Positions 1 through 64,000 of a stretch of DNA of 64,000 nt are shown here, in pieces. Position 1 is the first letter of the stretch; every line of letters begins with the position of its first letter. This DNA comes from Trichopria drosophilae (lineage: Eukaryota > Arthropoda > Insecta > Hymenoptera > Diapriidae), in assembly GCA_030407085.1 (NCBI GenBank), contig CM059582.1:29153001-29217000 (forward strand). Reading direction: 5' to 3'. Under the pieces are notes generated by a model. It searched no databases and had not been told where the DNA came from. It saw only the letters and a program-made list of their open reading frames with translations. The translations under genes and the position numbers were made by a program.

Positions 1-1
1 C

Positions 2-3000
2 CCACATGGACATTACGAATTCGATAGAATGCCATTCGGATTAAAAAATGCACCTGCAACCTTCCAAAGACTAATGGACATAATCTTATCAGGCCTACAA
101 GGTAACGAACTTTTTGTGTATCTTGACGATATTGTGATATACGCATCATCGTTAGAAGAACATGAGACCAAATGCGAGAAATTAATGAAACGACTAAGAA
201 ACGCAAACCTTAAATTACAACCGGACAAATGTGAATTTTTAAGAAAAGAAGTTTGTTATTTAGGACATATAATCAGCGAAGAAGGTCTAAAACCAGACCC
301 GAACAAAATCAATTGCGTACAAAAATTTCCAATACCGAAAAATCAGAAGAATATCAGACAATTTCTCGGACTCGCAGGATACTACCGTAGATTTATTGAA
401 AATTTTTCATCTATAGCCAAACCTTTATCAAATTTACTAAAAAACGATATATCGTTCAAATGGGAACAAGAAGAAAATGATGCATTTAACACACTGCGTG
501 AAAAATTATGCAACGCACCTGTCCTACAGTACCCTAACTTCAATGAACCTTTTATAATAACTACAGATGCATCAGGATATGCGATAGGCGCAATACTATC
601 TCAAGGAGAAATAGGTAAAGATAGACCTATTGCTTATACCTCTCGCGTACTAAACGATCACGAAAAGAAATACGAAACGTATGATAAAGAAGCTCTCGCA
701 ATATACTATGCTATATTACATTTCAGACCTTACGTTTATGGAAAACATTTTACGGTAGTTACTGATCATAAACCCCTCACATCATTCCGAACAAAAAAAG
801 ACCCCAATTCCAGAGTTGCCAAATGGATGTACAATTTATTAGAATACGAATTTGAAGTAATACATAAAGCAGGCAAATCAAACGTCAACGCAGATGCATT
901 ATCCAGAAATCCTATAGAAATACTAAAAATTAACGAATCAAATAAAAGAGCATACCTTAATAATACCATTACTAAGATGATGGAAAATATGGGGTGGAGA
1001 GGAGCCGGAATAGGCAGATATAATCAAGGAATTAGAGAACCAATCAGAATTAAAACCCAAACCGACCGAAAAGGACTAGGGTTTAATGGAGACAGTAATT
1101 ATTGGATTAATTACAGCAACCAAGATGCACAAGCACTAGAACCAATTAAATTCATTAAAAGTAAACATACAATAGCAAAGAACAAAATTCTTAAACAAAT
1201 ACTAGTACACAGTCCAATATATAATATTCAAAAACCTCGAAACGATAAAGTAAATTACACAGGGCCAAAATACAACCTTCCGGCTGTAATACCATTCTGT
1301 ACTAAATGTTATAAATTAAATCACATAGAAATAAATTGTCCTGGAATATTCGCACACGAAAAGAAAAAGGTCACAAAAACCGAAAAACATACCAAAGATG
1401 AAATAAACAATTTAGAACCTGAATGTAAACAAATCGCAAATATCACAGACTCAGCATGCCTGAGACGAAGTACAAGAAAAATCCAACCTCCCAAAAGACT
1501 AGAGATAAATAATAAAAAACAACAACAGACAAACTCATATAAAAGTGAGCACCAACAAAGAGGACGGCCTAGAACAAAAAATACGGAACCAACCAGAAAA
1601 CCACAGCAAAAGGATACAAATTACAACCTAAATAACGACAATATAGACTTAGACTCAAGTAACGAAAGCAACGACACTGACGAAGAAATCACTAACAAAT
1701 ATAATAAACGCTGTTGCAACAAAAACATTATAGAAATTAAAAATTATATATATATGCAAAAAGACAACGTAGCCCATTTCGTAACCACAACTGGGAAACT
1801 ATGCGATAATAGAAACTTAAAACACAAAAACAGGAACGATCTCCCAAAATTTGAAAACCTTACTTTGAATAAAATCTCAATATCAAAACAAAAAAATAAA
1901 TACCATTTTGCACTTCCAATAGCAACAGACACAGGAGAAAGTCAATTAACAATATTAAAAAATATTAAAACTGTAATAAAATCTTTAAAAAAAGAAGCAG
2001 ATAACTTAGATTTAAACACAATTAGCATTTCAAAAACTGAGAACATAATAGGCATAAACTGGACAAAAGTGAAAGATATTTTAGAACAAAATTTTAAAAA
2101 CGGCAAAACAAAGATAATAATCTGCAACGGAACAATTAACCACCCTGATGCAAACGACAGGGAGGACATTATAAAAGAACTACACTCTTCACCTGTAGGA
2201 GGACACAAAGGAATCAATAAAACCCTCAAAAGAATTAAACAAAATCATTACTGGGAAAACATGAAATCCGATATAGAAAAATTCATTCAATCATGCAAAT
2301 CCTGCCAATTAAAAAAATTAAGTAGAATTAAAACCAAACAACCAATGGTCATATCCGACACACCAAGAAAAGCTCTAGAAAAAATAGCAATGGATATTGT
2401 AATACCAAACAATAAAACTGAAGAAGGCTATGAAAACATCTTAACTATCCAAGACAATCTAACAAAATATTTAGTAGCTATACCTTTAAAAAAAGCCACA
2501 GCCTCAGACATAGCAGAAGCACTAACAAAACGATTTATATGCATTTTTGGCACTCCAAGAAGCATCCTAACAGACCAAGGGAAGAACTTTTTGAGCAAAA
2601 TAATGAAAAAAATGGCAAAACTCTTCAATATAAAACAAATAAAAACCACAGCATTTCACCCTCAATCTAACGGCTCATTAGAACGATCTCATCATGTAAT
2701 AAAAGAATACATTAAACATTTCACAAACAAACACTCTGACTGGGATAAATGGCTAGAATTAGCTAGTTTTTCATATAATACTAGCATTCACGAGGGAACT
2801 AAATACACACCTTTTGAACTAATGTTTGGTAGAATAGCAAAATTACCATCATCAAAACTTATCGAAAACGAAACCCAGGAAACATACAGTGACTATGTAC
2901 AAAACTTAGCCTCAAAACTTTACGACACACAGAAATTCGCAAGACAAAATATAACAACCGCTAAACTAAAATCAAAACATTACTACGACAAACATATTAA

Positions 3001-3193
3001 CCCAATTACATTTAATATAGGAGACCCTGTTTTTCTTCAAAAAAATCACAAAACTAGCAAATTCGATGACGAATATCAAGGCCCCTTCGAAGTACTCGAA
3101 CTATTTGATAACGGAAATATAAAAATAAGAATAAAAAACGAAGACAAAATAGTTCATGCGAATCGACTAAAATTATCAAAAATACCAATATAA
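2..3193 (+). CDS. pol: pol polyprotein, C-terminal part (RT, RNase H, G-patch, zinc knuckle, integrase)
   Basis: The frame is open from base 2, so the protein starts before the window; residue numbers here count from the ATG at 29. RT palm has YLDD near residue 31. RNase H shows TTDAS with Asp180. Residues about 309-352 match a G-patch (NMGWRGAGIG, then RKGLGF). Residues 424-437 form a canonical C-x2-C-x4-H-x4-C knuckle. A basic RRSTR segment and a charged linker follow. Integrase then shows a HHCC zinc domain (about residues 719-760), catalytic Asp789, Asp849 and Glu885 with 35 residues between the last two, and a GPF-type C-terminal domain (YQGPFEV). The enzyme would copy and insert the element. 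The roughly 400-residue insert between RNase H and integrase is unusual for Ty3 elements. No stop or frameshift is seen. Confidence 0.95.
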   Translation, partial: PHGHYEFDRMPFGLKNAPATFQRLMDIILSGLQGNELFVYLDDIVIYASSLEEHETKCEKLMKRLRNANLKLQPDKCEFLRKEVCYLGHIISEEGLKPDPNKINCVQKFPIPKNQKNIRQFLGLAGYYRRFIENFSSIAKPLSNLLKNDISFKWEQEENDAFNTLREKLCNAPVLQYPNFNEPFIITTDASGYAIGAILSQGEIGKDRPIAYTSRVLNDHEKKYETYDKEALAIYYAILHFRPYVYGKHFTVVTDHKPLTSFRTKKDPNSRVAKWMYNLLEYEFEVIHKAGKSNVNADALSRNPIEILKINESNKRAYLNNTITKMMENMGWRGAGIGRYNQGIREPIRIKTQTDRKGLGFNGDSNYWINYSNQDAQALEPIKFIKSKHTIAKNKILKQILVHSPIYNIQKPRNDKVNYTGPKYNLPAVIPFCTKCYKLNHIEINCPGIFAHEKKKVTKTEKHTKDEINNLEPECKQIANITDSACLRRSTRKIQPPKRLEINNKKQQQTNSYKSEHQQRGRPRTKNTEPTRKPQQKDTNYNLNNDNIDLDSSNESNDTDEEITNKYNKRCCNKNIIEIKNYIYMQKDNVAHFVTTTGKLCDNRNLKHKNRNDLPKFENLTLNKISISKQKNKYHFALPIATDTGESQLTILKNIKTVIKSLKKEADNLDLNTISISKTENIIGINWTKVKDILEQNFKNGKTKIIICNGTINHPDANDREDIIKELHSSPVGGHKGINKTLKRIKQNHYWENMKSDIEKFIQSCKSCQLKKLSRIKTKQPMVISDTPRKALEKIAMDIVIPNNKTEEGYENILTIQDNLTKYLVAIPLKKATASDIAEALTKRFICIFGTPRSILTDQGKNFLSKIMKKMAKLFNIKQIKTTAFHPQSNGSLERSHHVIKEYIKHFTNKHSDWDKWLELASFSYNTSIHEGTKYTPFELMFGRIAKLPSSKLIENETQETYSDYVQNLASKLYDTQKFARQNITTAKLKSKHYYDKHINPITFNIGDPVFLQKNHKTSKFDDEYQGPFEVLELFDNGNIKIRIKNEDKIVHANRLKLSKIPI

Positions 3194-3245
3194 TAAATTT
3201 AAGTACGTACAATAAAAACAAAAAAAAAAAAAGAATAATAACATA

Positions 3246-3265
3246 AATATATATATGTTTAACAG
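3246..3265 (+). promoter_or_regulatory. predicted splice acceptor for env mRNA
   Basis: A U-rich run ends in TTTAACAG at 3265. After splicing, no ATG occurs before 3309, which starts the env signal peptide. The ATG at 3255 would be in the intron. Spliced env mRNA is the rule in errantiviruses, but the use of this site is inferred. Confidence 0.5.
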
Positions 3266-3308
3266 GAACAGAGACAAACGAAGAACAGAAGTCAATATTA
3301 CGAACAAT

Positions 3309-5363
3309 ATGAATACTCTCATAACCACAGTTCTACTACTTATAACAATTCTGGACGTTCAAGCATTTATAGCATTCGATTGCGGAGCACAGAGTTCAAA
3401 CATATCCACAATCTCACTATTAAATACACAAGATTGCGAAATAGAAAAAAAATCAATCAAATCTGAAAAAATTAAAGCCCAGCTATTACAACTAAAAGAA
3501 TATGAAGAAATCCAAGTAACACAGTGTAAAATAGAAATTAACCGAATCATCCAATATTGCGGAATGCACTCACATATGTCTACAGTATCAAACGGTTTAG
3601 CAACATATATACTAGAAATATCACGAGACGAGTGTGACAAAATACACAACACAGGGACGTTAACTATAAATTCCAATATATTCCTAGATCAAATAACACC
3701 TAACAAAGTTCACTCCCGCAGTTTAAACATGGCTGGTACATCTCAAGTAGATGGAAATTGTAAAGGAGTAGAATATAGCGATTCGTTTGGTTCATGGAGC
3801 AACGTGGTAGTACATGCAACAGCAAAAATATTAATTCAAAAATATCAAGCTAGAATAAATCTTAATGAAAATAGACTACACTTAAGATCAGGAATATCAT
3901 ATCCTTTAACAGATAAATCTTGCCTAGACATCGAAGGAGGAAATACATACTGGGACACAATCCCGAAAGACTTCTGTGGAGCTAACAAATATGACGTATT
4001 ATACGAAGGATTTGTTGATAAGACTTATAATGAAGACAAAACAATAGTCTATTCACTCACAACAGACGAAATAACCTTTGCATTAGGAAAAAAAGGAAAG
4101 AAGAATATATGTGGCTATGAATTAACACTGACAGAACATCCTAAACTGATAATATTTGAATCACAAAATAACGGAGACTTCAAGAAACGCCCCATAAAAA
4201 CATGGAACCTCGATATATTCTCATATGTAAATTCCAAATTTGTTTATGTAGAAAGACACGTAAGACATCAGATAAAACAACTTTACTATGACATGCTGGT
4301 ACAGAGATGTGCCTTAGAAAAACAAGTACTCCACAATGCTCTATCATTAGCAACACATGCCCCAGATGAATTTGCCTACAATATCATGAAAGGCCCTGGA
4401 TACATGGCATTAGCAGCAGGAGAAGTAGCATATATAATGAAATGTATCCCAGTTGAAGTAAAAATTAGAAGAACAGAAGAATGTTACTCTCACTTACCAA
4501 TTACATACATCGAAAAAGAAATGTATATGACGCCCAAGACAAGAATAATTATCAATAAAGGAAATCAAATAACATGCAATAGTCTAGTACCACCAATGTA
4601 TTCAGTTAATAATATTTGGTACAAACTCCTACCAAATCCAGTACAGGCATCAGCCCCAGAACAATTAAAACCTCTAACGAAGCAAACTTGGACATATATA
4701 AACCCCCAGAATTTAGCCACAAATGGAATCTACAGCCAAGAAGACCTCAAGAAACTAAAAGAACATATAATGTTCCCCGCCGAAAAACCAGCACTCCTCA
4801 ATACTGTAGCAAGAGGTTTAACAGGACAACAAACAAACTATCAAGGTACATCAGTAACAAACTTATTAGACGAAAACTCCATAGGGAAAATCATAAAATC
4901 AGCATGGAACAAAACTTGGCAAAAGTTTATAATATTCGGATCAACAACAGCTGGTATAATGGGAATATTTGTAATAGTAAAAATAATAAAATCTATAATA
5001 GACACAGCAATCCATGGCTACGCACTACATAATGCTTATGGATGGTCAATCTTTTTATTAGGAGCTATTTGGGATTCTGTAACTCATCTTCTACTACACT
5101 TATCAAGGAAACACAATAACAAAAACAATAACAATGATACGAACTACCAACAAATTCCCCAAATCGAGCTTCAAGAAATAAAAATTGAACAAAACGAAAC
5201 ACCTAATTTAAACCTATCACAAGACACAAGAAATGTCGAAAATAACCAAATATACCCAAACCTACACAAAGAAACCATAGAAATTCAAAACGAACCGACG
5301 GAATTAAATGTAAAAAACCAATTTCCTAATAGAGAAAACAAAGCATTTACATTAAAAAAATAA
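3309..5363 (+). CDS. env: envelope glycoprotein, chuvirus-like type
   Basis: The ORF is open from ATG 3255 (702 aa), but a splice acceptor ending at 3265 would remove that ATG. The next ATG, 3309, starts a clean signal peptide (MNTLITTVLLLITILDVQA), so I prefer it (684 aa). The mature protein begins FIAFDCG and has many cysteines and NxS/T sites. Near the C-terminus is a membrane segment (about 4926-5000), then IHGYALHNAYGWSI and a second hydrophobic stretch (to about 5104), followed by a hydrophilic tail of about 85 residues. The FDCG start and the membrane-proximal pattern resemble glycoproteins of chuvirus-like negative-strand RNA viruses that have been captured by arthropod retroelements. 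That assignment is from family knowledge and needs a profile search. I see no baculovirus-F-like furin site. It would mediate particle entry. Confidence 0.85.
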   Translation: MNTLITTVLLLITILDVQAFIAFDCGAQSSNISTISLLNTQDCEIEKKSIKSEKIKAQLLQLKEYEEIQVTQCKIEINRIIQYCGMHSHMSTVSNGLATYILEISRDECDKIHNTGTLTINSNIFLDQITPNKVHSRSLNMAGTSQVDGNCKGVEYSDSFGSWSNVVVHATAKILIQKYQARINLNENRLHLRSGISYPLTDKSCLDIEGGNTYWDTIPKDFCGANKYDVLYEGFVDKTYNEDKTIVYSLTTDEITFALGKKGKKNICGYELTLTEHPKLIIFESQNNGDFKKRPIKTWNLDIFSYVNSKFVYVERHVRHQIKQLYYDMLVQRCALEKQVLHNALSLATHAPDEFAYNIMKGPGYMALAAGEVAYIMKCIPVEVKIRRTEECYSHLPITYIEKEMYMTPKTRIIINKGNQITCNSLVPPMYSVNNIWYKLLPNPVQASAPEQLKPLTKQTWTYINPQNLATNGIYSQEDLKKLKEHIMFPAEKPALLNTVARGLTGQQTNYQGTSVTNLLDENSIGKIIKSAWNKTWQKFIIFGSTTAGIMGIFVIVKIIKSIIDTAIHGYALHNAYGWSIFLLGAIWDSVTHLLLHLSRKHNNKNNNNDTNYQQIPQIELQEIKIEQNETPNLNLSQDTRNVENNQIYPNLHKETIEIQNEPTELNVKNQFPNRENKAFTLKK

Positions 5364-5399
5364 TAATAGTATATTCCTTATTTAATATTTACTACAAAA

Positions 5400-5417
5400 A
5401 CTCCTTTCTATCTACAG
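5400..5417 (+). promoter_or_regulatory. predicted splice acceptor for the second glycoprotein mRNA
   Basis: The pyrimidine-rich run CTCCTTTCTATCTACAG ends at 5417, and the first downstream ATG is 5442, the ORF start. This is a better acceptor than the env one and implies a separate subgenomic mRNA. Confidence 0.55.
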
Positions 5418-5441
5418 GAATCAACAAAAAAAAACAGAACA

Positions 5442-6347
5442 ATGAATACCACACTTTTACATTACTTATTACTCATAACCTTAGGAGTAAGAATCAAAGG
5501 CGAAACGATACTTGTAAAAAGTTGTGAAGTAAAATTTATGAAAACAATCGACTCATGTGACAGAACGTTAATAGTAGAAAACGATAAAAAAGTCAATATC
5601 TCAGTAGAATATTGCAAAAATATGCACAAGACTCGCAAAATACAACTTCTTGGAGTAGAAATCAACGATTTAGAAATAGACAAATATGCAGAAAAAGAAC
5701 TAACGACATTTGAAGACTGCAAAGATGATGGAGTTAACACAGAAGTAACAAACTACCTAATAACAGCAATAATAACAGAATATGAAACACTATTAGAAAA
5801 TAATAACATAATACTATATAACGGACAAGAATGCCCCGTGAATGAAACATGCTCCGACGACTATGAAGGCAGCTTTTGGGATACAATAATTACCACAACG
5901 ACACCATATCCCAAAATAGAACCAACTACAGAAATAATACAAAATAGCGATAACGATACAATAATCGAAGGTATGAGACCAAATAACAACGATACACCAA
6001 CAGTGGAAAACTTATCATCACAAACACTAATAGTTGTTGGGATTTACTGCCTTACCGTTACCATACTACTAACTATTATAATAGTAAAATTATGTAAACA
6101 AAATAAAAACAAACCTACAAACCAACAAAACACGTATGTAAAATTTAGTCAAGACGATATCGAAATAATGACACATACAGGTTCAAAACAAGATGAACCA
6201 ATATCCGACAATTTTGATAACATCCAATTCATTCTAACTCCTATTCAAGAAGATTCAAGACAGGAACCCATATATGACATACCTAAACCAACTACAAAAC
6301 TAACTAAAATTGAAATGATACGCACAAATGAAGAATTACAAAATTAA
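5442..6347 (+). CDS. second membrane glycoprotein ORF, probable truncated env paralogue
   Basis: The 301-aa type I membrane protein has a signal peptide (about residues 1-20), an ectodomain with six cysteines and five NxS/T sites, a Thr/Pro-rich stalk, one membrane segment (about residues 196-217) and an acidic tail of about 84 residues with tyrosine motifs (YVKF, YDIPKP). Two stretches match env in order: ILVKSCEVKFMKTIDSC against env IQVTQCKIEINRIIQYC, and CSDDYEGSFWDTI against env CLDIEGGNTYWDTI. I infer that it is the env N-terminal domain re-anchored on its own stalk and membrane segment. It starts 78 bases after env and has its own splice acceptor ending at 5417, with ATG 5442 the first downstream. 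The function is unknown: accessory surface protein, receptor-binding partner or block to superinfection are all possible. Confidence 0.85.
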   Translation: MNTTLLHYLLLITLGVRIKGETILVKSCEVKFMKTIDSCDRTLIVENDKKVNISVEYCKNMHKTRKIQLLGVEINDLEIDKYAEKELTTFEDCKDDGVNTEVTNYLITAIITEYETLLENNNIILYNGQECPVNETCSDDYEGSFWDTIITTTTPYPKIEPTTEIIQNSDNDTIIEGMRPNNNDTPTVENLSSQTLIVVGIYCLTVTILLTIIIVKLCKQNKNKPTNQQNTYVKFSQDDIEIMTHTGSKQDEPISDNFDNIQFILTPIQEDSRQEPIYDIPKPTTKLTKIEMIRTNEELQN

Positions 6348-7299
6348 GTTAAAAATGTAATAAATTTGTTTTAATCCTTAAAGAAGTCTACCTTATTCTC
6401 ACCTGACATTTCTCCTTTAACTCTATTATTTTAATAAGAAAATCCATGCCATCACATTACTGTACTACTTTTGTTTTTCTTTCTTCTTCTTTTGTTTTAA
6501 TTCCCTAGCTTCATTAGTATTATTTTTCTCATATCATATCCTCTAGTCATAAGCGTTGCAAGATGGAGCCAAGCCGAAAGGCTGGTAAAAATTACCTCAC
6601 CAAAAGAGAGATACATATTTTTTCTTTTTGGGAGAAGGTAGTGCGCAAGTTCTCATTGGTATAACCGAAATAACATATTTCTACATAACAATGAAGAAAA
6701 CTGAAAACTCCGCAACACAAAATTTTTTGTTTTCCCCCTTTTTTTTTCTTCTCTTCCTTTATTTTTTACAAAAAAACAACAATAGAAAGCATACAAGGGA
6801 TAGCATATTTCTCATCTGTGGGTAAAAGAAGTGAAGATAAATATATATAAATCTATATATATTCGCTCATACAAGTATATGAATAATATTAATAATAACT
6901 GACTACATATACATAAATGCAAAACAGCATATGTGTATATGAAAAATCTGTTTCAGGAACACTATCTACACACGGCAGATAAAATAAACAAATACAAAAC
7001 AAGCACAATAGATTTCAATTTACATCATTACAAATTTTCATAAATACAAATTTTTTTTTTTTTTTTTTTGTTATAGAATCTTTATTCTTTTTTCTCCTCT
7101 TTAAATCATAACCAAAAAAAGAAAAGTATATAATAATATTCTGCAATTGTGCTGCATAACATTGAATTTGATGAAATGAACAAAAAGTATATATATGTAA
7201 CGTATAAAGGACACAACAAATGTTTAGTATCAAAACAAATTTAATTAATTTCTAATCATTTTTTTTAGAGGATTCAAACCTCACATCACAGAAAAACGA

Positions 7300-7354
7300 T
7301 AAGAAACTCGCCGTTAAGTTAGGCTTGCCACATTTTAAAGTGGAGTGCGAGAAA
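7300..7354 (+). repeat. hairpin repeat copy A in the retroelement 3' region
   Basis: It is nearly identical to 7569-7622. An outer stem pairs CTCGC (7307-7311) with GCGAG (7347-7351), and an inner stem pairs CCAC (7328-7331) with GTGG (7340-7343) around an A/T loop. Its place between env and the LTR, in two copies, recalls the arrangement of constitutive transport elements of simple retroviruses. The role is inferred. Confidence 0.75.
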
Positions 7355-7568
7355 AATAATGTATTAAACTAAGTTAGTCTTTATATATATGTGCATATAT
7401 TTTTCTTACACTACGTACGTAAAAATTCAAAACCATTTTTAACTCTCGTAGAGTAAATAAACTTTGTATGGTTTCCTTAGGGCTTACCAGAAAATAAAGT
7501 CAACCTCGTAAATTCGAGAAGGAGTGAAATGAGACTAGGAAATTCCAGTATCAGAGTATAAAAAATGC

Positions 7569-7622
7569 TAAGAAACTCGCCGTTAAGTTAGGCTTGCCAC
7601 ATTTTAAGTGGAGAGCGAGAAA
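7569..7622 (+). repeat. hairpin repeat copy B in the retroelement 3' region
   Basis: This is the second copy, starting 269 bases after copy A. Both stems are kept while differences fall in the inner loop (one A lost) and in an unpaired bulge (GAGTGCGAG to GAGAGCGAG). That pattern suggests selection on RNA structure. Confidence 0.75.
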
Positions 7623-8360
7623 TGTACGTATTAAGAAGGATTATAATAAGTCATGTTCATTTTACCAAATCACTATTAGAACTTAAATGCTAGCAAAAAC
7701 AAAAAATATATACACTAATAAAACTGAAATTATTATTTATTCTTCTTTCAATAATTTTCATACAAATATATATATATATTTCTTTTTTTTAAGATACTCA
7801 TATTTTTCAAATTGCACGAATAAGAAATACCTTTGATAATAACATGTATGCCATTTCACAATTAACAAAATAAAATAATTGCACGAGGTCAAGTTACAAC
7901 TAACAACAAAACTAATAAACACATGCGTACAGTGAAAAAAAAAAAAAAAAAAAAAAAAAAACAAACAATGACACTATATTATTAAACATAAATATACGAA
8001 TTGCGTTTATTTCGAAAATAAGTAATCAAAATGTTTATACTGCTCATTCGATCCACTACGAAAAATACCAATGTAACAATTACGTTATCACTAGCCCGCC
8101 TCTACAAAAATTGTAATAATAATCTATGTAAACATTTGTAAAGCCAACTACAATGACTAGAACCGGTTGATCCGTTAACCCTTACAGAAATGACAAGTCT
8201 TATTTGTTCATCACTTTTCAAAACAACCAAAAGTTACGCCTACACGAAATTTGCACAATAATAAACCAAAGCATGCAACCATACTCAAGTGGAGGGACAA
8301 TCCAGCCAATGTCCGTAATACATGGAGCACAAAAGAATTTCAGAGAATTCTATCATTAAA

Positions 8361-8466
8361 CGCAGGAGGAATCCAGCAACTCATACAATAATATATATCA
8401 AGCGTAGGAGAAATCCAGCAACTCAAATAATAATATGTATCAAATGCAGGACGAATCCAGCCAAAA
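8361..8466 (+). repeat. 42-bp imperfect tandem repeats
   Basis: Units begin with CGCAGG at 8361, CGTAGG at 8403 and TGCAGG at 8445, exactly 42 bases apart, each followed by AATCCAGC. A weaker related unit precedes them near 8289. The array is inside the retroelement 3' region and its function is unknown. Confidence 0.7.
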
Positions 8467-9173
8467 CAAAAGAAAAAGCACACACAAAAACCAATAGAAT
8501 TTCTTTCTTTTTCGCTGCCAACAGAGATGTATTACCCATGGATCATATTCATCAACACTATGATGATAGCCATGCGAGATATATGGCATCAACACTTGTA
8601 TAACTATGGAAACATGCAACCAAATGGAAAATGTCTAAACAAATGACAAAGATGAATGGTTTTATTATCAGAATCTACCTTACAACAAAAAGAAACGAAA
8701 ACAATAAAACTAACAGGCGATTCATTAACAAACGACAAATAACTACTTAGTAGAAAACCAACCACTTCTTGCATGAAATCTTTAAACAATCTCACAGATC
8801 GCATAAAGTGTTTAATCAAATATGGATTCCACACATAAAAGGAAGGAAAATGTATCGATTTAAACTACGGAACAACCTAGATGACATCAATATTCCTAAT
8901 CACACAAAAGAAGATATCGTCTACTAGTAATAAAATACTGCATTTCTTCTAAGGATTCATGGAGCAAAATGTTCTAGACACACGAAAGGCTAAATTCTTT
9001 GTATTACATTTCATGTATAACAATTAAAAATATAAACAAAAAGCGACTATAATGTAAGCTGTTTGTAATACTAGTGGAAATCTCATGATAGTTAATCATC
9101 ACGCTACAATGCTTCCGCACTAACGCACTTACTAACGCATGTACTCACAAAGTCGGAGGGCCGACTTTCGACC

Positions 9174-9184
9174 GAGCAGGGGGG
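9174..9184 (+). other. polypurine tract
   Basis: The purine run AGCAGGGGGG sits immediately before the LTR TG. It is the expected primer site for plus-strand DNA synthesis, interrupted by one C. Confidence 0.55.
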
Positions 9185-10466
9185 TGTTACGTCCTACGTA
9201 ACGCACCTTATTTCAAAAATACCGGCTAAATATCCGATGCAATAGCGCGCCCGGCGTATACTAACTGAACCTCATAACAAATAACTTACCGATACCGATC
9301 GAAAATAGAGAACCCTATAATTCCTGAATTTTCACTCCCACTCACAGTTTCCTACATTACCAGTAGAGAGTAATAATATCATTAATTATTTTCCGAAATA
9401 GTCTCAACGGAAAATGTACGGGAAAATCTAAAAGTATCTTTAGAAAGTGTAGCAAACCGGACTAGCAACCCGTACCCTTGACAAACTCTATCTATTTCTA
9501 AAAAAAGTAATAAAAATTCCAAAGTACATCCGCTTTCTCACGCACACGCTTATATGACATACTTTTCTTTTCCAAGAAAATTCTTTTCAAAATAGCTTTT
9601 CATATAATATAAAAATTATAAACCAAAACTAACGAACAATAGAATGATAACATTGGTCGGATTAGTTAGATAGAAATAAATAGTATCTCATACAGAAAAC
9701 ACATTTATAAAATAAAATAAAACGTTTATTTATAATTACGAACAAATTCCGTTTTTTCCTTTTATTACAATAGATTCAACCACGAATTTTCATTAGTCAA
9801 ACTTCCAAACTGGTACCGAACAAACGAACAAATAAACATTAGCGTATAAAACATTGTAAACACCATCTCATGAATAAAGAATGAAGCTTTTATATATATA
9901 TTTATATCTATTACAAAATTGAACATCCTTTAAAATTTAGTATCTTGATAATCATGTTCTCAAATGTTACAATAATACAAAATTTATAAAAACAAACAAT
10001 CATTTTAAGAATACCTCATTGTTTATTCATCTCTTGTACGAAATTCATGCTTTATATCACTATATGTAAATTGCTCTTATAAACCTTCGATTAAAATAAT
10101 GTTAAATTGTACAAAAATCAACAACAGTTGTATTAAAACAATTAATGCAAAATAGTTTATTAAAAATACAAATTTACTATTAAAAACAACACAACGGCAT
10201 ATCAAAATTGCATAAAATCTATCGGATTATTAAAAAACTAATTTAGTAAATATTAACAAATAAATATCTCCAGTTCTATACAAGATACAACTACCGTTCA
10301 TTTTTGTACGATCTTAAAATTAACATAATTGTCTAAACACGCAAAAAGATTCTATTCAATTCGGACGGAAGCTGCAAATCTTGCATTCACACGAATTTTG
10401 GATAAAAAAATCCGTGACACGACGCAACGCTTCAAAACGGAACTGGGCACCACGGGCGGTATCCAG

Positions 10467-10503
10467 TATAAAAACAGCACCTCCTGGACCAAAAAAAGTC
10501 AGT
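10467..10503 (+). promoter_or_regulatory. LTR core promoter (TATA box and initiator)
   Basis: TATAAAA lies at 10467-10473 and the arthropod initiator TCAGT at 10499-10503, with the likely +1 A at 10501. The spacing is 34 bases, slightly long for a TATA promoter. This sets the U3/R boundary. Confidence 0.6.
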
Positions 10504-10614
10504 TAAGATTCAGCAGTCAACATCGAGCAGTTAAGCTCCAGCAGTAGTTGGACCACTGGATACAGACAGCCCAGCAGCCTAGGTTCCGGGAGTCGTCGAA
10601 CCAGGATCTCATAA
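10501..10614 (+). other. AUG-free leader exon ending in a perfect splice donor
   Basis: From the initiator to the donor there is no ATG. The exon ends CTCATAA before GTAAGT (10615-10620). As part of R, the same donor in the 5' LTR would serve the env acceptors (3265, 5417) and the acceptor at 11025. One leader could therefore feed several subgenomic mRNAs. Confidence 0.55.
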
Positions 10615-10659
10615 GTAAGTATTTCCCCTAGTTAAGATCAGGCGACTAACCTGAACCCG

Positions 10660-10836
10660 GACAGAGCACGGGACCAGGGCCAAATCTTTTGGCCCGGCGT
10701 TTCGATCCCTCCGGGCACGGGCGAACTCGTCTCCGCGGCAATTCTTTTTTTTTATATATATTTTTTTTGGGGGTAAACTATTTCCGAAAAGGGACAGAGC
10801 TCGGGACCAGGGTCAAATCTTTTGGCCCGGCGTTTC
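10660..10836 (+). repeat. direct repeat of a 44-bp hairpin inside the LTR intron
   Basis: Copies at 10660-10703 and 10793-10836 differ at two bases. Each can fold with GGGCCAAA against TTTGGCCC. In copy 2 the change of C to T in the left arm keeps pairing as U-G. T/A-rich stretches (10742-10770 and 10940-10972) separate and follow them. The role is unknown; they would be spliced out of leader-joined mRNAs but kept in unspliced RNA. Confidence 0.7.
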
Positions 10837-11025
10837 TATCTCTCCCTCGAAGAACTTGTAAACCCTTTCCTCGGTTTATTCCGGAATTGGCACGTGCCGA
10901 TGCGGAATCGACCCATAGGGAATTAGGTCATAGCCTTTTCACTTTTTTTTTATATATTATTTTTTTTTTATAAGTTCCCGCGTTTCTCCTTCCGCGAAAC
11001 TAAATTTGTCCACATTTTGTTATAG

Positions 11026-11222
11026 TGCCCCGAAATAATAAGGGCGTCCGGCGTCGCAAACGGGAGCGAGCCCGCAAATTATATAAATTCCTGGTGGAGC
11101 AACGCGCCCAACGAGAAGGGCAGCCAGCAGCCACCCCCGATCACAACCAGCCTCCTCCCCCGCAGAAAACAAAAATCACGCTGGAGGAATATCGGCGCCG
11201 TAACGCGATCAAAAAAAAATAA
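11026..11222 (+). CDS. small arginine-rich protein encoded within the LTR, start codon made by splicing
   Basis: The unspliced frame has no ATG. Joining the donor after 10614 (last base A) to the acceptor after 11025 (TTATAG) places A next to TG and creates an ATG, in frame with CCC CGA AAT and so on. The predicted 65-aa protein has an arginine-rich stretch (RRRKRERARK), a proline-rich centre (PPPP) and a basic end (EEYRRRNAIKKK). The TAA stop overlaps the first AATAAA. Its GC-rich codons differ from the A-rich pol and env. The composition suggests a nucleic-acid-binding or nuclear protein, loosely like Rev or Tat of lentiviruses, but that is inference and no homology is claimed. Coding was not tested by comparison. 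Confidence 0.5.
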
Positions 11223-11244
11223 ATTAAATATATAAAAAAATAAA
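11218..11244 (+). terminator. LTR poly(A) signals
   Basis: AATAAA occurs at 11218-11223, overlapping the stop of the small ORF, and again at 11239-11244. They would set the R/U5 border near 11260-11280. Confidence 0.55.
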
Positions 11245-11445
11245 TGATCACAAAATAAAAAAACCTATAAGAAAAAGAAAATCGAGTCATTATTTATTTT
11301 CACCCTTCTCCTTTCCTTTTGAACGGATACACTCGGCGGCTCCGTCCACCCTAAAAAGAACCCTCAAATCGACCCGTCTGGTCGATTTGGCCCTTTCACG
11401 GCAGAAAGATGGCGTCCCTGTTCGGCCGCCATCCCAGCCATAACA

Positions 11446-13760
11446 GATGTACTATATTGAATTAGGAATACAACAAATATTATAATTACAACAGATATTG
11501 CAGTAAATTTTTAGATGAGAATCGCACTGAAAAATATAACAATTAATTTTGACCTTCAACGAACCTTTTATCGAATTTGTATTTTCTAGTTGAAAATAAA
11601 ACTCATTGCAAGAAAACACTTCCACAGTAATATAACTTCTATTGACCAGAAAGAAAAATCCGAATATCCAATACAAAAATTACGATCTGTCTTTCCTGAG
11701 CATATACCTTTTAGCATATTTTCAACATCATTGTTCAATACTATTTTATAGATTCAGAACAGAATAACTTTAAGAAGATTAATTTCATAAACGACAAGGT
11801 AAAAGTTAAAATATAAGTTACGCTCTTTAATGGAACTTTAATTAAAGTATCGATTAATTTTTCTTTGCAGAGATTTAAAAACTCATCCACGATACAGATT
11901 TCCTTTCTATAAAATAGAATACAAAATGGGTGCTGTTAGAACGTTTTGGATATGTTCTTATGGTAAGTATTAATTCTGACCTAACAAGCAGCCTTGTATT
12001 GATAGCCAATCTATAACTGTTCAATATCAGTACATCGAGCAAATCAGACGAGACCAACCACTTTTGTTTAGTATATAATTAAAGAAACTGTATAGCAAAT
12101 TATTTTAAAAATCGCCGATTTTAAACGGAATTAATATTTATATCATATCTTTACATACTTTTAAGTTGTATAACTTTGGATCAACCTTCAAAGTAAAAAG
12201 AATTTATAACTGCTATTTTATAGAGATCTAATTATGTGAAAAGCTATACCGCGTGATGAAATTTTGTAGCATAGTTTTTTATGTGATACTTTAAGTAAGT
12301 ACACTTTTTATCTGCAGGACTTTTAATTTTATCGGGTTCGGAAGCTGTTACGTGTCATAGTTGTACTGAGATCAGTAAATTCGGTGAACCCAATACTTGT
12401 CAAACCACTTTTCATATCTTCCCTCCGATGACTTGTGGTCGTAATGAAATCTATTGCTATGGATTTAAGGGAAATTCTACATTACCACGTAAGAGAATAA
12501 GAAATAATAAACCTAGGATTTAAAAAAATCCTGCTTAAAAATATAGTGACGATTTCTGAATTTAGTTTTGTCTTATAATACTTCGTTTTTCTTTGTACGT
12601 AGTTTATTTCGAAATGTTTTTTATTAGTTTCCGCATACATTTGAGTATATTGAATAACCATGAATCTTATTTACTCAAAAACAGCTAGTACGTGGAATTC
12701 GATGCTAAATTTTTGTGTGAATTAAATTAAGTTGAAATACTCGATTTTCAGCTGGGAATGTACATGTGCATCGAGGTTGTACTGTAAGTAAATACTGTGC
12801 AGGCTTAATAAGTTTGCTGAGCCTCAAAACGGATAATAAATATAGCGAGAAGTCGAGTTGTACAATTTGTGAAGGAGATTTGTGCAATTCCTTTCAAAGT
12901 TTTGGAAACAGCGCCGACGATATACAAGAAATTTCATTTATAGGATTCATATCACTATGTTTTCTGGTAATGTGTTTAAATTGAGTACAAATTTAAGTAT
13001 AATTAATGTGTATTTATTATACAAAATGTTAATTCGTAGTATATAATCTATAAATAATAAGGGTTTTCCTGATGTGCGTATATCTATGATTAAATAAAGA
13101 GGTGTGGTTCTTTACTTTAAAAATATGGAATACATTTTCATATATTAAACTATTCATAAAACTATCCTATATATACCGTTTTCAATGTATTAGTGTTTAT
13201 CTTACTTTCCTGCATAATAAAAAAGAAAGATCGCAAATTTTTATTGAACTTTTAATAATTAAAGAAAAAGAGAAAATCAGTTTCTAACACTCTGAGCGCA
13301 TCATGCTATTTGTTTCCCTACATCCCTACGCTTCAGCGCAACAATCGCCATCGTCGGCAACCTGTTTTAAATAAACATTTCTCACATCCGATGACCTAAA
13401 TGCTATTTTGCATCCCATAAGGCGGGAGCAAAATTAACCTTTCTATTATTACAGAGCAAAATAAGTTTGTCTCAATCCTATTACAAAATACCATTTTGCT
13501 CCCTATATCGCGTGAGCAAAATATCACGATCTCGTATGAGAAAATAGTATATGCAACGAGGGAGACTAGGCGTTTGCAAATTCATTGTAATGGCTCATAA
13601 TCGACGGAAAACACCTAAGATGAACTAGGTTTGAAATCATTCTTATATAGATTTTCATGACTTGAAAATAGAACATTAAGAAATTAATTCTTATGTAGAA
13701 TTAGATGAGCTTGCTTGGTTGTGACGCCACAACAAATGATCTTGTTTCAATTTATCGCAA
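11446..13760 (+). repeat. segmental duplication, copy A (carries Ly6-1)
   Basis: It aligns along its length with 18593-26515: promoter region, all three coding exons, introns and about 780 bases downstream (TTTTGCTCC-rich stretch, then TTAATTCTTATG). Copy A lacks the insertions seen in copy B and therefore records the empty sites. Confidence 0.8.
11926..12984 (+). CDS. Ly6-1: GPI-anchored three-finger (Ly6/uPAR) protein
   Basis: Exons 11926-11962, 12318-12488 and 12752-12984 join to 146 aa; both introns are GT-AG and phase 1. A signal peptide (MGAVRTFWICSYG, then LLILSGSEA) precedes TCHSC. Ten cysteines follow the Ly6 pattern and end in Cys-Asn (LCNSF). A GNST glycosylation site sits at the exon 2/3 border. 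The C-terminus is hydrophobic (FIGFISLCFLVMCLN) after Gly/Asn/Ser residues suited to GPI attachment. A 5' UTR acceptor ends at 11870. Insect relatives act in septate junctions, channel or receptor modulation; the role here is unknown. The retroelement LTR ends about 480 bases upstream in the same direction, so LTR-driven transcripts are possible. Confidence 0.88.
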
Positions 13761-14830
13761 TTTTCCTTATAGGAATATTTCCACTCATAAATGTTAATTT
13801 GTAGTTGATGCAAAATTACATTTCAGTAATTGTCATTTGAATTAAGATGATCTGCAATGACTTTTAGAAACCTGCTGAGCTATTGATCTAATATCATCTA
13901 AAGCATTTCGAACGGTCAGTTCACATTCTGACTTATTTTAGCTCGCCAATAGCATATGAAAGTAATAGAGCGAAATGTGGAATCGCCAATACTCCTAAAG
14001 CATTCAATCCTGAGTCCATTTTAAACATGAAACGTATATTTTATTCTTCACTTGGGTAAGAAACACTATACATTCAGAACCATTTGAATCGTTATCCAAC
14101 GATTCACTTGAATTAAAGCAATACGAGGTCAGTCAAATTCAACCGTTAGATATTTGTCATTAAAATTATTAGCACAACTTTGCTCAGACAAAATTTTGTC
14201 ACACTATGCGAGATAGCTTATGCGAATTAAACCTTGGAATAATTAATTATCGACGTATTCATTTCCTCTTTTCAAAATCTCCATCACTAAAATGGAATCG
14301 TAACAAGAAAATGTACACGGAGGCAACTGTGTAATTATAAAGCAGTGTGGCGCACTGACTCTTAAAATATTAACAGCGATTAACTCCCCACTATTAGCTT
14401 AAAAGCTTGAATAAAATAAACGCAAAGTACCATCTGTGAACGTTTTAAAGATTCACTGCCAATGAAAGATGCTGGACTTCAGTTTTGCTAGTGACGAAAC
14501 TATATATTGTAGACTAGGGCTCTTCCGGACTTTTTTGTATAACATTTTCTGCTTTATAAAAAATGATAGGTACAAATGTTTTCTATCTTGTACCGTTTTC
14601 AATACAGAAGTGACTAAAGGTTAAGAATTAGATTAAGATTCGCGTCAAGGCCTGGGAATGTTATGGCTCACATGGGCACATTTCTGAAAAACGAACTTTT
14701 GTGCCAGAGTCCATAAAACTGTGTATGGCCCATAGAGTGAAGCCATCCTGAGTTTTTTTGTAAAATCTTAGGATGCTGAACGCATTGCCTTCCTTTCTAT
14801 CCTTAGTAGAGAGAAGATGCATCATCTTTT
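12985..14830. other. Ly6-1 downstream region, no gene seen
   Basis: The first part (to about 13760) belongs to the segmental duplication and includes inverted TTTTGCTCC / GGAGCAAAA words near 13425-13515. From 13760 to 14830 I recognise nothing; no long ORF and no repeat match within the window. Confidence 0.5.
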
Positions 14831-16560
14831 TGACTGCATACGGTGAAGAAGATTTCGCCAGTAATCCACCTAGTCATTATACATTTTTTGCCGGGTGTAG
14901 AACCAAGGAAACGTCAACTTGAAGCTTTCTTCGCTAAGGCATCAGCTTCTTCATTCCCCTTTATACCTTTATGTCCAGGAACCCAGCCAAGAGTTACCTT
15001 GTTCCTTTTCATTAACGGTTGTAAAAATTCGTAACGATTCATGATATTCAGTCACTAATTTTGATATAGTGAGATATTTGCAAACGCTGCGATTGACGGC
15101 ATTAATGGCGGGTTGACTGCATGATCAAATATTTATTTTTGTTCCTTTCAAACATTCTCAAAGATTTGTGTCTGAGCATTTAAGGATGTCCATGACTTCT
15201 ACCTTGAAAATAATAGTATTCCTAAGGAGAATTTACCCATTGATAGGAAACTTCGTGTAGGGACCGTAAACTCCCAACCATATCCCTCACTCTCTGATTT
15301 GAAGCCGTCAGTATGCCAGTTTCAAGCATTTTATCCGTAAGAATGGAATGGGTCTCCCATTCTTTTTGGGGTATTTTTATTTCAAAGACTATCGCGAACG
15401 GAGTGTTTTACTGCAAGCATCCATGGCAGCCGTCGTGATATCAGGATACGCTACGCCATTGAGGATACTGAGATGACCTTTCTTCTCATTAGGAGCAGAA
15501 CCCCTCGCGACTCCTACGCTAAGGGCTTCCTCTGCTGCTACCTATTCTAGTCGCAGATGAAGGGGTGATAATACTAATATCACTTCAGGAGCAGCAGTTT
15601 GACAGGACCTCACAACTGCGGAAACACCGACGCCCGATAGTCTTTGAACTTTCTTTAGGGTAAAAATGATACATTTTTTTATTAATCTTAGACTACCATA
15701 CCATAGCGGCAGACGAAATAATGGGTTTGACTATTGCTGAATACATTTATAGAATCTTAGTCCCCAGGTTTTCCCATGCATGCCATTCCAAGTCCACATA
15801 GCGTCTGTCGCTTTATGTACTATATAGTTAAGTTGTTCACCCGATTTCAGTCTTCTATTTAGTATTACTTAGGTATTTAACCTTATTAGAGTAGTTCAGC
15901 ATGACTCCATTGAATTGTCTTTCTTGTAAGAGGATTTTGTTCTGATTTGTAAATAGTACGACCACAGTCTTCTGCGCGTTTTAAGCCCTTCTTCTAGACA
16001 CCACTGTAGGGTGTTCAAGTGCTCTTTGCATACCATCTCTAACCAAATGGTCCCCTTGAATAACAGTTCTTGGACTAAATTCACCTAGTAGGTAGCATTC
16101 GTTTGGCTATCAAGTAGGCCCACATCTTCCCCACACACCATGGTTTTTGAAAGTGGCCTAGTTGGATTTATCCCCAGGCCATCGTATGTATTTTCTAAAT
16201 GTCAGCCCCGTACCCTCAACTCTGGCCTGTGCCAACACAGAACCAAAAGAAGTTGTCAGTGATGGCGCCGATATTTGGTGAGATGGTGCTCTTATTGTTT
16301 CTGTCGGCTCTGCTGCCGCGGATGCATTTGCAGGATAGGACTCAATTTCTCCATGGCCCTTCGTGACCTTTCCCCCGAGGTGAATCTACCCAAAGCGGAT
16401 ACCGAGCAGGAAATCTCTCCTTTCGAACTTCTGGAAGGAATCCTCGTCCGTTGCTACAATTAACTGCACAATCAATGCGTCGGGGGACATTCCCACACAT
16501 TCCTCGATGAGGTGTTCAGATCCGAATTGAGCTCCATGTCAAGCCCCAATGTCCTGAAGC
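14830..16560 (-). pseudogene. decayed non-LTR retrotransposon with RNase H domain
   Basis: Read on the - strand, 14932-14990 encodes WVPGHKGIKGNEEADALAK, the C-terminal RNase H signature of LINE-type elements. Upstream on that strand, 15896-16084 resembles the RT segment before the thumb (LNTLQWCLEEGLKT). An ORF1-like stretch with one or two stops lies near 16200-16560 (VQLIVATDEDSFQKFERRD). Several frameshifts and stops break the frames. The RNase H domain points to an I-, LOA- or R1-related clade, which I cannot fix. No intact ends were identified. Confidence 0.7.
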
Positions 16561-16699
16561 TGTCATCCTTCGCGCTATTGGAGAAATGTCCAGTCGCACC
16601 CTGGGCTTTGGGAAGTCAGCCTCCTCGACCAGCCTCGCTTCAGTCCTCTACCACAGCTTGACGAGTCCAGATCCGACCTCAGCCACCCTGAAGTATCGG

Positions 16700-16940
16700 T
16701 TCTCTTGCAATGCACGAGAAGCCAATCTAAGCCATTCAAAATCCATATTGAATACGCCATTTTCAATTTTGCGCTTTTCAATAACGTATTTCAATTGAGC
16801 AACCCCAAAAACCCCTTTAGAGCACGTTTCATTTAAATTCGACGACAGTTGCATTTTCATGTCCGCCATGTTCGATCCGCCATTCCGAATTTTGCGTTTT
16901 TCAATACCGTATTTAAGTTTAGTGACCCCGAAAACACTCA
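16700..16940. repeat. two tandem CCATTTTG-type modules
   Basis: Two related units of about 120 bases each contain CGCCATTTTCAATTTTGCG or CGCCATTCCGAATTTTGCG, then TTTTCAATA and a GCAACCCC or TGACCCCGAAAAC box. The same grammar recurs on either strand at 30775-31000, 31310-31380, 40050-40510, 42100-42180 and near 53230-53400. It is probably a transposon subrepeat. Confidence 0.5.
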
Positions 16941-17629
16941 CAGGACACAGTTTTATATTAAATGCATTAAGTTATATGTAATATAAAAATCCATGGTTTT
17001 AAGAGATTATATTAATAGCAGACATTATCAAGTTTGAGAACATATTGTTGATCTGAAAATGATTGTATCAAAAAACAAACCTTTTCAATTAAACTCGAGT
17101 CCATTCTGAGTGTTTTAAGCACAGGCTCATGAATGTCGGTTTAGTATGCCCACAGGGATGAATGACGTCCCTGCGCGTTTGAGATTTCGATGACTGATGA
17201 CATGATGACGACATCATCGATGTCGCTGGAGATGCCAAGAGCGTCGAGATTTAATTCGAAAGAAGGGGACTTCGAGGCCGAATCTGGAACATGTTTCTGG
17301 GGCCGTACGGCTCCTATGATTGCCTTTGTTAGGGCTTTTAGCCTCTAGCACTAATTCGCCGGCTGAATGTAGCATGTTATTATAATTAGTGTAATCCATT
17401 GAGTACCCACGAGTAATGACGGTCCGAAAATATCAGTCCGACGCAGCGCTCTTGAGCGGTAAGGCTACTTCAAATCGGAGGTCGATCTTGAAAATACTGT
17501 AAATCTTATTCTAGAATACAATGAGACTTTCTTTAATTGTTCGCGCCTATACAAAAACAAAATTTGATGCTATAATTGCAAAAAATTGATTTTTTAATCA
17601 TGACTCGAATTAAATGTGAAGGAAGTGCA
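16941..17629. other. intergenic, no recognised feature
   Basis: No supported gene. The stretch 17100-17460 is richer in CG, and a - strand ORF at 17214-17399 is not recognisable; it may be transposon debris. Confidence 0.4.
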
Positions 17630-17850
17630 CGATGTTGCCGTAACTCAGATGCTAGAGCATTCGACGCGTCATCGCAATCGAAAGGTCATGAGTTTGCCCC
17701 CACCGGCTACGAATGTGCTTCCATTACCCACATTGGACGAGAATTTTTCGCTATTTGTTTTTTTCAACATTTTACGTGAATTAAGATGTATATTTCACAT
17801 ATTTTACAGATCATTTTTAATGATTAATTATTATCGTGTCACTTTCATCT
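17630..17850 (+). mobile_element. tRNA-derived SINE or tRNA-like remnant
   Basis: A box A-like stretch (TAACTCAGATGCTAGAGCAT, 17641-17660) is followed about 40 bases on by a box B-like stretch (GGTCATGAGTTTGCCCCC, 17684-17701). The acceptor stem does not close, so this is not a functional tRNA. An AT-rich tail follows. Confidence 0.5.
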
Positions 17851-18646
17851 AAATTGAATGTTCAAAAATGATTGGCAGATGAAATATTAGTCGCGGGAAA
17901 TTTAAAAATTCAAACACTTTGGTTCGGAATACAGATAAAAAAAAAATAAAACAATATAAAAATCTGATACTGTATTTTAATTTATTTTCGATAGAATATA
18001 GAAAAAACTTACCCTCGCCACGTTATTGACTTACTATAAAATAAGATTAGGATTTAAATAAAGATCAAAACATGTGTTTGCTTGTGTATCATAGTTTTTC
18101 TTTATTGCTTTATTTCGTTGATTCCATAATAGATCTCGACCACCTTCTGCAGTTGTTCTAAGTCAGTGTCCTAAACTTTGAATGTTCCGTTAAGAACAAA
18201 CACAGCAGAGTGCCTCAACCGTCCTCTTCAGACGTTCGACTCTTTTAGGGCCTGTTTTGCCTATTAGAAAACTCGACCGTATAATTTATCTTTTTACAGC
18301 GAATTTCATAAATAATTTTGACAAAAGTATGTCGTCAAAAAAATCACAGTATTCAGTTTAGAAAAATCTATTTCGATTACCATTGGAGAAGATAAAACAG
18401 AGCTAGATGATATTGCATGAAGACTGGGTATGCAATAATTTCAGGAACATATCGATCAAGTACAATAATAAGATATTCGATGAAATGAACCCTAATTACA
18501 ATACAATTCAAGCAAAAAAAGGAAAAAATAATTTAAATTAGACGCAAGAGATACTACTTTCTTTTTGAAATTAGCGTTGTTTTATAGATGTACTATAATG
18601 AAATAGGAATACCATAAATATTATAATATTAAAATCGAATATAGAG

Positions 18647-18969
18647 GTCGTTGAAGGGAAAAACTAATTGTTCTTTTAGAATTAGAATTAGAATCATTTA
18701 TCTTTTTAAAAGTTTTTCAGTGCGATTTTAATCTAAAAATTTACTCCAATATCTGCTGTAGTCATATCCCAGGTAAAAATGTTTTATAAAGTGTTTCTAA
18801 AATCTTTATACAACTTTTATAAAGAAATGATTGTATCAAAGTTTTTATAAAGTTTTTTATGGACATATACATTTTATACAATATTGTATGACTACAGCAT
18901 ATATTGCAGTAAGTTTTTAGATGAAAATCGCACTGAAAAACAGAATAATTAGTTTTTCCCTTCAGCGAG
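18647..18969. repeat. local inverted duplication upstream of Ly6-2
   Basis: The left arm (about 18647-18770) and right arm (about 18885-18969) are reverse complements: GTTGAAGGGAAAAACTAATT against AATTAGTTTTTCCCTTCAGC, and CAGTGCGATTTTAATCTAAA against its partner. Copy A has only the right arm (near 11500-11560), so the left arm is an inverted copy made after the gene duplication. Confidence 0.7.
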
Positions 18970-19340
18970 CTATTTATTGGATTTTTATTTTCTAATTAAA
19001 AAACAACTCTCATTGCAAGACTACGCTTCCACAGTAATACAACATCTATTGACCAGGTAGGACAATCCAAATATCCAGTTATGCACAAAAATTATATTCT
19101 GTCTTTCGTGGTTTGTAGCATCGCCATTGTTAAATACTATTTTTTGCATTTGAAACAAAGTAATTTTAAAGAATTCGCTTATTGGATGGCAGACATTTAA
19201 TTTGATAAACGACAAGGAAAAAGTTACGTAAGTCTCGCTCTCTAATGGAACTTTAATTAAATTAGCGATGAATTTTTCTTTTCAGAGATTTAAAAACCCA
19301 TCCACGATACAGGTTTCCTTTCTAGGTAATAGAATACAAA

Positions 19341-22300
19341 ATGGGTGCTTTAAGAACATTTTGGATATACTCTTATGGTTTGTATCAGTTCTTACATAAT
19401 CAGCAGTTTTGTATGTACAGCAAATTTATAACTGTTCATTTTTAATACATCGTGCAAGTCATACGAGACTGACCACTGTTGTTTAGAAAATAAGTACGCC
19501 AATTATTTAGCGAATTTAACAAAAAAACGCCAATTTTAATCCTTTTCGTCCCGAATGTCCAGAATCTGGACAAAACCTTCAACGCTGTAACTTTTATTCC
19601 AAACGCCGTTAAAAAAAATTAAAGCAAATCAAAATCGATAGATTTGGACTTCCTCTTTCAAATGACGTGATCAGAATCAACCGTAGATTTCAAAGAAAAA
19701 AGTTATGATAATTTGTTTGAAAAAAGGAATGGCGGTTTTTGACATTGGGCAATGCTGACCATTGTAAAACACGCTAATCGCGTCTTTTTGTTTAGCCCCT
19801 TCTTTTCCCGTCGAATATTACATCAGACAAAATGGCGGCTTCAACATGGCGTCTGCAAATTATAATTTTGTATGTTCTTGCAAAAATATCGATTATTTGA
19901 CCGTTTAACGTTTGAAACCGTGGTGAATTGCGATGAAAAAATAATTATTATGATTTGTGAATACCTGATCTTATCATGATTCATTAATAACCTTAAATTA
20001 GTTATATACAATTGACTCTTACCGATATTTTACGACTTTTCGTATCACTACTTACGTCTGAAATTGAAAATGGCAATATACGCTTATGACCTGTCAATTG
20101 TCGGTTTATAACCTAAACATTGAGTACAGCTCTACAATTTATTTATGAGAACGTTGTAAGTTTTCACTATGGCGATAAAGCACAATAAGAGTGCATTATG
20201 GGGTGAAACTCTTCACCCATGACTGACTAATTTCAAAATTGTTTATTCCCAACGTTACATATATTATACAGGGTCATCGAAAAGTATCGGACCCCCCTAA
20301 TATCTTCAATTAGAATGCACTTAGGAGAAAATGTCCAATAGCAAAGTTGTATGGTTTCAAGCAGGGAGTAAGACGATGACCTTGACTTTGACCTTGACCA
20401 TGTCCTTCAAGGTCATTTCAAGGTCAATCTTGTTTTTTTAAATAGAACTCCCTACATTTTATTGCATATTCTTATAGCTTATCTCGAGAGCTTTCCAAAA
20501 CACTATAATAAAATATTTTTTTATTAAGTACTTTTTGAGTTATAAAGGTTTGAAGTTAACAATTTGTTAAGTGGTGTGCGAGTCCGACCAGTTAAGGCAA
20601 GAGTGGTGTGTGAGTCCGGCCAGTTAAGGCAAATTTAATTCCAATTGGTTAGCTTGGGCAAAATATTTAATTGTACCAAACAATTCACAACAAATGTTCA
20701 AATTGTTGCCCTTCAACAGCCTGGCAATGTGTCAATCTGTTATAAACAGCCGAAACCGCATTCCGGTACGTTTCTGGCGGTATTAGTTCTATCTCTCGAG
20801 TTATTCTCCCTCTTAAATCATCTAAATCTTGAGGCTTGGTGGCATAAACTTTACTTTTCAAGTAACCCCACAAAAAAAAGTCAAGTGGGGTCAAGTCCGG
20901 AGACCGAGGTGGCTACTCAATATGACCCCTTCGCCCTATCCACCTGTCCTGAAATACCTCATTCAAAGATTGACGGACAATGACACCATAATGAGGTGGA
21001 GCTCCATCCTATTGGAAATAAATTTCATCCATATTTCCACCAGCTATGTCTCGAATAGCTGGAACAATTTGTTCGCGAAGCATGACTAGGTATACTTGTG
21101 CTGTCAAATTGCCTTCAATGAAGAAAGGGCCAACTGGTCTACCATTAAGAATACCAGCCCATACGTTAACTTTTTGTGGATATTGAGTATGATTGTCTCT
21201 TTTCCAGTGAGGATTAACGTCACTCCAGTATCTACAATTGTGTCTATTTACATTTCCAGTCAGTTCCAATGTTGCCTCATCAGAGAAAACAATATTATCA
21301 AGTAATAGAGGATCATCGACAATCATCTCCATCATAAGATCACAAAATTCGATGCGTCTATCAAAATCGTCTTCGGACAACTCTTGGACCAAATGGAGTT
21401 TGTATGGATGCCATTTATTCAATTTCAGAATTTTACTGACAGATGCATGACCGATTTCGTGTTCTTGTGCAACGCGATTGATGGAAATATGGGGATCTTC
21501 AACGAAAGACTGTAAAACATCTAATGCCTTATCATTATTTGTTGCTGTTTTAGGTCTACCAGATTTTGGGCGGCTTTTAACGCTACCAATGGCCTCGAAA
21601 CGTTGAATAGTACGGATTACAGTACTTTTGGAGATCCTATTATTTTCATTCCGAAAATGTTCATTAAATAATCGCGTTACTGTTTTATACCCTCTTTGTT
21701 GATCTCCCCATCCTCGCATCATTAACAGTGTTATTCGATCTCTTTCAGAAAGCTCCGCCATTCTTAATTAGAGCGAAGAAGAATTAATCAGGTAAGTGAT
21801 AGGAAATTGATCTAGATAATTAAGTAGAGAAAAATACTAATTATTAAGTGTTGGTCCAACTATCGATTTGTTTATTTTAACCAGCACTAGCAAAAAGCTC
21901 GTTGAGCAACTGAAAATCTAATAGATCAATTAATAATATTTACGAAAAATTTCTGGGCTATTGGAAACAAAATGAAGATGTTTGGGATAATCAATTGAAG
22001 CGCAATGGTTTCTTTTGTTACAAAAAAAATTTTTGAGGCTGTTCGTTTTCGTCCACGAGGTGACTGCTGCTCGCTAAGAAGAAGACAGCACTGCATCAAA
22101 GTTTCAAATCAGTGATCCGTATTGTTTGCTCAAGAGCTCGTACATTGGTGCCTGCGAGAGTGAGAGAATAAAAACTGGCCAACGCTTTCGGTCAGATTCC
22201 CGCTAACGCCTTCGGAAATCACGCATTCGAGCAGCTTCTCGCGATTACGTTCGGGCAGTTTTTCGCCAGAGCCTATTAGCATAATTGCTTGAAGCCGTAC

Positions 22301-24621
22301 AATACTTTGCTATTGGACATTTTTCCAAAATGCATTCTTACTGAAAATATTAGAGGGATCCGATTAATGTATTTTCTTTAAACCAATTAATTGGTCTCAT
22401 TATTCCGCGCACAAAAGTATTAAGGTTATGATTACTGAAAACTAAATAATATTTTACAAGATATTCTACATTTTGTGTCAAAAAATTGTTAACTTCAAAC
22501 CTTTATTACTCAAAAAGTACTTAATAAAAAAATATTTTATTATAGTGTTTTGGAAAGCTCTCGTGATAAGCTATAAGAATATGCAATAAAATGTAGGGGG
22601 TTCTATTTAAAAAAATAAGATTGACCTTGAAATGACCTTGAAGGACATGGTCAAGGTCATCATCTTACTCCCCGCTTGAAACCATACAACTTTGCTATTG
22701 GACATTTTCTCCTAAGTGCATTCTAACTGAAGATATTAGGGGGGTCCGATACTTTTCGATGACCCTGTATATCGCTAAATATTATATCGAAAAAGTACGG
22801 ATTCATAATACTATTGATATCGCATACTTTAGCTATCACCATGATTTCAATCGTTACGCGGTCAAATAATCGATATTTCAAGAAGATGCAAAATTACAAC
22901 TTGCAGACGCCAGGTTGAAGCCGCCATTTTGACTTTTAAATAAAATCCGACGAGAGAAGAAGGGGCCGAGTAAAAAGACTCGATTTCCTTTTGCAATGAT
23001 CAGCATTGCCCTTTTCAATGACAAAAACGCGATTCTTTCGAAGAAACGCCGAAAAAAAACAGTATTTTGTTTAAAATGATCATAACTTTATTCTTTGAAA
23101 TCCCTGATTGATTCTGAAGCCGGAATTTGAAAGAGGAGGTGATCTAAATCTATCGATTTTAACTTATTTTAATTTTTCCGTTTGGAACAAAAGTTATAGC
23201 GTTGAAAGTTGTCCAAATTCCGGACTTTTGGGACGAAAAGGGTTAAATGAAGTTAACATTAATTTCATAACTTTACAGTCTTTGAAGTTGTATAACATCG
23301 GATCAATCTTAAAAGTAACGAGAATTTATAACAGCTATTTTATAAAGATCTAAATATGTGAACAGCTGTACCGCGTGATGAAATTTCATAGCGTAGTTTT
23401 TTATGTGATAGTTTAAGTAAGTTTTATCTGTAGGACTCTTTTTAACTCTATCGGTTTCGGACGCTCTTAAGTGTCGTGGTTGTTTCATTACTAGTAAATT
23501 CATGGAACCCAATGAATGTGAAACCACTCCTCATGTATTTCCTCCAACGGGTTGTGGTGGTAATGATATCTATTGCTATGGAATTAAGGGAAATTCTACA
23601 ATATCACGTAAGAGAATATGAAATAATATAACTGAAATCTGCACTATTTCCATACAGAACTAATCCATACTCTATTCACAATCCTCATACTTAGATATTA
23701 TGAATGAATGAGTAAACTAATTAAGGTTCAGTCATGACAAAGTTACTACTATAGGAGGTATGTCATTTTTTGTATTTTTTTGGTTTAAAAAGGTGTAATT
23801 GTATGCTATTTTGTAAAACCGATAATATAAAGGGTAACAATGCCCGTATATACATAAACAAATAATGTACCTATGATTTAAAAAAATCCCGCGTAAAAAT
23901 ATATTGACGATTATAGTTTTGTCTTATAATACTTAATTTTTCTTTATACAGTATAGTCCCGATATATTTGCCCGCTCGGTTCCTTGCCTTCCCCCCTCTT
24001 TTATTTGTCAAAAAAAAGGGGAGCCCCGCTTCTCCTACTCTCCTAAATCGCACTATGTTCGTGATGTCACAGCAGGCCCTTCCTGAGGGCCCTGAGGCCC
24101 CAGCGCGCAAGGTGGGGAAAAAAGAGAGCGGTGACAGACAAATATAACTGGACGGAAGCGGACAAATATGCTGTGATGCAAATATAGCGAGATGCAATTA
24201 CACCGGGACTCTACTGGACATAGTTTATTTCGAAATGTACGTGATCAGTTTTTGTATGACCTCTAGTACGATTATACTTACTCTCATTTTATCATCATTG
24301 CATGCATTTGAGTATATTGAGCCAGTACATGAAATTCGATGCTAAATCTTTGTGTGAATTAAATTAAGTTGAAATACTCGATTTTCAGCTGGGAATGTAC
24401 ATGTGAAACGAGGTTGTACTGTTAGTAAATCCTGTGCAGGCTTAATAAGTTTCCTGAATCTCCGACCGGATATTAAATATAGCGAGAAGTCGAGTTGTAC
24501 ACTTTGTGAAGAAGATATGTGCAATTCTTTTAAAAGCATTGGAAACCGCGCCGACAATATACGAGAAATTTCATTTATGGGATTCATATCACTATGTTTT
24601 CTGGTAATGTGTTTGAATTGA
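19341..24621 (+). CDS. Ly6-2: GPI-anchored three-finger (Ly6/uPAR) protein
   Basis: Exons 19341-19377, 23434-23607 and 24389-24621 join to 147 aa with no stop or frameshift. Phase-1 introns match Ly6-1. The signal peptide (MGALRTFWIYSYG plus LFLTLSVSDA) leads to KCRGC. Ten cysteines end in MCNSF, there is a GNST site, and the hydrophobic tail is nearly identical to Ly6-1. Intron 1 is 4056 bp because of a TTAA-flanked element with a mariner inside it, and intron 2 holds a MITE. The exon 1 donor is GTTTGT, weaker than GTAAGT in Ly6-1. A 5' UTR acceptor ends at 19285. Coding integrity despite the load suggests it still functions or was invaded recently. Confidence 0.85.
20382..20436. promoter_or_regulatory. 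cluster of nuclear-receptor half-sites in the mariner left inverted repeat
   Basis: Five AGGTCA-type words lie within about 55 bases: TGACCTTGACTTTGACCTTG on one strand and TCAAGGTCATTTCAAGGTCA on the other. TCAAGGTCA is the extended half-site of FTZ-F1/ERR-type receptors. The right inverted repeat (22620-22665) carries a shorter cluster. Binding is inferred. Confidence 0.45.
20685..21761 (-). pseudogene. mariner transposase, DD41D type, two nonsense codons
   Basis: A continuous frame of 358 codons starts at ATG 21761. The N-terminal helix-turn-helix region contains ISKSTVIRTIQRF and a GRPKTAT linker. The catalytic aspartates are D161 (FSDEA), D252 (DGAPPHY) and D294 (SPDLTPLD), with 41 residues between the last two, by the counting that gives 34 for classic mariner. 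TAG codons at 251 and 283 truncate it before the second aspartate, so it cannot be active. Both are single-base changes from likely Gln and Trp codons. The long inverted repeats and the spacing fit the DD41D group rather than the classic mariner group. Confidence 0.9.
22291..22372 (-). repeat. diverged extra copy of the mariner right end
   Basis: TTGCTATTGGACATTTTTCC and ATATTAGAGGGATCCGAT match the true right end (22690-22750) in the same orientation, but with about 20% differences and no terminal CAGGGTCATCG. It lies inside the element between transposase and right repeat. Confidence 0.6.
23949..24216. mobile_element. pogo-like MITE in Ly6-2 intron 2
   Basis: Ends CAGTATAGTCCCGATATATT and (complement) CAGTAGAGTCCCGGTGTAAT form 23-bp inverted repeats. 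TA precedes it; the right TA is changed to GA. Ly6-1 intron 2 has the uninterrupted site (TTTGTACGTAGTTTATTTCG near 12592). The CAGT ends and TA target suggest a pogo/Tigger relative. It is GC-rich inside and has no ORF of its own. Confidence 0.8.
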
Positions 24622-24980
24622 GTGTAAATTTAAGTGTAATTAATGCTTGCTAATTCATAGTGCTAATGATTAATTTCGCAAGAAATATTGCTTAAGTTTG
24701 TAACAGTAAACAGTGTAGAGTCTATGTAATACGGTTTTCCTTATAAATAGTTTTGTTATTAAAGTACACTCTGCTTTATACAAATGCAATAAGTGTTTAC
24801 ATATAATGTTTCATCATGTGCTTCAAACTAAACATATAAAAGACGCAAAATACCTTTTATAATCAATTAAGAGCTGGGATTTTACACGATACAAATTTCC
24901 GCATTAAAAGTAGTGGTTTTGCTTTAGTTTTAGAAAATGCGCACAAGGGTTTCAACAAACAATATTGATCAATAAACAAA

Positions 24981-25259
24981 ATGAACGCCGTACTTCCAAC
25001 TGATTTAAAAACTTTTGTTGGTACAAGGCGAGTTCATCAATATACTCGGAAGTATGGACGCAACAAATTAATTTTCTTTAATTATTTAAGTTGCATTAAA
25101 TGTTCTCCTGGTGAGCCTTGCGCTCATTTTGCAATAGGAACTTCAGATTTCAACGATGTTAAAAATGTCAATAAAAAGAGGAATTTATGGGAAAAAGAAG
25201 CATCAAAAAGAACTGTAAGATCAAGTCGTCTAACTAATTTCCTTAACGCGGATAAATAA
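24981..25259 (+). CDS. short intronless ORF, unknown product
   Basis: A 92-aa ORF starts at ATG 24981 (context AACAAAATGA) and ends at 25259; AATAAA follows at about 25384. It is basic (TRRVHQYTRKYGRN, NVNKKRNLWEKEASKR), with a CIKCSPGEPC cysteine pair that could bind metal. No signal peptide or membrane segment is seen. I do not recognise a family. It could be a small nuclear protein gene, a retrocopy, or chance. It lies inside copy B of the duplication region, but copy A (after 13000) has no matching ORF, so it may have arrived after the duplication or been lost from copy A. Confidence 0.4.
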   Translation: MNAVLPTDLKTFVGTRRVHQYTRKYGRNKLIFFNYLSCIKCSPGEPCAHFAIGTSDFNDVKNVNKKRNLWEKEASKRTVRSSRLTNFLNADK

Positions 25260-25929
25260 ATTATAATTCAATAGTTAACCAGCAAAAAAATTGTATTCTT
25301 GATATTGTTCGTTATTTTGTTTAATGTGTTTTACCTTAAAATAATGCTATAGTTGTGTTTACTGGTAATATAAATTCATGTTCAATAAATACAAGATTTT
25401 TGTCATTTATATGATTGTATTTTTAATAAATGGCAAACCCATGTCTACACTATCAAACCCGTGGATGAAAAAATTAATAACTGCGCAAATAATGTAGTTG
25501 TAGCTCGGTGCTTTTGGAAATAACTTTCTTTGGTATAATTCAGTAAAAACAAAAAAATAGAAGTGATGAAATAAAGATATTTAATTTTATTAAATTTGCT
25601 TCCCCAAATAATGCCACTTTCCTTACAATCACCCATATCTATAATTAAATAACGAGGACTGGCTCTTTACTTAAAAAATGTTGAATACATATTTCATATA
25701 ATAATCTATTAATAAAACTATCCTATGTATCTTTTTCAATTTATTAATATTCTCTTACTTTCTTGCATAATAAAAAAGGAAGATCTCAATTTTTATTAAA
25801 CTTTCAATACATGATAGAAATAGTTAAAATATATACATTGTTTTAAATAAACATTTCTCACACCCGGTGCGGTAAATATTATTTTGCTCCTCATCTCGCG
25901 GGAACGAAATTGACTTTTCTCTTCTTAGG

Positions 25930-26190
25930 GAGCAAAATAAATATATCCGAGACCAATAGTATATTACTCAACGAGGGAGGTAAAATAAAGAATGTCTCAG
26001 GCTGCGTGTAATTTTTACCTGAGGTGAAGCCGAGGGTGAGAAACAGGCAGTCTGAAGCATTCTTTTTTACTTCCTGAAGGAAGTATACGATTTTTCTTTA
26101 TGGCCGGGAGGATAAGCGGCATCTTTCCTTCCGCTTGCGGGAGGAAAGTTGCTGCTTTCCTCCCGGTGTGAAGAAAATAAGTTTTTCTCA
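25930..26190. repeat. dispersed GC-richer repeat in the Ly6-2 downstream flank
   Basis: This insertion relative to copy A (near 13470) contains CTTCCTGAAGGAAG and TACGATTTTTCT. A related sequence lies at 61120-61345 (AACTTCCCGAGGGTTGAATA then CGATTTTTCT). The CTTTCCTTCCGCTTGCGGGAGGAAAG core is palindromic. Confidence 0.5.
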
Positions 26191-26515
26191 TTCCAATCGC
26201 ACAATACCATTTTGCTCCCTACATCGCGGGACTAAAATATCACTATCTCGTATCTGAAATAATATTTGCAACAAGGGAGAAGACGTGTTTTCAAATTCAT
26301 TCGAATTGCTCATACTCGACGGTAAGCACCTATTTTGCTCCCAAGTTACGCAATTATAGGTTTTTAATAATATTAAGAAAGAACTAGGTTTTAAATCATT
26401 CTTATGATAGATTGTCTTGCCCTCAAACGAAAACAGTAGAAAATTAATTCTTATGCAGGATTAGAGTGGGTTTTTATTGTTGTGAACCACAATAAGTGGA
26501 ATTATTGTCTGAAAT

Positions 26516-28509
26516 TATTTCATTTGAATTACTAGCAACAGCATATATTATAAGTAACTGATTATCTTTCGTACCTAGGCTTAATATTTTCCTAATTTCA
26601 TTAGTCATTATAAAGGCGGGTTAAAGTTTTAAAAATAGCTTTCTTGACGACTTTTTGTTTTACTTGGTGCAAGAAAATGTTCACATATATAACGCTCATA
26701 GAGCTTAAAAGAAAGATGAAACCTTTATCTTTAACCAAGATTTTTATCTATATTTTTACTGCATGGAATCAATTTTGCATAAATTATCAATTTTTTATTT
26801 AATTAACAAACAAGGTGTCATGTAATAACAATTTACGAAATAATGTAAACACCTCATATAACTTACGGTTATTATTATAGTTCATGAAAACATGTTTGAA
26901 GTAATCAATACTATTTGTTTTACCACGAATAATGTGTCAAACACACCTACAGTTTTTCCCATCGATGACAATTACCTATTAAAATAATATCAGAAATAAC
27001 GATTTTTTAAATAGTTTCAATAATCTAAAAATGTAATATAAAATACTAAATTTTATTTTACATTGAAAATAATAAATACTTAATACTTCTCACATATTAT
27101 TACAGTATAATTTTAGCTTGACATTGGGCTGAGAAAAATAGAATGATTAATTTTGCCCTTCAAATATCCCCTTAATTTAATTGTAGTTTTCTAGTATAAA
27201 TAACGATGTAATACAAGAATTTCAATATTTTTTTAACACTTGCTACGCGGGGGTTTTATTAAAGACGGACTTATAAATTCTATGGAATATGTATAACTTT
27301 TTCCTAAATATAATATTTCGAAGATTTTTTGGACACTTACGTTTTGTTTCAGTTGGTCCGTAAAAAGTTTCCTGTTCAACAGATTTATTGTAAATTTCAA
27401 AAAAACTTACCTCACAACCAATTACACTACATATTTTTCGTGTTAAAAATTAAATATTTTCAACCCTTTTACCTACTCAAAATGACCAGAATCATGGAAG
27501 GATTTTTTTTTTAAATCTGAATGCGTTGCTTCTCAGGTTTGACTAATAATTTCTCCATCTATTTAATTAACAAACCAGGTATCACTTCTAATAATATTGT
27601 AAACACTATTTCATATAACTTACAGGAATTGTAGTGCATGAAATCAGCAATTCATGGTCAATATTTATTATATTGTATTCATCTTGAAATTGGCTAGTTT
27701 CTTTTAACTGAATGTTAAATTTCTGTCATCTCAATTGTTTTTATTTTATTTAATATAGATCTATGATTACATTTAAATTAATATTTTCAATTGTTCCATC
27801 AATTTCTGGTAAACATTTTTTTTTATATTTCTTTTTTATAATTTATAATATAAAATTATAATGAACAATAAAAATATCGAATGCAAAATTGATCAACAAT
27901 TTAAAATATTTGTATTTTCTTGTGTTGGAAGCATATGAAATGTAATTGGAATTAATTGACGTTTACTTGTTCAGGTCAATGAGCCGTAATTTGCGCCCGA
28001 TATAATTTCTACAACCTGACCTATGCCGCAGCGTGATTCATTAATGTAACGTAACCGGTAATCAAAACGTAAACACTCTGATTTACTCAATGAGCACTAG
28101 GTATCATTTTCAAGTGTTTGCCATATCTAAATTCAATATGCAGAATATACACAGGATAATTGCAGTAATTTATTTATAAAAAAAAAGGTTAGTCTTATTT
28201 ACAGAAATAATTGTTGGTTTTATTATCTTAGATAGTTAAATATGGCACTAACGTGTAATTATTTAGCTTAGTTTATATTATAAAGTTTAGGTTTGTTTTT
28301 AATTTTGTTCATTTTGCTATAAGTAAATAGTTAGGGTAGAAATTTATGAAGTATTTGCAGCAATCAATCAAAAAAGTACTAAGATATATGCGACGCCTGC
28401 GGTTACGTAAAATTGATTCCTACCATAGTTTCTTATTTCATTTCTATTACCTCCATAATGCAAATGTAACATAACGTTTCACATTTCCTTCAGATTTGAC
28501 AAAAATGTG
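26516..28509. other. intergenic, no recognised feature
   Basis: AT-rich DNA with no convincing ORF, RNA gene or repeat end. A - strand or + strand gene is not supported. Confidence 0.5.
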
Positions 28510-28880
28510 TACACAGAAAAAAAAAGTTTTAAAATCTCAAATTAAGCACTGTAAAAGACTTACTTTCAGCCTAAAATTGAGCTAATTTTCTTAAATTAAG
28601 TTAATATTTTCGCTCAAAGTCTTACTTTCAGACAGCAAAGTTTAATTTTAGTCGAGATTATGCTTAAAGAAAAATTTTTCGAACTTGTCACACCTAAGTT
28701 AGAGAATTCTTATTTCGAAATTGAATATTGATTAAAAGGAAGTTTCCAAAACTAAAAACAAGGTTTTGAGTGGAAATATTGACTTAATTTAAAAAAATTA
28801 GCTCAATTTTAGACTGAAATTAAGCCTTTTACAGTGCTTAATTTGAGATGTAACAATTTTAAGACTTTTTTTTCTGTATA
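28510..28880. mobile_element. MITE with about 110-bp inverted repeats
   Basis: The left end TACACAGAAAAAAAAAG and the right end (complement TATACAGAAAAAAAAG) continue as inverted copies with AATCTCAAATTAAGCACTGT against ATCTCAAATTAAGCACTGTA. No ORF. The superfamily is unknown. Confidence 0.75.
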
Positions 28881-30638
28881 TGAATAAAAAACATCAATGT
28901 TTAAAATCTATTATCAGTAGTGCTAAAAAATACCAATGTTTCAAACTTTCATTAATATATTCTGTTAACGAGAGATAAGGGGAATCTTTTGGTTGTCATT
29001 CGGAATATAGGTTCACAAAACAAAGTGCCCTAAAATAGGCACACAGAAGGTTCTGGGCTGGACATCACATCATGCGTAGTTTAGGTTTTTTGGTTCGCTG
29101 AAACCGAATCCGAAATCAACTTAATCCCATGATTTCTGGTTTTTGAGATATCCCAGTTGTATAAAATATCTTGAAAACGTAACGTGATGGCCCAAATCGA
29201 ACAAAGAATTCGTTTTTAACTACCCAAAATCTATAATATCCATTACCTCTGATTCAAGTTATCTCCAGAATTTTGTTTATTTTTTGTGGCCGTACGGTTA
29301 TTAAGTAAAATTAAATTAAGGATTCAATTTACATAAATCATTATAGGGCAACCATAAAACAAAAGTGGGGAGACAACTATAGTCAAAGGTACTGAATAAT
29401 ATATATTTTAGATGGCCAAAAATCAGAATTCGAAAAATTCTATCAAGAAAACCCTCATTGTTAAAAATTTCTATAGGAATTTTCTGAAACATGTAACGGA
29501 AGCTTTTTACGGTTACCGGTTCATAATTTTCTGAAATAAAATTTAGTAATCTTTAGTTACAGTAACAGAAATACGTAAGGTGAATAAAAAGATTTATTTA
29601 CTTCATTAAAGTTATCAACATGTTACATATAGTTTACGGTTATAAATTCTTAGTAATTTAAATTGAGTTGTTGTTATTTAGATAAATAAATTATATAAAA
29701 CATATCAAATTTAATGAAACAACATTGGCACAACAAATTTCTCGCATATAATAAAATATTATTCATATATTGTCAATGTACTCTATGATTTTATGCTTTT
29801 CGAATATGAAATGCTTTATGCACTGACAATATGATAGGATCAAAATTCAACTTCTACAACAGGAATCACGGGAGCCTCTTGTAGGGATGCTAACGTCGCG
29901 TCTGCCCCTGGCGACAACAAACCAAACTAACTTCACATTCGCTCCCTCATTCATATTCATATTTCTATTATAAGTTTCGTAAGTTTCTGATAATGTTACA
30001 AAATTTGTCTGTCTATTACAGGTTTTAGTAATATTCTGTTACTCCGGTAACATAAAAGTATCAGAATTTCCCGAACATTTCTAGCAGTGCTGCTTTGGTC
30101 TGACAGGAGTCCTACGATAGGTCTCCACAATTCCTAGAATTAGGAAAGTCCAACTTGTCTTTATCAAAACCCTACAATAGATTCCCAGTATTTGGTATGG
30201 GCCGAAAAAATTTCTACACGGACAAATCTGACTGTTGACCATTTGACATAATCACTGTTGACATCATCCAACATCACCTTCGACATCATACTACACCTGT
30301 CGATTTAAACTGCCATGAATATATGTTGCTATCTGAATGACTATATCATTCTATATTGTTATCCGAATATCATGGATAAATGGAATCATGGTACATCATC
30401 ATTCGGCACTGTATGAGACCATTTTGATTTCTATATTTACATTTTGCAAAAATCTTATTAGCAAATAACAATGTCTAAATTAAGCAATTGAAAGTAGAGT
30501 TGAAAGCAGGTCACTTCAAACTTATGACATGTTCTAAAATATATCTTAAGCGATGAATTTCTCATCGTAAGTATTCTACGCTGTGAACAGATGGAAAAAC
30601 CATGAAAATGATTCCTACCCCCAAATCATGGACCGAAA
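28881..30638. other. intergenic, no recognised feature
   Basis: AT-rich. A short GC-rich patch near 29870-29920 and word pairs such as GGTCTGACAGGAGTCC do not resolve into a known element. Confidence 0.5.
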
Positions 30639-30642
30639 TTAA

Positions 30643-31472
30643 CCCCTTAACTGGTGATGACGTCTATAGACGGCAAAATAAATCGTGACATAACTGGTGA
30701 TGACGTCTATAGACTTCATATCAATATCTTTGAAACAACTCAACCAATCGTCTTGAAATTTGTCACTGAAGGGTTTTTGGGGTCGCTAAATTTAAATTTG
30801 AGGTCAAAATTTCAAAATTCAAAATGGCCGATCCAATATGGCGATCGTAAAAGCATAAAAGTTTTTAATTTTCAGCAATGTTTACTACACATAGGTTTTT
30901 TGGGGGTCGCTGAATCCAAATTTGAGGTCAAAATTTCAAAAATCAAAATGGCCGATCCAATATGGCGATGGAATATGGAAATTTTGACTTTATATTAGCG
31001 ACTTCAATTCCATCTATTTCATAAAATACTTTTGCCATAGTTTTGCGAGACTGCAGAATTGCACTAGTAACCTAATATTGCACGAAATTGTTATTAGTGA
31101 AGACTACAAGCAGCTATTCATTCATCATTTGTGCGCCCTAGTAGTTTTTTTTTTACGAGAGGAGCGTGCAAGTGCGCATATTTTTGCGCAGCTATGCCAT
31201 TCTCTCTATCTTCTGCTCAAGGAAAAGAAGAGGTCGGAGAGTATTTTAGACCCCAAAAACTCCCGAGTAACAAATTTCTGTTACATCAAGTAACTTTTTG
31301 CATTTTGGTCCGCCATCTTGGATCCGCCATTTTGAATTTTGAAATTCTGACATCAGATTCGTAATCAGCGACCCTCAAAACCCCCTAATTAACATTTTCA
31401 TCGAAATTGGACGAAAACTGGCTCGCACCAGTTTTGGCATTTTTTAAGTGAAAACGCCTACCAGTGAAGGGG
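30643..31472. mobile_element. TTAA-flanked piggyBac-type MITE
   Basis: Ends CCCCTTAACTGGT and ACCAGTGAAGGGG are inverted repeats flanked by TTAA (30639-30642 and 31473-31476). Inside are a 22-bp direct repeat (ACTGGTGATGACGTCTATAG at 30650 and 30693), two tandem modules of about 122 bases (30773 and 30896) with AAAATGGCCGATCCAATATG, and an inverted CCGCCATTTTGAATTTTG stretch near 31325. No transposase. Confidence 0.8.
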
Positions 31473-31479
31473 TTAATAT

Positions 31480-33160
31480 CGACAAAATTGTACACTAATG
31501 AAGCCTCCATTTTCCGTTTACCAGACAATCGGCATAATTTTCTCCAAAATCGAATTTCCGTTAAGTCCTTTCTCATGTAACCAATAATTAAAATCGTCGT
31601 TTCTATGAAATTCAGGCCAAGAAAAATTTGTTTCAAGACCATTGTCATAGATTGATCGGTAAGAAATCGGTGATCGTCGATTCGCTCGGCCAAGCTCGAC
31701 CGGTCGTTGGAGAGGCGTGACCCAGCATCGTTTTCTCAAAGAGGAGTTGCTACTGCGCATGGACTTTCCATTCGATTCGTGATCGTTTATTCCGCCGATG
31801 CAATGACGATCCGACGAACTGTGATCACGGCTCGAGTCCCGGAGTCTCGATTCACAAGCACGAATCGGCAGTCGCATCAGGTGCACGCTGAATTCTTATG
31901 CTAATGCGAGAAAGGAGCCGAGAAGACAATACCCACACGGATACGAGCGATATGTACCCAGAAGGGGACTCCCGTCTGTTTCTCTTGAGCTGTAAATGCG
32001 TATTCTGCGCTTCGTCCGGAGAATTAATAACGAGCGTAAGTGTCACGGATGTCCATTGATTTTAGAAAAGAACAGATTTGTGACGGGACGATCATCCGCT
32101 TGGAGAAAGAGATTGAATACGATTTCACGTATCTCTCCGCGCGTGGGTTCGAATGCGGAATGGATGCAAATTTTATACGCATTCAATGCAGACTGTTACC
32201 GGAGTTACCGACTGATGGTAAAACATGTTTTGAACGTTTCTACCAAGTAATTCTCATGGAACAAGACTCATCTGACAACATCTCAGTTATTCACGAATAA
32301 AACTGTTCTTATAAGTCTAGATAAGCTGATGTCAAAATTACCGATTGATGGTAAGACAGAATGCGTACTTTTTTACCGAATAATGATGAAATACTTAAAG
32401 GTCACAATACTCCTAATCACATTTAAGGAAAAACACATTTGTCAATGCGTAAATTGGTCATACCAAAACAAAATGTGCACGATTTTACCGCATAATGGTA
32501 AAGTAGTAACGGAACAAGTCTTCCATGATAACATCTGTAACCATTAAAGTGGTAGAAAACTAAAAATCTGTTCCATTTTAATTATTTTGAAAATTTGAGA
32601 AAATGCAAGTGACAATGGTTTCGTAATCGTTTATTTATTTTTAGGTAAGAATATCAGCCATTGGTTCGCACCATGCGTCCGAAGGACTGCAGAATTGAAA
32701 ATCAACCTATAAATCGGTAAGTGCCAATTTCACTTCACGACTTTCGCATCGATCAATAAAAGGTCACGAATTTCAAGCACGTCTCGAAAAGACGGTGTCT
32801 TTATAGTAACAATCCGTCGAGTACCTCGTGTGAATTTGCCGATAAATTTGCAAGTAGCCCGTTAGTCGCGGTTGATCGTCGAGAAAATTTAATTATTCTC
32901 CGCGCGTCCAACTACGGTATTTTCGAATGTCGGCGCCCGAATCTCCAGAATTTTTCTTCCCAAAATCGGCTGTATCTACTTCAACCAAGAAACGATGTAA
33001 AAAGAACCCGATGACATCTGAGTTGACATTCCTTGACTTGCTGGGAGAGACTCGTCTGAAATTCTGTGCATCTCGTTTCCTCGAACCGTTCTACGTTTAC
33101 GTGCTTACCAATGGTCTCTTTGGTAGTAAGGAAATTTGTATTGCGATTTAATTAAATATT
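31480..33160. other. CG-richer stretch, possible host exon or promoter region
   Basis: Visibly richer in GC and CpG than its surroundings at 31660-32200 and 32700-33130. It has no recognisable protein. Three degenerate repeats carrying TTACCG...GGTAA palindromes lie at about 32205, 32338 and 32482. It could be a remnant of a transposon or a 5' exon/promoter of a gene beyond view. Confidence 0.35.
32927..33151 (+). CDS. hypothetical 74-aa ORF, possible first exon
   Basis: An ATG in a CG-rich setting starts MSAPESPEFFFPKSAVSTST followed by KKRCKKNP, a Ser/Pro start and a basic patch. TTTGGTAGTAAG near 33120 could be a splice donor. No family is recognised and no second exon was found. Chance is quite possible. 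Confidence 0.2.
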   Translation: MSAPESPEFFFPKSAVSTSTKKRCKKNPMTSELTFLDLLGETRLKFCASRFLEPFYVYVLTNGLFGSKEICIAI

Positions 33161-36100
33161 TAGAATACTAGTTAGTTGTGGCGGTTTGGAAATGTTATGC
33201 TTGAGCTAAAATCGACTGGCGATCAATTGCTCCTGATTCCAAATCTATATGACAGTTATTGCTGTATGTATATTCCAGCGATAGTATATGTAAAAAATGT
33301 AAGTAAAATTATCAACAAAACCAAAATAAAAATTGACAATGTTACAGGTTAGATTAATTTTTTGTTAGATAAAATAAGCGAGCTAATACGATTTACGTAA
33401 TGCTATATAATTTGGAAATAAAAAGGCGTCTCTTGAGTAATATCATTTACTTGCGTAATTCACGAAAATACGTATTGAGTAATTCAATCATTTGATGGAA
33501 ATCTTGTGGTAATAGTTACTTTAAAATGTATTATAAAAATTTCAAAAAATCTTATTATTCAAAAGAAAAATGCAATCGGATCTAATTTTGTAGGTGTGAT
33601 TCCATACAATGCACTAAGTTTTTTTGTCTGTGGCGTCTGCAAACATCTGCATGAACTAATACGGATAAATAAAACGAAAGAGTCATGGTCCAGCTGCTTC
33701 AGAACTCCGTGCCTCACTGATATAATCGCTTTATTATAGTGATCGTTATTACGGTCCAGGAAATCCGCAACGTCAACCGCAGACGCTCAAGTTCCACCAT
33801 AAACTACGCCTAGTCTGGGAGCCACATACAGAGTGTGCCATTTGAAACAGGGATCTGAATAACTCTTTCTGGAAAAGAAAAACAAAACCTATGTTTATAT
33901 GAAAGTTGGAGACTTTCAACGGGGTGACCTTCACCATGAGTTTGAGGTCAATTCCGAGCAAAGTTGAAGGTCAAAGTTTGTTTCCTAATGGAAAGCTCGA
34001 CATCAGAAATGAAAAGAACGGAAATTTTAGGTCTGATTATTCCATCATATATGTTACCGGTTCCAGGTCATTTCAAGGCCAGTTAGAGACTGAAATATAA
34101 TTTGCACTACAAAGACGACATTAAATATGTGTTCCTGACTGAGGTTGTTGTGTTTACATAGGAACATCATGATGACCTTGCACATAACCTTTAAAGCAAT
34201 TCTGAAGGTTGTACATAGGTTACATTTAAAATAATGTAATTAATACTTTGAAAGTTATTCAATTTATTAGTTAGTCATATTGAAATTAATATTTTGGAAA
34301 TTACTTAATTGACCTCCAAGTTTTCAGGAAAATGGTAACGTATTGTCTTGAAAATGTCGTGCTCTAATCCAGGAATGTTAATTTAAAATATAGTGAAATC
34401 GTAAATATTAAAGGTTTATTTATTATCTTAGTCACTAATATTTTATTAAAAAAAAAAGTTAGTTTATTTGTACTTATTTATTATTTGCATTATTTATATT
34501 TAACCATTAATATTCATTAAAGATCAAATTATTAAAACGTTATAAAGCAGAAATGAAAATTTTTTTCCCAAAACATGTGACAGAAGCGAATATTTTATTC
34601 CAAGAAAGAAGAAAGAACTATGTTTTACTCATTACTGAAATCTGTTGCTATCTTTATTGCAAATACATAGAAACTTCTTTGGTATGATGTACGGCCCTTG
34701 GTTTATAGGATTTAATAACAACTATCAATATGTAAATAAATACGGTAAACGTATCTCTCTTAAGTTTATTTTTCACTAGTATGTAAATGAGGAGAATCCA
34801 ATCTGCTTCATCTAAATTCTGAGTGCTTGTTAAAAATTATTTATTTATCCCATGTGGGGTGAAAAGCCTAGAAATAAGAAAACCAATAATCAAAAGCCGA
34901 TATTTAAGAAACCAACATGTCAATTACCGACAGTTAAAAATCAGTCATAAAGCCGACAGTCTTTGATCTTTGTTTCCCACGGTATATTAAATACGTAGGC
35001 TAGATTTTTATCGTCATTGCACTCACTATCACATTGAATAAAGCTATATTAACATGGGATCCAATTTTAACGTTTTTTAAGCAAACCCCGATTGGACCGA
35101 GTATCTTTCGAATATGACTCCAAAATGCTTAGAATCTTGGAATCACCTGTAAGTTTTATCACAAGGTCAACTAGACCTGACTTTAGAATAACCTCCAATG
35201 TTGGGATAACCCTGATTTCAAAAATTGTTTAATCAGACAGCGGTAAGCCTGAAAGTCTGACGCTCGACTTGCCGATAATATCATGAACAATTTCGGAATA
35301 ACCCAAACAGCAAGAAGCCATCCTTAAGAGCTCTTTATGAAGTCTTAAAAATGGTAAGATATCTTAAATACTTATCAGAAAGAGCTCATAAAAGGATCTT
35401 TAAGAAGACTTATGCGTCGATTTAAAGAGCTTTACAAGATCTCTGAAATAGTAAGTCTGAACATAGAGCTCTTGTTTGAGAGCTTTGCCATATAAAATTA
35501 ATAATTTACATGAAAAGTACATTTCTAAGTGTTATAGATTCAATTTTTGTATCTTAATTAATAATTTATACCATTCTTGCATTAGTTCCTTTTTACCATT
35601 TGTATAATTGGACTGCGATTGTGATAACATCCATCGATCTGCAGATGAAGCACCTAGAGTCTCTGGAAGAAACACAAATCTCTACTCTGGAGATCCATTT
35701 CTCCAAAGAGATATGGTCCAAAAAAAGATTAATACAAGAACTCAAAAACTAATTTCACTTTATACGTTAACCTATATTAATAGTTCATAAATAAACAGGT
35801 TAAATCATTTTCATTTGTCGTTTTTCAAAATTTTAATGTAGAAAGTATTTTCTATAGAAATTTTGTTAATACATTTGTAAAAAATATAAGAACTAAGTAG
35901 ATTTTAACATGCAACAATTTTCAATGTACTACTTTACATTTGGTCTTTTGACGACTTTCCCTGCTTTGAAAGTTTTACAGATCATTTCCGGGTACCACAC
36001 GAAGTTGCTACTGAAACCTTACTGGCTGCTCTACTCTGATATTTATAAGTCATTTCATACTGAGAATAGTTATGGCATTCCATAATCATCTGATCATGTG

Positions 36101-38324
36101 GTCAATAACATAGGCCTACAAAATAAGGCTGATCTATATAGCCCGAAGCAGAATAATACTTTTCCACAGGTTTTCGATGCTCTGAATCTAAATTTGGCAG
36201 AATAATTATTAATGCTCTTTCACTAATTCCTATTCGATTTCTTTTCATCGAGTTATCGAAGTTTTAGTGAAGACATGATTATAATTGTCGTGTTTTGGAC
36301 TTTTGAGTTACAATATCTCAAAATCTTGACATGATAGAATAATGAGGCCACATTTGGATTCAACACGACGAACGCCTTCGGAAAAGTATAGTCCAGTTTC
36401 AGGTTATAAATTTGTTGGCCTATTATTATTTCATACATAAAACAGCATCAGCATCGTTACATAATATAGCACTTCTTCGCAACATATGTGACCATCATTC
36501 GATTAGATACTGGCCAACAGTACTGATTATCAATATTAGAGTAACATATTACACTATTGATAGACCGGTTTCATTTCCAGTAATCATAGTGGATGTTGGA
36601 ACTAGAGTTTACTTCCTGGACCTAACATCTATCTTTGAAAAATATTATTTTGGAAATCCTTGTCGTAATTTGGAAGTGGGACACCGTGAACTCCCAGGTT
36701 TTTACGTGCATGAATCAGGACGGCAGGATCTGTGATAAAGCCATCATTCTTGTCTACAGGTCATGGATGAGCATGTACATACATACACCGAGTCCCCTTA
36801 CGAGCATTCTACACTCCACATATCCTGTAGACTATTATATAAAAAATGCACGACGTGTACCGTAGGTAACTGTAAGCCTCAGCGGTTGTAGGGCGGTGTC
36901 GATTCACACTTAACGTTCACTTGGACACATCGAAATGATTACTTCAGTGGCTGATTACGAATTAAATAACTTTACTCACAGAAATCTTCAAATTCGAATC
37001 ATTCTCAGCTCCAAGCAATTGTTAACATCTGCAGGATTGAGAAAAGTGGATTTAAGGCATCTTTATATTGAGTCAGTCATTTTTTTTTAATGATTTAGGA
37101 TTATAAAGATTTATTCATGTCTAAATTTTGTTGTCGATTTGGCTTCTTCAATTCCATGTTATGTTTGCAAAAATTCCAAGGTTTCTAATGAAATGTAAAA
37201 AAAATTATTGAGCTTTCTTCAAATTACTTCCAAAAGAGACAATATGCAAAGCTTTTGAAAAAATGTTCTCCTAGTTTTCAAGCAAAATTATTTTACGTCT
37301 TTATAATAAAATCTCTGAAAATGTTCTCATATCCTTAGCTTGAGAAAAAGTTTTTTTCTTGGTTCTAGATTATTTTCAACAAATTTTCAAGCATCATCCT
37401 CATAAGTAACACGAATATTTCTAAACAAATACCCTGTTTCCTAGGCAATTTTGTGTTAAAGTACTAAAATACTTGAAATTCTATTTTTTTGATTTTCTTA
37501 TTTGCATAATTACTATGATTAATGGTGGTCGGAGTAATAGAAGTTTAAGGAAGTATTTTTATTTCCGTTCAAAATTAAACACAACATCTTTCCAAAATGG
37601 TGCATTGCCCACAAGTTGTATTAATTACTATAATATTTGCTCTCAATATTTGATTATTAAAGCGATAAATAGAGTGCCAGGAGAAATGGCACCAATTGCT
37701 TTTACTTGCATCACGTGCTTCGAAAGATCCATGAATATTAAATGCCATACTTTTTATCTTAGGATTGCTGCCTCTTGATCCGTTATTGTCGCTGGCGGAT
37801 GGGTTAGTCATTTCACGAGAGACGACCCACATTATCGATAATCGTTCCATAGTTATCATCGAGTAGTCGCTGTTATGATCATTTGAATACGGACTGCATG
37901 TCGTTCATTAAAATAATTTTAAGCAGTACACATTTATTGAGGTAAAGCACTAATTGAGAACTATTGACGTATTTTCACTTCTAATAGTGAATTCGGATAT
38001 TGGATGGGATATCTCTAAGATCTCATTAAGCAAAACAATCGAAGTTGACATTTTTATAAAAATATATATTGAAGTCGATTACGTATGTAGCTACTGCATA
38101 AATGCATTTTTAGTTTCTAGGATGAAAGAATTTTCTGGATAACAATAGATAATTTTCTTTCTGATTATTGAGTCGCTAAGTAATAAGGGTCCTACATAAA
38201 TTATGTAAGATTAATTTTTACCATTCTTTCAACACTCAGTAAATAACGTTACTATACAGTAACATAGTTCATCTTACCGGCTCAAATTTAAAATTTGTCA
38301 TTTATAAGGAAAAATATTTTTTGA
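33161..38324. other. intergenic, no gene recognised
   Basis: Long AT-rich stretch. At 33925-34080 AGGTCA-type words recur (GGTGACCTTCACC, TTGAAGGTCAAAG, TTCCAGGTCATTTCAAGGCC), perhaps an old transposon end. At 35330-35490 the words AAGAGCTC and AGAGCTCTT alternate, resembling a decayed inverted repeat. ORFs up to 107 aa (for example 36412-36735) show no family I know. Confidence 0.45.
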
Positions 38325-38475
38325 TGTAGTAGTGAAATTGGCATTTTGGGCCCGCAAATAGGGGCGCAAAATTTTCGTCCTCATGAACCTCGACTCGCCT
38401 TTGCTGTTCCTCCCACTCTGTCATCAAACCGTAAGACCCCGTTTTACACCCTTGATTCAGAAATAACTATTTCAT
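38325..38475. repeat. dispersed repeat, copy 1
   Basis: It shares TTTTTGATG(T/C)AGTA, GGCCCGCAAAT and CGTAA...CCCTTGAT words, in order, with 47090-47345, which is longer and more complete. No ORF. It is probably a MITE family. Confidence 0.6.
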
Positions 38476-41400
38476 TGTTGTTTTTCAGAGTTATGAACAT
38501 CAAATTTGTTACAAAAATTTATAAAACAACGTGTAAGAGGTGTTTCACGCTTCACCTCCCTGTGTGGTTGAAGACTCAATTTGTCGACTCCGCTACCAAT
38601 AATTTTTGTCCGTGGAATAGTCGACGAGGTTTGAATGATATTTTACTTACATTAATTGTTTCTTGTATTATGCCTCAATTTTATTGAGAAATACTTGAGC
38701 TTAAGGGAAACATTGCAGCTAGTCGTATGGTCCTTCGAGCCGGATACTTTACTTTATTTTGTAACAAATGGTAGAATCTTCAATAAGGCATGAGTATTTT
38801 TTCGAAATATCCGGAAGCAAAGGACGAACCTGTAGCACCTTTAGAATAATGAAATAAAAATATTCTATGTCAAGTGAGGATGAAAACGAAGGATGTTGGA
38901 TCTAAACCAGCTTCACATTCGGATTCTATATTCTGAAATGGAACTTTTCAACAAAGTTTGGTCAAACTAAATTTCCTACTTTTTTTGGTCGTGTATTATT
39001 CTAATCAGTTTTAAAGATATGTTAAAGTAGGAAAACAATGAAATTTAAAATGTCTATTTGTCAAACGCTATCTGATTTTTTTGCTATGAAAACAAATAAA
39101 ATCAATCATGTAATTCAAAATGATGGTAAAGGGTACAATGTCGATTATTTTGGGATTAAAATCTTTTAAAAAGACTCATATTTCTCATGGGCGAATGTGT
39201 GGACACGTGCAATGTCTTGTACAAGTGAAGATACATGTAAGGAACACGTAATGTACGTGCCATGCAAGTAAGAAAAAATAGAGAGAAAAGGAGAAATGGA
39301 CGAATGACCGAACTTCCGCATGATCGCAGACTTCGAATGCTGAGAAGTCACTTCAGCACCGGGGAATTACGAGATATTCAGGTGACTTCTTATGCCTTCA
39401 ATAAGTAAACGACTAAGTTCCTCGACGCCAGTCTGAATATTCGAATCACGACCTCGCACCGTGAGCACGTAACATCTTCTGTTCTTGGGAGCGAGGCCTC
39501 TCGATTCTTCCTTTACTGGATCTCGACACCACATTATTACTTTACTTTGTCATTCATGTGGATTTTCCGTTTTGTACAGCATAAAATTTATTAGTGATGA
39601 GGTTACACCAATAACAACAAAATTATTGTGCAACCAATCTTGTTGAGGAGTTTAAAAAATTGATTTTTTTTAAGGTTATCTTCGAACTTGATTCAAAGTT
39701 AAGTTTATGCAACAGATATTTATGTGCATCATACAATTTACCTAAATGATAACCCATTAACGTGCAAAAATCCATAAGTTTTACTTTTAATAAACTCTTT
39801 GAGACCCAGACGCCACTACAATGGCGCCCTTTTACGTCTTCTTTTTCTCGGCATATCTTACGTCAGTGATGCAAAATACCATTTTTTTCGCACTTTCAAT
39901 TAAAGAGATACTTAAACTTTAGAAGAATATATGATATTTGCTAAATCTACAACTATCTTATGAATCTAATTCGTTAGCGGGCGAATTTCCTAATAGACAT
40001 GTGCTAAAGGTGGATGAAATGAGTTGTTTGAAGAACGAAGATTATAGTAATACCATTACATTTCCAAAATTCAACATGGCGAATTTAATATGGCGCCAGT
40101 AATCATTAAAAAATTACTATTTCATAGCACGGAAGCTAAAATCGTCTTGCGGGACTGTGTTTTCTCCGTTGTTATACAAAATATCGTTCGATACAAGGGA
40201 GTATGCTTGTTTTCCACAAATGTGCATGACGACCAGTGCCTGTAAGTGATAATATGATGGAATTTACTAAAATCCCAAGCGGGGATGAAATTGAAGGCAG
40301 TCAGTATAAAAATGATATTGATTTTGAATTTTAAAACACTGATGCCAGATTCGTATTCAGCATCCCCAAAAACCTAAGAGTTACTATTTTTGTGCGAGTT
40401 TACTAACGATTTCAGTTTTTCGTCCGCCATATGGGATTCGCCATTTTGAATCTGGAGTATCAGACTGATTTGTATTCAGCGACCCTAAAAACTCCCGAAT
40501 GGCGATTTTTATTAATTTAAAAAAAAATGTAATTAAAAAATTTCTCCAAATATCACCAAAAAAATCGAAACGACTCTAGGATATAACTCCATGAATTCAA
40601 AAAACTTTTAATTCTTTGCACATTTCGGAAAAAGTTCATAGTTTTATAGGAGGACGTTAGAATAGTAGCAATATTGAAATTACGAATGAAGCTAAAAATG
40701 TACAATTTGTTCTTGAAATTCAAGTATTCCGTGCAAAGTTCTAATATTAAAAAAAAATTTTGTAATTTTGTTGTGTAACAAAATATTTTGTCATTTTTTT
40801 TAAATTATTAGAATCCATATTAACTGGAACTAACTTTTGACCTCAGAATCTTTACAAGCGACCTTGAAAATATTAGGATTAGATGTAAACTTATCAAAAT
40901 TGTCCGCAACTTTCGTTACTAAAGTCATCTGTTAAATGAAAGTTGAACTTGTAGACTGGTACGCGTTAATATCATCATTTATATTTCTGTTTAGTTTTGT
41001 GACATATTGCATACTCGAAAACACAGGGATATAAGATACTACTTATAGTGATTAAATACTAGCCTTATTAAGTAACTACTACACGTAGTTTTGGATACTA
41101 TTGTAGTAGGATATTGGCAAACTAATACCCTAGTCGAAATCAAACCAGTTATTGGGTAAATATTAGACAGTATGCATATTTACTAAAGGTATAGAGGAAA
41201 CGGATATCTCTGTCCAGACGGATGGCAGATCTATGGAAGTAATTTACCTCTACAGAGACAGGAAAATAGTTTTATTTGATAATATTAAAATGATTTGATA
41301 CAAAAAGTACTTAAATTAACTATTTCCATAGTGAATGAACAGTAAAATTGTTCCATTTACTATTTTCTGGTATTGAAATCATTCGTGCATAACCTCAAAT

Positions 41401-41494
41401 ATGAACTATATCCTCCCATGTTCTAATTCTAGTATTTACATATGTTAAAATCGTTTTCTACCATTTCTTCATGATTTCCTTAGCAGGTTTCTAA
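38476..41494. other. intergenic with diverged CCATTTTG-module fragments
   Basis: Fragments at about 40060-40110 and 40420-40510 (CGCCATATGGGATTCGCCAT then GACCCTAAAAACTCC) match modules of the 30643 element. Otherwise nothing is recognised. Confidence 0.45.
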
Positions 41495-41655
41495 AAAGGT
41501 CCGACGGTACGATAGGAAGTTTCACTAAAAAACGTAAATTAAAGATGACTGAATAAGATCTTCAAAACTCGGGCTGCGTAAAGGCAATTCTAATTACTGC
41601 AGATGGTTTTTTAGGAAATACCAAAGACATGAATTAAGAAATGGCCGAGAATTTT
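41495..41655. mobile_element. MITE fragment, same family as 48437-48720
   Basis: TTTCACTAAAAAACGTAAAT and GCAATTCTAATTACTGCAGA match the MITE near 48475. Only one end is clear. Confidence 0.6.
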
Positions 41656-42099
41656 CGGAAATAAATATTTAAATATCATAATTAATTATCATTTATAATT
41701 ATTGGTGTACCCTTGGTAGAAATCTGTACGCTGCTTAGTTTCTATATACCATTAACCCACGAGATAAGGCGGTTTTGCATTGAAAGTTAACTCTTCACAT
41801 AGTGAAAATTGAGCCACTCTGTTGAAAGAACGAATTTTCCTCAAAAACTCGCTCTGTCTGAAGTTAAAAGTTACTCCTAATGAGCGATAACACAAATCTA
41901 CATGCTTTTTTCTTTTTAGATCGTGTGTTTTTCCCTATTGTTCAGACACCTGTCGTGCTTGAGTCGTCACTGAAATTAAAGCTTGAATCTTTTCCTAAAA
42001 TAACCATATACGCTATTTATACTGAAAAAACAGAATTGGATAAAATGGCGGAGCTGGTAGGACATGACCTGGTCTTACCTTAGCTGTATCATATTAAGC

Positions 42100-42230
42100 T
42101 ATATTGGATCCACCATTTTGATTTTTTTAAAACCAAAGTCAGATTCGTAATTAGCGACCTCCCAAATCCCTAGATATAGAATGTAACGAAAATTGTGTTA
42201 CTTTTAAAAAGTCGGATGTTAAAGGGTTAA
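42100..42230. repeat. diverged CCATTTTG module ending AAAGGGTTAA
   Basis: GGATCCACCATTTTGATTTT, then TCAGATTCGTAATTAGCGAC, aligns with the right part of the 30643 element; AAAGGGTTAA may be its end. No left end was located. Confidence 0.45.
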
Positions 42231-42653
42231 TAAAGTCAAACTTTAAAATATTAACTCCACTTTAACAAAAATTATTTTGTTTTTATACTGTCGGATATGG
42301 AACTTGTTGTGTGGGGTTTAAGCTTCTATAGAAGTTCCTAGCACGTCAGTTTAAACAGCGAAAAAAAATACTGAAAACCCTCAAAAACCTATTGTTTTTT
42401 GTCTTTACGCCCACTTTTCTCAAAATCCTCACGTGATAAGCAATTTTAGAACCTGGGATCGTATTCAGCGCCTAAAAATACATTTATAAAAAGCCTTATT
42501 TTGTAAACCTGTGTATTTAACTCTTTCATCTAAGTTGCTCAATTTTCACTCCATAGAGAGTGAATTTGTAATCTAAAAAAATTAAAGAATAAGTGCATTA
42601 TTTTCTTTGCTAACGTCGTTACAGTTCTTGAAAATACTTTAGTGAATAAAAAA

Positions 42654-42917
42654 TACACAGAGAGAAAAATGTGTTATTGGAACCACGGAAAAATAATAGA
42701 ATCGATTTTAACCTCTCTAAATAGTAGAATTAACTATACGTAAGGTTACAGTTGATATTTGGCTTTACGTACGAACGATTTATCAAAAGGAAAATAGTAA
42801 ATGTAACAATTTTATTTTACCCTTTGCCGAAGAAATAGTTAATGCAACAACTTTTTATATTTACGCGTTTTACTATTGCAGAAAGATTTCGTTAACTATT
42901 TCCTTTCTCTCTGTGTA
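42654..42917. mobile_element. MITE with TACACAGAGAGAAA ends
   Basis: The left end TACACAGAGAGAAAAATG and the right end (complement TACACAGAGAGAAAGGAAAT) are inverted repeats; ATAGTTAA-type words also pair inward. No ORF. The ends resemble those of the 28510 element. Confidence 0.7.
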
Positions 42918-44440
42918 CAAACCTTTTAGAAATACCCAACATTAATGCTTATGTGTGGCCATTAGGATGGACGTGAATAATTCGGGAGTTCAGATTTATC
43001 CTCCATTTTAAATATTTCGACATTTACCGAATTTGCACCTCTGACTATGTATTGTTCAGTTTTGTAGACAGAACATTATATATGTAACATCTCTAGCAGA
43101 AAATGGGCCATGTTTCTGTACCTCTTTACTGATAAAACTGGTCTCAGTTTCCAGCATATACCATCTAAATAAATGTGTGTAAAAATGATTTATTTTGTAT
43201 ACAAATATACTTATATACAAATACAACTAGGATAGTGACATTTCGCTGCTGAATTATTTTAACTAGCAAGAACAAAACTTCAAATTATAAAAATTGAGAG
43301 AATAGCAAAGGTGACAGGGGTAAATCGTGATATTCTGGGTTTACCATTTTTGTCCTGAAACATTATTATAGATTTTGGGTTTCAGTAAGCTCCAATTTGG
43401 AAATAATTCCATGTATTTTTCTATCAAATCATGTCTTACTAAATCTCGTGCCACGTATTACTTCAATACTAGGGTAAATCGTGGTGCTGGCATTCTATAA
43501 AAAACGAATTAAAGTTGTTCCGGCATTACTTTTGATTTTGTTTTAACAAAAACATACAATTAGCTATTTAGTAAAATCCAGAGAACATGTCATCATTGTC
43601 AAACATCGTTTTAATTTAGAAGGCCAGGAGGACGTACAGTAATTATTTTTTAATTTTAGTTGCCAATGTGTTTCTTTTGACAATATTCCAAATTCTTCTC
43701 GTTTTCATGAATTACCCCAGAACTTCGAACTACCGAGAAGGTTATTGTACCTTCATGTTCTCAAATCGAAACATAAAGTGTAATGATGCAAGGATAAACT
43801 AAACAAAAAATTTCAATTGCTGATTATGCAACCACTGGTTGAGGTACCATAAGGTTGACTTTTCAGCACATCTTGTTTACGTATTCGTATCAAAGATTTC
43901 AATTGAAATTGCGTGCGAAAGGAAAATAATCGTTCTTACCTAATAGACATATTAAAATGTCTATAATGTTAAGTTTTGCAACAGTAAACAGTCCCGTAAC
44001 AAATTTATTGGAAAATGAAAAAGGTAAGAGAAACGCCATTCTAAATTCCATATTTAACGATTTTTATTTTTAGAAGAAAATCTGTAAGTAATTTTTAATA
44101 TGGATTAAATAATATTTTACAAGCAAATAAATTTATTTTCATAGTGAAATGACCAAATACTCGATAACAATAATAGTTCAAGGTAAAAAATAATGGTTTT
44201 ATTTTTGTAGAGAAAAGACTAATTCGTATTACGCATCGCAATATTCACCACTCATTAATTTTTGCAAACTGAGAATTTAAAATTGTGCGCAAAAATATTT
44301 TTACCCCATGTAGTTTAATTTATAATTAACTTTAGTAAACTCTTGTACAGATGAAAGATGCAACAAACATATTTGATAATGCCTTTTTTATGAATAGGTT
44401 TCAATAGTGTATGGACAAGGAATACCGTTAAATGATGTAT
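42918..44440. other. intergenic, no recognised feature
   Basis: AT-rich; nothing supported on either strand up to the Ly6-3 stop. Confidence 0.5.
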
Positions 44441-45067
44441 TCAAATCGAAAGCACACGAAGGCAAAAATTAAATGCAATGTATCCGATAATTGAAATTGC
44501 CCGTGCATGGTTTACACCGTTACCATCAGCATCGAATAAATTACATTTATTCGTATTACAAAATCTACATTTTACGTCTGAACTAAATGTTATGTTTAGA
44601 CTGACCGCCAAATCGTTACAGGATCGAATACTTGTACAACCTCGATGGAAGTGCATCTCGTCAACTGAAAATTAAACCTCAAAATTAACGTTTGAACATC
44701 AAACTGATGTATAGTAATTTTATGAGCGAACAAAAATTTTTAAATCCGTTATTAATCCAAAATAAAGTTATTGTTAGTTTGTGAGTAAATAATTGCAAAA
44801 AAGAACAGTTAGACTACAATGTTATTATTACGAATAAAATTCTTGAAAAATGTATAGTCTGTAAGGAACGTATCAACGAAATTTGTTATCAACAGTTTTA
44901 TGTGAACTTACTGTATATTGTTGACTTCTTAATTGCATAACACTGCTCATTAGCTTTACACATTATTGCAGAAGTAATCATCATGCTTCTACATGTATTG
45001 CCATTATAGCTTTTGGAACTGCAATTATAACACCCTACTGCAGCATCCGACATATGCGTAAGAAAAC
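44441..45067 (-). CDS. Ly6-3: three-finger protein, exons 2 and 3 (exon 1 not found)
   Basis: Exon 2 (45067-44912) and exon 3 (44664-44441) are in the same phase as the other members. Exon 2 gives FLTHMSDAAVGCYNC with a TATAG acceptor and GTAAGT donor. Exon 3 gives HFHRGCTSIRSC and KCRFCNTNKCN. Ten cysteines end in Cys-Asn, and the tail ISIIGYIAFNFCL is hydrophobic. The NST site found in most paralogues is lost (KKSTIY). A possible exon 1 starts at ATG 45955 (MNENN, hydrophobic core, ending ISY as in paralogues), but TATG is followed by AA, not GT. Either exon 1 is elsewhere or the gene lost its donor. Confidence 0.7.
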
Positions 45068-47089
45068 CTATAAAGCATAACTTACAAAGAAATTTGCAGT
45101 CACATAAATGATGTAATTTCTTAGTTTTATGAAAGATTTAACAAAATTTAAAGCACACTAGTTGATACCAACCAGGGAATTTTGTTCGGTCGAGCGAATT
45201 ATATATATATTACTTTTAAAAATTACCTAATTTATCATGAAAATTGTAAAACTTAATCGTTTCTATTATTCACTGAAAATAATCCAATTTTAAAATATTT
45301 TTCATTAAAAGCATGGGCATAAAAGTCCAAACGAGACTCTAGTTGCTTACAATTTTTTTAATATCTTTCACTTTCTCTTCTTTTGTTCATAAGTAGGACT
45401 AAGTAGCATTTAATGCCGACATATCATAAAAGAATCATTAAAATTGTATGCAAAATGTCAGTGCAATGTTGCCTAGCAATTTAGTCCAATACAAACTTAG
45501 TATGTACTGAAGGATAGTATCGAGAAGAGAACAGTTTCGTATCGCCCCATCTAGAAGTCAGTATTGCTGCCGTTAGGATATTAATTATCTGTAAAAAACA
45601 GTGGACGTTTTAATTTTAATGCTGCGATGACTACACTAAATAATTATGATAAAATGCTAAACTTAAATTTGCACCCTTTACACCCTCGCTACACCCCCAT
45701 CACATAGTTGATCAAAATTTTCTTACAGATATAACCTTTCTTGATATAATATTTGCTTTCTTCAGCAGCGCGATTTTCATAAACCCCTTTCTGACGTCTA
45801 AATAATATATGAAAGAAAGGTGATCGAGTTTTTCTTTTAATAAATCTTAGAAAATTGATGCATTTTTCTGTGACTTCATATGATATTAAAAACAAAATAT
45901 CAATGCTTGTTGAAAGAAAGAAACTAATTCTGAAAGTGAAGTTATTTTCATTCATTATTTAAGTAATGATTGGTAATTTATTTGCCGTCAGCACTTTGAC
46001 ACCGTCGGTGAAAGAAAATTTTAGTTTGAACCATGCATGATCATTTTTCAATGCTCTGAATTTTGTCGAAATGTACTCGAAACAAACAACTGTGATCGAA
46101 GATACAAATCCAAAATAATCATCATTTATATACGTGATAAATTGATTGCAAACGTTCATTTGATCTGATATAGTTATACGTGAAATAAATTTATATTTTG
46201 TACAAATCCATCATTTTTTATTTAGTTTTTTTATTAGAATCCATGTGTTTATATATGTTTATCTCGGCTAATTCAAGTATAATAATTTCATCTTCGAAAG
46301 TACAAAAATTCTTGGGTGCACCGCAAAAATCCGATAAATCACAAAACATACACTTAAAAAACCCGACATTCAAAAACCAGACATTTATTACTGACTTCAT
46401 TCTAAGTGTGCTTAATAAATAATCCGGGGGTCCAACTGATTTGACCTTCAAGTGACCTAAAAAATGAATTCCTTGGTGAAAGAATTTTAAATGACCTTCC
46501 AGTGACACCTCAAGGACGTTGACCCGAGATCATTTTTTTTATGCAGTATGGTTTTTTAATGTCTGTTTTTTGAAATGTCTGAAATTCTTAGCTTTAAAAT
46601 ATTTGGCGCAGGAAAATATAATACGAACGTAAAATTGCAGATCATCACATAACAATATTATAAAATATTTTTGTACGTACCTGTATATTCGAATAACCCC
46701 TAGATTGATAATATTAGATTGATATATGCTTGAATATTAAATTTAATATATATTTATTTATGATAATGGCGGATATGAAATGCGGAATGTTCAAATCCGT
46801 TGAAAATAAAAACTTGGTTGAGGAACGCACTACATTTATAACAATCGAAAAATAGAATTTGAACATCGGGAATGGTCGAAGGAAAAGGTAATTATTGTAC
46901 AATAACAAATTATAACCATACTGTTATTAGTAATATCGATTTATTTTGACCTCTACAATGAAAAATAAAATATAAACTTTGTATGACACACGCACGATAA
47001 TGGGTCATATTCATGCATGTATGTGGGGACAGAAGTAGCTTTTTATGGCATAGTGACGTCAGCGGGAAAATAAAGTACTTTTTGATGCA
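45068..47089. other. Ly6-3 upstream region, no other gene seen
   Basis: The possible exon 1 near 45874-45955 is the only coding candidate. TGACCT words cluster at 46438-46530 (TTTGACCTTCAAGTGACC, AAATGACCTTCCAGTGAC). Otherwise plain AT-rich DNA. Confidence 0.4.
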
Positions 47090-47345
47090 GTAGGCGTAAA
47101 ACTCCTATTTCACGCCTCCTGGGGTATAAAATAAATGTTATGCCCACGGAGGTGTGAAATTGACCGTTTAGGCCCGCAAATCGAGGCGTAAAATATTTTA
47201 CACCTACTGCATCAAAAAACAATGTTTGAATTTCAGGCGTAGAATTTTCACCCTCGTCAACCTTGAGCCGGCTTCGCCGTCTCTCGGGTTCTATTTTCGA
47301 GCCGTAAAACTTCATTTTACGCCCTTGATACAAAAACAACTATTA
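47090..47345. repeat. dispersed repeat, copy 2 (palindromic)
   Basis: TTTTTGATGCAGTAGGCGTA near 47082 pairs with TACACCTACTGCATCAAAAA near 47198, forming a large stem. The second half (GGCGTAGAATTTTCACCCTC to ACGCCCTTGATACAAAAA) matches 38360-38475. Confidence 0.65.
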
Positions 47346-48436
47346 TTCTCCCTGGGGAAAACGTGACGTTAGAAGACAATTCGCTTCGTGCATGGCGATG
47401 GAGGGGATATCGAAATCGACGGCAGCGCTCAGCGTGGAGATTTCTGACAACTCGCATCTGCAACGTCAGAGCTTTTCCATTAAAGTCAATTTAAAAATGC
47501 TCTTATTTATTCGTTAATTTGAGATATTTTACAGTTTATTTCGATCTGTTGCAAGTGTTGCAAGTAAGGTTTATGGTTTAAAGAACCATTTGAAAGGGTT
47601 CATTTTATATTATACTGTGAGAAAAAAATGATTACTCCGAGTTCGAAATTGTATAGAATACAATTCATTATTCAGCTGAAATATATTTATATTTATGTAT
47701 ATATTGTAATTTCCATTATTAGTAATTTAGTTAATACATAAACATGGTATTTTTCTTATTTCCAATGTAGTTTTGTACGGTGGAATAGTCACTGACGTTT
47801 GCCAAATTACACTGGAACGAATTAATTTATGCTCTGTACATATTCCAAATACTTCTTCTACACGAACTACATATCCTACAGCCAAATTTTTTCCCTTTTC
47901 TATACTTACTGGATTAAAGTTTATTGAGTTTGTGATTGATTCAAACCCAGTTTGGATTATCGTATTCATTTACGCCCCATAACCTCGTTTTGTTCAAATC
48001 AAAATGATTCGAATTAAAAAAGTATAATATTTCGTTACAAACAAAAATGTACAAAATTTGGACCGAATTTCAAACAATATACTCAAAGTACTAATGCTTT
48101 TGAAAACCCGCAGAAAATTTAAAAAAAACTAAATATTTCACTTTCTCATATCACTCCCCATACAAATTGCAGATGCGAGTTGTCAAAATTCACCACCAGG
48201 CGGCGTGGCCGGCGTCTTGCACTAAGCGAATAAGGAACATATGTACAGTCGAACATCGATAGGACGTCTAATATTGTTTGAATCTCTGACTGCAGTAATG
48301 CGCACTGAAAGTATTCTTGTCTTACAATTGTTCATGTATTAAAAGAAATGCGCTCTATTTGCTCTAGTGCAGTCAGTGAACGCCATAAACTGTACCTCTC
48401 TAAAGATGTCTTTTCTCATAAGGCATCGCTTCATAA
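47346..48436. other. intergenic, no recognised feature
   Basis: Nothing supported. ORFs near 47727-47982 on both strands have no recognisable family. Confidence 0.45.
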
Positions 48437-48720
48437 AGGGGGGTCTAAAGTAGTCCGCCGATAAGGTAGAAATTTCACTAAAAAACGTAAATTAATCATG
48501 ACTAAAATTTTCGAAATTCTAATTACTATAGATGGTTTCCAAGAAAATACTTTTCGGTCAGTTCTCAATTAATTTCTTTGGCATTTTTTAGTATACCTCC
48601 TATTATATAATAAGAATTGCCCTTACAGTGCCCGAATTTAAAAAAATCGATTCAGTAATTTTTTATTTACGTTTTTTGGAAAAATTCCTATCTTATCGGC
48701 CGAGCACTTTAGTACCCCCT
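48437..48720. mobile_element. MITE with GGGGG(G)TxCTAAAGT ends
   Basis: The left AGGGGGGTCTAAAGTAGTCC and right complement AGGGGGTACTAAAGTGCTCG are inverted repeats that continue for about 50 bases (GCCGATAAG, AAAAAACGTAAAT). TAA or TTAA flanks suggest a TTAA target. Confidence 0.75.
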
Positions 48721-49075
48721 TAAGGACTTTTTTCCAAAGCGGAGGCTTCCTTTTGTGATGCCAATGACCAATTAAAATACATAATAGCCGATTGCCATTA
48801 TCGTGCCCATAAAATATCGCATGCACTAAGGCGTAGGGCCCTTGGCGCGTGCGTATAGCGACTCGAGCCTGCACCATCATACATCGTACACAGATTTCTA
48901 TTTTTATACATTGTTGATTACATAGAATAGTTCGACGCCATAAACACCGAAATAAACATTTGTGCCATATATGAAATATTCAGAGAAAGATTAAAAGAGG
49001 AAATTTGATTAGTCTTTATAAATATTATCAACATATATTCTTTATATTCTTCTGTTCTTATCTATTGTTCTGTAT

Positions 49076-52000
49076 AAACAGTGTTTTCGCCAAAGGCGTT
49101 TTGCATTTTTTGTGCATTTTGGTAGTAAATCATTGTTTGACTTGGTTCAAATAATACATACAATTATAGACAACATTGTTATGAAATACTTTGAAGTCGA
49201 GAATTCAATAAAGTTGAAATTTTGTTTCAGAGGTGTCAATATTTGCATAGTAAGCAATATGGTAAAAATGGAGTTAATTTAAAGTCATTAAAACTGAAAT
49301 TAGTGAGATGCATCCGAAAATTGATATTCCTCTCACTTTTCCGCCGTTGCTTCCAAAACCCATAAAAGTATTGCAGTAATCTTTATTTGAACACACTCGA
49401 CAGTCCTTCTTGACATCGAAATCGAAATTCGAAATAGCACGCAAAGCCTCACAGGACCTAAGGAATGTACATCCACGTTCGACGTAATCCACCCGACCTG
49501 AACATCAGTATATACTTAAACTTTGATTAATAAATAGGAACAAAATTTAGGCAAGGTACTAAATTTGTTAGAACTATATATGGCTTAAAATTATTCTATA
49601 TCTATAATAAAAATTGAACATTTGTGTTATCGGTAAAGTAAATTAAAAAAATGCAATTAAATATGCCAATGATTATTAGTACAGACAATTTGTTCTGAAA
49701 AAAAAGTTTTTTGTGGAAAAAAATCCCTTACTCCAAATAATTGCATAAATCGTTAGTGGAGCATGGGACCAGCTTCACAATTTTGTTGGATCTTCTATTG
49801 AATTTTCTTTCTGTAGGCTATTATTGTAGAAATTAGTGTGTAAAAGCTAGAGGGCGCCAAAGTCGTAAGAAATTACTTTTTCCTCTTTTGTGTTTTGGTG
49901 TAATAGAAACAGTTGCATAGCTCAGAAAACGCCTACAAAATTCATAAACATATTAATTTTCTGTAGGTTTCACTGTTTCGGAGATACAGTGTACTTATTA
50001 ATTGATAAGTATTGGTAATCCATATAACTGATTGAGGCAGTTCCATTTACTGATCACAGGGGGGCCTCACCGAAGGGGGGGGGGGGATTTTTTTAATCTT
50101 AACATTTTTTTACTAATTTTGTATTTTCTTGATCTCTATAAATTTTCTTATTATGCCAAAGGACAAAAATAATTTTTTGGTTCAGAAAAAGAAAAGTAAT
50201 TTTTGGCAAATTTGGCGCCCCAATGGTCAATGGCATAAAATGAAGAGAATTAAATTCTCTACAAGTTTGGTGTGAAATATTTTTATTTTCTCCAATTATA
50301 ATATATATTAATAATTGTATATCGCTGACGCGTTACCTAGACCAATTAAGTAGTACCGTTAAATCCGTGCTCATTCGTAATACAAACATAATTGTTATTC
50401 TTTTGTTAGCCGAAAATATAGAAAAACCTGTTATCCCCCCTTATATATTGTCTATTAATAAAGCAAAAGTAATTCCCGGAAAAATAAATGTATCATGATA
50501 ATTTTGGGCATACTATAAGAGATTTCTTATAAACTTACGACTTCCTGTAGAATTTCTGATAATTGTGAAACAAAATGAATCATCAGAAGGACACATAAAA
50601 TGAATACCATATGAACTATAACATTTATTAGCTTTTTTTGGCTGAGTCTCTTCAGAACACCGGTAACAATCTACAGCTTCGGACGCAGTCAAAATTGAAA
50701 AGAGTGCTGCAAATTAAACGTTAAAATTAACTAATGCTCAAGTTGTATATTCAGCGTAAATAAATCACAACACATTTTAAACGTTAATTTTTCGCAAATA
50801 ATCATGTCTTGGAGACAAAAAAAGGTTAGATGTAAATAAATCTTAGTATCAATTTTAAACTGCCAGATATTAATGTTACAATTCCAATGTTTTATAGTTT
50901 ACTTGTTATTCATTATGTAACATTCACACTGTAAGCTAAATAAGTAGTCAGCATTCGTGACATCAAAAGTACACATAACGTGTTAAGTAATTGAAAGCTT
51001 CTGCACTTATTTATGATAACGCAAAATGCTAATAACTTTTATTCAAAAACTAATACGAACCATATGTAAATATCCAAAAAAAAATCGAAATAGATGTATT
51101 GTTTTCCATCATCTTATTATCATTGTCATCAGTTTCGTTTGAGATATAAATCTGTACAGGAAGAGTATAAATTATTAATTTTGTGTTATTATGACTAATC
51201 TCCATATTTTATGAACCTTTTCTATAGTTGTAAAATAATTTATGTATGCTGATATGCTTATACAATTTCTCTAGAAAAGTTGGTTTGAATGTAGTTTTTC
51301 TTAACAAAAACTTAGGTTCCTCTTCATTAATTTAATATTCTTGCAAAGAAAACGTCGTATTAGTTATAATAGAAAACATGGACTGCAGAACAGTTACTTC
51401 TGGACAAACATAAAAATCATTTTTAACAATAGTTATTTAACAACGGACATGAACTGAAATGTCAACGAGTGTACGTATACTACTGAAGCTAATCAGGAAA
51501 AAGTATACCAAGTATTGCCTAATCATGTAATCAATAGCTATCGAAATATATGTTTTCACTTTTTCACCATCGATGATGAAATTTTTGAATAGGTCAACGA
51601 ATTTAAAAAATGCAATTCATAGGTAATTAAAATTAGCAACTTTTGTTGTGTATGGAATACAAACGAATATGGAACAGCGTGGACGGTTTTACCACGGCCA
51701 ACTTCAATAATCAATTTCACGAAAATGAAGAAAAACACATCGTTGCTGATTTTTTGTAGAATACACATATGTTGGTAGTTTTTAAAAAAAAAATTCATCA
51801 TTTTTTATCATCCTCTTGGTTGTTTAAAAATTATGGAAAAATATATATTGTTAAATAAATGACGGAACATTTTTTTGCGCAACGTTCATAAATTTATATA
51901 AAAATTCAACATTTTTTGCACAAATTCCCCCCTCCCCACAACTACATTCCGATAACTTTGCATTAACCCAAGTTACACATTTGTGAAAAAAAAGAAATTT

Positions 52001-52840
52001 TTAATTGTTTACAACTTGATCAATTTAGCAATGAAAACATTGGCTGGAGGCGATATTCTATTTTGCCAAAAGCTATCGATAGATAAAATTACATCAATTG
52101 CTGAGACATGACTGTTATTCCGCACGTGGAATCTCTCATATGAGAAAACCTGCCAAACTGCACAAAAATATCGTAAATGAATAACACAAATATAGACAAA
52201 TTTAAGATTTATATAAATATATGATAATATTTTTATATCTTACCAACCGATGTTTTGTTATAATTAAAAATCTAATAAGTAATATTCGTTATTGAGAAGT
52301 ATTGGTTTTCTATTTATGCATGTGATTCATTCCAGTAAATTTTAATATTTGTTAGTGTACTAAACTAACATATAAAATTTGATTTCATCAAATATTGATG
52401 GGTTTGAGAAACTATTGGGGAAGCTTATTTTCTGACTTCTGAAGATATTTCGAATGAAAAACATAAATTCAATAAAAGCAATAATAGACGAAGGACAAAT
52501 CTAATTGTTCTATTTTTTTTAGTTTAATCGTGAGTTTTCTGAGCTGTGCAGCCATTATTAGTATTATTTATAGTTTAGGAAATATATTTAAAATTACACT
52601 TTTTGTGAATGAAACGCGGATTTAAAATTTCCTTGGAATGTATTACGTTACATTGTTTATCCCTGATTTTTGATTTCTCTCCATTGTATAATTTCTTACT
52701 AATTACGAACAAAATTATCTTTAGTAGACAAAGCTACAATTATTGTGCAGTGTAAACATTTTATTGTAACAAATTTTACATTATTACACACTGTTATTGA
52801 CTTATATCTCGACTTGACAAATAATAATTAAAATGTCAGA
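49076..52840 (-). repeat. tandem duplication unit 1 (carries Ly6-4)
   Basis: It aligns with 53977-57640 from GTTTTCGCCAAAGGCGTTTT-type sequence (49083) through all exons to the ACTGTTATTGACTTATAT stretch near 52800. Separate insertions in intron 2 (about 49690-50290 here) interrupt the match. Confidence 0.8.
49274..51112 (-). CDS. Ly6-4: GPI-anchored three-finger (Ly6/uPAR) protein
   Basis: Exons 51112-51061, 50706-50539 and 49497-49274 join to 147 aa; all introns are phase 1. The signal peptide starts MMENNTSISIFFWIFTY and continues ALFSILTASEA before DCYRC. Ten cysteines end DYCN. RNSTGS gives an N-glycosylation site at the exon 2/3 border. The tail (GISIFGCISLISVLMTLN) is a GPI signal. 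The exon 1 donor is GTTCGT, off consensus. A non-coding first exon may end at 52244 (CGGTTG before GTAAG), conserved in Ly6-5. Upstream in-frame ATG pair MM leaves the exact start open by one codon. Confidence 0.88.
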
Positions 52841-53976
52841 TATACTTACATAATTATTTTTTTATTGAAGTATCATACACCTAACCGTTCAATGGTATAG
52901 CATATTTAGAGTTAAAACAAATATCAAATCATTACTATTGAGCAATATTTAAAAATTGAGTATATGTAAATACTGTAAGAAACCAAGTCAGAATTATAAT
53001 TTATAAAAATTACAGCATATTTGGCCCACAGTAATATAACATTTGTGGCTCACCAACGGAATTTGAAATCAACATCTTGCTGAAGCAAGTCTACAAAATT
53101 ATATACACAACGTATCTTCACAAACAAACGAGACTTGCAGTCATAAAATTTTCCGAAAGAGAACTATATAAAACACAGGACCACAAGAATAAAAAAGTGA
53201 TCTGTACTTTTAACCAAACATACATATTCCCACGTATTTTTTGATGCTGAATCCAAATTTGAAGTAAAAATAAAGGGTTCTTGGACGTTTTAGACTTTTA
53301 GAAGCAAGAAACACGATTTTTCCGGTTTTTCCAATTTAAAAATAAAACAAAGGGCGGTATTGTAAATTTGACTCCATATTTGGATTTTACGGTTCAAAAT
53401 ACATGCAAAAAATTATATTTTAAATTTCCCCTCTTTAGTTCCAACCTCTGATACAGCTTTGAAAAGTGTAAAACACCGTTAAAAACTGAAATTCAGTGCA
53501 AACGTGGTAAAGTGAGATCGTAATTTTATTTATACAAGGTTTAAACACATTATAAGGAACTAAATATATACTTCTCGTAGTTGATGCTTGAGTTAATTAT
53601 TTTTATCCTTCATAGTATGCACTGGCTTGTGCTATTTTTTTTCTAATACATAGCTTATACAGTTTTGAAAAACATATCCAAATTTGAGAGAAATCAAAGA
53701 TGGCATTTTTGAATAATTCCATTTTGAAAAAAGAAATTTTTCGTTTTTCCCATTTCTCGACGCTTTTTCCGCTCATTTAAAAATGTGAATTTTGAAATAC
53801 CGCATTTTCAAAGTATAATTCGGAATACCATTACAGAGCCACAGAAGCATTGTTAGGTCAAAATAAAAAAAAAACGTGTCACATGAACATTGATGTAGAA
53901 TACTATCCCAAAGTTACAAAAGAATCAAAGTCATCGATTCTTTTTGCTGGATTAATCCATCTGGAATGGACCATAA
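52841..53976. other. spacer between the two Ly6 duplication units
   Basis: No gene. Diverged CCATTTTG-type module pieces lie near 53225-53400 and 53690-53800 (GATGGCATTTTTGAATAATT, CCATTTTGAAAAAAG). Confidence 0.45.
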
Positions 53977-56900
53977 ACAGCGTTTGCGCCAAAAGTGTAT
54001 TGCATTTTTTGTGCATATTGATAGTAAATCATTGTTTATGCTGTTGGAAGTAGAATATGAAATTATAGACAATATTGTGTTGAAATACTTTGAAGACGTG
54101 AATTCAATGAAATTGGATAAATTAAAATTAGATAAATTCAAGTACAGTTCAGGATTGATTTAAATTGATTAAATTTTATCAGAAATATTTTCATGTGAGA
54201 TTACAATTATCAATCTGACATTTTGAATATGTTATGTTGTATTTTGGTGCTTTTGGATTGAACAGATTAGAATAACAAATTCCATGAAAACCCGTGGTAT
54301 TCTTAAGTAGGCTCCTTGGAATTTCCGAGTGTCAATACCAATTGTGAACTACTGATGACAGACGCGGAGACCCTAGATAGCTATATAATTTTAGGTATCA
54401 TAGCTGTAATGGAGAAGTGTCAATATTTGTATAATAACAATATCGTAAAAATTGAGTTAATATAAATTCATTAAAATAAAAATTAGTGAGATGTATCCGA
54501 AAATTGAGATCTTCCTCACTTTTCCGAAGTTTTTTTTTAAACCCTTAAAAGTATTGCAGTAATCTTTATTCGAACACAATTGGGAGCCCTTCTTGACATC
54601 GAACTTGAAATTCGTAATAGCTCTCAAAGCATCACAGGAACTAACGAGTGTACATCCACGTTCGACGTAATCAACCCTACCTGAACAGCAGAAGACTAAA
54701 CTTAAACTTTGATTAAGAAATGGGATGAAAAATATAAGATTTTAAATAAGTCTGAATTATATATGGCTTAAAATTATTCCGTATCTGTAATAAAAATTAA
54801 ACATTTCCGACGTCGGTAAATGTAAATTAAAAAAATGCATTACAAAATGCAAATGATTATGTTAAATATACTAATAATTGTACTTCGCTGACCCGTTCTC
54901 CAGACCAATCAAGTAGTAAAGAAATTCTAATTTCGACACGAATCAAGCTAGGACCAACTCATTATTTATTCGTATCCTCTTTTAAGGAGACCCCTTACTA
55001 TCATGTCTTTCCCTGGCGGCGGAAAAGTTATTATGAAAGTTTTCCTAAAGAAATTATATTCAAAAGAAGTTGCTGAAGTTATGTTGTTATCCAATTTTTT
55101 TACTAATCCACGATTTAAAGAAAAATGCTACCATCAACCTTTACCTATCAGTACTTTCGTTATTGAGCTGTAGTGACTTAAGTAAAAATTCAGGTCTCCT
55201 AAGATTTTATAATGTGTACAAAATCCACAAAATAAAGTATAAGGCAATCTGGGATCTAGTCCAAGTAGTAAATTTTCTCCCAAAACAATTTACAAATTAA
55301 GACGCTTTAAACAACTATTTAATTGATCTAGAGAAAGATTCATCGAAGTACAAGATTGATCGAACCATCTTACCTGTATGCGAAGCTCGATCGCAATTTT
55401 ACCAGCTGACTCGTCCGAATAGATCAATCTACCATCCACCGAAGAACCCATAAATGTATTATTTTATTTATTAAAACAGGCCTCAACTTTAAAATGAAAT
55501 GACGATCCATATAACTATTCACGGGGAACACAAGAGTGGCGACTATGGAAAGCGGCAATTACTCTTCTATTCAGAGGAATCAGCTAGTAGAATTACGATC
55601 GAGCTTCGCTTTCAGGTAAGTTCGTTTGATCAATTCTCTCTCAGTACAAACTGATTTTGGATAAGTGTAACAAACATAATAGGCTTTCTTATCCGAAAAT
55701 ATTGACAAACCAGGTAACTCTCACTCGTATGTTGTCTATTACTAAAGCAAAAGTAATTTCCTAAAAAATATGCGTTTCGACGAAATAAATGTATCATGAT
55801 AATTTTGGGCAATAACTATCAATGATTTCGTATAAACTTACGACTTCGTGTAAAATTTCTGATAATTGTGAAACAATTTTCACCATCATAAGGACACTTA
55901 ACAGTACCACCACGTAAATTATAACATTCATTAAGTTTATCTGGCTGAGTCTCTTCAGAACACTTGTGACACTTTATAGCCTCGGACGCGTCCAAGATTG
56001 TACAGAGTGCTGCAAATCACAAGGTTGATATTAATGTTACCATTCAAACGTTTGATTGTTTACGTATTACTTTCTATGTAACATTCACACTGTACGCAAA
56101 ATACGTAGTCGGCATTCGCGACATTAAAAGTATACATAACGTGTTAAGTAATTGAAAACTTCTGCACTTATATATGACAGCGCAAAATGCTAATTTATAC
56201 TTGAAAAATAATACATACCATAAGTAAATATCCAACAAAAAATCGAAATAGAAGTTTTGTTTTCCATCATCTAGGTACAATTGTCATTAGTTTTGTTTGA
56301 GTTATAAATATGTTCAGGAAGAGTATAAATTATTAATTTTGGTGTTGTTAAGATTAATCCCCATATTTTATGCACCTTTTCTATAGTTGTAAAATAATTT
56401 AGGTTTGCCCATATGCTTATACAATTTCTCTGCAGAAGTTGGTTTGAATATAGTTTTTATTAATAAGAACTTAGGTTCCTCTTCATAAATGCAATAGCTA
56501 TGCAAAGAAAACGTTTTGTTAGTCATAACAAAAACGATTGGCTACACAACTAGGATCATTATTAAAATAGTTATTTAACAGTGGACATGAGCTGATATGT
56601 CAACGAGTGTATGTGTACTACTGTATGGAGTAGTGTTTTCCATGACCATCAAGCAATTTTATAACCAATTTCTAGTGACGTTTATGACAAACATGTGAGT
56701 AAATAAATTAATCACATTTTTCACTAAATTCTAGTATGTTAGACTTCCCAGATTCTAAACAGCATAGATGTGCTTGTATAAAAATAAAAAATATATCGCA
56801 AACGAAAAAAAAGAAATAAAAACTTATGTAAAGAGTTGAACATCAAGTATCTTGTTAAAAAAAATGGTTGTCTAAGTAAATTCACTGTGAAAAATGCTAA

Positions 56901-57640
56901 ACTATCACATGAGAAAACCTACAAAACTTCACACAATTATTGTAAATGAATAAAACAAATACAGACAAATTTAAGATTTTTATAAATATGATAATATTTT
57001 GATAACTTACCAACCGATATTTTGTTATAATGAAAAATCTAACAAGAAATACGCGTGATTGAGAAATATCTATTTTCTATTTATGCATTTCATTCATTCC
57101 AGTAAATTTATTGTATTTTAATGTTTTTTAGTGTACTAACCTGACATAAGAATGTAAGTTCATTTACTCGTTATACATTGATGGGTTTAAGCAAATATTG
57201 GAAAAGCTTATTTCTGTCTTCTGAAAGCAATTTCAAACGAAAAATAAAAATTCCATAAAAGCAATATATGAACTGAAATATAATTGTTCTATTTTTTTTA
57301 TTTTAACCGGTAGTTTTCTGAGCTGTACAGCCATTATTCGTATTATTTATTGTATAGGAAATATATTTAAATTTATATTTTTTTGGAAATGAAACGAAGA
57401 TTTAAAATTTCCTTAGAATTAATTAGGATATATTGGTTAATATCGATTTATGCTTTCTCTCCCTTTTCTCCATTTTCTACAAAGATGTAATCACGTCATT
57501 TTTAAAAAATTGATCAAAACAGAAATAATTTCAATTATTATCGACTAATTTAGTGCGTGTAAAAATTCTATTATGACAAAATTTAATATTGTTACATACT
57601 GTTATTGATTTATATATCGACTTGAGAAATACTAATAAAA
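53977..57640 (-). repeat. tandem duplication unit 2 (carries Ly6-5)
   Basis: Partner of 49076-52840. Exon 3, 2 and 1 are shifted by 5183, 5303 and 5158 bases. Its intron 2 has its own insertion (about 54930-55660), absent from unit 1. Confidence 0.8.
54457..56270 (-). CDS. Ly6-5: three-finger protein lacking one structural cysteine
   Basis: Exons 56270-56219, 56009-55842 and 54680-54457 have exactly the lengths of Ly6-4 and join to 147 aa with no stop. The signal peptide is MMENKTSISIFCWIFTY plus ALCTILDASEA, then KCHKC. The glycosylation site persists as RNFTRS. In exon 3 the Asp-Cys of Ly6-4 (KKDCRVC) is Gly-Ser (KKGSQLC), so the eighth Ly6 cysteine is gone and its partner is unpaired. The tail ISIFGYISLIFILMNL is still hydrophobic. 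The exon 1 donor is a good GTATGT. A 5' non-coding exon donor GTAAGT lies after 57011. It may be a diverging gene or an early pseudogene. Confidence 0.8.
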
Positions 57641-58240
57641 CTCTTTCTTATTTGCAGGCACACACCGACTCATTGTTAAGCATTTTTTATTTCTTAGGTG
57701 GTAGTGTAACTATACAAAATGTTTTAAGTTATTATACTGAACGTGTTAAAAACGTTATAACAATTAAATGTCAACAAAAATTGATAGCCTCATCATTATA
57801 TTGTAATATTTGACAGGCTTAAATGGCAACAGGGGAGAGTAGATGTTTGAAGTAGTGTGCGAGTTGCTCCCTAGTTGCACACTGAACTAATTTCATCGTG
57901 CTCTATCTTCTTGACTCGATTAACGCATGTAAAAATTGTATTTTGAAATTTGAAAGTACTGAATAAGTATAAGTAATGCTTTGTCTTCTGCAGGATAAGG
58001 TATACTAAGGTAATATGGGATCTGTATGCAATCTTACATTACTTTTATTTGAAATTGATGTGAGAGCTAGCATTTGTATGTCATAAATAAGACAAGGGGT
58101 GAAATATGCTCACATAAGCTTCTCTTTTTATTGAAAGACAATATACCTCACACTTTAATGTTATCACATTATGATACATACATAAATGTCAAAACTTAAT
58201 TATTAAATTTTTTACCGAAACCGAAATTCATGCGTATATA
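57641..58240. other. intergenic, no recognised feature
   Basis: AT-rich between the Ly6-5 unit and the Ly6-6 stop; no ORF supported. Confidence 0.5.
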
Positions 58241-60256
58241 TTATTTCAATATATTCGAATGTATATAGCTGAAATAAATGACGATCAACAATAATGCAAC
58301 GTATCGAAGAATTGAGATTTCTTGTATTTTATCGACGCTATTTTTATAAATTTCGAAGGCATTACACAAAGTGGTATTACACATCTTACAGCGACTCTCG
58401 ATGTCGAATGATGCGTTAGTAATCTCTTTTGCCAATTCTGCACAGGTCTTAGAAACTGCACAGGCTCGACTAACCACTGGAAATGTGGCTAAAAGTGAAC
58501 ATACAATTAATTAAAACATTATAATGCTATAAGTAAAAAGTAAGATTTTTCTAACTTAATAAATACACTATAAGATACATTTATTTAGAGTGTTGCTTAG
58601 ATATAAATGCATATGACAATTTTCGAGTTTTTATCCATATATGGCGCAATCTATTTCAAATCATGCACTTCAACTAACTTCAAGTTGTAGAATTAAATGA
58701 AATATGTTATTCTCCATAAAAAATAGAGGGATACGTATTTTTGTATTTTTCATGAAAACTTTGTTTAACGAAGATATCTGGATTTGAACTTTGAAAGGTG
58801 AAACTTTAAAAAAGCACGAAAACTACATTGTTTCGCCCATAATTTTTTTCTAATATTAATGTAATAAATTTTGTATCTTGGGTATTTTTGGAGGCCTTGT
58901 GTTCTTCACAATCCCGTTTAAGAGAGACAAATATAATGACACGGAACTGGGCAAATATGCTGGGACGTAAATATAGCGAGACGCAAATATACCGGGACTC
59001 TACTGTACTTGGACCACTAGCCCAAATACGGCAATTAACCCTGTTTAGTGCTGACTGCCGTGGACATGGAGTACAAAGTCAGTACTACTTTCTAGTACTG
59101 ATTGGTGGTCTATAAACAAAATCTTAACAAATAGGACCCTTTATTATAGGTATTTAATTTGATTTTTTTTAATATTTGTGTGTTGTGAGATATGTTAAAT
59201 GGAATACAGTTATGCAACTTCGATCGCAAATAAATGTATGAAAAAAATACGTGTCTCCCAATTACTGCGCTGTCGCCTTAACCATTACGTTACGTTCACA
59301 TACATATTGCCCTAATAGCACAAAAATCATACTAAGCATTGCTGTAACCTTAAATTTTAAGCTTGTAACTTCAGGATGTTAATAAATGTCTACATAATCT
59401 TACATCAACCTTATATCAACATCAAAATCCTCGCCGAAACTCCTTCCAGGGAAGTTACAGGTTAATGTTTTATTAACCTTATTTAATTATTAATTCCAGT
59501 TCTGTCTGGAATTTTGTAAAAACATTCGATAAATTGGAAGCTCCAATAGTTTTAATATGTAATAATTTCAATTTTATAACATATTATTAAAATCGACAAT
59601 ATTTCAATCATTAAATAACGGTTAATTTTAATGTTATTATGAATATAGAAAAACTTTGTAAATAATTTACAATTTCTTAGTTTTTGCCTCCCCGCGATTC
59701 CGTAACAAGAATGTTCATCAGGACGGCACAGAATGGTAGAAAAATTTGCAATATTGTAGAGGCATCGATTGTAAGCAAGAGATTTAGTCATGCTGAAACA
59801 CTGGTAACAGTGCATGGCATCCACAGTATCAACATATATAAATACACCTGCCATATAAAACAGTATAATATATTAATGCATAATATAATTACTTATTTAA
59901 TTTTAATTGTACTTTTATCGCGACATGTGATTGGTCTGGTCATAAAATTTGAAAAACTATATAGCTTTAACATACATTTTGTTTTAATTTGCATACAGCA
60001 TAATTTACTTTAGTGCAATCAATTTAACTGATATTTTTAGTAAAATGATACCGAAAGTATCATCTAGCTATAGAGATTTTCTTCCTTTTTATTAGCTGTT
60101 ATGGTCAAAAGTCATTAACGTGGAAAGGGAGATTTTAATCGAGTACAATAAATAATGTTATTACAATAACTTTTATTTGTATATTTTAATAAAAAATTAA
60201 TACGAACCATATGAAAATATCCAGAATGAACGTAAGAAATTACATTTTTTACCCAT
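58241..60256 (-). CDS. Ly6-6: diverged GPI-anchored three-finger protein
   Basis: Exons 60256-60208, 59847-59671 and 58488-58241 join to 157 aa with phase-1 introns. Exon 1 gives MGKKCNFLRSFWIFSY, matching the FWIxSY end of other family members. Exon 2 gives VFIYVDTVDAMHCYQC. Ten cysteines end TLCNAF. The N-S-T site is split by intron 2 (AAT T, then CC ACA), which supports donor GTAAAT after 59671 and acceptor TTTTAG before 58488. An alternative CAG acceptor 12 bases later (exon from 58476) keeps frame but loses the site. The tail is hydrophobic (YVALLLIVIYF) but followed by about ten polar residues, unusual for a GPI signal. The exon 1 donor is GTTCGT. Confidence 0.82.
58921..59005. mobile_element. 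right-end fragment of the pogo-like MITE family
   Basis: AATATAGCGAGACGCAAATA and ACCGGGACTCTACTG match the right 85 bases of the 23949 element and are followed by TA. It lies in Ly6-6 intron 2. Confidence 0.75.
59245..59300 (-). repeat. tRNA-like head fragment
   Basis: On the - strand, AATGGTTAAGGCGACAGCGC resembles box A of Ser/Leu-type tRNA genes. No box B or stem closure follows; probably a SINE relic. Confidence 0.3.
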
Positions 60257-60699
60257 TTTCCTGATGTGAACGTTATCTCTAAAATAAGAAAAACTTTCAA
60301 ATAGTCATCCAATTGATTTAAAAAATTCAATGTCAATATTAAGTTAAAAGTCACATGATTACATTAAAATTACGAAATAAAATGTCAAAAAGATAAAAAC
60401 TCCCGAGTTTCTATCAACGTTTCGAATCTCCATGTCGTCATCTACAGTTACAATAAAAACGACAAAACATTTATTTGGATAAAATGTGTCATCATACAAT
60501 CGTCTTAATCGTCGGGAACCCAGTTAGCGGTCCGAATGTTCTGTTCATAAAAAGATCCATCAAAAATAAAAATGATATTTTTTATTAAAAAAGCTTAAAA
60601 AAAAATGCATGGATTTAAAAATAGAATCCAGTTCACCTTACAGCACGAACAAAACAATAGCTTGGAGTTATGTTAGTATTAGTAAATCATGCACTTAAA
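60257..60699. other. intergenic upstream of Ly6-6
   Basis: No gene. On the - strand near 60410-60450 the words GTAGATGACGACATGG and ATTCGAAACGTTGATAG resemble the (CTGA)AGATGA...CGAAACGTT signature that recurs at 63402-63450. Confidence 0.4.
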
Positions 60700-61115
60700 C
60701 TCTCAGAAGATGGCTTTAGAAAAAAACCTCGATGTTATCAGAAATGTTCTTCTTAAAAACGATTATACTAAAGATTTAGAGCTTATCTGCTTAAATCAGG
60801 AGTTTATATTGCGACTACTATAATTTAAATAGCAAACATAAATAACAATAACACGCAAATCATTACAAATGTCTCCATCCCACATATCAAAAACGGTTAG
60901 AAAAATAATCTAACTGCTTGCGAATAGAAAAATTACGGCAGTGTACAAACCAATAAACACGAACATAGGCGGGATCAAACCGTTAAAAGAGAAGCTTAAA
61001 CTAGAAAAAATAGCAAACGTAGTTTACCAGAATCCTTGTAAAAATTGTGATAAAGTGTATATCATCAAACCAGCAAACGTTTAACAACCAGAATTAAGGA
61101 TAATCAATATAGTAT
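60700..61115 (+). pseudogene. Penelope-like element remnant (end of RT and start of GIY-YIG domain)
   Basis: The + strand reads KNLDVIRNVLLKNDYTKDLE, then after a stop ITAVYKPINTNIGG, VVYQNPCKNCDKVYI and, after a frameshift, QTSKRLTTRIKDNQ. This order matches the linker with CxxC and the GIY-YIG endonuclease start of Penelope-like retroelements. Stops and shifts show decay; the RT core is missing. Confidence 0.7.
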
Positions 61116-61119
61116 ATTT

Positions 61120-61345
61120 CTCACGACGGGGAGAAAAATAGACAAATCCTCTCCTCAGATGCAAGATTGTCACCCGAGTCGAAGGCGAGGCTGGTAAGCA
61201 AGTGTGGAATTCTTGTCTGTTTAACTTCCCGAGGGTTGAATACGATTTTTCTGCCTAATGCATTGAAAGTGACCGAGATTTGCAAGGTTAGAATATGTCA
61301 CTTGCGGTGCATGTAGGAAGAAAAATCAGTTTTTGTTTGAATGAA
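61120..61345. repeat. dispersed repeat related to 25930-26190
   Basis: It shares CACGACGGGGAG / CAACGAGGGAGG, a GAAGxCGAGG box and TACGATTTTTCT in order with the Ly6-2 flank copy. No ORF. Confidence 0.45.
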
Positions 61346-61636
61346 ATCGGCCAGGTTACACGATTATCTTCGACGGGCGCTAAGCAATAGTATATTTAGG
61401 CATAAGTTTTTTAAAAAAAAGTCATTTCCGTATTTACTTTGTTATGACGTGTAGTGTTATTGTGAAACGGTGATTTTTCGGGAAGAGATGGAAATACATT
61501 TACGTACACCGTGCCTAAATCATGTTTCTTTCTTTCTGTTCTCTCTTTTCAGTCCAGAGAAGTTCATCAATTTATTGGGCAGCTGCATCCCAGTGTTCTG
61601 GCAATAAGTCCCACGATGCCGTTCCAGTTTAGCACC
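61346..61636. other. intergenic, no recognised feature
   Basis: Nothing supported between the repeat and the LINE fragment. Confidence 0.4.
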
Positions 61637-63249
61637 TCAATTTGGAGTCTGCATACACCGACAGACATGATCGCGTCCATGGCACACATTCAAAGAATGC
61701 TGCGTGTCCCTATCAGTAGCCGTCTTGTGGCCGTGTCTCGAAAAGAATTGCGTAAAATAAACGTTCACCTCATCGAAGATTCTGTTCGTCCACGGACGTA
61801 CATCCAATTTCAGTTTGTTGGTCCATTTCGCTAGTTGATCGCCAGTCCATCGCTCATGCCACTGGTCAACAGTGCACGGTCTCTGCTCTTGTTCTACCTC
61901 CGGAAGGTTTGTCTCTAGATGTCGATTGTAGATACGACTCCTCTCACGGTCCAGATAGTAAATAATGATGATGCTGGCGAAAACTGATACTACATTATGC
62001 GATACCGAACGGCATGCTCCTGCAAACCAAAGCACTGCCAATCTCTACATGCTTATGTCTTGGGGTCCTCAAGCTACTGATGCCGCATCCTAAAGATGTC
62101 CATACCTCCGTTAGCAGACAGGAAGCAGCTAACGATCGTGGTATTTCCACTTCTGATTCACACATAGCCGTCGTGTGTACTTTCGTTCACAGGAAAAGAA
62201 CGTTTGTTCTTCAGGTATATTGCCGCTGTGCCTGCACTATCGCTGAACCATCCACGTTCCAGGATATTTGTATGCTATTCTAAGATGATGTTAATACCAT
62301 TCTCTTTCCTCTTCATCCGAAGTAGTACGGATAGCAACTGCTGAGTAGGCCGACCCCTGTTAAGGTGAGCCTAAAGTTCAGTCGATCCTCGCGGGAAGCT
62401 TTTTTCACTTCAATGAGCACACTTCCCTGGCCAAATTCTCTTATGACTTTCACAGCTACCCTGATTTTTTCAGGCGTTACCTTGACGACCTCCACATAGC
62501 TCTCCCTGCCCAGCATCCGGGCACCCCTCATTGGCGTTGATTTAGATTTCTTTTTCGTCGCTTGCAACTTTTCGGAGTTAGCTCTAGTTTCTGTTAGCTT
62601 CATGGTGGTGTTGTTAAGTGCACTTTTTGGTGATCCCCCCGTGTATTTGGCCAGCTTTTGTCGTCTTTATAAGTTGGAATCTATCGTTTACGGCCTTCTT
62701 CAGCCTGCCGTCCTCCTTCGACGTGGGGATCAGCGTATCGTTGGACGCTTTCTATTATTCTTGTTCCTTCGGCTGGCATACACATCGCCCTCGGCTGGTT
62801 TAAATGTCCAACTGCTTCCTCTAGGTTACCTCATCCGCAGCCAGTTTTTGTTTAGTAGTCTTCCATTTGTTTCCAAGCCTAAGTACATCCTTCAATATCG
62901 TCTGATCAACATCGTCTATAATATCCTTAAACATGTTTCTTTTTGTTCTGCAGAATTGAAACAAGTTTTGGATCATTGTCCACAGCAGTTGTAGTTGTTC
63001 GTCTTCCATTATGATAGCTCCTCCACTTGCTGGCTGCTTTGGGTGGTCGGTATCCTGTCATTCATTCAGCGATGCGTTTGAGCTCTTTGACATTTCATTC
63101 GTAGTCTGTTCGATGAAAGAAGCTAGAGCGCCACTCGGGATATTATGAAGCTGTAAATAGTTGACAACCCCTGAGTTTTCCACATTGGTGGGACCGGAAG
63201 CACACGGGCTATTTGAATGATCATAGCCTAAATTTGGGGATCGAGACAT
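61637..63249 (-). pseudogene. R1-like non-LTR retrotransposon, internally deleted
   Basis: On the - strand the order is ORF1 start (MSRSPNLGYDHSNS at 63249), an ORF1 middle (63009-62821), an ORF1 segment with KVIREFGQGSVLIEVKKASR (62603-62313), a short endonuclease-like piece (SANGGMDIF, near 62120-62090, shifted frame), then the RT C-terminus (WHERW, KWTNKLKLDVRPW, VYFTQFFSRHG; 62041-61637). The whole RT domain between endonuclease and C-terminus is missing. Frameshifts are present throughout. The C-terminal WTxxLxxDxRPW and FTQ...HG pattern fits the R1/Jockey-type elements. Confidence 0.75.
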
Positions 63250-64000
63250 TGCAAACGACGTCTATTCACGCAAGTCGCGGAATCTATCATGCTCTAGCTA
63301 ATCGGTGTTTTATTTGTATAGAATGTTATATTAATCATTTAAACATTTAAGAAAAATGTATGACAACTTACCCAAATAATTGTTTTGTCATTTTTGTTGT
63401 TAATAGTCCTGAAAATGAGGACAAGGAGCATCGAAACGTTGTCAGAAACTTAAAAATATTGATTTCATAATTTAAAAAATTTGCTCTGTTCGCTTATTTT
63501 TAAATCCGAAATAAATGGATCCATATTCATACTAACTAAATGTTTTAGATTACAAATTCATTTTCTCGTGAAAGTGGCTGCATTTTTTAAAAATAGTAAT
63601 AAATAATAAACATAATAAACACCCTTACACATCATTTTTCTGACATATTAATAATTTTAAAAAATATGTTTCCTAATTTAAAACTAATATACGTCAAATC
63701 TACTTTGAAAAAATATTATTATATCATCTAATAAAATTTTTAGATTAGTTTTTAATCATATACGTATTTTTGATCCGAATTTACCTTAACTAAATTACAA
63801 CAGCGATTTATGTTATAAATAAAAAATCACTTCTGATTTAGCCTAACGACCAAAATCTGTAACTTATGCAAAAACTGATTAACAACAATAATTAAAAGTG
63901 CAATATGCAACGAGCTTCCATATGAACAGGTAGAAATGTAGTACTGCACAAATAACCAGGAAAAAAAATGATTTTTTGAAATGACGCTTTAAACTTACTG
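63250..64000. other. intergenic to window end
   Basis: AT-rich. TCCTGAAAATGAGGACAAGG and CATCGAAACGTTGTCAG near 63408-63448 resemble the recurrent CTGAAGATGA...CGAAACGTT signature of some retroelement ends. No gene. Confidence 0.4.

What the first reader, a model, noticed from the sequence alone, without database searches (positions are those of the whole stretch)
10467..11244. LTR as a self-contained two-exon gene with a start codon created by splicing
Seen directly: TATAAAA (10467), initiator TCAGT (10499), no ATG in the leader, perfect donor ATAA/GTAAGT (10614/10615), acceptor TTATAG/TGCC (11025/11026). Joining gives A+TG, an ATG in frame with a 65-aa ORF rich in arginine, whose stop overlaps AATAAA. 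Inference: every LTR copy, including solo LTRs, would make this protein, and translation would depend on splicing. A basic, arginine-rich protein next to duplicated RNA hairpins in the same element raises the idea of a Rev/Tat-like regulator. I know of no such gene in Ty3 elements.
Basis: partly seen in the sequence, partly recalled or inferred. Interest (0 to 1): 0.9.

Follow-up and report, generated by a model that had tools for sequence, protein, structure and literature searches.

The report
Spliced mini-gene inside a retroelement LTR
The long terminal repeats of this retrovirus-like element carry their own small two-exon gene whose start codon appears only after splicing; DNA copies of the spliced form and protein-level conservation show that the gene is real, although what its arginine-rich protein does is still inferred.

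Summary
The window holds the 3' part of an ~18.0 kb Ty3-type, envelope-bearing element (3' LTR 9185-11445). The host genome gave three lines of evidence. (1) Five fetched LTRs of the same subfamily carry the exact spliced junction (CATAA|TGCCCCG, intron 10615-11025 gone) in DNA, and a sixth shows it too. Two such insertions have spliced LTRs at both ends and matching 4-bp duplications. So RNA spliced at this site was reverse-transcribed. Two other subfamilies have matched unspliced and spliced copies, again joining A to TG. (2) The protein frame is under purifying selection: pN/pS 0.22 (p=4.8e-9) against 0.48-1.58 in the other five frames. (3) 50 of 50 best-matching LTRs keep the frame open with no internal Met, so an AUG start needs splicing in the 45 that keep the intron; three are solo LTRs. 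The intron holds a duplicated hairpin, 93% identical in the most diverged subfamily where the rest of the intron is 59%. A Rex/Rev-like role (arginine-rich helix acting on intron-borne hairpins) is the best guess but untested. No homologue was found outside this genome in collections poor in insects.

The parts
9185..11445 (+). 3' LTR (TGTTAC...TAACA), 2261 bp, preceded by PPT GAGCAGGGGGG (9174-9184) and followed by TSD GATG (11446-11449)
   Evidence: end-to-end matches in all 28 loci (24 distinct places); flanks
10467..10473 (+). TATA box TATAAAA
   Evidence: TATAAATAC at this place in 7 of the 8 diverged loci that cover it, TATATATAC in L089
10499..10503 (+). initiator TCAGT, inferred transcription start about 10501 (start of R)
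   Evidence: TCAGT at this place in L088, L090, L092, L094, not in L089, L093, L095, L096. Start site itself inferred
10501..10614 (+). exon 1, no ATG; its last base A is the first base of the start codon
   Evidence: last exon base A in 5 of 5 subfamily donors read
10615..11025 (+). 411-nt intron GTAAGT...TTATAG
   Evidence: exactly absent in 5 fetched LTR copies and in a sixth seen around the junction only (L105)
10654..10714 (+). intron hairpin, copy 1
10787..10847 (+). intron hairpin, copy 2 (93% identical to copy 1 over 54 nt)
11026..11245 (+). exon 2; begins with TG, which completes the ATG; 3' end (poly-A site) inferred
11028..11222 (+). codons 2-65 and stop of the arginine-rich protein (start codon = 10614 + 11026-11027)
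11218..11223 (+). poly-A signal AATAAA overlapping the stop codon (further AATAAA at 11239 and 11254)
3255..5363 (+). context: envelope gene of the same element, Monjiviricetes fusion glycoprotein
   Evidence: PF24664 E=2.3e-242
2..3193 (+). context: 3' part of pol (RT, RNase H, G-patch, integrase) of the same element

Best explanation
The R region of this Ty3-type, envelope-bearing element is a complete small gene: promoter and start in U3/R, noncoding exon 1, a 411-nt intron, exon 2 coding a 65-aa arginine-rich protein, and the poly-A signal at the stop codon. Splicing supplies the start codon (A+TG), so in intron-bearing copies an AUG-initiated protein comes only from spliced RNA. SHOWN: the splice happened at these bases, and the protein is under purifying selection. 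INFERRED: transcripts that splice here and end at the nearby poly-A signal (from the 5', 3' or solo LTR) make the protein. It forms a long basic helix that binds the hairpins in the same intron, which exist only in RNA that has kept the intron. It thereby favours survival, export or packaging of unspliced genomic RNA, as Rex and Rev do. The gene would thus read out and regulate its own splicing. My estimates: real spliced and selected gene 0.95; acts on the element's own intron-containing RNA through the hairpins 0.45.
For: Splice: exact junction in DNA, L046-L050 and L105; the junction cannot be slid (exon A vs intron G on the left, intron G vs exon T on the right). Two spliced insertions have identical TSDs, TATT/TATT and ATTG/ATTG. 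Matched unspliced/spliced pairs exist in two other subfamilies (L089 with L092/L094/L104, 93-94% over the last 100 nt of exon 1; L090 with L095/L076, 92%). Exact-pattern counts genome-wide: AG|TG form 117, ATG form 11 (one of them an acceptor mutant), reversed-pattern control 0. Protein: pN/pS 0.22 pooled over three disjoint pairs, Fisher p=4.8e-9; dN/dS 0.09-0.20 for 11 of 12 sequences against the window; codon positions 0.81/0.89/0.52 with exon 1 0.51 and intron rest 0.59; 132 of 150 scored matches without a stop (my count). Structure: single-sequence model with a helix over residues 6-31 of the 65 (mean pLDDT 80, pTM 0.38). Hairpin: 95.5% of cells paired, slid versions 61.6% at most; 93% identical where the intron rest is 59%; the intron folds better than 99 of 100 shuffles.
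Against: No RNA or protein data. No sequence or family match to any RNA-binding regulator; no export signal recognised by eye. Covariation of the hairpin is thin: two pairs change on both sides, but 416 of 500 shuffles do as well, and the structure was taken from one of the sequences. In less diverged subfamilies the rest of the intron is itself 86-90% identical. One antisense frame also shows pN/pS 0.48, p=0.013, and L082 (0.42) and L076-L078 (0.47) are weakly constrained. Intron-less elements transposed with both LTRs spliced at least twice, so intron and hairpins are not strictly needed in cis, or are supplied in trans. A non-AUG start on unspliced RNA (GTG at 11025) is not excluded. The hairpins could serve packaging or reverse transcription without the protein.
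Confidence: 0.55

Rival explanations
1. The open frame and splice sites are chance features of GC-rich LTR sequence with no product.
For: The open frame alone is expected in 2.7-13.1% of shuffles; no homologue outside the genome.
Against: Exact spliced junction in DNA in three subfamilies with matched donors; pN/pS 0.22 with p=4.8e-9.
Confidence: 0.02
2. The protein is real but acts on DNA or transcription (Tat/Tas-like activator of the LTR) rather than on RNA; the hairpins do something else.
For: A small basic protein made from the LTR promoter would suit a feedback activator; U3 is long, 1.3 kb.
Against: No DNA-binding family found; the conserved companion element lies in transcribed intron sequence and folds.
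Confidence: 0.15
3. The protein counters host RNA silencing or another defence (small basic RNA-binding suppressor), explaining why LTRs, solo ones included, keep it.
For: Small arginine-rich proteins are common among viral silencing suppressors (recalled); selection on the protein.
Against: Gives no reason for the conserved hairpins in the intron or for making the start codon depend on splicing.
Confidence: 0.12
4. The hairpins are a packaging or dimerisation signal confined to unspliced RNA, and the protein is a separate accessory (nucleic-acid chaperone or other).
For: Splicing removes the hairpins, and spliced-LTR copies are rare (14 seen in all; 11 ATG-form against 117 AG|TG places), as expected if unspliced RNA is the preferred genome.
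Against: Because they lie in R, the hairpins are also at the 3' end of element mRNAs that end in R, unless spliced there too; that would blunt their selectivity for genomic RNA.
Confidence: 0.15
5. Splicing in R mainly serves expression control in cis: the donor suppresses the 5' poly-A site, as in foamy viruses, and the short ORF acts as an upstream ORF on the gag or env mRNA.
For: Donor in R upstream of AATAAA, the arrangement of foamy viruses (PMC3694450, passages read); the only GTAAGT on the + strand of window 1-11445 is this one.
Against: A cis-acting uORF need not conserve its amino acids, yet non-synonymous change is suppressed about five-fold.
Confidence: 0.06

Closest known systems
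CERV of Cer1 (C. elegans Ty3-type LTR retrotransposon), PMC10309623
   Same: An accessory protein of a Ty3-type element, made from spliced mRNA, needed for export of unspliced genomic RNA
   Different: 517 aa, five exons, exons 1-3 in the gag frame; here 65 aa, wholly within the LTR repeat, own promoter and poly-A signal, split start codon
HTLV Rex and its response element (PMC3434621)
   Same: Arginine-rich protein; response element in the LTR, in HTLV-2 in R/U5 and intact only in unspliced mRNA
   Different: Rex is 27 kDa and its coding exons lie outside the LTR (recalled); no sequence match; no export signal recognised here
MMTV Sag, an LTR-encoded protein; and MMTV rem, whose spliced form was found in endogenous copies (PMC11998498)
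   Same: A protein gene inside the LTR (Sag); a spliced accessory transcript, of the Rev-like gene rem, fixed as DNA recurrently
   Different: Sag is a superantigen encoded in U3 (U3 recalled), not arginine-rich; the rem intron lies in env, not in the LTR
Foamy virus R region (PMC3694450)
   Same: Major splice donor in R upstream of the poly-A signal
   Different: No acceptor or coding exon inside R (recalled)
Gypsy and BEL elements associated with chuvirus-type glycoproteins (PMC10084718)
   Same: LTR elements associated with Jingchuvirales-type glycoproteins in insects
   Different: That paper's abstract and Results section describe glycoprotein capture; the parts I read mention no LTR gene

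Membership tests
Ty3/gypsy-type LTR element with envelope | pol order RT-RNase H-integrase | tested here: met
   RVT_1, RNase H, integrase H2C2 and rve in that order
Ty3/gypsy-type LTR element with envelope | two LTRs with TG..CA ends, PPT, 4-6 bp TSD | tested here: met
   GAGCAGGGGGG then TGTTAC, TSD GATG; 5' LTR identical over 2261 bp
Ty3/gypsy-type LTR element with envelope | RT places with Ty3/gypsy in a tree | not tested
   assignment rests on domain order and Pfam only
Rev/Rex-type post-transcriptional regulator | protein from a spliced transcript | tested here: met
   spliced junction in DNA, (transcript itself not observed)
Rev/Rex-type post-transcriptional regulator | arginine-rich motif | tested here: met
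   VRRRKRERARK: all positions but E14 and A16 invariant in 10 aligned sequences; three further sequences left out of that alignment (L079, L080, L082) have changes in this stretch. Predicted helix
Rev/Rex-type post-transcriptional regulator | structured response element in the unspliced RNA | tested here: inconclusive
   conserved foldable repeat in the intron; binding unknown
Rev/Rex-type post-transcriptional regulator | nuclear export signal and export of unspliced RNA | not testable with these tools
   no experiment; no signal recognised by eye
Rev/Rex-type post-transcriptional regulator | sequence homology to a known member | tested here: not met
   none
LTR-encoded accessory gene (Sag type) | complete coding sequence within the LTR | tested here: met
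LTR-encoded accessory gene (Sag type) | superantigen-like type II membrane protein | tested here: not met
   65 aa, highly charged, no hydrophobic segment by eye (sequence)
CERV family | about 517 aa with H, M and G domains, overlapping gag | tested here: not met
   65 aa, two predicted helices, inside the LTR

The most novel reading that the evidence does not exclude
A complex insect retroelement carries an autonomous regulatory gene entirely inside its R region. Splicing both creates the start codon and removes the RNA element that its product recognises, so each intact LTR, even a solo LTR, is a self-reporting splicing switch that can act in trans on all relatives in the genome.
Probability: 0.4. 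Interest if true: 0.92.

Novelty: new variant of a known kind. Interest (0 to 1): 0.82.

Why it matters
Accessory regulators of the Rev/Rex kind are textbook features of complex vertebrate retroviruses; in Ty3-type elements CERV of Cer1 is the case found here. A selected, spliced gene confined to the LTR means that solo LTRs left in the genome are potential sources of a trans-acting viral protein, and it ties protein production to splicing through the start codon itself. The paired conserved hairpin makes a specific, cheap test possible. It also shows that DNA copies of spliced RNA can prove an intron from genome sequence alone.

Tried and rejected
Chance ORF: rejected by selection and spliced DNA copies. 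Intron gain instead of loss: rejected because the intron (with hairpin) is shared by diverged subfamilies, while intron-less copies of three subfamilies match exon 1 of their own subfamily. Post-integration deletion: rejected for C1:184.3 Mb and C6:24.56 Mb, where both LTRs lack exactly the intron and TSDs match. Elements on contigs C103 and C309 seemed to have an intron in the 5' LTR and none in the 3' LTR, but their flanks do not share a TSD, so they are left unexplained (recombination or assembly). Rfam gave only two sub-threshold hits. Four spliced-form copies (L081/L093, L085/L096, L102, L103) have no unspliced partner among the loci read, so the splice there is inferred only. L083/L097 is not spliced; its acceptor reads ACAA. 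L077/L091 has the acceptor but no donor, its upstream part being other sequence; L079 has a stop and an odd sequence before its AG. The search for GGTAGTAGTRAGTA did not complete. Region identities depend on a pairwise alignment in which the single hairpin of L090 aligned to copy 2. double-counted some LTR places (59 rows); one search replaces it with 50 distinct ones.

Rows left out: one search used 10 of 13 sequences (L079, L080 and L082 omitted as more decayed); one search used 9 of the 11 hairpin matches (the first copy of L088 is identical to that of the window; the first match in L091 is only a remnant); one search compared the first 60 codons of six chosen pairs out of the 13 sequences.

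Mistakes: (protein 4), 12 and 15 I sent the wrong reading frame of exon 2; the right frame was sent. That cost one protein search and one scan.

Full report
What the window shows. Positions 1-11445 are the 3' part of a large LTR element. pol (2-3193) has RT, RNase H, a G-patch domain and integrase; env (3255-5363) matches the Monjiviricetes fusion glycoprotein family (PF24664, E 2.3e-242); a 301-aa frame follows (5442-6347), matched to no family above cut-off. The 3' LTR is 9185-11445. Its ends are supported by end-to-end matches in all 28 loci aligned (24 distinct places), by the polypurine tract before it, and by a GATG duplication. The 5' LTR lies outside the window, 15,743 bp upstream, and is identical over 2261 bp, so the insertion is recent; the element is thus about 18.0 kb. 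The host genome is 936 Mb in 509 contigs and unnamed.

The open frame alone would not impress: 2.7-13.1% of shuffles do as well. What decides the matter is the other copies.

Splicing is shown by DNA. A search of the host genome with the 65-aa protein scored 150 of 207 candidates, at 71-100% identity; 132 of 150 have no stop and 18 have one (my count; these are the best candidates, so intactness is overstated). Among them, L046-L050 read ...GAACCAGGATCTCATAA|TGCCCCGAAATAAT: the intron 10615-11025 is exactly absent (they also differ from the window by a few other changes, such as a deletion in U3 of L047). L105 shows the same junction. The junction is unique: sliding it by one base either way breaks the match. 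Two of these insertions have spliced LTRs at both ends and matching TSDs, C1:184.3 Mb (TATT/TATT) and C6:24.56 Mb (ATTG/ATTG). Reverse transcription explains this: the minus-strand strong-stop copies the 5' end of the RNA, so a spliced R gives two spliced LTRs (established retroviral mechanism, recalled).

The design is conserved. In five subfamily representatives the donor is A|GTAAGT or A|GTGAGT (window, L088, L089, L090, L097). The acceptor is AG|TG in four of these five; L083/L097 reads ACAA there. The sequence upstream of the donor differs between subfamilies, yet the last exon base is A in 5 of 5. A sixth unspliced locus, L077/L091, has the acceptor but no donor, its upstream part being other sequence. 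Two further subfamilies have both forms: L089 unspliced with L092, L094 and L104 spliced (93-94% identical over the last 100 nt of exon 1), and L090 unspliced with L095/L076 spliced (92%). Four more copies have the spliced form without a fetched partner (L081/L093, L085/L096, L102, L103). That makes 14 spliced-form LTRs seen. Genome-wide, an exact pattern for the start of exon 2 preceded by AG occurs 117 times and the ATG form 11 times (one of the 11 is the acceptor mutant); the reversed-pattern control gives 0 for both. The donor followed by the hairpin start occurs 82 times.

The protein is selected. Three disjoint pairs pooled over the first 60 codons give 33 of 131.5 synonymous and 23 of 408.5 non-synonymous sites changed: pN/pS 0.22, Fisher p 4.8e-9, no stop codon in the six pairs compared. 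The other five frames give 1.14, 0.94, 1.49, 0.48 and 1.58, each with stop codons in at least one pair; the 0.48 frame is antisense and reaches p 0.013. In one search, 11 of 12 sequences give dN/dS 0.09-0.20 against the window and one (L082) 0.42; among the other pairs L076-L078 gives 0.47. Weak values fit copies decaying after insertion (inference). Against the most diverged subfamily (L078/L090) codon positions are 81%, 89% and 52% identical, with exon 1 at 51% and the intron outside the hairpins at 59%. In the window's own subfamily, 50 of 50 distinct LTR places keep the frame (65-70 aa; length changes sit in the poly-A run at the C-terminus), 45 have donor and acceptor intact and 5 are spliced in DNA. 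None has an internal Met, and the unspliced R and U5 contain no in-frame ATG, so in the 45 no AUG start exists without the splice; a GTG start is not excluded. These 50 were top matches of a DNA search (40) or of the protein search (10), and many are paired LTRs of one element, so they are neither a random nor an independent sample. Three are solo LTRs by their flanks (L010, L017, L032).

The hairpins. The intron holds two copies of a ~54-nt repeat (10659-10712, 10792-10845), each folding into a long hairpin; the whole intron folds with z -2.23, 1 of 100 shuffles doing as well. Across nine variants 95.5% of pair cells are standard (4 of 500 shuffles reach this; slid versions 23-62%). Two pairs change on both sides, a count that 416 of 500 shuffles reach, and the structure was taken from one of the sequences, so covariation is only suggestive. 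Against L078/L090, which has a single copy, the repeat is 93% identical where the rest of the intron is 59%; against L088, L089 and L097 it is 94-100% where the rest is 86-90%. Conservation is not absolute: L089 and L091 carry changes, and L091 keeps one full copy and a remnant of the other.

What it probably does. A 65-aa protein with an arginine-rich core predicted as a helix (single sequence, pTM 0.38), started only after splicing, beside a conserved RNA structure that exists only in RNA that has escaped that splicing, is the layout of a Rex/Rev circuit. HTLV-2 has its Rex element in R/U5, intact only in unspliced mRNA (PMC3434621, passages). Foamy viruses have the major donor in R before the poly-A signal (PMC3694450, passages). 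In a Ty3-type element, CERV of Cer1 is needed for export of genomic RNA (PMC10309623, abstract and two Results sections). The resemblance is functional only: no family, structure or homology search found a relative, and searches of viral and prokaryote-genome contigs found none. These collections are poor in insect DNA, so absence there says little about other insects.

Precedents and novelty. LTR-encoded proteins exist (MMTV Sag), and spliced proviral DNA was reported for MMTV rem, also a Rev-like gene (PMC11998498, passages). Chuvirus-type glycoproteins beside Gypsy and BEL elements are known (PMC10084718, abstract and Results). Ten literature searches showed no LTR gene of this kind in a Ty3-type element among the titles and abstract openings listed (4 to 20 papers each, of up to 1,753 matching); the library is open-access only. 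Hence a new variant of a known kind: a complete two-exon gene in R with a splice-made start codon.

Limits. There are no RNA data; all copies come from one genome; the start site and poly-A site are inferred; and the paralogous hairpin rows are not independent.

Noticed in passing
window 3255-6347: The same element carries a chuvirus-type fusion glycoprotein and a second, 301-aa frame with (by eye) a signal-like N-terminus and a membrane-like segment, matched to no family above cut-off.
   Followed up: partly
window 3265 and 5418: Acceptor-like TTTAACAG and TCTATCTACAG would place a signal-peptide-like Met of env and the Met of the 301-aa frame first after LTR exon 1, as if one LTR donor served several mRNAs.
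   Followed up: no
window 962-1081 (residues 321-360 of the pol frame): A G-patch domain lies between RNase H and integrase in pol.
   Followed up: no
L029, frame from 627: Tandem NENKYENEIINE-like repeats between protease and RT; a length difference there might explain why this element is about 190 bp longer than others.
   Followed up: no
G000 contigs C103 and C309: Elements whose 5' LTR has the intron and whose 3' LTR lacks it, without matching TSDs; recombinants or assembly joins.
   Followed up: partly
window 11365-11389; L100: A short U5 inverted repeat (CAAATCGACC..GGTCGATTTG) is also present in the most diverged subfamily (seen by eye).
   Followed up: no
window 20265-22771: 97%/95% inverted repeats around a 250-aa frame with weak, below cut-off matches to Tc-type transposase helix-turn-helix families.
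   Followed up: partly
window 49074-57465; 11814-13543 vs 19229-26259: Two sets of long direct duplications (mostly 77-91% identity), outside the element.
   Followed up: no
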